A stretch of DNA of 64,000 bases, taken from contig NC_091137.1 of NCBI RefSeq assembly GCF_041381155.1, positions 22,365,655-22,429,654 on the forward strand, in the 5' to 3' direction. The notes beneath the pieces were generated by a model. That model ran no database searches. It saw only the letters and a program-made list of their open reading frames with translations, and had not been told where the DNA came from. The position numbers were made by a program, and so were the translations under genes. This DNA is from Argopecten irradians (Eukaryota; Mollusca; Bivalvia; Pectinida; Pectinidae). Shown in pieces: positions 1 through 64,000 of this stretch; positions within the stretch are counted from its first letter, which is position 1; each line of letters opens with the position of its first letter.

Positions 1-179
1 TTTAGCAATTAATAACGTTCATATTTGCATTCAGTATACATAAAAATACAAGTTTAGAACGAATTTTAGGATTCTATATCAATTAGGTTTCGAGATATCA
101 GAATTTAAACATTACTTTGTCAGTCATTTTGAAAACCAAGATGGCTAACAACAGTTTTACCAACTACTAACGTTCATAT

Positions 180-345
180 TTGGATTCATAAAATATTAAA
201 TATCAAAGAAACACAATTTAACAAAGCATGACAATTTATTGACTCGTGCCCTATCCGAGCCTCGAACTCACGATCTACGGCTACCAATCGCCTAGGCAAA
301 CATACATGCGCCTTCTACCACAGCGCCACGTCCGCGTCCCCAAAA
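180..345 (-). mobile_element. tRNA-derived SINE
   Basis: On the minus strand GTGGCGCTGTGGTAGAAGGC looks like a pol III A box and GTGAGTTCGAGGCTC like a B box, about 45 bases apart, followed by an AT-rich tail ending in GATATTTAAT. Confidence 0.7.
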
Positions 346-467
346 AAGGACGTTTCTATGACGAAGTGGTAGTCGGTTTGATAAGCTGACATGATCACTG
401 TGGATATTGTCAAATTAAATCTTTGGATCAACAACACATAGTGCATATGATACATTGTGTTTAGTAA

Positions 468-600
468 ATATTAATTATCAAAGAAACACAATTTAACAAA
501 GCATGACAATTTATTGACTCGTGCCATATCCGAGCCTCGAATTCACGATCTACGGCACCCAATCGCCCAGATAAACATACCTGCGCCTTCTTCAACTGCG
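468..600 (-). mobile_element. Partial second copy of the same SINE
   Basis: Repeats the B-box half and tail of the copy at 180-345 almost unchanged (GTGAATTCGAGGCTCGGATA). The A-box half is diverged and the head is missing. Confidence 0.65.
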
Positions 601-729
601 ATATTTGGATTCATAGGTTTAAAAAGTAAGATTGTACATCAAAGGTCCAATATATGTAACTTTCCAGTTCTGTTTTGTAATCACATACATATACAGTGAT
701 AGAACATTGTACCAATGACCTAGTATAAA

Positions 730-1427
730 ACGTGGCCGACAAGAGCCTGGCAAAAGATAAGAAAAAACTCTAACGCTTTTAATCATTGTAAAGTTTTTTC
801 TCATCTTTTTGTACCATGATACGACCTTTCACATCAGTGGCACAAAACATATGAAAGCGTGGTACAAAAACAAATGAAAGACTCTGAGTTTACACATCTT
901 TTTGTTCCATCAGTGGTACAAACACACGTAAAACCGTGGTACTAAAGATGTGAAAGGAGCATTGGAATGTTGTTATCAAACATCATGACCAGAGCTGACC
1001 CCGAATAGAAGCGGTTTGATTAAGACATCACAACAAGCGTAAAAAGTCGTTAACACTTCTGAGGGCAAACAGAAACAAACTATTTTGCTATTTTTCGCCT
1101 GTAATTTTGGTCCTACAATATCTTAAATAAAACCGGTATGATGTGGTCATTCTTATTATATACAATGTATATAAATGAATGAAACATGGTTCCCAACATT
1201 TCGAATTTGTCTAATTAATTTCCTATGAAGATGTCTAGAATATCAGGAAGTCATTTGTCAAACTGAGTAACTTTTAAGTCTCTTGCCTTTTACATGTTTC
1301 TGTACCATGGCCGTTTTCGGCCGTTATTTTGATACAGAAAGATATAAAAGTGACTGCTCACATAAAAGCTGCTTCACATAAAAGCTGGTTTTTCATATCT
1401 TTTTGCAAGGCTCTTGTCGGCCATCGT
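730..1427. mobile_element. Second, older copy of the foldback element
   Basis: Starts ACGTGGCCGACAAGAGCCTGG and ends GGCTCTTGTCGGCCATCGT, with the same internal GTACAAAAACA/TGTGAAAG units. It is shorter (698 bp) and more diverged than the copy at 52 kb, and no clear target duplication remains. Confidence 0.8.
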
Positions 1428-3871
1428 AGACTGATGATAAACGACGTGTATTATGACAATATTTCGTGCCGATAAACCTATGATATCGAACGGTCAGAAA
1501 TGGTCTTTTAAACATACCGGCTATGTTCAAATAGTCGCCAATGCAAAACCGATAATTACCGAAGCGTTTCGTATATAGACATCCACATTTTCTACGGCCG
1601 ATAATATGCTTGTTTCTGTTTTTCCCGTGCTAAGTCGATCGGGTCACATGATATTTTCCGGAAATCGAGACGTTCCGTGAAGTTATTGTGGACCACATTA
1701 ATTATCTTTATTGTTTGTATATTTTTTTTCTAAACTTCAGAGTTGTTTTCGGTAACAACTTATCTGGCTTTAGTAAACATTTTACGCAGAGTGACAGAAC
1801 GTGGTCATTTTCTTGTAAATGTTTGTATTTAGAACAAAACCGAAAAGTTCCGTATAATGGGCCTTTGATTAGAATCATTTCATGAAAAAATGGCCTCCAT
1901 GACGGTTAGCAGCAAGATTCGGGTGGGGTCCCGTTCTCTAATAGCTTGCATTAGGTCATAAACGTATTAACAGTGTGCCAGATTTCATACTGGCATCACA
2001 AAGTGCATGATTTTATGCTAAAGCCTCTGGAATATATACGTTTTGGGAGGATGGTAAAAATGGGACTCTTGTACTTTTTATATATAGGGTCTTAATGAGA
2101 TCGCAGAACCATATGATTTTTCCATAGACGACAATGTTAACGTTTGTCACTGTCCGGGTTAAATGAAGTTTCCAAGTCCGGTCATTCATCGCTAATTATG
2201 AAGAGGGTCATCTCACACAACTGTGAGTAAGTATAGGTAAAGAAATACCATCTTGCTAAAATTTTATGTCGGGGGTTCCATCTTTCGTTGAATTCCGCAC
2301 TAAAATTTTACCAAATTCTCATAAAATTCCTATCTTGATTATCTCCCCTGTCAGAAAAAAAGACCGAAAAGAATTCCAAAATTTCTTTACAAATTTAACA
2401 TTATATATATTACCCTACCAACACATTAAACATTTGAAATTGATGCGTCATTCATACCCAATAAGCAGGCTCCGAAACATTCACCTCCCCATGAAATCTT
2501 GTGCCTAAAAGAGGTTTTTCTGATATCTATTATTGGTTTGATCCTGCGGTCCCTATAAAAATGGCCATTGATGTGAAATGATATAAAAACGAGTCTCAGT
2601 AGGTGATAGCCTGGTGACCAGGCATGGGCACAATTACTTTGCCGTTGTAATTAATTAAATCACAATTACTTTGCCAATGTAATCAATTAAATTACAAATA
2701 ACTTTTGGTATCATTCATTTCATTTGACAATATTCATTATACTTACACCATATATCAACATAAATACAATCTAGACACCAAGCGACAAACATGGATGCAT
2801 ACATTTGTTTAATATTATCCTGAAATTCTTACTCTATCTAATTTTGCTTATAAGTGATAGAATAAGTTTCAAAACCAATGAACCTCAATATTACCAATTG
2901 AAAGATTATTTTCATAAGTAAGTTTTACAACATTGATCAGCCAATCATATAGTAATAATATAACTGCGCTGTTTTCCAAGAACGTCAAACATGGCATTCA
3001 TCGCGGCCATTGCATCAGTTGTATAATGAAGGTTTAATGATGCTACCTACCATCATTAAATACTGACGACTAAATAAAGGTTTAATGAATCTTTAATCAT
3101 TCATTAACGTTAATGAACGTTTGAGCAACGTCATAAATTTCGTAATGACGTCATTATATTTAATGGCGGTTTAATGAAGATTTAATCCATCATTAACTTT
3201 TAATGAACGTTCGAGCAACCGGCCCCAGGGCTTTAAATGTCCCGGTTTGTGACACTGGTAGTTCATTTTTTGGAACATTCGATAGGTTATTAGGTACCAT
3301 AAATGATTGTAGGACAAAAGTCCCCCCCCCAACAAAAGCCCCTTTTTTATAAAGTAACGATTTTTTTAAATATTTATCTGCTATATGATACATTTTGGTA
3401 TAATTGGAGAAGTGAGTCAAACATAACAAAAATACATCATTATGATGTGATCATAATTCTTTTCATTTTTGAGTTATTGAAATCAAAGAAAGATTAGCAA
3501 AACATGTACACATATGTATGTACATATAGACATTATAATTTTATATATACAAGAAGCCAATAATGTTTTCTTTATAATAACACGCCTACCAGGCTAACAG
3601 CTTGATACTTGCATAGATTAATTTATGTAGATAATTAGGACAGTATGTTTAATTTCAAAATATTTCTATCATATAGTGTCATAAACATTAAAACAATTTT
3701 TACATTTTTTTCTTTAAATCATTATATCAATTTATCAAAATTTTATTAAAATCACAATAATTCATTTAATTTCTATATTGTATCTTATTTTGAACTATAC
3801 TTGAAAAATAAAATTATTTATAAATGAATATAATGTTTTATAACTATATTTTTTAATATAATATTTTTTGA

Positions 3872-5756
3872 ACAAGAGGCCCATGGGCCTAAACGGTCAT
3901 CTGACTCATGGCACAAAACAACAAAGTCACAGCATAAAGTATTGGTTAACGATTAATATAAACAATACAAGGAACTCCTAAGTTGAATATGTAAGTTTCT
4001 GAAATAGGTAAATGTCATTTGTTGAACAAACTTTGTAGCCCTTCATCCATATATGGTTGTAACCCATTCAAGGATTAATATGAGGAGTTGTCAGATTTTA
4101 AAGCCAAATTTCAGCAAAGCTCCCATTTTGGACCTCCGCCGTACTATCCCCATGGGTCTTAGCTAGGTCCTTTATAAAATATAATTGTCCTCACCTTAAG
4201 TTCCCCCTTCTGAATCAATTAAACCCCTATAGACCAATTTTCATTGAGATCGGAGACTGAAACCTGAAAACAGGAAGTGGGCCAGTGGCCATCTTGGAAT
4301 ACCAAAATCTTTACGAAAATGTTTTCATGTTGTTTGGCATTAATTAAAACCCCTATAGACCAACTTCAATTAGATCGGAAAATGAAACCTTAGAACAGGA
4401 AGTAGGCCAGCGGCCATCTTGGAATACCAAAAATCTTTAAGAAAATGTTGTATGTTGTTCGGCATCAATTAAAACCCCTATAGACAATTTTTTCATTGAG
4501 ATCGGAGACCGAAACCTGAAAACAGGAATTGGGACAGCTAAAATTAAGAAAATTTGTCATTTTGGGGCCCCATTCCTCAGCCCCTAGGGGTCAGACCAGA
4601 CTCATTTATATAAAATATGATTGTCCTTCCCCAAAGATGTTTCACACCAAATATGGATGAAATTCATCCAAGGATGAAGGAGGAGTAGGATTTTAAAGCT
4701 AAAATTAAGAAAATTTGCCCTTTTGGGGCCCCATCCCTCAGCCCCTAGGGGTCGGACCAGGCTCATTTATATAAAATATGATTGTCCGTCCCCAATGATG
4801 TTTCACACAAAATATGGATGAAATCCATCGAAGGATGAAGGAGGAGTAGGGTTTTAAAGCTAAAATTAAGAAAATTTGCACTTTTGGGGCCCCACCCCTC
4901 AGCCCATAGGGGTCGGACCAGGCTCATTTATATAAAATATGATTGCCCATCCTAAATGATGTTTCACACCAAATATGGATGAAATCCATCCAAGGATGAA
5001 GGAGGAGTAGGATTTAAAAGCTAAAATTAAGAAAATTTGCCCTTTTGGGGCCCCACCCCTCAGCCTCTAGGTGTCGGACCAGGCTCATTTTATATAAAAT
5101 ATGATTGTCCTTCCCCAATGATGTTTCACACCAAATATGGATGAAATCCATCCAAGGATGAAGGAGGAGTAGGATTTTAAAGCTAAAATTAAGAAAATTT
5201 GCCCTTTTGGGGCCCCACCCCTCAGCCTCTAGGTGTCGGACCAGGCTCATTTATATAAAATATGATTGTCCTTCCCCAATGATGTTTCACACCAAATATG
5301 GATGAAATCCATCCAAGGATGAAGGAGGAGTAGGATTTTAAAGCTAAAATTAAGAAAATTTGTCCTTTTGGGGCCCCACCCCTCAGCCCCTAGGGGTTGG
5401 ACCAGGCTCATTTATATAAAATATGATTGGCCGTCCCCAATGATGCTTCACACCAAATATGGGTGAAATCCATCCAAGGATGAAGGAGGAGTAGGATTTA
5501 AAAGCTAAAATTAAGAAAATTTGCCCTTTTGGGGCCCCGCCCATCTGCCCCTAGGGGTCGGACCTATCTCATTTATATAAAATATGATTGTCCTTCCCCA
5601 AGGATGTTTCACAAATATGGATGTAATTCACTCAAGGGTTGAGGAGGAGTAGGCTTTTGTATAAATAGTTTTACGCACGACGCACGGCGCACGGCGCACG
5701 ACGACGGATGAAACACGATGACAATAGGTCATCCTGACCTTCGGTCAGATGACCTA
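3872..5756 (+). mobile_element. Pearl-like non-autonomous element, 161-bp core
   Basis: Begins ACAAGAGGCCCATGGGCC with AACGGTCATCTGAC, and ends in a hairpin GGTCATCCTGACC-TTC-GGTCAGATGACC followed by CTAA. GGTCATCTGAC near the start is the reverse complement of the 3' hairpin arm, so ends are sub-terminal inverted repeats. Between them: one piece of a 146-bp unit, three ~110-bp units, then about eight units of 161 bp (4460-5640), then an ACGG-rich microsatellite. This plan matches bivalve pearl elements and Helitron-like (HINE/Helentron) non-autonomous elements. Confidence 0.75.
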
Positions 5757-5762
5757 AAAATG

Positions 5763-5890
5763 AAGGGATTTTTGTCCTCAGTTCCATTAGTATGGAGGGG
5801 CTTTTGTCCGAGGGGCTTTTGTCCTAGGGGCTTATGTCCTAAAGGGCCTTTGTTCGGGGGGGGGGGGGGGGGGGGGGCTTTTGTCCGTAC
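5763..5890. repeat. CTTTTGTCC repeats with a G homopolymer
   Basis: Five copies of GGGGCTTTTGTCC-like sequence and a run of more than 20 G. An inverted partner (GGACAAAAGTCCCCCCCC) lies at about 3312, on the other side of the pearl-like element. Confidence 0.7.
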
Positions 5891-6639
5891 CACGCCATAC
5901 ACACCTGTCTACCTTACCTGGACAGTCAAATCAAGTTACGGTTTTATGACAGGGCCTTAGCTTGTATACCTTGATAGTGAGTACAGATAACTCTCAAGTA
6001 TGAATAGGGGGCAAGTTATGAACGGCGAGCACACCTGTTATCTAAGCAGACCCGTCATTATTTCCAAAACAGGTGTATGCTTTAGGTAAAGTATGTTATG
6101 AAACTTTATTATCACTTTGATTAGTATTTTGATATTGATTGTTTATGTCATATTGTTAAGTTTCCTGTAATGTACGTGTACATTATATACATGAATGCAA
6201 AAGATATATATCTTTTAAAAGTTCCAAAATATGTATATATTTTTTTAAAATTTTAGATCTACAACTACAAAACAAACAGAAACAAATGCAAAATCTGAAT
6301 TATTTCCTTCAAATGGATTACAGGCATAATGATGTTACATGTGATTGATCCTTTCTTTAATTGCAAATGACATCCAATTACACAGGGGCCTGTAATTAAT
6401 TGTAATTAATTACAGTTACAAATTACAATTACCCGTCCGTTGGTGACCCTTGATAAGTACATTGATATTGATATAAGGGGAGACACATATTTCGGTTCAA
6501 CAATGTCATCCTTAAATAGATAGGTCAAACGCGTGATCATAAATAATAGATAAAATAAGAAGTCACAATCTTTACATGTTTGTGGGTTTCCATACATGCA
6601 ATTAAACACAACTTATTCAAATCACATATTCAGAGTGGC

Positions 6640-6763
6640 GTTGCGTTAATAACACATTAGATAAAAAATATAGGTTTCTACTTTTCAATGAGTCCATCTT
6701 TTAATAACAACACATTAGATAAAAAAATATAGGTTTCTACTTTTCAATGAGTCCACCTTTTAA
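6640..6763. repeat. Two-copy direct repeat (~63 bp)
   Basis: ACACATTAGATAAAAAATAT...TCAATGAGTCCA occurs twice in tandem with only a few differences. Confidence 0.75.
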
Positions 6764-7027
6764 TCGACAGGTATTAAGTTCCATGGTATGTGATTGCATA
6801 ACTACATTTTATTCCACCTTTGGCAAAGTACTCGGAATATAAGTGAGTTTGTCATTATACTATTTGATTGAAAAATTGACTCCAGATCACTGATTAATTG
6901 TGAATTAAACAAAGAGCATTTAGACTGATATTTGTGCATAAAATTGAACTAGAAATATAGTGCCATGCTAACACTTAAAAAGGTTAAAAAAACACCGGTG
7001 GGATCGATTCCTTTTAATTGCTTTCCA

Positions 7028-7115
7028 GGGGAAATACGGAAATATATAAGGTCAATATTGGGCTTCGCTTCACCCAATACAATTTATACATCCAATATAT
7101 TTCCGTATCACCTAT
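7028..7115. repeat. Palindrome with GGGCTTCGCTTCACCC centre
   Basis: GATACGGAAATATAT-type arms face each other around CAATATTGGGCTTCGCTTCA. A small foldback element. Confidence 0.55.
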
Positions 7116-7629
7116 GTAAACATTAATGGTTACATTAATCTAAGAAAATACATGAACAAAGGACGTTATAACCTTGCATTGACAAAATTTAAAATGTTAT
7201 AATTACTTTTTTTGGATAAATTATGTTTCATGGTGATAGTTTTAATCTGATAGATCTTAACAGGTTTAATTGAAAACAATATTAACGGATTCATCATAAG
7301 ATCCATTCTCAAATGCTTAGTACTTCATTTAGTAAAATACATTATAAAAAAATAATAATGATAATATCACAAAACATTAAACAATTTAATTTCATATTCA
7401 TTGGCCTAATATTGTAACTAGTCTAATGAGCCTCACCGGTATTTCAGACGAAATATATTTTTTTATTCCATGTCTCCATACACTTAGTGGATGATAATCT
7501 AGCTCTTCTATTTCCCTACCGTGTTTGTGTTGAAACATTACAGTTTACCTATTGTCATAATAATCTTTGTCAGACATACACTTTGAAACATACACTGGAA
7601 TATATTTTCAAATTACAAAAGATACATCA

Positions 7630-8190
7630 TAACAAAAAATTCTGAAAGAATATATGTAATATCTGTTATATAAAAGTTGAAACCATAGAACACATTTTTT
7701 TTCGGTTTTGTCAATTTTTTGAAAAAAGAACTAATAATGTTGTGGAATTTAAACTAGAAACAGTTCTTTTAGGCGAAACTGTTTTTTCCCAATACCGCTT
7801 AATTTTGTTATTCTTTATATGCATTTTTACATTTCTCTTGTATCAAGAAAAACTAATATGACTCTAGAAGGTTTAAGTGAGTTTTTATATGCAAAATATG
7901 ATGTTACAAAAAAACTGTCAATTAAAAATGTATGTTTGAGAAATTTGATCAAAAATGGATAAACTGGAAAGATGCTTTTTAGTTGATATGAAATATACCA
8001 ATCAATGTTTGTAGGATGTTTCTGTTGGAATATTTCAAAATGTATGATTTGAATCCTTTTTGGTTTGTTTGTGCATGTCTATAATTCTTTATATTTGTGT
8101 CTGTGTGTCTTTTTGTGCTAGTTTTGTTTGTTTCTTGCATTTTTATGTGTCGTGCACAGTAATGTTACGTCAAAATAAATAAATCATTGG
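7630..8190 (+). mobile_element. LINE ORF2 3' relic and tail
   Basis: The plus strand reads VETIEHIFFRFCQFF, then ILLFFICIFTFLLYQEKLI and AKYDVTKKLSIKN, the typical end of LINE reverse-transcriptase proteins (C-terminal ETIEHLFF motif and a lysine-rich tail). Small frameshifts separate the pieces. The untranslated tail ends near AATAAATAAATC at 8175. Everything 5' of this is missing, as in a truncated copy. Confidence 0.55.
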
Positions 8191-8309
8191 AAATTCGTCA
8201 AAAACAAACTTCATAGAAATTTAGGATCTATTATTACTTAAAACTATATAAATTCACATTAACATCAGTATTTTTAATTTTGTAATCGCATTTCACGGCC
8301 ACAGAAAAG

Positions 8310-10569
8310 ACAAGAGGCCCATGGGCCTTAACGGTCATCTGACTCATGACACAAAACAACAGTCACAGTATAATGGAGTGGTTAACAATTAATAGAAGCA
8401 ATACAAGGAACTCCTTTTTTGAATATGTGAGTTTCTGAAATAGGTAAAGGTCATTTGCTGAACAAACTTGGTAGCCCTTCATTCATATATGGTTTTAACC
8501 CATTCAAGAATGAAGGAGGAGTCAGATTTTAAAGCCAAATTTCAGCAAAGCTTCCATTTTGGACCCCTGACGTTCTATCCCCATGGGTCTTACCTCGTCC
8601 TTTATAAAATATGTTCCCCCTTCTGAGCCCCGCCCCTCTGTCCCCTAGGGTCTGACCTAACTCGTTTATATTAAGTATGATTGTCCTTCCCCAGTGATGT
8701 TTCACACAAAATATGGATGCATTAATCCACTCAATGGTTAAGAAGGAGTAGGCTTTTAAAGTAAAATTTAATCAAAATTCCCCATTCTGAGCCCCGCCCC
8801 TCTGTCCCACGGGGTCGGACCTATTTTGTTTATATAAAATATGACAGTCCTTCCTCTACGATCTTTTACACAAAATATGGATGAAATCCACTCAAGGGTT
8901 AAGGAGGAGTAGAATTTTAAAGCTAAAACAAGTACATGTACTCATTGTAATGGACACTAATATATAATCCCCCAAATGACCCTCTCCCTTCCCCTCCCCA
9001 TCTCCACCTGCAACAAATTAAGCATGCAGTTGTACAGTGTATGAACATTTTGAAATAAATGTTTGAGGTACTTTTACATTCAATGAATTGCAGACGAAAA
9101 TTTGAAAACAGGAGGTTTGCCCAGCAAAAATCTTTCAAAATTTTTTATCATACTGATAAGCATCCCTTTATAACCCTTTATACTAAATTTCATTGAAATC
9201 AGAGACCGAAATGTAAAAAAAGGAAGTTGGCCCAGCGGCCATCTTGAAATACCAAAATTTTACCAAAATGTTAGAATGTTGTTCGCCATCCCTTAAAACC
9301 TCTGCAGACTATTTTTTGTTGAGATCAGAGACCGAAACCTGAAAACAGGACGTGGGCTCGCAGCCATCTTGGAATACTAAAATCTTTATGAAAATATTTG
9401 CATGTTGTTCGCCATCGCTTAAAACCTCTATAGACCAATTTTCATTTGAGATCTGGGACCGAAACCTGAAAACAGGAAGTGGGCCAGCGCCCATCTTGGA
9501 ATACCAAAATCTTTATATAAAATATGATTGTCCTTCCCTAATGATGTTTCACACCAAATATAGATGAAATCCACTCAAGAGTTGAGGAGGAGTAGGATTT
9601 TAAAGCTTAAATCAAGAAAATTTCCCCTTTTGGGACCCAACTCTTCAGTCCATAGGGGTTGGAGCAAGCTCATTTATATAAAATATGAATGCCCTTTGCC
9701 AATGATATTTTCCACCAAATATTGATGAAATTCACACAAGGGTTAAGGAGGAGTAGGAATTTAAAACTATTTTTTTTACTTTTTGGACCCCATCCCTCAG
9801 CCCCTCAGGGGTCGGACCAGACTCATTTATATAAAAAATGACTGTCTTTCCCCAATGATGTTTCATACCAAATATAGATGAAATCCATCTAAGGATGAAG
9901 GAGGAGTAGGATTTTAAAGCTTAAATTAAGAAAATTTACCCTTTTGGGGCCCCGCCCCTCTGCCCCTAGGGGTAGGATCTATCTCATTGCCTAAAATTAA
10001 GAAAAATTTCCCTTTATGGGCCCCGTCCCTCTGACCCTAGGGGTCGGAAGAGGCTCAATTATATCAAAAATGATTGTTTTTGGCCAATAATGTTTCATAC
10101 CAGATATGGATGAAATCTATCCAAGGATGAAGGAGGAGTGGGATTTTTAAGCTTAAAATAAGAAAATTTGCCCTTTTGCGACCCCTTCCCTCAACCCCTA
10201 GGAGTCGGACCAGGCTCATTTATATAATATATAATTGTCCTTCCCCAATGATGTTTCACAGCAAATATGGATGAAATCCATCCAAGGATGAAGGAGGAGA
10301 AGGATTTTAAAGCTTAAAATAAGAAAATTTGTCTTTTTGGGGCCCCATCCCTCTGACCCTAGGGGTCGGACCAAGCTCATTTATATAAAATATGATTGTC
10401 CTACCACAATGATGTTTCACACGAAATATGGATGAAATCCGCTTATTGGTTAAGGAGGAGTAGCGTTTTTAAGGAAAAAGTTTACGCACGACGGACGGCG
10501 GATGGCGGACGACGACGGACGAATCACGATGACTATAGGTCATCCTGACCCTTCGGGTCAGATGACCTC
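8310..10569 (+). mobile_element. Pearl-like non-autonomous element, 161-bp core (second copy)
   Basis: Same start, same ~110-bp and 161-bp units, the same GACGGACGG microsatellite and the same terminal hairpin (GACCCTTCGGGTCAGATGACC). It is more diverged than the copy at 3.9 kb and holds about 240 bp of unrelated sequence near 8930-9140. Confidence 0.75.
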
Positions 10570-11090
10570 AAAATCAAATTGAAGCGAAAGGCTAACCATT
10601 ACTTTGCCGCCATGTTTGTTCTTGTTTGTTCTTGTTGCTCCTGCTTTGGAGATGGTGTGAGATTTTGTTCAGAGAGCAATGTTCCGTTTGGGCGAAATTA
10701 CCTCCGGAGAACAGTGTTCTTGTATCAAGAAAATGTTGCCCAAGGACGGCCCTTCAGTCCACTTTATCGAGCCCAGCGGGTGTTACAAGTGTACATTGTA
10801 CCTGTCCCCCTGAAGCACATACAAGATGTACACGTGTATAGTTAGTACTATATAAGGTATACAAATGATCCTTACTGTCAAACAATGTGTGTACGTTACA
10901 TGTACCAAATGTAATTAATGTCTAGATATAAAAGGATTTTTAAAGAAAATTATTTGTGTATGTTTGCTACATTGTCTAGAACACGTAAATGTATTGGCCT
11001 ACACCGTCAATGGACTCCACTTTTAGTTTAGCCAACACATGCGGAGTCAACCATTCCTAATCAAATATCAATGAATAACATCCGGTAAAC
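10570..11090. other. Intergenic, short open frames of no known family
   Basis: Two overlapping plus-strand frames (10579-10845 and 10626-10841) start with a hydrophobic Cys-rich run (FAAMFVLVCSCCSCFGDGVR). They lie directly after a pearl-like element, overlap in different phases and have no recognisable domain, so I do not call a gene. Confidence 0.3.
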
Positions 11091-11093
11091 GGA

Positions 11094-11278
11094 TTGGAAC
11101 GCAAACGCACGCAAACGCAAACGAACGAAAGCCCGAACGAATCAAAACGCAAACGAAATCAAATCAAAACGAAAACGAACGAAAACGCGAAACGCAAACC
11201 TGAAACGAAAAACGCTCGACGAAACAAAACGCACACGAAACTAAACGAAGGAAATGCAAACGAATCTAGAACGCGTTT
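11094..11278 (+). repeat. AACG-rich low-complexity tract
   Basis: Irregular AAACGAACG/CAAACGCAAACG repeats. The 65-codon frame across it (rich in K, N, R, T) is a by-product. Confidence 0.85.
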
Positions 11279-11321
11279 GAGAGAATGTTAGACGTATTAA
11301 GTACTTATGATACTTATATCA

Positions 11322-11770
11322 TTTTGAAATAAATTCGAAAAAAAAATCCCGACTACAAGTGAATTCACCATACATGAAAATTGCATTATTTTTTCAACGA
11401 AAATATTCCGTCGTTAGTATCTTTTTACGTAAATTCAGCCTAGTTTCTGATAAAACAAAGGTTAAAATTATACCAAGAATATAGTAATTTTGCTGACGCT
11501 ATGACGTCACGAGGCTGTATTGCATGCGTAGTCATGCAATACAGCCTCATGCGACATCAGTGTATTGCCCTAGACCAGCAAGTTTTACACGTGTGAAAAT
11601 GAATCAATTGCTAAATACTAAAAAAACATATTATGGATTTGGGGTGCCAAAAATGTCCAAACAATGTGTATTCCCTTAGCCACTGCATCACTTCTCATAG
11701 AGAAAACCTTAAGTCTTGTATCAATAAATTTACTCATATTTATTAGTAACTAGCAATATGTATACGTCGA
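11322..11770. repeat. Dispersed ~450-bp repeat, first copy
   Basis: TTTTGAAATAAATTCGAAAA... GGCTGTATTGCATGCGTAGT CATGCAATACAGCC... ACTAGCAATATGTATACG. It contains a 20-bp-arm palindrome (GAGGCTGTATTGCATG) and is repeated at 12,719. Confidence 0.75.
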
Positions 11771-12511
11771 CACATCTACAAACATTCAAACTATCATTCA
11801 CGTCATATCATAGATCCTCATTCCCAATTCACAAGGATTATGAAATGCAATACATACCGATGTTTACAGGTCTGCCATGGCTTATCTGTTGTCGTACTGA
11901 TAAGCAATTCAAAGGACATTTGTACTCAATGGAGCTGTCCAAAATGTGTACCAAGTTTTCAAACGTCATAATCAAAATAGGCTGATATCTATTGCGTTTC
12001 ATTTTTTCTGTTGTCTTCCTTTTTTGCTGTTTTGAACCGGTAACACCATATAATTTTGGTTGGAATATTAAAAAAAAATATTTGCCTTGTGTACTTCAAT
12101 ATTTTGTATGGATTACAAAAACAGGCACTCTAACCTATGGTCGTTGTCTGGAATGTCACTAGAATATTTTCATAAACAGACCAGATGGGTATTCATTTTC
12201 TTTGAATATATTTAATATCATAAATTGGGTGACTATCCTTATAAAGTATAAATTATCAAGAGTTTTACTCAGTTTTTCGTCAAACTTATGCGGAGTATCC
12301 GTGGAGAAAATGCATATGTCTCCTGCAGACGTATCCGTATCACTTACATATTCTCAGTAAATCAGGAGTTTGGTCAGAATTGTGCTGTTAACGGTATCAA
12401 AAAGGGCCAAAAATTGTAACATTTCCTTTTCTGCTTAATTCATGCATTCTCATTGTTGCTATGACTAACATTCCAATTAAACCAGGGATGCAATGAATAG
12501 TTCAAATATTA

Positions 12512-12662
12512 TAAGACTCTTTCATATGTAGATATGAAGGGTAGGGATATTCTACCCGAGGATCACAAAATGTTGTAAACCCGAGACTTGCTGAGGGTTT
12601 TACAAAATGTTGTGATCTAGAGGGTAGAATACACTATCCTCCGAATTCACGCATGAAAGAGT
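12512..12662. repeat. Palindromic element with CGAGACTTGCTGAGGG centre
   Basis: Outer arms ACTCTTTCATATG/CGCATGAAAGAGT, inner arms GGGTAGGGATATTCTACCC and GAGGGTAGAATACACTATCC, and CACAAAATGTTGTAAACC mirrored across the centre. Confidence 0.6.
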
Positions 12663-12718
12663 ATTTTTATCTCATATCACGACGTTTTATTGCAATTTTA
12701 CAACTATGATTTTCCGCC

Positions 12719-13235
12719 ATTTTGAAATAAATTCGAAAAAAAATCGCCACTGCATGTGAAGTCAGCATACATGAAAATTGCATGATATTTTCAACGAAAA
12801 TATTCCGTTGTTTGTATCTTTTTAAGTAAATCCAGCCTAGTTTCTGATAGAACAAAGGTTAAAATTGTACCTAGAATATAGTAATTTTGTTGACGCTGTG
12901 ACGTCACGAGGCTGTATTGCATGTGAAGCTATGCAATAACGTCACGAGGCTGTATTGCATGTGAAGCTATGCAATACAGCCTCATGCGACATCAGTGTAT
13001 TGCCCTAGACAAGCCAGTTTCACACGTGTGAAAATAAATTAATTGCTAAATACTAAAAAAAACATACTATGAATTTGGGGTGTCAAAATGTCCAAACAAT
13101 GTGTATTCCCTTAGCCACTGCATCACTTCTCATATCACTTCTCATAGAGAAGTCTTGTATCAATTAAATTTACTTATATTTATTGGTAACTAGCAATATG
13201 TATACGCAAACATTCAAACTCTCATTCACGTCATA
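12719..13235. repeat. Dispersed ~450-bp repeat, second copy
   Basis: Direct copy of 11,322-11,770 at about 90% by eye, with one extra tandem copy of ACGTCACGAGGCTGTATTGC-type sequence at 12,899-12,970. Confidence 0.75.
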
Positions 13236-14428
13236 TCATAGATATACATTTCCCAATTTATAAGAATTATGAAATTCAATGCATATCGTGTACCAATAAA
13301 TCATGTTTACATGTATACCATCTTCAAAAAAATACAACGCAGCAGAAACAGAAAAATAGAATGTAATCAAATGAATTTCCAAAATCAAAATATATAAACC
13401 ATATCATAAAGACTTTAATATCAATTATTTCAAGAACATTAAACTGATCACAGAAAATACATATGTTTTGCTTGACATTTTTCTTAATAAAAATTCCTAC
13501 ATGAAAATTACAAAGAAAACAAAAGTCTTCATTAAAATGAGGTTTTATCCTTAACATACTCATGTTTCTTATGTTGCACATACACTTATTTTGGTAAAAC
13601 CATGCACACATGAGGACAGCCTTATAAGTTATTTTGCCTTTACCTCAGATCTGTGTTTAACATTCATTTAAAAACACTATTTTAAAGTACACAAAAGGGC
13701 ATATGATTAGTTTACTTTAAAACTCTTATGTCTATAAGCCTTAGATACTAACTCCAATTTGAATTATCATTAACAGAGATTATGTAAGTTGGACAGAGGA
13801 GTCACCAGCAGACAACAGTTGACCTAGATGGGCTGTGTATTATATAACACTCTGTGTATTCTATCAATCAGAAGGCAGTCTTCCCACGACTACTGATTGG
13901 TCCAAAGGAATATTATTCAATGAATAGGGAATTTATGAATGGAAGTTTATGAATGAAATGGTTCAAGAGGTCACCACTAGATGTCATTGTAGGGCAAGTC
14001 CTACTTAGTCCTACACATCAATAGTAAACCGGATATCATTAATACAAACGCTAGTCGCGTTTTATCAAAAATATGCAATTATTCAGTCTCGGATACACGT
14101 GTATCGCCTCTGGTCTACCCTTGCTGATGACACACGTTTTACCTATGACTGTCAAATGTACATGCAAATACCCTGGCGCCACTTATGAGAAAACTCACAA
14201 CATCAGGGAAAATAATTTTCGTCTAATTCGCTCCGCTCAACCGACGGAAATTTGATTTTCTTTGATGTATGGTATAGAAGTCTTGCAAATGTAATGCTGT
14301 AGCACTAGTACGATATTGAGTTTAAACAATAAAACAACATTAGCCACGACATTTGGTAATCCTTTTTTTAATTATTATTTCTGACATGTGTTTCGTCAGT
14401 GATAAGGTAGTGATAGCCATCCTTCTCT
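13236..14428. other. Intergenic, no gene seen
   Basis: AT-rich sequence downstream of lectin copy 1. The open frames here are short and low in complexity (for example 13324-13611 minus). It includes the lectin 3' UTR in its last part, where no exact AATAAA was found. Confidence 0.5.
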
Positions 14429-17280
14429 TCAACCTATTACCTCAGCGCCCATATCTGTCAACCTGAAATTTTATGGAAATATGAATTGTATTACATTTAT
14501 AGACATAAAAGAAAACTAAAATTGTTTATCCAAAACATCGAAGAAACGCTGTATTGTAGACTTAAACAAACCTGTAATCCTTTTATCTTACATTCAAACG
14601 TTTAAAAGGTAAACCTACTTCCTTTGGCGTGAGATTTTATTTTGTATATTTCGCATGAGATCAGTAATTGAGAAAAGCGATCGCAGCAAAAAGTAACAGA
14701 TACAGGTACTGTAGATTATTTTGACTAAATAGTAAAAACATTCGTCATCGAAAGTCCATCAGGCATGAAATGTTAACGCAAAATTGATTTTTCATAAACA
14801 TAAATTGATTTATAGCATTTGGTATGATGTCTATTTCTTTTCATTCTTACTGTAATATTTAATGTCATATAACATGATCGTCTTAAATTGTGTTCGAAAA
14901 TCCGAATTCCTTGATTTTTTTATAAACAGAATATTTTGTATCATCCGAGTAGCCTTATGATTCATATTATTCATGTTTAATTGTGCTTTCAATTTACCAT
15001 TTGCATGTAATGACATTATTCCGTCTATGCGTATTACAGAATTACCTCCCTTGTTGGTAGATTTCTTTTAAAAGTATGACGTAACACTCTGTTTAATGTT
15101 AATTAACATCATACTGAATTTTGATTGCGTCAAAATAGGCATGTTAAGAGTACATACATATATCATATTTAACCTGAAAACCATTCTTAAAACAAAACAT
15201 GAGACGACACTAACATTAGATATCTAGTTCATGTATGTACAGTAAATACAGGTAACTAATAATTAATACCTCTAAAATAAACTTACTTCGTTTTACATAT
15301 GAATTGTAAGGTACGGTCGCACGTCACGTCCGCCCATTGGAATTGTGTAGAATGTGAGAGACAGACGCAGTTTTCTCCTGATCCAGCATTTTGTGGTTCC
15401 GTCGGTCCCCAGTCTGTGTACTGAACTGGATCGTCACTGTTCGCCCATATCCAATGTCCCTCCAGTTCTACATCTGTGGCACTAATGTAGAAACAGCCTT
15501 GCGAATAAACAGAACGAAGGCAATTAGAAAAGTCCATACAGATATATACACGTGACTTGATCAAATATATGCATTGCAAATTATAAACAGATGATATAAG
15601 AAGTAGATAAAGTATCTCATCAAATTCAAATGGACGTGATTTTTTTTCTTGCGACCCTGGTAAATAATATCCGCAATACACCGCTTGACTAGATAGAAGC
15701 TCGATCGATTGAGCGTCAGACTAGATTGAGCGTCAGACTAGTAATCATCATAAAATCATATGCTCTGTACATTCTTAATTTGTTTTAAATTTTGTTGATT
15801 ATTGTGCAGATTAATATAGCGGGTTGTAATTGCATATAGTGATATTGGCGCCATCTAGCCTCTGGCTACAACGGCGGACTAGTTAATCCGAGGTCACAGG
15901 TTCGAGCCCGGCTGGCGGCACACTACCCTCAACCTGTTTAATTCGGTGCCGTAGACCACTCTAGGTACGCGCCATAGTGAAACTGAAGGCTTCCTTGAAG
16001 AGAGAACCTACTTTTAGTTTGTGTTCGAACACATTAGAAAGACCATAGATCATAAAAGATTGAGAAAACAAATGTTCTAAATAGATATAAAATCATAAAC
16101 ACTATAATACATGCCTGGTTCATGCCGGGATTTCAGTTGTGCTTTGATGAAATCGTTTTCATCTTTATTTGAAATGTCTGCCAAATATCCATGAAGGATA
16201 GTGCAATGGTACTGAAATGAATAACAAACATAACACCTGATGACAATGTACAGTCTGCAATCGAAGTATTCCCAGTCTAGAGCTAAGTCCTTTTTTCTAT
16301 TAGATTTACATCATGCATAAGTGTAGGAAGGCAATTCAATCATCAATCATTTATAAACTAAGTTATGTTGAAATATGCCTAAGAAGTGATATATAGGCAT
16401 ACAAATTATCACTAGTGTAAAAAGAGTCTAAAACCTTAAATATTGACTCTGAGTTTCTTATTTAGAAACAGTGGGTTATATGTCATAATACCCATGCAAA
16501 TGTTGAGTTGCTCAATGTGGTATACTCTGGCCAACGATCTCTTAAGTCAAAAAGTATCAAAAAGTATATCATCATATGATCCAATTGACTCAAAAGAAAA
16601 CTTGTCTAGCTCTAAATATACAACTCTTGAAACTTTTATCCGGTGGATATGGTGATATCCGAAATGGAAGAATCTAATAATAATGACCGCAGGCAGGTCA
16701 CTTCACTATACCTCCATATGTACCTTGATATTGACTCCTCTTTACCTAAGTTCATAATTAATAAATATGTATTTTCTAGGTATGTGATATCACTTACATA
16801 TGCGTCGGTCCAGTTATCGCCCTCACTGTTGACAAACAAATAACACGAGTCATTATATCTAGTCCAACCATTTCTACAGTAACTGGCCCTCTTCGTTCTA
16901 TTAAACGCCAAGCCTAAAAGAAACCCATTTTCTTTAAAAAGGAAAATTGTTAATGATGATGTCTGATAGTGAGGTACGTGTATATAATATCATTTTACAG
17001 ATAGCATTGTTTTCCATGTTTAAAACAATACAAGCAGCAGAAGGATCTCATCTATTAAAACAGAAGTTCTACTTGAAGAATTGAGTGAATAGAGGTCCTT
17101 CCATCTAAGTGAGTATATTACAATGTAAATCGGTTAGATGGGCTTATCGCTGATGTACTATTTATAACTATCAATGATAAGAGCTGTTATGATATATTTC
17201 CACTTGTAAGAAAACGTAAAAGTTTTACCTTCAATTCCAGAAAAAACCAATATCACCAAGAAGAATATTCGGAGATCCAT
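14429..17280 (-). CDS. Secreted C-type lectin, copy 1 (5 exons)
   Basis: Exons: 17280-17229, 16913-16798, 16211-16115, 15497-15287, 14462-14429; total 510 nt, 169 aa. Exon 1 is a signal peptide (MDLRIFFLVILVFSGIEG). A furin-like RTKR lies at 23-26, then a long-form C-type lectin domain from C30 (CRNGWTRYNDSC) to C156 (QFICK), with WIWANSD and ENCVC. The sugar and calcium site reads EPQ where EPN or QPD is usual, and WAD where WND is usual, so Ca-dependent mannose or galactose binding may be changed. The donor after exon 3 is GC (CCAG|GCATGT). The donor of exon 4 overlaps an in-frame TAA. The short last exon codes for LTDMGAEVIG. Probably secreted from haemocytes or epithelia in defence; that role is family knowledge, not seen here. 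Confidence 0.88.
15846..16055 (+). mobile_element. tRNA-like SINE head
   Basis: GGCTACAACGGCGGACTAGT and GGTCACAGGTTCGAGCCC are A-box- and B-box-like, and CGCCA...TGGCG could pair as an acceptor stem, but the anticodon stem is imperfect and an unrelated tail follows. A SINE rather than a working tRNA gene. Confidence 0.5.
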
Positions 17281-18056
17281 CCTGAATGACTATCTTCTGT
17301 TTATCTTCAACTTTTTGCAATAGTTGTATATAGGTTTGCTCTCGTAGCTTATCTGAACAACGCCTTGTTGATAAGAAATACAAGAGCCCTTTGTACACAA
17401 CGAAATTAATCCGCATGCACTTATGTAAGGTAGTACCTTCATTTGGACATCAAAAAGGGTTTTAATTATTAACATGAAATGAATACTAGGGAATGTATCA
17501 TTAGTAACATTATGACTAAACGGGGAAAGACATTGATTTAATGTAAACAATGTTGTCGATTGCTCATTTCCTTATTTATTTTAATTCGTATTATTTTTAT
17601 TTATTTATCTTTATATATTTATTTATTTATTTGAATGCTATGAATGATACTTGTAATTCAGGTCAAACTGATTTTGAAGACTTTAAAAAATAGTTGTATC
17701 AACATAGTACTATATACATGATATTTCCTCATTTATCGGAAACATACATATATTGTTTAATCCTATATAAGGGGAAGATGTCTCGAAGTAACCTTTGTCT
17801 AATGCTACTTGTATTTTCAACAACGAATATGTTCAGTTTCGTATCGGCAAAATTAACAAAACTAAATCATAACTGTATCTTTACGGATATCATTACCGGT
17901 AATGGTGAGCACGTTCACAAACATGTGCAAAAATTGCACACTTACATACTAGTGTACAACCAAAAAGAACAGAATACAACAGCACTATTTAAAAAGAATT
18001 TCTTACATATGTTTCTTATGCACTGAAGGTTCCCTATATGTTTATTTAAAGATTAA

Positions 18057-18193
18057 CCTCTTACTTTGTTTAGTTTATGAGATGATAAACCCAATGGATC
18101 ACGAGGTAAATCGCGTAAACGCAAAGCGTTTACGTACAATTTATCGACTGCTCCATTGGTTTTATCATCTCATAAACTAAACAAAGTAAGAGG
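18057..18193. mobile_element. Palindromic TTAA-flanked MITE
   Basis: 137 bp, nearly all inverted repeat: CCTCTTACTTTGTTTAGTTT ... AAACTAAACAAAGTAAGAGG, flanked by TTAA at 18053-18056 and 18194-18197. Centre CGTAAACGCAAAGCGTTTACG. Ends starting CC beside TTAA suggest a piggyBac-type source. Confidence 0.8.
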
Positions 18194-19660
18194 TTAATCC
18201 TTATATTTACCATATTTTCTTTAAACAATAAAATCAACCAAAACGTCACATACAATCATTTATTGTGTGTTATTCGCCGTCAAAATTATACTGTCGTCAT
18301 GTTTATCCTTGCACAACAGTCGTTCAAAAAAGCGCGCCGTTGACTGACAGCTTAATGCCGCCCTTTTTTCCATGACGTCACAAAAAGTAGTTCTCATATT
18401 TCAGTTATTTTATTCATGTCAAATATCAATAAGATATTAAAAAAATATGTTTTATTGTATATATCCGAATGTCTCGTAATGTGTTATTTGTAAACATTGA
18501 CACTTGATATTGGGGAATGTCAAAGGAAGTCTGCCAAAGTTAACAGGTATTCATACGCACCGAATCGGGTCACGTTCTGCATTCAATTTATTGGGAAATA
18601 AACAGATCTGCTCCAACATAGTTTATCGATACAGAAACAGTGGCAATTGTAAATATTAAATAATAAGTTACTCTTGCGGCAAAAGTATATTATTGGAGAA
18701 AATGCAATCTAAGACTTGAGATTTAACCAAATATATATATTCATATACTGTTGGTAAATAAAGTCTTGACAAGTCCCATTGATTGTTGCTATGAATGGTT
18801 TAGCAAACGAATGAAAATACAATTATTGTACGTTATGCATAATATGGAATGGTCAAATACCTTAACTAGGAAAGAGACATGCTCTTATGTCACGATAACG
18901 AACCATAGGAGCTTGTTCCATAAAAAAAGTTTACCATTTTGATGTTTTGAATCCGTACATAATGCGAAATTGAAAATCATTTAAGATTATTCAATTTGAT
19001 AACAATTAACAATCTAGGTTCTTGTCCAGTGTTCTTGACGTATGCTTAGTTTATTTAATTATTTTATTATTTCAAGATAAACGTACTGCAGTTACTTTTG
19101 GAGGTTCAAATGACTCATCAAAAATGTTATCTCTTCATTCTAGCAAAACATTTGCCTGGTATTACCAACGTACCAGTGACATTATGAATATAATTACCAA
19201 CACAATTCTTCAGTGAAATAGCACTATAAAAAGGGTAAATGTCCCACCGTTACAAAGCGACACAAGAGCATACTATAGTCTCCCAAAAACACACACGAAA
19301 CACATTGCATACAAGGGACACCGTCCTTTAAGTAAATGACTTAGAAGAGGATAACAAGCATAATCGACCAACTATCTAACCGATATAATATCAAAACGGT
19401 GAATATATGCAACAGACTTCTACAAAAGTACTAGAAATCACAGTGTAAGTGATCTCTCCAACATTTGTTTAACAAATCCGTGAAAAATCTGGTTTCAACC
19501 ACAATAATACAGTTATCATGATTACATTATGGTTTTACTAAATTCACTGCATTAAAGTAGAATAAATAAGAATGAAGCACATACAACATGTCCACTAACC
19601 AAGGTATTGATACCATTCTATTGTTTATTTCATACATTTTAAATACAATAGTATTAATTT

Positions 19661-22163
19661 TCATCCTATTATTCCAGATGCTGCTTCTATCAACCTGAAA
19701 TTACAAAAATAAACTTTTTTCAGTTCAGTTTATGGCACATTATGAAAAATAGAATAATTCGTTAGGAAGAATATTTATTTCGCTTCACATTTATGAAGAA
19801 TATCGTAAATTATAATTGTATCAACTAGTGTAATATTAATTTGCCGGAACATATTGAAAATTAAACTTACTCCGCCCTGCATATGAAGTGTGTTTTGGTA
19901 TCGCAGCTTACATCCGCCCAGCGGAATTCATGTCCCATGTTGAGACAGACGCAGTTTTCTCCCGATCCAAAATTTTGTGGTTCTGTCGGTGCCCAGTCTG
20001 TATACTGAACTGGATCGTCACTGTTCGCCCAAATCCAATGTCCCTCCAGCTCTATATCTGTGGCACTAATGTAGAAACAGCCTGTATATGTAAATAAAGC
20101 TATTACAATCCCAAGCATTCATAGGATTCATGGTCATGGATCAGTATTCTGTATTATCAGAGAAATTATTGTGTTTAATAGAAATACATAATCTCTGTAT
20201 TAGGAGAAGAAATTGTGATCTTAATTACATACCAATATCAATACTTTCATAATAACATGAAGAAAATCAATAAATATTTTCACACAATACATACCCGTTT
20301 CGTTATTGGATTTTAGGTGTCCTTTAATGAAATTACTCTCATCGTCATTCAAAATGTCGGCTAAATATCCATGAAGAATGTTACAATGGAGCTGCGACAC
20401 AGAATTAAATCAATGATGACCATATATCAAGTTTTTAAGCTTTCCTTTAATATTATGTTTAATAGAATCTTACATGGGTCTGTGAAGTGGACAGGGATAT
20501 CACAACCCGAGTGAAAGATTTTGGTCGGTCAACCCGAGGCTTGCCGAGGGTTGACGGCCAAAATCTTTCACGAGGGTCGAGATATCCCTGTCCACTTCAC
20601 AGACCCATGTAAGATTCTTTTTCTCCCATGCTTAGTGGAAAAAAATGATGAAATTCCACTTGGTTTCCACCTTTTTCATCGCGCCATTATCACAGGAACG
20701 TCGTTATGCGTCTAAATTGATGACGTCAACTACAATGCGCGCCCCTTGTGTAAGATAGAGATATCTTTTCCCTAGCAACCGCGGGATATCCCTGTGAAGT
20801 ATGGGAGAAATATGTATCCATGTTCAAAGCTGCGTATTACAAAAATAATCATATCACTGGGTTTCAGACACAGCTAAAATATTTATAGTTTATTTGGAAA
20901 AAAAATAATCAAAGCGATGTTATGTTTATTACATGTTATTGCTTACAAAGGCGAACTGTGTCATTCTAGCATGCTACAAAGGAGAAACATTGGTTATTAG
21001 AACTCGCAAACTCAATTAATGTGTATACGGGTTCAGAATGTGACACTTGTACAGTATATTAAAAAATTGTTTTTATCTGGTTATTTTGGTCCAAGCCATC
21101 TAGTGTGAAAACAAATTGTTCAACTGTAAATAGTTTCCAAAAAGAGTTATATCCGTAAGTTCTGGACATTTTATATTCAGCTATTTGCTTGAAATATATT
21201 CTCTTTATCTTCGATTATCCTCGATGACAAATAAGCTTCATTCTACAAAATATTTCCAATTCTCGATAATAATCTGAAAACATATCTTCTTGAGATACTG
21301 TTTCATTTAGATATGTCGTTAATGTTTTATTGTAAATGCATCTAAAATGCCAATCCAGACATGCTGAATCTTTATAATGAATTACTTACATATGCATCAG
21401 TCCAATTATCGGCCTCGCTTCTGACAAACAAGTAACATGAGTCGTTATATTGGGTCCAACCACTTTTACAGGTACTGGCCCTTGTTTTTCTGTTAAACGT
21501 AGATCCTAAAACAAGAACATTTGCTGTGGAAAAAAACACATTACAAACTGCTTCATCAAAGGTAAGTTTTACCAATTCTCCATTACAAATTTGCAGAAGT
21601 GTTCTTTCATATAAAACTTTCTGGAACATATTTAAATGTCAAGGTCAACCATTTGAATAACGTTGGTAGTACCTCACCCCCAGTGTACTACAGAGAACAT
21701 ATCAGACTTAGCGGAACCCTGACATATGAATTTCAAAAGTTTGCATATTTGACCCCTGACATGAATTTCAAATGTTTGCATATTTGACCCCTGACATATG
21801 AATTTCAACACTTTGCATATTTGACCCCTGACTAATGAATTTCAACAGTTTGCATATTTGATCCCTGACATGTGAATTTCAAAAGTTTGCATATTTGACC
21901 CCTGACATATGAATTTCAACAGTTTACATAAAAGAGATCAACATATATCTAGCTATGTTATTTGGGACTATTTTTACAACTTTTGAAGCCCTGCCATTTA
22001 TGCTTCAGGTCACGCACCACACCAGACATTATTTAATCTAAAACATATCCGTTACATTCCAACTGATACAATACACTACTATAACTTGCTAAAAGATGTA
22101 ATATTCATTACCTTCGATTCCATACAAAATCAAGATCCACAAGAAAAATAACGAGAGTTTCAT
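19661..22163 (-). CDS. Secreted C-type lectin, copy 2 (5 exons)
   Basis: Exons: 22163-22112, 21505-21390, 20391-20295, 20081-19871, 19694-19661. Each has exactly the length and phase of its partner in copy 1 (52, 116, 97, 211, 34 nt), giving 169 aa. Signal peptide MKLSLFFLWILILYGIEG; furin-like RKTR just before the first Cys; lectin domain from CKSGWTQYNDSCYLF to HFICRAE; terminal exon LIEAASGIIG. It also has EPQ and WAD at the ligand site. Here exon 3 ends in a normal GT donor (CGG|GTATGT). An AATAAA lies on the minus strand at 19629-19624, about 30 nt after the stop. Head-to-tail neighbour of copy 1, so a tandem duplicate. Confidence 0.88.
20465..20618. mobile_element. Palindromic element in lectin copy 2 intron
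   Basis: AGAATCTTACATGGGTCTGT is mirrored by ACAGACCCATGTAAGATTCT, with GGATATC/GATATCC inner arms and centre CCCGAGGCTTGCCGAGGGT. A related half-site (GGGATATCCCTGTGAAGTAT) follows at about 20,782. It lies between exons 2 and 3. Confidence 0.7.
21715..21925. repeat. Five-copy ~42-bp tandem repeat in lectin copy 2 intron 1
   Basis: Units of TTTGCATATTTGACCCCTGA CATATGAATTTCAAAAG. Confidence 0.85.
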
Positions 22164-22619
22164 GCTGAAGGTCTATTTACATAATAGACTTTGTGGTTGT
22201 TTATAAGTACGCGATCGTCCTGGCTTATCAATGATGTCTCTCCGATAAGCAGGACAAATGCCCTCAGCGCATTAGGAAATCAATCTTTGTTAAACATTGC
22301 CTGTTTGAATATACAACAATTTTTCATCGGGTGTAAATAAAATCAGATGCATACTAATATCTTAACATGATAACTTTTTGTGTTAATTAGAGATATTGTT
22401 ATAACGCACAGCACATTCATTTTTCAAATACGTTTAAATATCGCAAGATTCTTTCTTTAAACTGGATGGAGAGAGAGGGAACAAAGGAACTGTAACACAA
22501 TTTGTATCTGTAAAATTTCCAATAATGTCGTTAGGAAGGAACTTACCAATAGATAAACTGTATAAAATGAAATTTATTTTTATTCAATTTGTTACAATTT
22601 GAAGCTACAAGTATAAATA

Positions 22620-23345
22620 GAGGTTACATAATGAGTGGTTGTTGAATATTGAATTTATTCCACACGAGTGGGTTATTTTTTAAAAGTTACAAAAGACACG
22701 AGCTTTAGCGAGTGTCTTTTGTAACTTTTAGAAAATAACTTACGAGTGTGGAATAAATTCAATATTCAACATCCACGAGTAGTGTGACCTGTTTCTACCA
22801 CAATTATATTCGTTTTTGTCCGATAGGAATACGGCGGGAATACGGTAATGTGTACTTAACGAAATATGCAAATAAGGTGTAGTAATATTTTCATCAGCAA
22901 AAATACACTAATTAGTATTCAAAAGTCATCGTTTGATAAAGAATCCATCGATATCAAATTATTCTAATTGGGAACATCTTTAGGGTTAGATAATACTCAT
23001 TTAACGTCTTATTGAGTTCAAATCTTCATAGTTGCTTCCAGAAATTAAAAAACGTCACGTTTTTTAGGGACACAACGACCACGACAAATACGTTTTCCAA
23101 CAGCAGTTTTGGACGTCAAACGGCGATCATAACATAGAATGACGTCATTTGATTATTAATGACGTTCACAATGATGACGTGACACTGCGAAATAAGTATG
23201 TCGGTCAAAGTTCATCGTGTCAGCCAATCAGAATGCGTACAGAGTTTATACCACGTGTGGTATAAACAAATTGTTAAACAACAGCTGCAGTATTTATCTA
23301 ATGTCCTGAGAGTTGATTAACACTACCTATTGTGGTAGAAATAGA
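22620..23345. mobile_element. Foldback-containing element, first of a tandem pair
   Basis: Begins AGAGGTTACATAATGAGTGG and then has a ~65-bp-arm palindrome (TGAATTTATTCCACACGAGT ... centre CACGAGCTTTAGCGAGTG), followed by a unique part ending CCTATTGTGGTAGAAATAG. The next copy starts at once. Confidence 0.7.
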
Positions 23346-24255
23346 GGTTACATAATGAGTGGTTGTTGAATATTGAATTTAATTTATTCCACACGAGTGA
23401 GATATTTTTTAATAGTTACAAAAGACACGAGCTTTAGCGAGTGTCTTTTGTAACTTTTACAAAAAAACTGTGGAATAGATTCAATATTCAACAACCACGA
23501 GTAGTGTGACCTGTTTCTACCACAATAATATTCGGTTTTAGCCGATAGAAATACGGCAGGGATACGGTAACGTGTATTTACCGAAATATGCAAATAAGGT
23601 GTAGTAATATTTTCATCAGTAAAAAGACACAAATTAGTATTCAAAAATCATCGTTTGATAAAGTATCCGTCGATATGAAATTCTTCTTATTGGGAACATC
23701 TTTAGAGTCAAATAATACTCATTTAACGTCTTATTGAGTTCAAATCTTCAAAATTGCTTCCAGAAAATAAAACTCAATGTCGGACTACATGTATACATGT
23801 AAAAGAATTCGCACGACACGGCATCGTCTATTTACCGCCAGATAATAATCAAGCCATTACCCTCAAGATCAAGTTCGTTTCATACACGTTAAAACTACGA
23901 AACTCATCAGTGAAATTCTTGTTCGGCAAGATGTATTATTAGTATTAAAGGTCAATTTAACATGTATAAAAAACGTCACGTATTTTGACACAATGACCAC
24001 GGCGCATACGCTTTCCAACAGCAGTTTTGGACGTCAAGCGGCGTATACAATATAGAATGACGTCATTTGATTATTGATGACGTTGACAATGATGAAGTGG
24101 CACTGAGAAAGAAGTAGTTCGGTCAAAGTTCACCGTGTCAGCCAATCAGAATGCGTACAGAGTTTATACCACGTGTGGTATAAACAAATTGTGAATCAAC
24201 AGCTGCAGTGTTTATTCAATGACATGAGAGTTGAATAACACCGCCTATTGTGGTA
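23339..24255. mobile_element. Foldback-containing element, second of the pair
   Basis: Same order as the first copy, with about 190 extra bases at about 23,770-23,965 (starting ACTCAATGTCGGACTACATG). Ends CCGCCTATTGTGGTAGAAA. Older relics of the same family lie near 54,640-54,870 and 58,440-58,740. Confidence 0.7.
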
Positions 24256-25835
24256 GAAAACAGCTTAATCAATTTTACTAATTTTCTTAATCTTACTTAT
24301 GTTCTGTTTCCTAAGCAAGAATATTTCTAACCACAAAATTAATTGGAAATATCCACACCACCAAAGAAAACTCATGAATATACCATGTTGTATCTATTAC
24401 AATTATCATTATTCGATGACATTTCCGTGACGGTAAGAACTATATCGCCAAAATACTTAAATTATCAGACAATTTTACCTCTGCCATAGGATGGCAGTTA
24501 GCAGAATGTCATGTCAAGGCAGTTAACACACATACTTTAAATTTCCATCCAAGACTATGGAGTAAGAACTAAAGTACAATTTTCAATATAAAACAGCATT
24601 TTTCACAATCCTTCAGCATTTTTATCTCATTAATGGACCAGTATTTCACGCCAAATTAATCTAGCTTTTATCTCATTCATGGAACAAAGATATGTCGTAT
24701 TACTGTTATCATTTTTACTGACCACAAAATTGCTTTTTATTAACATCGATAAAAATGAGCTTTTTCACAAACTGCCATACATATTATGAGCCAGAAGAAG
24801 TTATTCGAAATAAACTGTATGTATGTAAAGTGATTTTTGAATTTACTTAATACAAGTGTATATTGTTGCTTTCATTTTCAGAAACGTTATTCATTTCATA
24901 CATGTACATGTAAGTAAATAAATGTAAACAAAACAACACAAGGTTTGATAAAGGTTATAACAAAATATTTATTCAGGAGATCATTCACAGCGTAGTTCCT
25001 GTGCAATGTGTTAACAGATTTAATTTTAAATCAAGGCTGAAAATCGTAAATAAAATAGATAAAAAATACATTACAAAAACGTGCATACACATGTACTTTT
25101 ATATTCAAGTAATTGTTAATAATTTCTACTGGACGAGAAGAAATTCCACTTGCACGAAGAAACAATGTACATGTATGCAGGTCAACCACAAATTCATACC
25201 TTATACCTTATTCTTCTAACCATGACACCATAACAAGAATGCAACCATTCATTCAAATGAAGTTTGTGGAATGGTACTCACATAGGCAGAATAAAAGGTG
25301 AGGTTGTCATGTTGTTTCTTTTCTTTTTTATAACGTCCTATTAACATCCAGTGTCATTTAAATATGTCAGCATATTTAAAGATCCGAGTTAAAACGGAGT
25401 CTCTAAACAAAATTAAATACTGACAAAATAATAAGGACCTTGGTCAGTTTCCTCTGAACACAGCAGATACCACAATGCAAAAAATGTCTAACAATATGCA
25501 ATGTAGGCAGCTTTAGTGGACTATAAATGAAGGTCTGCAAGGCTGACAATTTTAACAAACGACAAACTACATACATGTAGCTCTTGATTGAATCATACTG
25601 CTGGTCCAATAAAATGACATTGAGATTCGAGCTGCATGATGTACTGCTGTTAATAGCTTTTTGCAATATTTTGCTTATATGTGAACTCGAATAAAGCTCA
25701 AATACATAAATATTCAAACAAAACTTGTAAGAAATTGTGCGAGAAAGATACTGGTGTATGACTCATCCCATAGCCTTTTGGTTATTGAAAAGTCAAAATC
25801 AAAATTGTTACTGAATTGATATGTAAAAGTAACTT
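24256..25835. other. Intergenic, no gene seen
   Basis: AT-rich. Overlapping short frames (25001-25219, 25113-25301, 25403-25717 minus) show no domain. The ATAACGTCCTATTAACATCC stretch near 25,330 looks like a dispersed mollusc repeat. Confidence 0.45.
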
Positions 25836-26050
25836 GGAATGGGACTAATTCACGTACCACGTGATACCCGATAACGTTTGTGGGGGACTAGTATCTCCAG
25901 TGGTGATGGAACGTCACTCTTTGTAATCTTCCCGCTGAAATGACGTTACCCCGCGATAACGTCATTTGACGTCATTCCATCACCAATAGAAACAATAGTC
26001 CCGCACAAACGTTATCGGGTATCACGTGGTACGTGAATGAGTCCCATTCC
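25836..26050. repeat. Long inverted repeat
   Basis: GGAATGGGACTAATTCACGT, then ACCACGTGATACCCGATAACG, mirrored at the right end (CGTTATCGGGTATCACGTGG). Arms about 80 bp with a ~55-bp centre. Foldback element; no clear target duplication. Confidence 0.75.
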
Positions 26051-27225
26051 ATTCACCATTTTGAATATAAGACAATAAAAAAAATCAATCTATGTAAAAA
26101 AAAAAAAAGCTAAATGTTCATCATTACACTCCTAGAGGAGTTTACTCACTTTCCGAATATACTACTAATATTTTTCCATGTATATAGAAAACAATGGGAA
26201 TTAAAGCTAATAATGCAAGTTAAAACCACTCATGTTGAGATAAAAAAGAAATCTTTCAAATAATCCACAGATGACCCTGTATATAGGCCATCGTTTATAT
26301 GGGTGGCCAAAATAAATTTCTTCGAAAATGATGGCCGATACCTACACAACGGTCATCTGCAAAAAGTTTAAAATACTTTTTTTTTCATTTTGAACAACAC
26401 AATGTTTTAATTTGCATTGTCAGCTTTAAATAATATATAAATGCATGAATAAATAGAATATTCTGCCATCTACATTGTAGGATGTTATAAATAACAAATT
26501 GGCGTTCCTTTACTTGTATGATGTCTAGATGAAACCAAGTAGAAAGGATGTGTTTTTTCCAAAACAGTAAATAGTATAATCTTAACATTACTTCTAAATT
26601 GATGCACATAGATCACTTAATAGTTTCTTAAGTAATAATTATAATTACTTATTAAATGATTTATGCTACATGAAAATTCCTGCACCATTTAGTACATCCT
26701 AGATATTCCAGAGGTACTATTACTGACGTAATATCAACCCCAGTAAAACTGGAGAAAGTTCAAAAGAAAGAGTTCTTCGTTTGAAGATTACACAGAGAGT
26801 GACGCCCATCTCCAAAGCAACACAGTCAACCACAGTGTACCATTATTATTGTACAATTCTTTTGATATGCATCAAAGGATAAAATTATTTGTATCTTCTG
26901 TTGCCTTCAGTTTTACTATGAGATAGCCAATAGGTGGATATAGCGTAAGTGATAACAACACATGGAGTATCGAGGATGCATTAAGTACTGATTCAATCTG
27001 TCACTGATAGGCAGCATACACGTAACAGATGTAATTCAACATTTGTCCAAACAAATGAAGGAATGTTATTTTAAGATCACCACTGTTGTAGAAATAAGAT
27101 ACACGGTATAAAATTTATATAATTTAGTAAAACATATAAGGAATCCAAAATAAAAACTTGCGTTTCTCTTGTAATGAATGAAAGGTCATTCAGCATGTAT
27201 TTTTCCTCTCGTAAATGCACTATTT
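26051..27225. other. 3' flank of the PNGase F-like gene, nothing else seen
   Basis: AT-rich and presumably includes the 3' UTR of the minus-strand gene. No exact polyadenylation signal close to the stop was identified with confidence. Confidence 0.4.
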
Positions 27226-27494
27226 CTACACCGTGAATTCCTTATAATACACCAAATAGGAATATAATATAATGATACCAGGGTTCTGTATGGGGTTCGG
27301 ATCTGTACCATTGAACCATCCAAAGTAGGACAGGGTATTGTCTGTTCCTGGTGGTCCGAGCTGGTCTGTTACATCTATCACCCAAGGGGACACATTTTGT
27401 CCGTCACACCAGCCGTTCCTGCCATACAGCCAGGTACCGTGCTCGTTCGGCTCCACCCCATGTGGCACTTGGTCAGCACAGCCCAGAGGAGTAC
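27226..27494 (-). CDS. PNGase F-like gene, last exon
   Basis: Follows CTTGTGTAG and codes for residues 590-678 with the stop at 27228-27226. It reads GTPLGCADQV, then GTWLYGRNGWCDGQNVSPWV and IDVTDQLG, matching the LGCSANP...DRAGWCPGMAV...IDV region near the C-terminus of PNGase F. The final residues are hydrophobic (IIILYSYLVYYKEFTV), like the closing beta strand of that fold rather than a membrane anchor. Confidence 0.9.
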
Positions 27495-30400
27495 CTACAC
27501 AAGTATGTTATCTTGTTAAATCGGTGAAGGCTTTATATGTTTAAGTACATTGTATTACACATTACCTCAAACAGAAAGTTCTAACAATGAAATGAGAAAA
27601 CAATTGGGATAGCTCTCTACAAGTATGTGGTGATGCAAAGCTGGTTGCCATTATATTTTAAAAAATACATGTTAACATTCAAGTGAATAGTAGGATTTGT
27701 TTCAACATATCAGTCATGCATTATATATGACTAAATTATATGTTTTTATGCCTGTGCATTATGTAAAAGATGATGTCGGCCTATATGAACTCTTTGACCT
27801 TAAATATTAATTCAGGATTCACATCAGCATGATGAGAAGAAGCTGTTTAAGAAAGGTTGTGCTTATTTGACCCTAGTGACCTTGGTTGGAACTCAAAGTC
27901 ATTCAACATAAAAAAAAAATTCAAAAACACTGAGTAGTCCATCATCATCATACAAGCCCTATATCAGGTTTACAGGGTCACTGTTCAAAAGGAAATATTG
28001 ATAAGACGTGGACACATGATGTAAGTTAACTTCCTTTTCAGCAACATATTGGCAACCAATATTACACATATATATATGTACTCTATCCAAACTACACGCA
28101 TGTATTCACACATGTACATAATATCAAGAGTTTATATGGGATCCATAAAATAACAAAAGATAGAAATCTGTTCGTTTGAGGTAAATCATCTAAAGGATTT
28201 TAAAAAGTATTACTGAACAAATTTAGAAAATAAACTAAATTTACCTGCATTACTAAATGTGATGTTGTTGATTTCTTTATTCACTCTGAAATGGTGAGAT
28301 GTTACACAAAATTCTCCACATCCATTCTCATCACTGCCATGTCCTGTAATCACTGCAAATACCTCCACCTAAAAACATCAAAAGATTATACAAAGCTGTG
28401 TTTGTGGGTTTACTTATAGAAATTATAAAACGAAAAAATCTAGAATTCAAAATTACAAATATCAATTAATAATAAAATAAACTCTGTGGTTGTTGCATGT
28501 CATGATCACCTTTTTAATACCATTAGGCACTCTGAAACTGTGCGTCTTAAAATGCGAGTTGTAGGATTTATCAAATGTGGCTCCTGGTTCATACAACACA
28601 GTGACATTGACTGGGACCAGGTCACCTACAAAACAGAGAAATAACAATGGAGTTAGATTATAAAACCTAGATCAAGTGAAAAATCAGGCTTCTATTAATT
28701 AAAACATCTGTCAGAAAATGGAGTTAGATTATAAAACCTAGATCAAGAGAAAAATCAGGCTTCTATTTGAAATATCTGTCATAAAATGGAACTAAATATT
28801 GGTATAAATTATAAAACCTAGATCAAGTAAAAAAATCAGGCTTCTATTTGAAATATCTGTCAGAAAATGGAGTTAGATTATATAACCTAGGTCAAGTGAA
28901 AAACCAGGCTTCTATTTGAAATATCTGTCATAAAATGGAATTTAATATTGGTATAAATTATAAAATCTAGATCAAGTACAAAATCAGGCTTCTATTAAAA
29001 ATATCTGTCAGAAAATGGAGTTAGATTATATAACCTAGGTCAAGTGAAAAACCAGGCTTCTATTTGAAATATCTGTCATAAAATGGAATTTAATATTGGT
29101 ATAAATTATAAAATCTAGATCAAGTAAAAAATCAGGCTTCTATTTGAAATATCACTGTCAGAAAATGGAGTTAGATTATATAACCTAGGTCAAGTGAAAA
29201 ACCAGGCTTCTATTTGAAATATCTGTCATAAAATGGAATTTAATATTGGTATAAATTATAAAATCTAGATCAAGTACAAAATCAGGCTTCTATTAAAAAT
29301 ATCTGTCAGAAAATCAGGCTTCTATTAAAAATATCTGTCAGAAAATGGAGTTAGATTATATAACCTAGGTCAAGTGAAAAACCAGGCTTCTATTTGAAAT
29401 ATCTGTCATAAAATGGAATTTAATATTGGTATAAATTATAAAATCTAGATCAAGTAAAAAATCAGGCTTCTATTTGAAATATCACTGTCAGAAAATGGAG
29501 TTAGATTATATAACCTAGGTCAAGTGAAAAACCAGGCTTCTATTTGAAATATCTGTCATAAAATGGAATTTAATATTGGTATAAATTATAAAATCTAGAT
29601 CAAGTAAAAAATCAGGCTTCTATTTGAAATATCTGTCATAAATACAAGCATAACAAAATCACAGAATCTACCCCCAGTATATGTGTCTGATTTTGGTCCT
29701 CGACATTTCTTAATGTGAATTGATTTACATGAACAAAACACTTTGATCTGACAACAGTGAAACTCAAACTTATTTTTTTTTTAAAAACCCTTGATTAAAT
29801 AAAGCCCCAATAGCTTCTACTGTGAATTCATAAAATCAAAACATTCATTTTAACCTGACTTGTCCAAAATGCTTTGATTCTCTTTGTACACAGTCGAACC
29901 TATCTATCCAAAGAACAGGAGGAAAATGGTCTTTATAGCCAAGTGGCCTTTCAACACAGGTCAAACTGGGTTGGAATAGATCATTAGGGCCCTAGTAAAG
30001 TAGGCTTGTTAAGCAGGTGGTCTAACTACAGAGATGGTCGCTAAGGCAGGTTTTACTGTACGTGCACTTAGGAGGAAATCCATGAAGAAATGAAGCTCTT
30101 AGAGTGTTGTTAATGTTTTTTTTGAACTGTAAAGATCTCATTCCAATCGCAACTTCACAAATGAAAGGAACCCGACCCCTATGTATAATGTACCTTCCCT
30201 TCCCCTCCGAGGAATCAAAGAGATACAGACCCTTCCTCTGCAGCCAAAGAAATTCTAAGGAGTTTAATTCTTCCTTCCTAACAGAAACATTAGGATTTTA
30301 GCCCAACAAGGTCCATTTTCAGGAACACTCCTTACTTTTAAAGGATTCTGTCACTTAAAATTCTCCATAAAAAAGCATTACAAATTTTAAGGAAGACTCC

Positions 30401-33400
30401 TTAACTTAAGAGTTTTCTTTAACTTTTGTAAATGCTTTCCTTTATGGGGAATTTAAAGTTAAGGAATTCCTTTTAGCAAAGAAATTTCCATGAATCTGGA
30501 CCCAGAATAGCTACTGAATCTAAACTAATGGTAATTTCACATGACAATATCAGTGGATGACAGTTACTTTTATTATATAAATTTTAGATGCACAAGCTAT
30601 ACGCAATGACTTACTTGCAGTGACCTTCACATCTCAATATCTCATGAATGACTTAATTATAGATTAATTTTATTGATGGTGTCTAACTAAGCAACATTCT
30701 CTATTCAAAAGTATCCATGGTTATGATAAATACAGAATCTTAATTAGTTCTTGGATAGTAAATCTAATTAAAGTGTTGATAGTAGATAATCTTACCTGCT
30801 ATTCGAGTCTTAGAAAATCTGAGATTCAGAGATGGCTTCCAAGGCATTGCCCAAGGCTCAGTTTTCATGGTGAATACACACGTTGAGCTAGTGAGAAGTG
30901 GGAAGAGAGGCGAAACATCTGTTGTCCACCGACCAATCCTCCTGTACATAGAAAATATTGCCTTTAGGAATAAACAATCTCTTATTCAATATCCTGTTCT
31001 CACACAATCTATCTTTGTAATATGACTGAAGGCAAGGCCTTAAAGGGCGCAGCCAGATGTTTTAATACCAATCATGCACGGCATAGGAAGAGCGAAGCTC
31101 TACTTGTTTATTTTTATTTTCTATTTCATGTAGAAGGCATAATTTAGAAATAAAAGGATGCACTTTAAACTATTGAAGTATATGATGTAATAATTGTCTA
31201 GCATGAACTCAAAGAAATGAATTTTGAAGATTGTGTTTTTTCTTATATTTTCGTGTATCTGTGACCGTAGCAAGGGCACGAAGGACTGCCCCTTTATAAA
31301 TCATTAAATATCTTCCAACTCAAATCTGTATTCTAAAAACAGACTCCTTACACCACAACAATAATCATAACAAGAGGCGCATGGGCCCTAACAGTCATCT
31401 GACTATTATTACAATACAACATAGCCGTTTTAAGATTTTAGAATTTGACTCCTGTGACCTTGATTTTAAATCATTCATTTGAACAAACTTGGTAGCCCTT
31501 CATTCCAGCATGTCACATGCCCAATATCAGGTGTCTAGGCCTCTTAACTATTCACAAGAAGTCGTTTAAAGATTTTAGCCTATTTGACCCCTGTGACCTG
31601 GAATGAAAGTCAAGGTCATTCATTTGCACAAACCTGGTAGCCCAGCATACTGCAGGCCCAATATGAGTATCCTGGACCTTTCGGTTCTTGAGATGTCATT
31701 TAAAGATTTAAGCCTATTTGACCCCTGTGACCTTTGAACAAACTTGGAAGCCCTTCATTCCAGCATGTCACAGGTCCAATATCAGGTCTCTAGGCCTCCT
31801 GGTTATTCTCAAGAAGTCTTTTAAAGGGACATGAACCTAAATAAACCTTGTTTTGAGTAAAATACATAATTCAAATGTGTCAGATACCTTACTAAGTAAT
31901 AAATATCAGTTATTGTGCAAATGTGTCAAATAAAATAATTATAATGGAAATTTGATCTTTCTGTATTTTGAACTGGCCGGTTGAATTTTGCAACGATAGT
32001 GTGATAAAAATAGTAGTGTTGAACTTAAGCGACCTCCCACAATGCACTACACAAATTGAATGAATGTAAACAAATGGTGGGTCAAAAACGTGGGTGAAGC
32101 GAACACAAATGAATTCCGATAGAAAACGGAGTACAACAAGAGTCAGTAACGTGCGCAATTGGGAAAGTAGGTAAATATTGACGGATCGCTGAAATGCAAC
32201 AGACGGGAGCAACTTCCCACTTTATACTTGCGTGATGTACATATGTGCAATAAGTCAAGAACCTCCCTTCGCGGTCCCCGATTATGAAATGTCTCGTTTG
32301 ACTTTTGACTTATCATTCTTACGCTAAATACAAATTGTTTTATAATGAATATTAACAAATATGGCGTCATATGTCAACCATTGTCAATAAGAAAATAATC
32401 TTAAAATGTGGAAAATTAATATTCCTTGTCGAGTCAGCAAGTCTGTTGTTCATTATAACCTCGTTTTCGACCAGCTTTCGTTTTGTGTTCCAAAAACAGA
32501 ATATTACCGTCTATTCTTATCATTTTTGGGGTAGGTATTCCCCACATTTTCCTGTCGTTTTAGACAACCAATCCTCGTAACAAAATATTCAATAAACATC
32601 TGAAAACCATATCTAAGCATACAGAACAACTTATCTAAGGTTCATGTCCCTTTAAAGATTTTAACCTATTTGGCCCCTGCGACTTTGAAAGACAGTCAAG
32701 GTCATTAATTTGAACTAACTTGGTAGCTCATCATCAAAGCATGCTGCAGGCCCAGTATGAGAAACCTGAGACTTTCGGTTATTGAGAAGAAAACTGTTTA
32801 AAGAGTTTAGCCTATTTGACCCCTGTGACATTGAATGAAGGTCAAGGTCATTTATTAAACAAACTTGGTAGCCCTTAATCCTAGCATGCTGTAGGCCCGA
32901 TATGAGTATACTGGGCCTTTCGGTTCTTGAGTAGAAGTCGTTTGAATGAAAAGTTTACGTACACGCGCGACGACTGACGGTGCATGATGACAATAGGTTA
33001 TCCTGACCCTTTGGGTCAGATGACCTAAAAACATCTTAATGCATTGGTACCATCACCCTTGGTATTTATAATGTAGCAATATCAAATTGTGACAAAAATT
33101 CATCAAAGTATGAGTCAAAATAGGGAATGATAGGTATATGTACCGTCGGAAGGCACTTATCCAGCGTCCCAATTCCATCCCACATAGGGGAGATCCGGGG
33201 TCACAGCACACGTACAGGTTGATGGTATGATCCCAGTGGGGACACTCCGTATCCATGGTTCCTGGACATGATAGGGACATATCCAATTCCATCTTGGAAT
33301 AATTCTGTAATTCTGTAAGTATAAAGAAGTAACTTTATCAACTATTGTTTGATTTGTCTCCCTTTTAACAGTTAAAACTGGCTATAGTGGACAACATTGT

Positions 33401-36400
33401 CCTCATCTTGGCATACTTAATCTTGGCATATATCTTTAAATGTAAAAATCTCAAATTGTAAGACTACCTTTGGCTTGTGGCTGAAATTGTATATACATTT
33501 ATAAGGCAATTGAACAATGCATCATCTAAAGGTGAAGAGCTGTAAGTTACAAATTCACTCATATTATCTTCAACAGTTGAAATAATATATATATAGCATG
33601 GATGAAAGTTGATGGAAAAATCCCACTATGACTTATAGGTATTGGACTTAATGATGGTAAATTGTACTTTGTCAAAAGTTATCTTTGACCATTACCAAAC
33701 ATGTATTGGAAAATAATATAAGACCTTAGTAAGAATATTTTAAAATGGACAAAAATTGAAAAAAAAAAATAAAAATATTTGAAGTAAAAAAAATAATTAT
33801 TAAGATAGCATGACTTCTATTGATATGATATTTAATATCTTTTTTTTTCTATAATTATTACCTATCAATATGTCAATTCCACATTACCTAAATGATATGT
33901 GTATAGTAAAATTTACTGTCGGTTAGTTCCAACTTCCAGTGATTATGTTGTTACATTTTTATCACCAAAAGGTGAGATTACCTAACGATAAACTCAAAAC
34001 CCCTGTATTCACACATTATTATGGATTCCTTTTGGATCAGTAAAAACTGTTATTGTTTAAGGTAAATGGAAACTATGACACTATGATTAGGAATAGATCT
34101 AACTATATAATTATCATTTGCACATTCATGCAGTTGTTTTTCTTAGCTACCAAATGTTACCTACCTTTAACATCAGGTAATGTTACATTAACAACAACGC
34201 CTTGTTTCCCATGCATTATTTTCTCTGAGAAGATACTGATAATAGTAGCTTGTGTCTGAAGTCTTCTATCAAGATCAGCTCTGTACAAAAACCTAAAAGA
34301 TAAACACTATGTACTAAAACCACCCAAAATGTATTTTTAAATTGAATCTGCAACACAAAACAAAATTGTCTTTACTGAACAAAATACGACACTTCTTTAT
34401 TACATGCTTTAGTTAGAATTTTCAATGTGTCTTTCTTCTTAAAATGGAGGTACATGAACAGTAATTATATACGGCAATAATTATATACTGCAACACAAAT
34501 TACTGCTTACTTCAAATTACCGACCATACAAATCATTGTTTAAACAAAAACTCTACTAATTTTGTAATCTGATTTATTTTTGCATAAAAATTCTACTCAT
34601 CATACTCCTTGTGAAATGATTTTCCATATCTATGTATTTCCCCTAAATAATGTATTTATATGAAACTTATCAAATCAATTTTCAATTATTTAACCAATGT
34701 TGTGTCATATGGGAGGTATCAATAGGTGTACTTCTTTCTGGACTTAAATGCTATCATATTTTTGTGTGTTGTAATTACCACTGAGCCTGCCACACAAGGA
34801 AATCCATGGAAGGATACAGGAACCAGCCCAGCTCCGACAGTTCTCCGGCCTGGTTTACAGCTAGGAAAAAGTTCTCTGACGGAGTGTTCTGGAAACTGAT
34901 GCTGAAAATATTATTCCTGTAAAAAGAGCAAGAAAAATAATGAAAATTGTCAAAAAAATATTAATGTTTTTCAAATATTAATAAAAAAATTATTGAAAAT
35001 TTTGTTCCCTCATTTGACATTATTATTAAAAACATAGTTGTTTGAAATTTTGCAATATCAACAAACTTAAAAAAACAAGAGGGCCATGGGCCTTAACGGT
35101 CATCTGACTAATATTATATGGCATAAAAAAGTACATAAAGGTCATTCACTTCAAAAAACTAGGTAGCTCTTTATCCTAGTATGCTACAGGCCCAATATCA
35201 GTTCTCAAGGCCTCTTAGTTATTCACAAGAATTTGTTTGAAGATATTAGCTTATTTGACCCCTGTGATCTTGAATGAAGGTCCTTTTGGGCCTTTTGGTT
35301 CTTAAAAAGAAGTCATTTAAAGATTTTAGCCCATTTAACTTTGAATGAAGGTCAAGGTCCTTCATTTGAACAAACTTGGTAGCCCTTCAACCCAGCATCC
35401 TGCTCCCGCAGGCTCAATATGAGTACCCTATGATTTTTGGTTCTTGACCTGAAGTTGTTTAAAAGATTTTAGCCTATGACCCCTGTGACCTTCAATGAAG
35501 GTTAAGGTCCTTTATTTTAACAAATTTGGTAACCCTTTATCCCAGCATGTCACAAGCCTAATATCAGATCTAAAGGCTCCTTAGTTATTCACAAGAAGTT
35601 GTTTAAAGATTTTAGCCTATTTGACCCCTGTGACATTGAATGAAGGTCAAGGTCATTCATTTGCACAAACTTGGTAGCCATTCATTCCAGCATGTCACAG
35701 GTCTAATATTATGTCTCTAGGCCTTTTAGTTACATGTATGTAATATTAATTGCTATTCAAAGGCAAAAGGTTAGTAGTACAACTTAAACTTAACCATGTA
35801 CTCAACTACCAAGTGTCCCTCTATATTTACCCTGTATACAAAGTACTGTACTCCACCATGGTAGCTGGTATAGACAGAGGGGTGTTACACTGACTTACCC
35901 TGTATACAAAGTACTGTACTCCACCATGGTAGCTGGTATAGACAGAGGGGTGTTACACTGACTTACCCTGTATACAAAGTACTGTACTCCACCATGGTAG
36001 CTGGTATAGACAGAGGGGTGTTACACTGACTTACCCTGTATACAAAGTACTGTACTCCACCATGGTAGCTGGTATAGACAGAGGGGTGTTACACTGACTT
36101 ACCCTGTATACAAAGTACTGTACTCCACCATGGTAGCTGGTATAGACAGAGGGGTGTTACACTGACTTACCCTGTATACAAAGTACTGTACTCCACCATG
36201 GTAGCTGGTATAGACAGAGGGGTGTTACACTGACTTACCCTGTATACAAAGTACTGTACTCCACCATGGTAGCTGGTATAGACAGAGGGGTGTTACACTG
36301 ACTTACCCTGTATACAAAGTACTGTACTACACCATTGTAGCTGGTATATACAGAGGGGTGTTACACTGACTTACCCTGTATACAAAGTACTGTACTCCAC

Positions 36401-39400
36401 CATGGTAGCTGGTATAGACAGAGGGGTGTTACACAGACTTAACCTGTATACAAAGTACTGTACTCCACCATGGTAGCTGGTATGGACAGAGGGGTGTTAC
36501 ACTGACTTACCCTGTATACAAAGTACTGTACTCCACCATGGTAGCTGGTATAGACAGAGGGGTGTTACACTGGCTTACCCTGTATACAAAGTACTGTGGT
36601 ATAGACAGAGGGGTGTTACACTGACTTATCCTGTATACAAAGTACTGTACTCCACCATGGTAGCTGGTATAGACAGAGGGGTGTTACACTGACTTACCCT
36701 GTATACAAAGTACTGTACTCCACCGTGGTAGCTGGTATAGACAGAGGGGTGTTACACTGACTTACCCTGTATACAAAGTACTGTACTCCACCATGGTAGC
36801 TGGTATAGACAGAGGGGTGTTACACTGACTTACCCTGTATACAAAGTACTGTACTCCACCATGGTAGCTGGTATAGACAGAGGGGTGTTACACTGACTTA
36901 CCCTGTATACAAAGTACTATACTCCACCATGGTAGCTGGTATAGACAGAGGGGTGTTACACTGACTTACCCTGTATACAAAGTACTGTACTCCACCATGG
37001 TAGCTGGTATAGACAGAGGGGTGTTACACTGACTTACCCTGTATACAAAGTACTGTACTCCACCATGGTAGCTGGTATAGACAGAGGGGTGTTACACTGA
37101 CTTACCCTGTATACAAAGTACTGTACTCCACCATGGTAGCCGGTATAGACAGAGGGGTGTTACACTGACTTATCCTGTATACAAAGTACTGTACTCCACC
37201 ATGGTAGCTGGTATAGACAGAGGGGTGTTACACTGACTTACCCTGTATACAAAGTACTGTACTCCACCATTGTAGCTGGTATATACAGAGGGGTGTTACA
37301 CTGACTTACCCTGTATACAAAGTACTGTACTCCACCATGGTAGCTGGTATAGACAGAGGGGTGTTACAATGACTTACCCTGTATACAAAGTACTGTACTC
37401 CACCATGGTAGCTGGTATAGACAGAGGGGTGTTACACTGACTTACCCTGTATACAAAGTACTGTACTCCACCATGGTAGCTGGTATAGACAGAGGGGTGT
37501 TACACTGACTTACCCTGTATACAAAGTACTGTACTCCACCATGGTAGCTGGTATAGACAGAGGGGTGTTACACTGACTTACCCTGTATACAAAGTACTGT
37601 ACTCCACCATGGTAGCCGGTATAGACAGAGGGGTGTTACACTGACTTATCCTGTATACAAAGTACTGTACTCCACCATGGTAGCTGGTATAGACAGAGGG
37701 GTGTTACACTGACTTACCCTGTATTATACAAAGTACTGTACTCCACCATGGTAGCTGGTATAGACAGAGGGGTGTTACACTGACTTACCCTGTATACAAA
37801 GTACTGTACTCCACCATGGTAGCTGGTATAGACAGAGGGGTGTTACACTGACTTACCCTGTATACAAAGTACTGTACTCCACCATGGTAGCTGGTATAGA
37901 CAGAGGGGTGTTACACTGACTTACCCTGTCTACAAAGTACTGTACTCCACCATGGTAGCTGGTATAGATAGAGGGGTGTTACACTGGCTTACCCTGTATA
38001 CAAAGTACTGTACTCCACCATGGTAGCTGGTATAGATAGAGGGGTGTTACACTGACTTACCCTGTACACAAAGTACTGTACTCCACCATGGTAGCTGGTA
38101 TAGACAGAGGGGTGTTACACTGACTTACCCTGTCTACAAAGTACTGTACTGCACCGTGGTAGCTGGTATAGACAGAGGGGTGTTACACTGGCTTACCCTG
38201 TATACAAAGTACTGTACTCCACCGTTGTAGCTGGTATAGACAGAGGGGTGTTACAATGACTTAACCTGTATACAAAGTACTGTACTCCACCATGGTAGCT
38301 GGTATAGACAGAGGGGTGTTACACTGACTTACCCTGTATACAAAGTACTGTACTCCACTATGGTAGCTGGTATAGACAGAGGGGTGTTACACTGACTTAC
38401 CCTGTAACAAAGTACTGTACTTCACTATGGTAGCTGGTATAGACAGAGGGGTGTTACACTGACTTACCCTGTATACAAAGTACTGTACTCCACCATGGTA
38501 GCTGGTATAGACAGAGGGGTGTTACACTGACTTACCCTGTGTACAAAGTACTGTACTCCACCATGGTAGCTGGTATAGACAGAGGGGTGTTACACTGACT
38601 TACCCTGTATACAAAGTACTGTACTCCACCATGGTAGCCGGTATAGACAGAGGGGTGTTACACTGACTTATCCTGTATACAAAGTACTGTACTCCACCAT
38701 GGTAGCTGGTATAGACTGAGGGGTGTTACACTGACTTACCCTGTATACAAAGTACTGTACTCCACCATGGTAGCCGGTATAGACAGAGGGGTGTTACACT
38801 GACTTATCCTGTATACAAAGTACTGTACTCCACCATGGTAGCTGGTATAGACAGAGGGGTGTTACACTGACTTACCCTGTATACAAAGTACTGTACTCCA
38901 CCATGGTAGCTGGTATAGACAGAGGGGTGTTAAACTGACTTACCCTGTATACAAAGTACTGCACTCCACCGTTGTAGCTGGTATAGACAGAGGGGTGTTA
39001 CACTGACTTACCCTGTATACAAAGTACTGTACTCCACCATGGTAGCTGGTATAGACAGAGGGGTGTTACACTGACTTACCCTGTATACAAAGTACTGTAC
39101 TACACCATTGTAGCTGGTATATACAGAGGGGTGTTACACTGACTTACCCCGTATACAAAGTACTGTACTCCACCATGGTAGCTGGTATAGACAGAGGGGT
39201 GTTACACTGACTTACCCTGTATACAAAGTACTGTACTCCACCATGGTAGCTGGTATAGACAGAGGGGTGTTACACTGACTTACCCTGTATACAAAGTACT
39301 GTACTCCACCATGGTAGCGGGTATAGATAGAGGGGTGTTACACTGACTAGCTTTACAGGTTAACTCTTGTATAGGTTCATCCTTGTCGGAAAAGACTACA

Positions 39401-42400
39401 ACTCCCACTGCTCCCGACTTCTGCATCATTTGAACCTAAAGTGAAAAAATATATCTGGTATTTAATAAGTAATCATTGATCACCTTTTAAAAACAAAAGA
39501 CAAGAATAGATAAATAATTGGAATTGTCGTTTTTTACACGAAAATGTATATGTATGCATGAAATAGTTTGAAAATTTGGGCTAATGACCCTGCCTTGTCA
39601 CACTCCTTTCATTGTATGAAAAGACCATTATTGACCTCCAAATAGAAGATAGTGCAATTTCATTACACTAGGACATGCTGGTCAGTGATTATGACACAGG
39701 GCCTGACCATACCTTGCACCTGTGTTATAGTGCACACCCCAACGTTTGACTTGATTATTTATGAAAAAAAGTGTGCATTCTACTTGCAAAAATACAGTAA
39801 ATAATTTCATGTTATTTCCAGATATTTTTAACCAGCTATGTTGTGTTATGTTAAGTTCAAGTTGGTAAAATTTTCAAAAAGAAAAGATGTGTAAAAACAA
39901 GAGGCCCATGGGCCTTAACGGTCATCTGACTATTTGTACAATACAACATAATCGTTTAAAGATTTTAGCCTATTTGACCACTGTGACCTTGATTGAAGGT
40001 CAAGGTAATTCATTTGAACAAACTTGGTAGTCCTTTATCCCAGCATGCTACATGCCCAATATCAGTACTCTGGGCCTTCTGGTTCTTAAGAAGAATTCAT
40101 TTAAAGATTTTAGCCTATTTGACCCCTGTGACCTTGAATGAAGATCAAGGTCATTCATTTGGACAAACTTGGTAGCCCTTCATCCCAGCATGCCACAGGC
40201 CTAATATCAGGTCTCTAGGCCTCATAGTTATTCACAAGAATTTGTTTAAATGATTTTAGCCTATTTGAACCCTGTGACCTTGAATGAAGGTTAAGGTCAT
40301 TAAATTTGAACTAACTTGGTAGCCCTTCATCCCAGCATCCTACAGGCCAAATATCAGTACCCTGGGCCTTCTGGTTCTTGAGAAGAAGTCGTTTAAAAAT
40401 TTTAGCCTTTTTGACCCCCGTGACCTTGAATGAAGGTAAAGGTCATTCATTTGAACAAACTTGGTAGCCGTTCATCCAAGCATCCTACAGGGCAAATATC
40501 AGTACCCTGGGCCTTCTGGTTCTTGAGAAGAAGTTGTTTAAAGATTTTAGCCTATTTTGACCCTCGTGACCTTGAATGAAGGTCAATGTAATTTATTTGA
40601 ACAAACTTGGTTAGCCCTTCATTCCAGCATGCCATCAGGCCTAATATCAGGTCTCTAGGCCTCTTAGTTATTCACAAGAAGTTGTTTAAAGATTTTAGCC
40701 TATTTGACCCTCGTGACCTTGAAATGAAGGTCAATGTCATTTATTTGAACAAACTTGGTAGCCCCTTCATCCCACAGGCCCTAATATCAGGTCTATAGGA
40801 ATTTTAGTTATTCACAAGAAGTTTATTTAAAGGATTTTAGCCTATTTGACCCCTGTGACCTTGAACTGAAGGTCAAGGTCATTTATTCGAACAAACTTGG
40901 TAGCCCTTCATCCAAGCATGTCACAGTCCCAATATGAGTACCCTGGGCCTTTGGTTCTTGAGAAGAGAAGTCGTTTAAAAGAATTTAGCCTATTTGACCC
41001 TCGTGACCTTGAATGAAGGTCAAGGTCATTTATTTGAACAAACTTGGTAGCCCTTCATCCAAGCATCCTACAGGGCAAATATCAGTACCCTGGGCCTTCT
41101 GGTTCTTGAGAAGAAGTTGTTTAAAGATTTTAGCCTTTTTGACCCTCGTGACCTTGAATGAAGGTCAAGGTCATTTATTTGAACAAACTTGGTAGCCCTC
41201 CATCCCCAGCATGCCACAGTCCCAATATCAGGTCTCTAGGCCTCTTAGTTATTCACAAGAAGTTATTTAAAGGATTTTAGCCTATTTGACCAGTGTGACC
41301 TTGAATGAAGGTCAAGGTCATTTATTTGAACAAACTTGGTAGCCCTTCATCCCAGCATCCTACAGGGCAAATATCAGTACCCCTGGGCCTTCTGGTTCTT
41401 GAGAAGAAGTTGTTTAAAGATTTTGGCCTTTTTGACCCCTGTGATCTTGATTGAAGGTCAAGGTCATTCATTTGAACAAACTTGGTAGCCCTTCATCCAA
41501 GCATGTCACAGGCCCAATATCAGTACCCTGGGCCTTCTGGTTCTTGAGAAGAAGTTGTTTAAAGATTTTAGCCTATTTGACCCTCGTGACCTTGAATGAA
41601 GGTCAAGGTCATTTATTTGAACAAACTGGTAGCCCTTCATCCCAGCATGCCACAGGCCTAATATCAGGTCTCTAGGCCTCTTAGTTCATTCACAAGAAGT
41701 TGTTTAAAGGATTTTAGCCTATTTGACCCTCGTGACCTTGAATGAAGGTCAAGGTCATTTATTCGAACAAACTTGGTAGCCCTTCATCCAGCATCCTACA
41801 GGGCAAATATCAGTACCCTGGGCCTTCTGGTTCTTGAGAAGAAGTTGTTTAAAAATTTTAGCCTTTTTGACCCCTGTGACCTTGAATGAAGGTCAAGGTC
41901 ATTCATTTGAACAAACTTGGTAGCCCTCCATCCCAGCAACCTACACGCCAAATATGAGTACCCTGGGCCTTCTGGTTCTTGAGACAAGGTCTTTTATATT
42001 GATCAATCTTCAGAACTCCGGAGAGCAGGTTTAACCCTTCATCACTGCATGTCAGACAGGGCAAATAATAATGGTCCCTGGGCAGTGTGGTTCATCTGAG
42101 ATTGGGAAGAAAGTTAAGAGATGTAGAACGTCACGTTTAAAGATTTTAGCCTTTTTGACCCTCGTGACCTTGAATGAAGGTCAATGTAATTATTTGAACA
42201 AACTTGGTAGTCGCCATTATTCCAGCATGCCACAGGCCTAATATCATGTACTCTAAGCCTCTTAGTTATTCAAAAGAAGTTGTTTAAAGATTTTAGCCTA
42301 TTTGACCTCTCGTGATCCTTGAATGAAGTCAATGTCCATTTATTTAGAACAAACTTGGAAGCCCTTCATCCCACAGGCCTAATATCAGTACTATAGGGCC

Positions 42401-45400
42401 TCTTAGTTATTCACCAAGAAGTTATGTTTAAAGGTTTTTTAGCCTATTTGACCCCCTGTGACCTTGATTAATGTAGGTCAAGGTCATTTATTCGAACAAA
42501 CTTGGTAGCCCTTCATCCAGCATGTCACAGTCCCAAATATGAGTACCCTGGGCCTTCTGGTTCTTGAGAAGAAGTCGTTTAAAGATTTTAGCCCTATTTG
42601 ACCCCGTGACCTTGAATGAAGGTCAAGGTCATTTATATTGAACACACCTTAAGCAGATGTAGTGTGTCTTTAGCGCCCTTTTTATCATCCCAGCATCCTA
42701 CAAGGGGATATATACAAGTACCCTGGGACATTCTGGTTTTATGGAAGTTTAGTAGTTGTTTTAAAAAGATCTTTAGCCTTTTTGCACCCTCAGTGACCTT
42801 TGAATGAAGGTCCAATGTCAATTCATTTGAAGCCCAAACTTGAGTATAAGACCCTCAGTCCTATTATCCACAGCATGCTACAGTGCCCAATATCAGGCTC
42901 TCTAGAGGGGGGATTCTTAGTTATTCTACAAAGCAGTTCATTTAAAGGTATTTTTAGCCTATTTGAGCCAACTGTTACCTTTGAATGTAACGATCAAGAG
43001 GTCATTCATTGGCCGCAACTTAGTTGGTAGTCACTCCAAAAACTCCACAACCCCCCCCCCCCCTTATTATCAAGCATGTCACAGTCCCAATCTTCAGTAC
43101 TCTGGGCCTTCCTGGTTATTCAGAAAAAGAAGAATTTGTTTAATGATAGATTGATGCCCTATTTAGAACCATCGTGACCTTGACATTGCTAGGCCTTATA
43201 GGGTCCTTTAATATGAACTATCGTTGTGCTAGGTGCCTTAAACCCTGCTTCCTACAGGCCCATATTCTTCATAACCCTGGACTTTTGTGTTTATTGAGCA
43301 AAATGTTTTTTGTGTTTAAGAAATATTTTGGCCTATATGACCCTCCTTGATACCAGTCAGAATGAAGGTAAAGGTCATTCATTAGTTACACAATTGAAGG
43401 TGACCAATACCTCTGTGTTATTTTTTTTTTAATTTTTTTATTTTTTTTTTTTTTTTTTATTTTTTTTTATCCCAGGCATGCCTCATGATATTATCAAGGT
43501 TCTCCTGTGCCTCTCTTGTTATTCACATGATGTTATTTAAAAGGTTGTTTTCATGATTTGACCCTCGTGTCATTGAGTTGAAGAGTCAATGTCTTTGTTA
43601 TTTGAAACAAACTTCTCCGTGTAGTTCGACACGTTAGCCACCACCCCCTTTCATACCCAGCATCCTTACAGGGCAATTTAACAGGTACCCTGGGCCGCTT
43701 CTGTTTCACATTCTATAGGAGAAGTTGGTGTTTTAAAGTTTTTCTAGCATTTTGCTGTCCCATCGTGACCTTTGAATGATGGGTCAATGTCATTTTTTTT
43801 CATTATCTTGAACAAACTTGGTTTTCTGCCCTTTTCATCCCAGCATGACACAGGCCTATTATCAGGTTCTATAGGCTGGCTTTAGTTTTTACTCTAAGCA
43901 GTTCAGTTTTTTTGTTTAGGTTATAAGGCCTAATTAGACCCCACTGTGTCCATGTATGTAGGTCATGGTCATTTTCTCGTTCATATACTGGTAGCCCCTT
44001 CCATCCAAAGCACCTGGATCAAGGGCTCCCCAATATCTCCAGGTACCCTGGGCCTTATGGTTATTGAGTAGCAAAAATAGTCGTTTATCAAGATTTATTA
44101 GACCTATTTTGAAAAAAACCCCTCGTGACCTTGAATGCAGTGTGTCAAGGTCATTTACTGTCGTGAACAAACTATGGTAAGCCCTTTTCTATCCCAGCAT
44201 CCTACAGGGCAAACTATCAGTAACCCTGGGCCTTTCCTGGTTCTTTTGAGGAAGAAGTTGTTATTTTAAAGTTTATGCTGATTTTGACCCTCGTGGACAC
44301 TTGAATGAACGGTCAAGGTCATTTTTATAGATACAATACTTGGTAGCAAGCCCTCCATTCCCATGCATGGCCAACAGTCCTAATAGCTCAGGGTCTCTAG
44401 TGCCTCTTTAGTATATTCACAAGATGAAGAAGTTAATTTTTAAACCTCGCGTATTTTTAGCCTATTTGACCAGTGTGAACAACTGAATGAAGCGTTCAAG
44501 GGTCATTTCTAATCTGAACAAACTTGGTAGCCCTTTTAATTTCACAGCATCCTACAGGGCAAATATCAGTACCCTGGGCCTTCTGGATTCTTGAGAAGAA
44601 GCTTGTTTTAAAGATTTTGGACTTTATGACTTCCCCTGTGGATCTTTGATTTTTGAAGGTCAAGGTCATTCATTTTGATACATCTCTCTTTTTGTGGTCT
44701 GGTCGTAGACCTGGTAGCCCTTTTTTCATCCCTCATGCATTCACAGCCGCCCTTTTATCAGTTACCCTGGGCCTTCTGGTTCTTGAGAAGAAGTTGTTTA
44801 AAGATTTTTGCCTATTTGTACCCTCGTGACCTTGAATGAAGGTGAAGGTCATTTATTTTTGAACAAAACTTGGTAGCCCATTCATCCCAGCATGCCACAG
44901 GCCTAATATCAGGTCTCTAGGCCTCTTAGTTATTCACAAGAAGTTGTTTAAAGGATTTTAGCCTATTTGACCCTCGTGACCTTGAATGAAGGTCAAGGTC
45001 ATTTATTCGAACAAACTTGGTAGCCCTTCATCCCAGCATCCTACAGGGCAAATATCAGTACCCTGGGCCTTCTGGTTCTTGAGAAGAAGTTGTTTAAAAA
45101 TTTTAGCCTTTTTGACCCCTGTGACCTTGAATGAAGGTCAAGGTCATTCATTTGAACAAACTTGGTAGCCCTCCATCCCAGCAACCTACACGCCAAATAT
45201 GAGTACCCTGGGCCTTCTGGTTCTTGAGAAGAAGTCGTTTGAATAAAAAGTTTACGCACGGCGCGCGGCGGACGGCGGACGGCGCACGGCGCACGACGAC
45301 GGACGGTGCATGATGACAATAGGTCATCCTGACCTTCGGGTCAAAAGACCTAATAATACCCCCATTTCGATTCTACCTTATGGAAAATATAGTAACGAGA

Positions 45401-47957
45401 TTTCTTTAGTTAACCAGGGCAACTGCTCCTTTAACAGAGCTGACAGCCTCACATCCAGATACCAGCCCTCACCAATGGTAGGTTTTTTGTTCCCAAAAAC
45501 AAACTTGATAGGACTTGTGTAACCTCATGACCATATCTAATCATCCAGTCTCTTACCAACAACAGGAAACTGTGAGGCTGAATGGATCAAAAATGGATCC
45601 TATGAAAATTGTAATATAATTTATGACCAAATATATTGAAAGACAAGCTATAATGGAAACATTTAGTGTAACGCAGTATCTTTTCCATGTACATTTTCCT
45701 ATGAATGTTTTTGCATTAATTAAAATCATAATCGAGTCACAGATGAAACCAGCAATTGGATTTGTGCTATATGTACACATGCTTTGCTTTGATGCATTAG
45801 TATAAAAATAAAAAAAAACATCTATAGTTATTTAGTTAATTATTAGATTTCTATACATGATTCATTTTTTATTAAGTTGATTCACAAAGTGTAATACATG
45901 TAAGTACATGTATTTTGTTCCCATAATAACAACTACAGTATAGCTACATATAGTTACAAGTTATAATATAATTGTTCTCTATGTCATTACCATTAGATTG
46001 GACCAAAACCTGATCATAGCCACAAAGATGATCCACACAATGCCACTGACTCAATGCATCTGGAATCCAGTTACCAAGTTTGTCAAGGGGAACAACAGAA
46101 AAATGGATTCTCATCATAGCAAGACCAACATCTGAACCAGATCTAGACCTGGTGAAAAATTAAAAACATCATAGAATAAATATATGTACACATGCAGTCA
46201 ATAAACATAATCATAATAGTCTTTGGTACAGATTCTGTGCTCATCATGATCTTTAATGATATTAAAAATTGGTACATGTAGCTAGAACTAGCAAAAGAAT
46301 TGGAATTTAACAGACAAATTCAAGATTCTTCAAAAAAACAATGTGGAGATCTACAATGTGAAACTGTCAGTATATCTTGTCAAAGAGGATCACATTTTTA
46401 GAGGCATCAATGCAAATTCATTGTGAATACGAATATGACTTGTGAATCAATAAATTCTAATACTGTACATGTATATCATGCCCAGGTTGCTACGAGTACT
46501 ATATTGGAGAAACTGGTACATTAAAAGCTCTCGATCGGGTTAGAGTACACAAACAGCACATTCGATTTCCAGAGTACAGGAAAATTTAATTAAGCAAACA
46601 TTTGGACATTTGCTGAAGGTAAATTGCATGCATTGTCAGTACAATGTAATTAAAGTAGGATTTTAAAAGCGAGTCCAGAACACTAATTTTCAAATTCTGA
46701 TGAGTCCCTGATATGCAGATTCCCTCTACAAAGAAATTAATATATGTTCATTAAAGATTTATAAGTGAGAAGGATTCGTGACTGTCTCTTTACATTACTA
46801 AACACCACGCGAGACGCCTATGAACCAAGAATTAAAAAAAAAACATTTTTCTCAACAAATAAATTCTTGTCTTATCCAGTCAAAAGAAACACCAATGTAA
46901 AGTTTATTAAATTCAAAATTTTAATTACTTGCTTTAAGGACAGAATATTTAGAGGATATGTCTTAAATTTTCGTTAAAAAAATACGACAGCCCATGTAAT
47001 GACGGCCCGCTTCAGAGAGTAAGATGGTAACTCTCGCACCCGCAAGCTACATCAAAGGCTGCACCGGCGGATATTAAAGGAAAATCAGTCGTCGCCCAAC
47101 GTCACGGTCAGTACATGCACAAACACAAAAGCTCCTGTCTTGTACTTCCCCAAAACCCAGTGTGACATATCCTTCTCATATATATATATGTCCTTGATGT
47201 ACATGTAGTTGTACTTGTACAATATGTAATTGTACATACTTGGTTAAAATTTACACATGGAATTTGTCAATATTTTGATGATTCGCATAAAAACCGATAA
47301 GCTCTTGACCTGCCTAGACTTTCATAAAAAAAAGTTATTCTACCTAGTCATTTAACAGAAACAATTGACCTACAATGGAACATTCTGTTTTTTCATTGTC
47401 TGATGAATACGGTCTCTCATCCACAGAGCCCCATAAAGGTCATGTATCTCCGCTGATTTTGGAATAAAAATAAAATGCGTCGAATTTAAAACCTCGGAAG
47501 TTACTATTGGCTTCAATCCTTCATCCGATGTCCACATTGACTCAAGAAATCCTGAGGATGGGTCGAATACGTGGATTATAATCGAAGAATTGAGAAACAT
47601 TTCACTTGGATAAACAAGTTTGCCATCTAGTCCCCATATCGAAAATTGAGGTGCAATTGAGCCTGGTGTGTATGCAATTATTTCTCCGTCCTTTAATGGT
47701 GGTCTCGATACACTTGAATATTTTTTGTCCGTATGTAGATCCAAGTTTCGTTTCCCTACTTCCACGGACCACGAGTTTGATGAATGTTTTATCGCTCCAT
47801 TTTGTTTTTGCGATATTCCGATATTATCAAATATACGGATATTGTCATACTTTTGTTTATTATGCAAAGTATGAGACTGTTGGATGTTACAGGAAACAAC
47901 AGCAATACATATAAAAGCTATCAAAAACGACACGAATGTCATGTTTACGTCCACCAT
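27226..47957 (-). CDS. Secreted PNGase F-like amidase with PA segment (whole gene, 11 exons)
   Basis: Exons in transcript order: 47957-47374, 46148-45991, 45467-45415, 39435-39284, 34916-34779, 34292-34165, 33312-33144, 30941-30796, 28625-28510, 28368-28245, 27494-27226. All phases join into one frame of 678 codons plus stop. Order: signal peptide (about 1-23), unassigned N-terminal region, PA-like segment (about 245-330), then a PNGase F-type domain (about 400-660). Residues matching bacterial PNGase F catalytic D60, E118 and E206 are D432 (in CPHWDH), E489 (in KTEPW) and E567 (in GCGEFC). The C-terminal part has GRNGWCDG, like RAGWCPG in PNGase F. The family removes N-glycans by cutting the Asn-GlcNAc amide; a secreted or lumenal site of action is inferred from the signal peptide. 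Exon 3 and the exon 1 donor are the weakest joins. Catalytic activity is inferred, not shown. Confidence 0.85.
28245..28625 (-). CDS. PNGase F-like gene, exons 9 and 10 (second catalytic Glu)
   Basis: Exon 9 (28625-28510) codes for residues 510-548, ending at AAAAAG|GTGATC. Exon 10 (28368-28245) codes for 549-589 and contains VITGHGSDENGCGEFCVTSH, matching the SGWGH...GCAEWCFRTH region of PNGase F with E567 in place of E206. The spacing between these motifs is close to that of the bacterial enzyme, though the loop before GCGEFC is shorter. Confidence 0.88.
28650..29640. repeat. Intronic tandem repeat with ~150-bp two-part unit
   Basis: Alternating sub-units of about 68 bp (GAGTTAGATTATATAACCTA...) and 80 bp (GGAATTTAATATTGGTATAA...), both ending in ATCAGGCTTCTATTTGAAAT. 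The pair repeats at 147-150 bp, with one 180-bp exception. Lies in intron 8 of the PNGase F-like gene. Confidence 0.85.
29889..30061. mobile_element. Probable TA-flanked MITE
   Basis: Left end CACAGTCGAACCT and right end GGCAGGTTTTACTG, roughly inverted, both next to TA. A Tc1/mariner-type origin is possible. Right-hand match is imperfect. Confidence 0.4.
30314..30480. repeat. Imperfect inverted repeat
   Basis: AGGAACACTCCTTAC... CTCCATAAAAAAGCATTACA is mirrored by TGTAAATGCTTTCCTTTATGG... TTAAGGAATTCCTT. A degraded foldback element inside intron 8 of the PNGase F-like gene. Confidence 0.5.
30796..30941 (-). CDS. PNGase F-like gene, exon 8 (first catalytic Glu)
   Basis: Codes for residues 461-509 between TATGTACAG and GTAAGATT. 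RRIGRWTTDVSPLFPLL parallels EIGRFITPYW of PNGase F, followed by TSSTCVFTMKTEPWAMPW, where E489 corresponds to E118 of the IYTETW motif, and the strand SLNLRFSKTRIA. Confidence 0.88.
31370..33027 (+). mobile_element. Pearl-like element, 146-bp core, with a nested transposon
   Basis: ACAAGAGGCGCATGGGCCC start and GACCCTTTGGGTCAGATGACC end. The core is a 146-bp unit (GACCTTGAATGAAGGTCAAGG...CAAACTTGGTAGCCCTTCA). A TTAA-flanked element (31825-32651) is inserted in the middle. Lies in the intron between exons 7 and 8 of the PNGase F-like gene. Confidence 0.75.
31825..32651. mobile_element. TTAA-flanked DNA transposon with AGGGACATGAACC ends
   Basis: Ends AGGGACATGAACC and GGTTCATGTCCCT, each next to TTAA (31821-31824 and 32652-32655), inside a pearl-like element. 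TTAA duplication points to piggyBac or Kolobok type. 827 bp and no transposase recognised. Confidence 0.75.
33144..33312 (-). CDS. PNGase F-like gene, exon 7 (catalytic Asp)
   Basis: Codes for residues 405-460. The segment SCPGTMDTECPHWDHTINLY aligns by eye with the CPNKTCDEWDRYANVYV stretch of bacterial PNGase F; D432 takes the place of D60, the key catalytic residue. Extra Cys residues (VCCDPGSPLC) suggest added disulphides relative to the bacterial enzyme. Two acceptors eight bases apart are possible; only the upstream one (CTTACAG) keeps the frame open. Confidence 0.88.
34165..34916 (-). CDS. PNGase F-like gene, exons 5 and 6
   Basis: Exon 5 (34916-34779) follows CTTTTTACAG and codes for residues 317-361 (NNIFSISFQNTPSENFFLAV and on to VWQAQ); exon 6 (34292-34165) follows ATCTTTTAG and codes for 363-404, ending before GTAGGT. 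Phases are 2 and 1 and join without a break, with a Trp codon split across the first junction. This part links the PA segment to the amidase domain; I do not recognise a separate domain in it. Confidence 0.8.
35075..35732 (+). mobile_element. Pearl-like element, 146-bp core, 3' end missing
   Basis: ACAAGAGGGCCATGGGCC start followed by four to five diverged 146-bp units; the ACGG tract and terminal hairpin are absent. It lies in intron 4 of the PNGase F-like gene, next to the 68-bp array. Confidence 0.65.
35828..39349 (-). repeat. 68-bp tandem array made from an exon end and its splice donor
   Basis: About 52 near-identical units, period 68 bp. On the minus strand each unit reads GTGTAACACCCCTCTGTC, TATACCAGCTACCATGGTGG, AGTACAGTACTTTGTATACA, then GGTAAGTCA. 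The unit nearest exon 4 is the exon itself; every further unit repeats its last ~55 bases and donor. A few units differ: a 24-bp deletion near 36,590, a 3-bp insertion near 37,733, and scattered single changes. The most distal unit ends in GGTAAATATAG instead of GGTAAGTCAG. Confidence 0.93.
39284..39435 (-). CDS. PNGase F-like gene, exon 4 (PA segment)
   Basis: Starts after CACTTTAG and reads VQMMQKSGAVGVVVFSDKDE and on to MVEYSTLYT (residues 266-315). The GAVGVVVFSD strand is characteristic of protease-associated domains. It ends ACAGG|GTAAGTC, a near-perfect donor. The last ~55 bases of this exon plus the donor are the template of the 68-bp array that follows directly in the intron. Reading through the donor meets a stop at once (the TAA of GTAAGT). 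Confidence 0.8.
39898..45354 (+). mobile_element. Large pearl-like element, ~35 units of 146 bp
   Basis: Full 5' start and full 3' end (GGCGCACGGCGCACGACGACGG tract cut short here, then hairpin GGTCATCCTGACC-TTC-GGGTCA). The core is a long tandem array of the 146-bp unit. Units from about 41,990 to 44,830 carry very many small insertions compared with those on either side. Lies in the intron between exons 3 and 4 of the PNGase F-like gene and ends about 60 bp from exon 3. Confidence 0.78.
45415..46148 (-). CDS. PNGase F-like gene, exons 2 and 3
   Basis: Exon 2 (46148-45991) starts after TTTTTCACCAG and ends at G|GTAATG; it codes for residues 195-247, including CVDHLCGYDQ. Exon 3 (45467-45415) is a proposed 53-nt exon coding for LVSGCEAVSSVKGAVAL, which looks like the first strands of a PA domain (GAVALV). 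Its acceptor (TTGGTGAG) is poor and its donor (CTG|GTTAAC) is weak, but the phases fit both neighbours. A pearl-like element ends only about 60 bp beyond this exon. Exon 2 is solid; exon 3 is tentative. Confidence 0.6.
46479..46980 (+). mobile_element. GIY-YIG endonuclease relic, Penelope-like (fossil)
   Basis: The plus strand shows a short piece CYEYYIGETG with a following RVRVHKQHIRFPEY, the GIY-YIG pattern of the endonuclease at the end of Penelope-like retroelements. Only this end piece is recognisable and it is broken. It lies in intron 1 of the PNGase F-like gene, on the opposite strand. Confidence 0.5.
47374..47957 (-). CDS. PNGase F-like gene, exon 1 with signal peptide
   Basis: Codes for residues 1-194 plus two bases. 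It begins MVDVNMTFVSFLIAFICIAV, a charged start followed by a hydrophobic run and VVSC, a typical signal peptide; a second in-frame Met lies at residue 6. The rest is polar with several NxS/T sites. The stretch around IAPQFSIWGLDGKLVYPSE faintly recalls thioredoxin-like proteins but lacks a CxxC. The donor chosen (ATT|GTAGGT) is weak; it is preferred because it gives the phase needed by the next exon. The open frame itself runs on to a stop at 47370-47372. Confidence 0.75.
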
Positions 47958-48556
47958 TTTGAATGGTCACATGATCCCGTAGTCAATACAAGTCACGTGA
48001 TACAATCAAAGGTGCATTCGAAAGCGACTATACTCACTCTTTTTTTACCCCTTTTGCTTATCCTTGATTTTTATTAAATAATTAATATATCACATTGATT
48101 TTTTTTCGTAAATTTTGTCTTCATCCAAAGCAGTTTTCAAGGGGAACTATGTGTATTTCTCATGTTATTGTATTAACAGTGGTAAGGCTGGTGTTGCAAA
48201 ATGCATTTAAATGATTTTACGATGTAAAACAATGCATTAAATACATAAAATCCTCAAATATGGAGCATTAAAACAGTTTATATTGAAACGAATTTCGTCC
48301 TCGTCTCTACTTGAGAGTTTCTCACTCAAGTCTAAAATACTGGGTTTTGATAGGGTTTTGATCACAAATCAACTGACTAGCCAACTATTAGATGAATAAC
48401 TCAACGCATCAATACAAGTTTATACATATAATTCTGGTTCTCCAGATACAGAGTCACAATGTGTAATCACACTCTCTATCACTCTAATTACTGTACATGT
48501 TAGCGAGTACAAATGTACAATTATCTAAGTTGATAGTTAAACTTGTATTGTATGTA

Positions 48557-49065
48557 TTAAACTCCATGACGACTCATTTCCGACACTGACACCCTTTGTA
48601 GTTCACTCATCTCTTGCAGACGTTTCCGACACTTCTTCTTGTGTCCTGGTATGCCACAGAAGAAACATAATCTTGTCGACTTCGTTCCTTCATGAATTGA
48701 TCTTAGAGCAGCTGGGGCCCCTTGGATCTGCAGTGCATCTATTCCCTCGACTATCTTCTTGACGATTCTATCGATGGAATCATCGTCTTCTTCCTGAATT
48801 TGACGGATGCTGCATGTTGCGCCTTTTTGTCTCCAAACCCTGAATGTTTCATGAGATAGTGCAATCCGCATAGCATCTTCGATGGTCTGCACATAGCTTG
48901 AATGTACAGACCATTCCATTTCGGTGTCATTCAGGGCATCTATAAAGCAGTCAATGCTTATCTGTTGTCTAGACTCTTGGTTTGCAGATGGGTATTCTAG
49001 TCTTACTAGTCTTTTAATCTCATGTGCCAGCTCAGGTAGCGCTTGATCTTTCTTCCTTAATTTTC
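48557..49065 (-). mobile_element. Retrotransposon gag fragment (fossil)
   Basis: A minus-strand frame with a CCHC-type zinc knuckle (CFFCGIPGHKKKC) after an acidic linker and an alpha-helical stretch typical of LTR-retrotransposon gag. Only part of gag is present; no polymerase or LTR is seen. It is an old, broken, isolated piece between the PNGase F-like gene and the metallothionein cluster. Confidence 0.6.
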
Positions 49066-49157
49066 CTTTTTATTTGTGTCTTGTAACTGGCTGACATATT
49101 TTCAGGTTGAAATCTTGATGTTTTTACTTGTGTCGTCCCATCCATTCATTCCATTCA

Positions 49158-49505
49158 TGCACATATGTACATCACGCAAGTATAAAGTGGGGAGTTGCTC
49201 CCGTCTCTTGCATTTCAGTGATCCATTTATATTTACCTACTTTCCCAATCGCGCACGTGACTGACTTTTGACGTACACTGTTTTCTAGTGCATTGTGGGA
49301 GGTCACTAAAGATCAACACTACTATACTATCGTTACAAAATTCGACCGGGCCGGTTCAAAATACAGAAAGATGAAATTTCCATTATAATTATTTTATTTG
49401 ACACATTTGCATAATAACTGATATATATTACTTAGTAAGGTATCTGACACGTCTTAAATATGTATTTTACTCAAATTTACATAGTTTATTTAGCTTCATG
49501 TCCCT
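49158..49505 (-). mobile_element. Fragment of the AGGGACATG TTAA transposon
   Basis: Reverse-oriented match to 31,825-32,245: starts at CACATATGTACATCACGCAA and ends TTCATGTCCCT directly before TTAA. One end only. Confidence 0.75.
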
Positions 49506-49739
49506 TTAAACTTATCAAGGTAATATCTTATGGCAAAACATGACATTTATATTGATAAAAAACTTTGATATGGAGCTAGGCCATCCTGTATGACAAAACA
49601 TGTCATTATGTAACTCAGACCAAATTTTTAAAGCTCTTCGTCTTATAAAAGCATGAACACAAAAGCTTAAGGACTGCAGTACTAACAGTACTTTGATTCA
49701 ATTTAGCTTTTGTCAAGTTGTATAATATCAGCGTAAATC

Positions 49740-49808
49740 GTGTGCAAAACTCGGCCTACGATCCGTGTGCAAAATCTACACATACATGTGATGAGTGAGC
49801 CGTGTGCA
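49740..49808 (-). promoter_or_regulatory. Distal inverted MRE cluster of metallothionein copy 1
   Basis: Three GTGTGCA cores (reverse of TGCACAC) at 49740, 49765 and 49802, two of them preceded by CC or GCC, about 1.3 kb before the ATG and opposite in orientation to the proximal sites. Confidence 0.65.
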
Positions 49809-49868
49809 AAAAGTATACGTAAATGTGATGAGGTGTTACGTAATATAACAAAAAACATTGATGATATG

Positions 49869-49873
49869 ATGGC

Positions 49874-49905
<32 letters not shown>

Positions 49906-49906
49906 C
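49869..49906 (+). repeat. (ATG)n microsatellite
   Basis: About twelve GAT/ATG triplets between the distal and proximal metal-response clusters of metallothionein copy 1. Confidence 0.9.
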
Positions 49907-50192
49907 AAAAGATGATGATAATGCTGTGAGAATTGATTGAAACAATATCTTTTTAATTGCTAACAATTAATTACACACAAAAGACTTGAAACAATTGAAT
50001 GTGTATATACTAATTACTTGGGTTTACAGTATATAACATTTCTGATTTATGATTCTCGTATCTCAGACATTTAATCCATGTGAACATCGATAGTATAATC
50101 CTTTATTTGTATTTGTGTGTATGGTTAGCAATTACAGTGGTACATTTTATGAGTAAATATTTAAATCTCTGATTCACATAGCCTCATGATGA

Positions 50193-50996
50193 TGCACACG
50201 GTTTGCCTTTTGCACACGACCTCTCTCATTCATTGACTGGGATAATTCCCAATATTTTGCACACGGCCTGAAGATTTGTTTTCAATACTCGATCGTCTGC
50301 AGACTTTGAATCGTTTGTTTCTTCTGGTGTGTAATTAGGGAAATATTTATAACTTTTGTACTAATTTTTTTATTGATTTATTGACCTTCAATACACGGAT
50401 TATGCGATTTTTATTTAGAGGTTCTCATGTAGCATTTTACGGATGTGATTTCTACATTTGTTTCTAGCTACTGTTTCCATTTGTTCATTGGATTATGGAA
50501 AGAAACTTTAGTTTTGTTTAAAAAAAATTATCCTCAGAAACATGTTTAAAGATATTCTGCATTAAGATTTGTTTCTTATACAACATTCTATCACATTCAA
50601 CAGCCAATGTAGATGTCTATTTTAGTTCTTTCTCATAATGTTTTAATAGAAACATGGGGCTAAAGCAAGTGTATGACCTCTATTAAAAAATCCCATAACA
50701 TGCATTGCCATTTCTAAACGATAAAAATCTGGTTAGAAATGGCAATGCAGAAAGTGTGACAAGCATACAATGTGCTATCCATACATCATTTGCATAGAGT
50801 TGTACACAAATAAATTCTTGCCTTATGATAATACACACGCTTTTCCTTTTGCACACGACCTCTGTCATTCATTGACTGGCCATTTAGTGCATATATAGTA
50901 CAATATTTTGCACGCGGTCTGTAGTTTTGTCGTCACGACATTGCACACGCTACGATCGTCTGCACACGGAATTCACATTTTCCCGTTTTATATAAA
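50193..50996 (+). promoter_or_regulatory. Proximal promoter of metallothionein copy 1: MRE array and TATA box
   Basis: Matches to the metal-response core TGCRCNC start at 50193, 50211, 50258, 50850, 50909, 50942 and 50961; the one at 50258 runs on as TGCACACGGCC, close to the full consensus. TATATAAA lies at 50989-50996, about 70 bp before the ATG. The block at about 50176-50305 is repeated at about 50818-50970 with the same order of sites, so the enhancer itself is internally duplicated. Confidence 0.8.
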
Positions 50997-51064
50997 TAGT
51001 GGCCCTTCAATAGAAATGCTACACACTTCACGTCGGTTTACGAAGGAATTAAATCCAACTCAAG

Positions 51065-53245
51065 ATGTCTGACGGTAAGTTTATAGTCTTTACGAATATG
51101 ACTTAAAAAGATTATCTACATGTATTTGGCTACTGTGTTAAATTTACAATGGAAAAATAAATTAATTTCAATTAATATTTTTCATTAATATATAAATGAT
51201 CTCCTCATTCACAGGTTAGATTTCAACATTCTGACAACGATCCGGATAGAATCGCAATGTTATGTAGATAAGAAAAGATACCATCATGTTTGATATATGT
51301 TACACGTATATTAGTGACAACATTCTAGTAACCTGAATCCGTTATGATATAGAACGATTTCCAATCGAATGTTTATACAAGTTGCATTTCACTAATCATA
51401 AAATTTTCTAATTCGTATAAAACCTGCCGCCCACATTAATTTAATATAATGAGAGTCACGTTATGTTCAAAATGTAATTGATAAATTTGTGATTTACAGG
51501 TGTTGCTATCTGTTCGATTGCTGATTGTGAAAACGGAACATGTTGTGACGTCACTAATTGCGCCTGCGACGGAACTTGCCAATGTCCAAAATGTGGAGTC
51601 AGATGTGGATGTTCAACTACTGGTAAGTTACTTCAACTTAAAAAAAATTCTTATATCAATATATTTACATCTGTAAACGAAATAAATTCAAAGATCATTT
51701 AAACTCAATGTTATTCTTAAAATTCTGAGTAATATAATCTCCAATATACAAATGCAATGTTATGGTAATAAAAGGTCGAGACATTGTCTGATTGTATTAT
51801 GATGTAACACTTCCGCTTGGACTCGAATATGATTATATAAAACTGCATTATCACAAAAACTGAATCTGAACAAGTACATTTAAAATTCAGAAATCTGAGA
51901 AACCGATAGATCTCATCACAGTATTGATTATTGAGAAAGTAGGAAGGATCATTCGGGGGGGGAAGGGGGAACCCATCAACACTACTTATCGTGGGACCCA
52001 ACGAAAGTTTTATTAATACTTTATCTGGTAGGATGACGGCTGTACGATGGCCGACAAGAGCCTGACAAAAAGATATGAAAAAAACTGTAACGCTTTTTAT
52101 CATGGTACAGTTTTTTCACATCTTTTTGTACCACGATATGGTACAAAAACATGTGAAAGTGCGGTACAGAAAGATTATAAACATCTCGAGAAAATTCAGA
52201 TTACATTCACATATTTATGTACCAATAGCCGAAATGAGCCGGCAAAAAGGTGTGAAAGCTAATTTCTTTTCACATGTTTTGTGTACCACTGATGGTACAA
52301 AAAGATGTGAAAGCATGGTACATAAACATGTGAAACGATTTACCTTTCACATCTTTCTGTACCATCGGTGGTACAAAAACATGTGAAAGCGTGGTACAAA
52401 AACACATGAAAGGGTCTGAGCTTTCACATCTTTTTGCCCCATCAGTGGTACAAAAACACGTGAAACTGTGGTACACAAAGATGTGAAAGGAGCATTGTAA
52501 TGTTGTTATCAAACACCATGACCAAAGCTGACCCCGAATAGCAGCGGTTTGATTAGGGCGTCACAACAAGCGTAAAATGTCGTTAAGCACATCTGATGAC
52601 AAACAGAAACAAAACTATATTGCTAGTTTTCGGGTGTAACTTAGGGCCTACGATTGTTAAATAAAACCTGTAAGATGTGGGCATTCCTATTATATAGATA
52701 AATAAATGAAACATGGTTTCCAACATTAAAGTATTTGTTTTATGGTATTTTCCCGTGAAGCTGTATACAATCTAACTGTTGACAACTAAATCGGGAAGTC
52801 ATTTGTCAAACTTGGTAACCTTTGAGTCTCTCGCCTTTTACATGTTTCTGTACCATGGCTGTTTTCGGCCGCTGTTTTGGTACAGAAAGATATAAAAGTG
52901 ACTGCTAACATAAATACTGCTTTCACATCTTTGTGTACCATGCTTTCATATGCTTTTGTACCATTCATGGTACACAAACATGTGAAAAAACTGTACCATG
53001 ATAAAAAGCGTTACAGTTTTTTCATATCTTTTTGCCAGGCTCTTGTCGGCCATCGTACGGCTGTGAAAGGGTAGAACAAACTTTAAAATGAAGAATTGGA
53101 CTTTGAGCTGGTAACAAATATACGGAATGTATATCTTAACCGTGCATTTGTTTCAGAATCCTGTGCTTGCGGCGTAAGTTGTACAGATTACACCAACTGT
53201 AAGTGTGCAGTTGGTACGTGTACCTGCAGACCGACGAAGTCCTAG
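51065..53245 (+). CDS. Metallothionein, copy 1 (3 exons)
   Basis: Exons 51065-51074, 51500-51622, 53157-53245; 222 nt, 73 aa, beginning MSDGVAICSIADCENGTCCD and ending CRPTKS. It has 18 Cys: eleven in residues 8-41 (alpha-like part) and seven in 47-68 (CACGVSC...CKC...CTC, beta-like part), with no aromatic residue but one Tyr. This is the general plan of mollusc metallothioneins, which bind Zn, Cd or Cu in the cytosol, but with fewer Cys than the usual 21. The coding exon 1 is only ten bases. Intron 2 is 1534 bp because it carries a 1013-bp foldback element. The 3' end has AATAAA at 53480-53485. Upstream lie a TATA box and many metal-response elements, so metal induction is expected. Confidence 0.93.
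52044..53056. mobile_element. Foldback DNA element in intron 2 of metallothionein copy 1
   Basis: 1013 bp with inverted ends about 120 bp long, starting ACGATGGCCGACAAGAGCC and closing with its reverse complement. The 8-bp target duplication ACGGCTGT flanks it (52036-52043 and 53057-53064). The interior is built of many direct and inverted copies of a ~20-bp unit around GGTACAAAAACATGTGAAAG. It has no transposase; the short reading frames inside are repeat read-through. An 8-bp duplication fits hAT, P or Merlin families; the ends do not settle which. Confidence 0.88.
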
Positions 53246-54219
53246 CCAGAAAATCATCATCATAATCCAACGCCCATGTGTCACGCCATGTTATAATCAA
53301 CCGGACATTTTATTCCCTGGGCATTTGATGCCTCAATCGTGCAAATCTCCATGTTTCATCCATGTGTGTAAAACACTATTTTTGAACAATGACCAATTAC
53401 TCTTTTTTGTGTATAAATCATGTGTATGTTATCGGTAGTTCGATGTTGTAAATAATGTGATACGTTGTTGCTAATATCTAATAAATATGGTTACTATAAC
53501 CATGTACATTTTTCTTGTTTTTCATTACATTGATATGACCTATCATATACACTGTGTGAATAAGACTGGCCATCAATAGCCCACCTGTATCTGAAGATTG
53601 AAGAAAAAAAAATCACTAAAAGTTGGCTGATAATTTGTGTCTCTACTTCATGTCTGATCCTATCTGAGTTTTTAAACTAGAGGGAGATAATGTAGTAAAG
53701 AACTCTGCTGAGAAAGTTAACAATTTAGGGCCAGGTGGTCAGTCTATGTATGAATATTCACACAAACTATATAGTAAGACAAAAAAGATATGTCTGTTTA
53801 GTGTTACAGTGGGAAAAAAATAGGGTCGGGAGAATTTTTTAGTTTCTTTCACTCTAAAATAATGACCGGAACCGGTGCGGCATTTTCATTTGTAACCGTT
53901 TTCAAGTGTGACCTGTGGCGCATTGCGCATGCGCGAAGCAAATATAATGGCATAGTTTAATACATGGATTGGCAATGCTCTAGCAGACGAAATTGTGTAT
54001 TACAATTATGTACTACAACGTCAATATGGGAAATGTGGACATTCTAGTCAATACATGTAATAATAAATGGTGTTTACAAAATGTAAGACTTATATTTTAC
54101 CTAAAAAATGTAACTGATAGCATATAAAATTTTTAATACTATAGGCCTAACACTCATGTGTAGTATTATAGAATGTGTGATAATGATATATTAAAACACC
54201 ACATCAGGAAAGCCGTTTA

Positions 54220-54510
54220 TGATACAAATTTGGGGATTATCACTTGAATACAAGACTCCCAACCATTTTCCTGTACTGTGACCCAAAACACAATAAACAG
54301 GACTCCTCCCGTTTTCAAATGTGACCCTAAACAATATTCCGACTCACTCCGTTTCAAGTATGGACCCCACAACATACAGACTCCACCCTTTTTCTTCAAT
54401 TGTGAACCTCAACCACATATCTAGGACTACTATCTCGTTTTCAATGTGACCTCTCACAATATACAGACTTTCACCCGTTTTCAAATGTGCCCCCAAACAT
54501 TAAACAGAGG
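54220..54510. repeat. Degenerate ~62-bp tandem repeat
   Basis: About five units of CAGACTCCACCCGTTTTCAAATGTGACCC-type sequence. The open frame across it on the minus strand is repeat-driven. Confidence 0.6.
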
Positions 54511-55272
54511 TTACACATGTACAGCCTTAGTCCGCTAAATCTGCCTATATAAATATTAGGAAAAAAAAATAATAAAAAAGCCTAATAATATAGGCAGGTT
54601 TAATAATATGGACTAGTACAGCCAGTGCTTGTTGGATATGGAATATATTCCAAGTTATTTTTCAAAAGTTACATTAGAGACCGGCCTTACCGGTTGTGTT
54701 AGGAGTCATGCGACTTGTTTCTATCGCACAATGTCGCCTTTAACTGATAGAAATACGGTCAGGATAACGAAATACTAGAATATGCAAATAAGGTAAAGGA
54801 ATACATTCAGCAAAATGGTACACTCTAACATTCTATTCATGATTTTGTAAAGAATCCATATTGATATCAAAATCTTCTAATAAGGAATATAATTAGGATA
54901 AAATTTTACTCTAAGTTCTTTTTAATTTGATTTTTCACACAAAGGTATATATGCCTTGTGTTTATACAAGCGCGTATGGCTGACCTATTAATTTAAATGC
55001 GGTTGATCTCTCATTTAAATTCGATTTTCAACACAGCGCTAGCATAGCGTTTATGTTGATGCCGACTTGCCCTACAACGACACCCAATGTCGATGAAAGT
55101 GAATTGAAAAAAGTTGTAGCGACCAGAATTGACAATTTGTGGTGCAAATAATCAATGGTATTTCCCTATTTCAAGAGTTTGTTTTATAATCTACGTCATT
55201 ATGGAATAACCAATACAACAACACGAATAAAATTAATCTAGGCTAATGTTTCTTTCTGTTGTAAGTATTTAA

Positions 55273-55629
55273 AGATGCTCCACCGCCGACAGAGCATAAA
55301 TGATACTCATCATTCGAACAATAATCTGAGTTTAATTGTGTATATATATGCCTAATTAACACCAAAAAATAATATAAAATAATTTATTTCGCCTTTGGTA
55401 CATGTTCAATCAGTACTTCATTTCATATAGAATATAGTGCCACGGATTTTTTTCGGGATGCAATTAAATGTTTTTCAAATTTTTAACTTGAAGTAAAATG
55501 AGAAGCCCAAACTTTTCAGTGGTGGTAATGGTGTAAAGCAAGTAACTTTTGTAACAGAAGAAAAATACTAAATCGTCTGCTCCTGTTTTTGATAGTGAAA
55601 AAATACCATTTGTTAGCGGTGGAGCATCT
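55273..55629. mobile_element. TTAA-flanked MITE with AGATGCTCCACCGC ends
   Basis: AGATGCTCCACCGC at the left and GCGGTGGAGCATCT at the right, each next to TTAA (55269-55272, 55630-55633). 357 bp, no coding frame. Between the two metallothionein genes. Confidence 0.8.
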
Positions 55630-56021
55630 TTAAGTAAACACTTCCTATAAATTCCCCATTATGAATATTTAGGCGAGACAATTTCCAAGAGTTTAATGTT
55701 GAAATGTTACAACATATCATATGGTTTTTTTTTTATTTTGTTTTATTAATATTTATTTATTTATCTATTTATTTATATATATTTATTTATTTATTTTTAT
55801 AGTCTATTTTTGTCAGGTGGACTTACTTAAATTGTTTCTAGTTTCAAAATGATCAATGTAAGGTTTAAAATTCACAGTACAGGTATATGTGAGATAACTT
55901 TCAATTTAACTCTGGTCCTTTTAATAAAGATATGGAGTTGGGAATTGTAATGTTAACGTGAGTTATGTTCAGACGATAAATATCGTGTGTGAAAATTTAT
56001 CTTAATCTCGACCTACGAGCC

Positions 56022-56138
56022 GTGTGCAAATTATACGTAAATATAATGAGTGAGCCGTGTGCAAAATATACGTAAATGTAATGAGTGAACCGCGTGCAAA
56101 ATATACGTAAATGTTATAAGTGAGTGAGGTCGTGTGCA
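56022..56138 (-). promoter_or_regulatory. Distal inverted MRE cluster of metallothionein copy 2
   Basis: Four reverse cores at 56022, 56057, 56092 and 56132, spaced 35-40 bp apart within a short tandem unit (GTGAGCCGTGTGCAAAATAT). About 0.8 kb before the ATG. Confidence 0.68.
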
Positions 56139-56712
56139 TCACAGTATACATTATAAGTGTGATCACAACATTATAAAAAGGACTTTTAAAACCATTCAAT
56201 ATGTGTGATATTAACTTAATTTCATATTTAGTGTCTGGTTAATGGTTCTAACGTCTCGGATATATAACCTATGTTATCGTACAAATAGTACATGTATATA
56301 AAATATTGTATTATATAGGGTGTAGATGACGTCATTGATAATGGGAACTAAAGATATGAATAGGATATCACCAGAAACATGAAATATATACTGCATTGAG
56401 ATTTGTTTCTTATATAACACTCTTTCACATTCAACAGCCTACTTAGATGTATTTCTCATAAAATGTTAATAGATATAGGTTTACAGCAAGAGTATATGAC
56501 CTCCATGTACATGTATACAATGTATATTGAATACATATGTGTGTATATAGTGTATTATCAATTACAATGTTATAGGTAAACATACATCAGTGCAATGTTA
56601 CGTGTTTAACGAACAAAATAGGACAAGAAGGTCAATGTAAACAATGTCATCATACACTGTGTTATTCCTACATTATATTGTACACAAATAAATTCACATA
56701 GCCTCATTATGA

Positions 56713-56864
56713 TGCACACGGTTTTCCTTTTGCGCACGATCCGATTCGCCATGGGAGTGTACATAATACAATATTTTGCACGCGGCCTGTAGTTCTGATG
56801 TTGTTATATTGCACACGAAACGATCGTCTGCACACGGGTTTCCCATTTTCCCGTTTTATATAAA
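56713..56864 (+). promoter_or_regulatory. Proximal promoter of metallothionein copy 2: MRE array and TATA box
   Basis: TGCRCNC cores start at 56713, 56731, 56777 (followed by GGCC), 56810 and 56829; TATATAAA at 56857-56864. The order and spacing match the duplicated block before copy 1, so this is the same module present once. Confidence 0.82.
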
Positions 56865-56949
56865 TAGTGAGTCTTCAATACGTATCTCTTCACTTCACTT
56901 TACATATACATTTCTCGTCGGTTTAAGAAGGAATTTAATCTCGCTCAAA

Positions 56950-58171
56950 ATGTCTGACGGTAAGTTTCTTTTGTTTTAATCTGGATGTGTACTTGTATTT
57001 TTTTAAAGAAAGTAGATTCTAGAATATCTATATTATGTGGCTGCATGTTGTTTGAAATATAATTATTGAAAAAAGGAAATTAACTTCATTTAAATGTATA
57101 TATTTTTCAACTGAATTAATGTTCCCATCATTCTTTATAAAGATAAATGATTGCCAATAATATTGCTTATAGTCGGTATAATACTCCAGTGTAGGTCAGA
57201 AATAAATGCCATCATTTTTTTATTAGTGACAACAGAATCTGAATCAGTTATGGAATGATTTGGATTATTTTTACTAGTTGACTAATAATAAGAATATTAA
57301 TGCTATGATTTTTCTAATTTGACAGTATCCCTTCCGCGTATTTTATTAGTAAAACGTATACCCATGTAAAACATTTTGAGATGACGTCACGTTATGTTCA
57401 AACATTAATTGAAAAATTTCTGATTTACAGGTGTCGCTATCTGTTCGATTGCTGATTGTGAGAACGGAACATGTTGTGACGTCACTGCTTGCACCTGTGA
57501 CGGAACTTGTCAATGTCCAAAATGTGGAGTTAAGTGTGGATGTTCATTTTCTGGTAAGTCAGTTTTAACCTATGAAAATTTCTGAAATCACTTCATTTAA
57601 ATCTGTTCAGGAAATAAAATCAAATATCATTTGTAAACAATGTTTTTCTTGCTCGTATTCTGCGAATTCAATGTAATATGTTCCATATATATATATATAA
57701 ATGTGATGTCGTAATATCAGCAGTCACTGTTTGATTACATTTTGACATTAAGTTACTGCGTTCTCACAAAACAAAATTTGAACAAATACACTTCAAAGTC
57801 AGCTATCAACGAAACCGAAAGTTTTCATCATAGAGAATTGTGTAATGGTATTTTTAATGTTAGTAATGGGCTTTCCTTGAAATACGAATTAAAAAAGAAA
57901 GTGGAACTAAAACCGGGTTAAGATGAAAACCAATTAACATGGAACACAACCAAAGTGTCTTAATACATAATCTGGTAATTAAGATGACTGCTGTAAAGGG
58001 TAGAACAAACTTCAATATGAATGATTGGACGTTGGGCTGGAAGCAAAATTCCGAATGTATATCTTTCCTGCATTTGTTTCAGAATCCTGCGTCTGTGGCA
58101 TAAGCTGTACTGATTACACCAACTGTAAGTGCCCAGCTGGTACGTGTACCTGCAGACCGACGAAATCCTAA
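56950..58171 (+). CDS. Metallothionein, copy 2 (3 exons)
   Basis: Exons 56950-56959, 57431-57553, 58083-58171, the same lengths as copy 1; 73 aa, 18 Cys at the same positions. It differs from copy 1 at about ten residues, for example CTC for CAC near residue 24, K for R at 38, SFSE for STTE, and CPAGTC for CAVGTC, a change toward the KCAPGC motif of other mollusc forms. Intron 2 is 529 bp and keeps the empty target site of the element found in copy 1. AATAAA at 58348-58353. The duplication covers the promoter and 3' UTR as well. Confidence 0.93.
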
Positions 58172-58383
58172 CCAGAAAATCATCATCAAAATACAGCGCC
58201 TATGTGTCACCCCATGTTATAATCAACCGGACATTTGATTCTGTTGTGATTCATTGAACAATGGTTGTCATTAATGACCAAATACTCTGTTTGTATATCA
58301 TGGAAATATGTCATTGGTAGTTTAATGTTCCGTCGTTGTTAATATGTAATAAATATATTATAGTTACCATATATTTTTGTAGG

Positions 58384-60420
58384 TTTTTCTTTACATGACT
58401 TAACTTGTATCAATATTACCACAAACTCCTGTAAATAGAAGTTACACAGCCTGCGGTTGTTAGGTATGGGATTTATTCCACACGAGCCATTTTTTGAATC
58501 ACAAAAGAGACCAACTTGTAAATTGAACAAATCTTACAAGTGTGGAATAAATTTCATATTCAATAAGCACGAGTCGTGTGACTGTTTCTGTTACAATTAT
58601 ATCGCTTTTAGCTGATGCAAATACGGTAAGGATTACGAAATGTGCAAATAGGATGTAAGGTACTAATCGATATTCAAAAGTCAATATTTGGTAAAGAATC
58701 CACTGAAATCAAAGTCTTCTAAAATATTATTACTTGAACTTTGAATTTAATTTGATTTAATTGATTTTGTCATCTTAAGCATTACTCAAGTTTATTGCCA
58801 TTGTAAAGCACATTGGACTACGTAGTCCCCATTATCTATCCAATAAGTTCATTCTTTTGTGCTTGAACAAATCATTGGGCGGTTACAGATAAATTAAGTG
58901 ACATTCGTGCCCTGTGGTAGATACAGTACTCCAAACAACAATGGCTAATATTAAAACTGTGTTTAACTTCTAATGTTAATTACAATTGTATAATTGACTA
59001 CGCAGGTATGGTGGTGATAAAGGATGCGATATCAAAATCGTCTTATAATGATATGTGCATATCAATGCTCTGCTAGTGGTATTTGTAACCAGCGTTGGGT
59101 TATTTTTCATGTGGGCTTCTGAATGGTATCAAAACATATGTATTGTCGTAACATTACATCGTACAGATTCAATGAAGTGATATTACTGGTATTACACTAA
59201 GATCCTTATCACAATTCTCTGTTCGGGATATTTTAACAGCATTTTAGAGTCTTTAACACGGACGGGGAGAGAGGGGGATCAGAAGACTGGCCATTATCTC
59301 TAGAATATTAAAAACACCACTAAATGTTTGTATTCTTATTTTTGTCTCTACGACAGGTCTGCAAATAAGCGCCAAACTGGGGGTTATCTGGTATTAGAAT
59401 TCTGTATCAAGAAAATCGAATCTAGTGTAATGCCTTGTATTAATCACATTATTCTCATGTCACGATGATACTTCACTGAAGTGCTTTACGGGACCTAGTA
59501 TAGTTTAACTACAAATACAGATCTCCCAGTTGATACATAATTAAGGCATAAGAATACATAACACATATATCGTTTTGTCGTTATACATTTCAATAGACTA
59601 CCCAGTCCCCAGTTTGTACCTGTCCAATTAATGTCAATCAATGATGTAACTGGCAATCTAGATATCCTTAAAAATCGTAAAAGAATGACCTCGGGCTATA
59701 CCCATGACCATTATTTAATTCTACCAAGGCGATACGGCCATTATTTCGAGCGTTTACGATACGCTGGAAAATATATACAGTATCTTCCAGTATACGTATG
59801 CAATTTGTTTTACTATTTTATGCATATACAGAGTTGAACACAACTTCACTTGAAATTTATGTTGGAGTTATGTGTAGGAAGTTGTAAAAGGGGCAGGTAA
59901 ATATAACTTCTATTGTATATTGTTACCTCATTACCACCTATGCATCTAATCATTTTTCTCAAATGAATTTTGATTTAAATCAGAAAGTAAGAAAGTTGTA
60001 AGAAGATTTTATTATCGACTTAATTGTACAATTGTCGAGAATTTTTTTGTAATGAAAATATACAATAATTTGGTATTAGTCAATTTCAGTTTTAGTCTTA
60101 CTGTAAATGTACTTATTTAAACGCAGTCAAATTTTGCGCAAATGCGAAAAACAGTAAAAGAATATTTATAAGCATGAATATAAATTAGCGCAATTCGGTG
60201 GTCCAATACTGGCAGTACGGAAATACGATTTTATATAATTAAATTTAGCACTGTGCATGAATCTCCAGATTGATTAAAAAATACCGCTGTAATACGTAGG
60301 TTTACAGTACTTTCTGATCATTTTAATTGATGACTTGTGATGTCTTAAACATCTCAACTACATTTAATCCTAAATGACTTGAATTTAACCTTTTCAAATC
60401 ATCTATATTCCAAAAATTTA
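58384..60420. other. Intergenic with an old foldback relic
   Basis: The first 350 bases contain the degraded palindromic family seen at 22.6 kb (ATTCCACACGAGCC ... TACAAGTGTGGAATAAAT). The rest is AT-rich with no gene recognised. Confidence 0.45.
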
Positions 60421-60424
60421 TTAT

Positions 60425-60987
60425 AGGGACAATTCAGTCTACGAGGACATTAAAATTTGTACATATATCGGAAAAATCAGTTCTTTTGGAAATTAGATCA
60501 GTCGGTTTTACTGTGATATGCCTGAAAAGCCCATGGTTGTGACATGTGTGTAGATGTTCAAACTCGCTCGCTGTCCGCCATTACACATTGTGGTCGAACT
60601 TCTTGTATGCCGAACCCTGTCCCTTGCTCGTAGAGTAATGCAACTTTTGTCTAGAACTGCTCAAATCGCTCTGATAGTAGTGTGTTTACCTTATTAGGTG
60701 AATTGTCTTGCCTAAAAATCATTTTATCACCTTCTCAGTGGTTATGTAGTTTATTTGTTTAACGTGCGTGACTTTGGCTCGGGTATGGGTACAGCATCCA
60801 TATTGTACCTGCTTAATTGTATTGATCAAAGATTTGATATTTCAACGATATTAATTAAAATACTAAACAATGACGTCGAATTTGTCCATATTGTATGTTA
60901 CATGTTTCATAAGAAATGTAGAACAATATTTATGCCATATTTTGCTTCTTGGTTATGTAAAAGAATTTGCCTGAGTGTATTGTCCCT
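60425..60987. mobile_element. Transposon with AGGGACAATTCA ends
   Basis: AGGGACAATTCA at the left; TGTATTGTCCCT then TTAA at the right; the left flank is TTAT, one base off. The AGGGAC termini resemble the element at 31,825, so perhaps the same superfamily. 563 bp. Confidence 0.6.
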
Positions 60988-62235
60988 TTAATAGTCTAAA
61001 GGTAATATCAAGGAATACACATTTGTGTTTTAAATCCTTGCCATGCCACGTACCATCTTTTTTAAATGTTTATCATTCATTTCTTTATTTTTATTATTAT
61101 TTTGTATCCTCTGTATATTGTTTTATTTATCTGGTTCCTGGTGGAGGAGATTTTAATTCCATATTACTTTTTGTAGCATCATCTCCAGATCAAGTAATTA
61201 CACAATGTTTTTGAGTTCGGTGGTTCAGATAGAATTTTAGATAATCGGTCGTATCATAGTATTACCTACAAAGCATCATACACAGTGGATCCCTGTCGCC
61301 ATTCTCTTTTCTTAATATTTTTTGGTTATGAATAATTTTCTTCAATTAACAGCAAGATGTTAGAGTCTGTCAGGAGGCGACAAAAACAGTATACTTGTCA
61401 CCAGTCTCTAAAATATCAAAACATCACTAAAATGGCTTGTATATTTTATCGCCTCACACTAGGGTTGATATCTACTGTGGTATTAGAATTTTGCCGCAAG
61501 TACATCGTATCAATAACTTAGGGTCTGGTGGTCAGTCTAGGGTAACAGGAGCCATAGTGTCCCCTTACCTATATTGTGGAATGCACAGCTTACTTAACAT
61601 TTAACCTGTACAACATCACATTATTTTTATGATACGATACATTCACCGAAGTGCTTTATAGGATCTTTAATATCTCAGCTACAATTTCAAATCTCCCGCT
61701 TAATACATACGTCTGTCTTAGCAATTAATTACGATTCTTTACGTGATATCATTTTAAAAACCTTCCCATTTTGTAAACAAGTGAATGAAATCAATCTGGT
61801 TAAGATCATTTGCTTGTGACTTGTTCGTTAATTCCATTGTCTGTAACTTTGTAAACGAAGCCATGAACTGATGTTTTAATCAGATTGAGATTAACATTAA
61901 ATGGTCATATTGTAAAGGTTGTGCCACGTCAAAAACGGAAAAGAGTAAATATGGATAGGTTGTATGAAATGTACTTTACTTTTTTACACAGAATAAGTTA
62001 CCTAAATGTAATTATATATAATAAGTAACAACATTAATTAAATCTGTGCTGCGTTTCACGTTGATGTGCGACTAATTATATAGGCCATGACACTTATATT
62101 TACATTTACTAATGACGTGGTGACGTCAACAGACCACCGTCAAAATGGCTGTTCCATTTTGTGGATTAAATCGTCGTTGATTATCGGTTTTCCTGGTCTA
62201 GTTAAAACAATGTTAATGCAGAGACCCTAAAATGA
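60988..62235. other. Intergenic, no gene seen
   Basis: AT-rich sequence with only short frames of no known family. Confidence 0.45.
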
Positions 62236-62420
62236 GTTGATAATGTAAATATAAGCATTTAACTATCTTCCAATGACATCTATGGTCTATATAGATGCCA
62301 GAGCTTTGCAGACAATCGTATCATAATGCGCATTATAAAGATTGTCTGCAAAGCTCTAGCATCTATAAGACCATAAATGCCATAGGAAGATAGTTTAATG
62401 CTTATATTTACATTATCAAC
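62236..62420. repeat. Near-perfect inverted repeat
   Basis: GTTGATAATGTAAATATAAGC at the left is mirrored by GCTTATATTTACATTATCAAC at the right; inner arms include TTTGCAGACAATC/GATTGTCTGCAAA. Arms about 85 bp around TATAATGCGCATTATA. Confidence 0.85.
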
Positions 62421-62796
62421 TATACGACATATGACAATGAAAAAAAACAACTAATATTTACAATTCATGAAAAATATGAAATCCAGTATAACCGTGGTTA
62501 TTTGAGCTCAAATGAGGAATTAAAATTTTAGAGCTTTTCACTTTTTGTGATCTGTCTTTAAAAGTATTATCAACTATTTCTCAATATTGTGCGGATCAAA
62601 TTTTAGCGAACCCAGCAATGTACCAGCAAAATATCGTAGTCTATTTCACTTTTGAAAATAAGGTTATAAAATTCTTTCCTTTTATGTCTTTCTGTATCCT
62701 TTTATCTCAATGGGATGGACACGTTCACATTAAACAATTATGTTTTGATCACGTGGTCTTGGGATTATGATATGTTTTGAAACCAATTCATGTTTC

Positions 62797-62897
62797 GTGT
62801 GCAATGAGCTACAGGCCGTGTGCAAAAACACCTCGAACTGTGATATGTTGTGAAACCCATTCATGTTTCGTGTGCAATGAGCTACGGGCCGTGTGCA
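62797..62897 (-). promoter_or_regulatory. Third MRE cluster, no gene visible
   Basis: Four GTGTGCA cores at 62797, 62818, 62870 and 62891. The last reads GGGCCGTGTGCA, whose complement is the complete MRE consensus TGCACACGGCCC. The cluster is a duplicate of a ~73-bp unit (GAGCTAC[A/G]GGCCGTGTGCAAAA) and resembles the distal clusters of the two metallothionein genes. No metallothionein exon or TATA box is seen in the remaining 1.1 kb. Confidence 0.6.
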
Positions 62898-64000
62898 AAA
62901 TAATCCCATCAATGAATGATATTTGGGTGGTGTGTGTATAAAGTTGAATCCAGTCAAAACAAATGCTCCTTGCACTTGATATAAGTTAAAATAACAGCAT
63001 GACTTTTTGGTGACAGAAATATGTAACGAACACTTCAATGTGATCTTCTTAGCCTGTAATGTGTATTTTGCCACAATCGACAAGCTTAACGACAATTTAG
63101 GATTCAATGTAATTAATTAAAGTCCCGGTACATACAAACTTTTTATCAGCTTAGTTATGTTCATATTCGCCTGAGAAGTGATCATATCACTAGTTTAATG
63201 CTATTACCTTAAAAGTCGTAAAGATTTACTTTCCCATATGAACTTATGACATTGTTCGAGTAACCTTATCAGAGAGGCTAAATTTAGAAATAGGTCATGT
63301 ACTTGAAGTAAACACAGAGGCCATATTTTGCTTTTGTTGATGCTGTGAAACAGCATTCTTAGTTACGCTCGGCGAGCCTGTACACATCTAAACAATAAAA
63401 CCACTCCGCGATGAAAATTAAATGTTGTTTTATTCATTTTACATATTACTTGATAGTATTAATAAATCGAATATTAGTATTCAAAAACACAAACATTAAA
63501 TTTGTACATACATATGCACTAAAGTCAGTATGAATTAAGTGTTCAGTTGGCAATCTATGATTTATGTATCCCTACGCGTCATGTATGGTCCCAAAAATCA
63601 CGAACAACGCCTTCTTCGATGTCTTCCTCCGCAGCAGACTTTCGGTCGATTTTGGATTGTGTATGTCTATTTCAATTTTACGTAATTCATGCTACTGATC
63701 GATTAATGTAATGAAATGTTAGGAAGATAATTGCAAAAGAAAGTTCTTATAACGGTTATAGAGTGTTTTTTTTTAATTTGGTTGCATTGACGAACTATAT
63801 CTGGTGATATCATTGCGCAGTAAAAGTTAATAGGTCACTGGGAGTTGTGCCTTTTGTTTATCGACAACTGCGTTATATTGAAAGGGAAAAAGTACAAAAT
63901 TTATCAACATAAACTTACAAAATATAATGATAATATAGATCTATATATGTACGAGCAACTAAAAGTGACAAATGAACTTATATTGTCGTGTAATGTACGG
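62898..64000. other. Right end of window, no gene seen
   Basis: No metallothionein exon, TATA box or other domain was found after the third metal-response cluster. A third gene, if any, would start beyond the window. Confidence 0.4.

Follow-up and report, generated by a model that had tools for sequence, protein, structure and literature searches.

Border repeats that carry an exon end together with a 5' splice site are known from few human genes. The repeats in intron 7 of F7, present in 5–8 copies, were reportedly treated by Borensztajn et al. in 2006, and the minisatellite of human IFI6, whose repeat unit is short and in frame, is said to be the subject of Turri et al. from 1995. In F7, highly homologous 37 bp repeats lie at the exon–intron border with the true 5' splice site in the first of them, and only the most upstream donor is described as used, the downstream repeats being latent donors (PMC6627357). 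In IFI6 (6-16, G1P3), two downstream repeat units are used as donors and three mRNAs result, so that use of the first donor is not a general rule (PMC4526556). In human duplicated genes, internal tandem repeats span exon–intron boundaries and can shift splicing, with 27 intron modifications; these repeats were found via variation between recent paralogues, and the cited portions of that study report no rows of about 50 donors (PMC2812944). Tandem duplications across or near an exon–intron boundary, which copy splice signals, have also been linked to intron gain (PMC4974935, PMC2891723). Among the matches listed from open-licence papers on splice-donor rows, boundary minisatellites and intron gain, there was no mollusc case and no survey of donor arrays.

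The array that we found in an ngly2-like gene of the bivalve Argopecten irradians belongs with the exon-donor minisatellites of the IFI6 and F7 intron 7 kind, and with its 52 units it is a large natural case. The first unit contains a true exon end and 5' splice site, the identity of the exon being given by zebrafish Ngly2, and the donor consensus recurs in further units, as the GT is kept in 45 of the 52. As in F7, there is a row of exon-donor repeats with the true donor in the first repeat, but the F7 row is much shorter, the unit includes 64 exon bases in our case, and first-donor-only use, which is stated for F7, is what we infer for the ngly2 array. It differs from IFI6, where downstream units are used, in that every later ngly2 donor would stop translation, and from intron gain in that an existing intron has merely been lengthened.

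The window, by which we mean the whole analyzed stretch of 64,000 nucleotides (NC_091137.1, positions 22,365,655 to 22,429,654), carries the array on its minus strand. Splitting in gene orientation gave 52 head-to-tail units of about 68 bp, which agrees with the count of about 52 copies in the preliminary description, and TRF reported a span of 35827–39348, with a period of 204 overall and of 68 in two overlapping rows. Forty-nine units are exactly 68 nt long, the exceptions being copies 14 (67 nt), 24 (71 nt) and 41 (51 nt); the full-length units are on average 0.96 bases off the consensus, which 19 of them match exactly. Each unit consists of the last 64 nt of the PA-domain exon (exon 4) and four intron nucleotides, GTAA, and not of about 55 exon bases plus GGTAAGTC as first proposed. 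Positions +5 and +6 of each donor are supplied by the next unit, the final GT of GTAAGT being the first two bases of that unit. The homology that had been suggested as the founding site, a shared AGTCAGTG, turned out to be the unit's own start after two different preceding bases, and the breakpoints share one base (exon AAAGCTA/GTCAGTG, intron GGTAA/ATATAG). A chance origin of the array is excluded. That the array or its copy number was made by the assembler is highly improbable, although the number of copies may be in error: seven consecutive copies (46–52) are identical to the consensus, as such an error might produce, but the differences between copies are patterned, with 23 variant types over the 49 full-length units, the flanks are unique sequence, and similar arrays occur elsewhere in the genome. 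A dispersed satellite was rejected, as the matches to the unit (52, a lower bound) are confined to this one locus, and so was a structured RNA, given that an Rfam scan of the window had no match and that about three units together fold in an ordinary manner (z −1.12).

As judged from its sequence, the host gene is a relative of ngly2 (acid PNGase, a sugar-removing enzyme), possibly dead in this assembly. With exons 4–6 as the query, zebrafish Ngly2 (si:dkey-256h2.1; PDB 9lwg) was matched at E 1.9e-30; exons 4–8, 11 and 10, joined in that order and without exon 9, gave E 6.6e-114, and E 4.2e-25 was obtained when exons 1, 2 and 4 were queried together with exon 3 candidates. The Pfam PA match of the exon 4 region (18.9 bits) is below the cut-off of 23.9, and N-glycanase_C was found in the genome at this locus only. 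A single open frame runs through exons 4–11, across seven GT-AG junctions that are all intact (Table 1). Through donor 1, exon 4 is connected in frame to exon 5, the joint reading YTG-NNIF, which bears out the initial view of the unit as an exon end plus its splice donor; because this junction is direct, the 34-nt pieces from a latent acceptor to the following donor were rejected as mini-exons. Both catalytic motifs are present, HWD and CGE being aligned with the catalytic Asp and Glu of zebrafish Ngly2, and the published catalytic positions 421 and 555 fit the aligned chain with a single offset of 25.

Table 1. Features of the ngly2-like gene and its array, in window coordinates.
Feature	Position	Strand	Basis
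Exon 1, start codon, thioredoxin-like part by position	47374..47957	-	Homology (query with exon 2), exon join
Exon 2	45991..46148	-	Homology, exon join
Exon 3, apparent remnant (rest of PA domain)	45409..45600	-	Homologous stretches in different frames, stops; dispersed-repeat sequence follows
Exon 4, 152 nt, part of PA domain; last 64 nt are unit 1	39284..39435	-	Zebrafish Ngly2 homology, exon join; Pfam PA below cut-off
Donor 1, GTAAGT, only GT donor of the array keeping the reading frame	39278..39283	-	Frame test of donors, exon join
Minisatellite, 52 tandem units (last 64 nt of exon 4 plus GTAA)	35827..39347	-	TRF and unit splitting
Donor 52, GTAAAT, last copy, weaker; probably ancestral	35825..35830	-	Donor listing, U1 duplex
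Exon 5, in-frame join to donor 1	34779..34916	-	Homology, exon join
Exon 6	34165..34292	-	Exon join
Exon 7, HWDH motif with catalytic Asp of Ngly2	33144..33312	-	Homology, exon join
Exon 8	30796..30941	-	Exon join
Exon 9	28510..28625	-	Exon join
Exon 10, CGEF motif with catalytic Glu of Ngly2	28245..28368	-	Homology, exon join
Exon 11, last coding exon	27226..27494	-	Homology, exon join

The donors had been regarded as equal, but they are not: 40 of the 52 read AGG/GTAAGT, one GGG/GTAAGT, three AGG/GTAAGC and one, the weaker last copy, AGG/GTAAAT, and in the other seven the GT is lost (five GGATAA, two GGTTAA). Of the GT donors, donor 1 alone leaves the frame open into exon 5. The remaining 44 lead to a stop, as anticipated in the preliminary description, and by sequence it is always the same codon (GGG TAA), at least 64 nt upstream of the new exon junction. 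It is conceivable in principle that these later donors are used in a regulatory manner, the early stop causing destruction of the message and the copy number setting the output of the gene. The position of the stops, the full AGG/GTAAGT in 40 donors and the IFI6 precedent of usable later units (PMC4526556) would suit such a poison array, but the array donors are not conserved, only the first donor is used in F7 (PMC6627357), and exon 3 of the gene already looks broken; we consider this regulation unlikely.

The lack of conservation is evident at the splice site itself. Within the unit, changes are most frequent at the +1 G, in 7 of the 49 full-length copies, and the six donor positions (of 68) hold 10 of the 47 differences where 4.1 are expected, an excess that is a description rather than a clean test as the copies share ancestry. 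Few parts of the unit vary as much as the donor. This is the opposite of purifying selection and speaks against a maintained U1 decoy, and the decoy or tuning role that had been proposed for the array is accordingly not supported. Pairing with U1 was predicted for each unit, and it is indeed strong in 44 of the 52 donors (−8.9 to −10.3 kcal/mol), but not in the last, GTAAAT, for which the duplex reaches −6.4 versus −10.0 kcal/mol. Donors of this strength could bind U1 snRNP and thereby titrate it or shield the long intron from premature polyadenylation, and donor-word arrays are over-represented in the genome, as would be expected; yet with the +1 G as the most mutated base there is no sign of maintenance, and we regard this function as very improbable. 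Variants at third codon positions are in excess (11 of 20 variant types, 6.9 expected, P 0.04), which hints that a coding exon once fed the copies, or that neutrality does not explain everything.

A working gene had been assumed, but exon 3 looks broken in this assembly. The ngly2-like gene lacks a complete open reading frame: exons 1–2 are open, and the exon 3 region is frame-shifted with stops. No intact exon 3 was found by motif search, enumeration under splice criteria, tblastn or genome-wide search. The enumeration yielded three candidates, none recognisably homologous, and the genome-wide search gave two weak matches (E 0.08 and 0.12), both on other contigs. The tblastn match over exon 3 has a frameshift-tolerant alignment score of 52, whereas 60 shuffles scored 35 at most; a dispersed repeat may contribute the end of the match, and we do not claim exact breaks. 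As exon 3 looks broken, the gene may fail to yield a protein irrespective of the donor chosen. The array could then have grown unconstrained after the death of the gene. In keeping with this, no open path from exon 2 to exon 4 was found, the genome search revealed no good second copy of the gene, and zebrafish lacking ngly2 are described as viable and fertile (PMC12753239). We nevertheless find growth in a pseudogene rather doubtful, as the frame of exons 4–11 is open with all seven junctions and both catalytic motifs in place, exons 1–2 are open too, the break in exon 3 could be an assembly error or a null allele, and like arrays at SEL1L and a GART-like gene indicate that gene death is not needed.

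We consider it probable that the array is a neutral exon-donor minisatellite that was seeded at a 5' splice site and is tolerated as the first donor wins. A tandem duplication that began and ended at breakpoints within exon 4 and four bases into intron 4, respectively, would have copied the end of the exon along with the 5' splice site. As +5 and +6 now come from the next unit, the duplication junction would have turned the old donor GTAAAT into GTAAGT, and unequal exchange or slippage may have brought the array to 52 units. Most probably, the spliceosome settles on the first donor, which lies upstream of the others, and the whole array would leave as intron, whereas use of a later donor would result in an immediate stop and the message should decay. 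The array would thus be tolerated because it is invisible after splicing, and would itself be functionless. Splicing events within the array are conceivable, as 46 of the 52 units hold a possible acceptor, a pyrimidine-rich stretch ending in ACCAG 34 nt before the next donor; given these latent acceptors, the array is also a possible precursor of intron gain. With near-identical donors every 68 bases, only the first of which is productive, the locus is a natural test of 5' splice site choice.

The same build was seen at other genes. Among the first matches listed from four genome-wide pattern lists (contigs C1–C4), there were 15 other donor-bearing arrays; an exon ending at the first donor was read by eye in eight of them, and no exon was seen in six. 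The build therefore recurs at unrelated genes. Homology supports two of the eight, SEL1L and a GART-like formyl transferase. None of the scanned peptides passed a Pfam cut-off alone, before exon joining, and those at C2:28082266 and C3:54894467 had no match in the Pfam scan, the only search applied to them. The other six were searched against the PDB: SEL1L was clear, a HEAT-like peptide is only suggestive, since its E of 4e-12 sums repeats of an engineered protein and no single stretch passes, a perlecan-like peptide matched weakly (E 0.22), and three had no match. One of these three, C1:19810835, gave Formyl_trans_N with 47.8 bits (cut-off 26.1) when joined across the array with the next exons; in this GART-like gene, the domain is intact when the first donor is linked to the next exon.

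In genome-wide matches, donor-word triplets are 3–6 fold commoner than three composition-matched control words, and single donor words are 3.4 times as common as their reversed word; these are counts of matches and not of arrays, long arrays being counted many times and one forward donor-word count being at least 8,000, and the frequency of the class rests on such pattern hits, not on an unbiased genome sample. Arrays of acceptor words showed no genome-wide excess (5,586 matches versus 5,899 for the reversed word) and were rejected as a general effect. We tentatively propose that rows of exon end plus 5' splice site may form a class that recurs throughout the genome of this animal, with hundreds of loci spread over unrelated genes and with a preference for seeding at 5' splice sites that does not extend to acceptors. 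Splice site choice could account for this asymmetry: an extra donor lying downstream of the original would be passed over, but an extra acceptor lying upstream of the original would be used, so that only donor duplications would survive and grow. If the genome-wide pattern is true, it provides many natural experiments with a range of spacings, phases and copy numbers, together with a testable explanation of why donors tolerate tandem growth and acceptors do not; this difference, if true, also bears on how introns grow and arise. In both the ngly2 and the SEL1L array, the junction turns a weaker donor (GTAAAT and GTAATC, respectively) into GTAAGT, and the founding event may even have been favoured.

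In gene orientation (minus strand), the array comprises 52 units, 49 of which are exactly 68 nt long and the others 67, 71 and 51 nt, and Tandem Repeats Finder assigned period 204 to the whole array and period 68 to two overlapping rows. Each unit consists of the final 64 nt of exon 4 (152 nt, with two leftover bases completed by exon 5) followed by GTAA, and each donor takes its +5 and +6 from the first two bases of the following unit. In the 846-Mb genome, the unit has at least 52 matches, all 52 of them at the array locus. As ATATAG directly follows the last copy, donor 52 reads GTAAAT. If this flank is old intron, GTAAAT was the ancestral donor, and the duplication junction would have turned it into GTAAGT, with predicted U1 pairing strengthened from -6.4 to -10.0 kcal/mol. 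The preliminary description had suggested that the founding event arose at the short homology AGTCAGTG. That comparison, however, set the repeat against itself, and the breakpoints, ...GCTA/GTCAGTG in the exon and ...GTAA/ATATAG in the intron, have one base in common.

The 52 donor positions hold 40 AGG/GTAAGT, one GGG/GTAAGT, three AGG/GTAAGC and one AGG/GTAAAT, and the other seven are without GT at this place. With exon 4 running on to each GT donor in turn (45 in all) and exon 5 attached, the frame was stop-free for donor 1 only; for the remaining 44, the stop is the TAA at the first donor, which lies 64 nt (donor 2) to 3,449 nt (last donor) ahead of the junction. A stop farther upstream of a junction than the usual 50-55-nt rule makes a message a decay substrate, and later-donor messages would therefore be such substrates. 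In 46 of the 52 units, a pyrimidine-rich stretch that ends in ACCAG provides a latent acceptor, which the first, coding copy lacks by a synonymous difference (CCC/CCA).

A role of the array as a U1 decoy or platform, as suggested earlier, would lead one to expect the donor to be the least variable part of the unit. The 49 full-length units, 19 of which are identical to the consensus, show 47 differences of 23 types at 19 positions. The most often changed base is the +1 G (7 of the 49 copies), and the six donor positions carry 10 of the 47 differences where 4.1 are expected, so that the donor is among the most variable parts instead of the least, which speaks against such a role. As variants are common to copies in blocks (for example GGATAA, then CCGGC, at copies 8-9, 10-11, 25-26 and 32-33), we give this variability as a description and claim no formal test. 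Third codon positions account for 11 of 20 variant types versus 6.9 expected (P 0.04), a weak hint that the coding copy fed the array at times. A stretch of about three units shows unremarkable RNA folding (z -1.12). Copies 46-52 are all identical to the consensus, and the intron end thus looks like the youngest part of the array.

Such arrays appear to be numerous in this genome, as judged from word counts, which represent matches and not arrays. Three RGGTAAGT words with gaps of 32-62 nt gave at least 14,780 matches versus 2,537 for the reversed word, with 8,000 of the matches in the forward part, a figure that may be capped, and gaps of 63-93 nt gave 12,805 versus 2,218; two further composition-matched control words formed 3,746 and 4,897 triplets at 32-62 nt gaps. 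With stricter words, triplets of CAGGTAAGTA (T three bases upstream) numbered 493 versus 22 in the control and those of CAGGTAAGTG 541 versus 7, and with 3,144 single CAGGTAAGTG words versus 923 control words, about 17% of donor words but 0.8% of control words start a triplet. The acceptor word TTTNCAGG showed no excess (5,586 versus 5,899 for the reversed word).

Among the matches listed, we inspected the sequence ahead of the first donor in 15 distinct arrays with at least three closely spaced donor words (four from the RGGTAAGT 32-62 nt list, six from the CAGGTAAGTA list, four from the CAGGTAAGTG triplet list and one new from the single CAGGTAAGTG list). In eight of the 15, the first donor marks the exact end of an exon that has an AG acceptor and an open frame, and the end of this exon is part of the unit; in one more this is probable, and in six no exon was seen there (table). 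Peptides of two of the eight exons had no match in a PDB search, and a Pfam scan of another two gave none. At the GART-like locus, the array exon together with the following exon, which lies past the array, scores 47.8 bits for Formyl_trans_N (cut-off 26.1), the following exon by itself scores 36.4 bits, and profile positions 1-10 come from the array exon; use of the first donor, skipping the whole array, thus gives an intact domain. In the SEL1L array, the last copy has the donor GTAATC and the inner copies GTAAGT, so that, as in the ngly2-like gene, the donor is strengthened at the duplication junction. Its first units are 48 bp long and open in frame (CETALTYYKKVAATGK), and later donors could therefore lengthen the protein.

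Features of the window and arrays elsewhere in the same assembly (C1 to C4, contigs)
Location	Feature	Remark
35827-39348 (-)	52-unit donor array	
39284-39435 (-)	exon 4	
45409-45600 (-)	exon 3 region	
28646-29642 (-)	second tandem array in ngly2-like gene	
32651-32936, 35165-35720, 39954-42644, 44756-45240	dispersed 145-bp-type repeat blocks	flank donor array on both sides; also in neighbouring introns
48560-49069 (-)	170-aa open frame	zinc-knuckle-like CFFCGIPGHKKKC motif, gag-like by eye
15286-15720, 19870-20118 (-)	two similar open frames	C-type lectin exon look (WANSDDPVQYTDW..EPQN.GSGENCVCL), by eye
51439-53290, 57349-58216	two diverged copies of one block, ~5-6 kb apart	recurring similar short open frames (STFWTL..SV.GA.SDVTTCSV; HGVTH.R..)
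C1:1198068	exon-anchored array	only ~8 exon bases in unit
C1:10612765	exon-anchored array	perlecan-like, E 0.22
C1:19810835	exon-anchored array	GART-like
C1:21410329	exon-anchored array	
C2:28082266	exon-anchored array	
C3:51228509	exon-anchored array	HEAT-like, suggestive only
C3:54894467	exon-anchored array	
C3:62369720	exon-anchored array	SEL1L, E 2e-38; SEL1L-like gene at C3:62369720-62373755
C1:2890660	probable exon end at first donor	
C1:337941	no exon seen at first donor	dispersed repeat adjoins array
C1:1099028, C1:1158752, C1:67387640, C3:13412891, C4:45805110	no exon seen at first donor	
C1:1196501-1199500	exon (RIKEKRTAAHELACMAASGDDNKFRIVAEGG) in two near-identical copies ~1.36 kb apart, each followed by 41-bp donor repeat	array seems duplicated along with its exon
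C1:12551355-12571790	six CAGGTAAGTG words at ~4.08 kb spacing	suggests tandem gene or large-unit repeat cluster

Most likely, such an array would start when a short stretch spanning the end of an exon is duplicated in tandem, at breakpoints that have little or some homology, and would grow by slippage or unequal exchange. At donors, arrays would survive since splicing commits to the upstream donor first and takes out the remainder as intron. A duplicated acceptor would come before the true one and interfere with the message, which would account for the lack of an excess at acceptors. Tolerance by itself would not account for the excess of donor arrays over control words; a large supply of coding donors as a source, or local instability, may add to it. 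Close parallels to the ngly2-like array are human F7, where the most upstream donor of the intron 7 repeats is the only one in use (PMC6627357), and the human IFI6 minisatellite, which by the title of Turri et al. 1995 supplies multiple splice donor sites. Two downstream IFI6 units are in use (PMC4526556), human duplicated genes carry exon-intron boundary tandem repeats with splicing effects (PMC2812944), and introns were gained by tandem duplication across the boundary in potato (PMC4974935) and within coding sequence in flies (PMC2891723). This kind of minisatellite is thus known, and novelty seems to lie in the length of the array, in the gene that hosts it and, most of all, in how many such arrays one genome appears to contain; the literature searched on donor rows, boundary minisatellites and intron gain yielded no survey of donor arrays.

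Exons 4-6 of the host gene match zebrafish Si:dkey-256h2.1 (PDB 9lwg; E 1.9e-30), and a longer query (exons 4-8, 11, 10; order not quite right) reached E 6.6e-114. According to a 2025 paper, the zebrafish gene was named ngly2, its product is an acid peptide:N-glycanase with thioredoxin-like, PA and PNGase domains, and orthologues occur in animals including Bivalvia (PMC12753239). The gene contains the only N-glycanase_C locus of the genome, and the Pfam PA profile reaches 18.9 bits, below the cut-off of 23.9. Exons 4-11 form a single open frame to the stop via seven GT-AG junctions; the motifs HWD and CGE (catalytic Asp and Glu of Ngly2) are also present, and by our own count, the catalytic-residue numbering of the paper is consistent with a single offset of 25 relative to the chain.

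The gene reads open in exons 1 and 2, whose junction keeps the frame, and again from exon 4 onward, but not in the stretch between. In the exon 3 region, PVVGKRLD (zebrafish PVIGKRLN) is followed by stops and then by more similarity in another frame, with a frameshift-tolerant alignment score of 52 versus at most 35 over 60 shuffles; by eye, dispersed-type sequence, found also near 33000, comes after it. Enumeration of replacement exons in the stretch from exon 2 to exon 4 required a length of 60-330 nt, the correct phase, an open frame, a pyrimidine fraction of 0.6 or more and a donor of 6 or more out of 9. Three candidates passed; none shows recognisable homology, and we read them as derived from dispersed repeats. 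The genome holds no second good copy of the region, whose DNA matches once; the exon 3 protein query picked up two weak matches outside this gene (E 0.08 and 0.12), and no further ngly2 locus was found. Exon 3 thus looks broken in the assembly; the cause may be pseudogenisation, a null allele or a mistake in the assembly. Farther downstream, the second tandem array ends about 20-30 nt ahead of the exon 9 acceptor, and its units (TCTAAC...TTTTCTGACAG), branch-point-like and acceptor-like, mirror those of the donor array.
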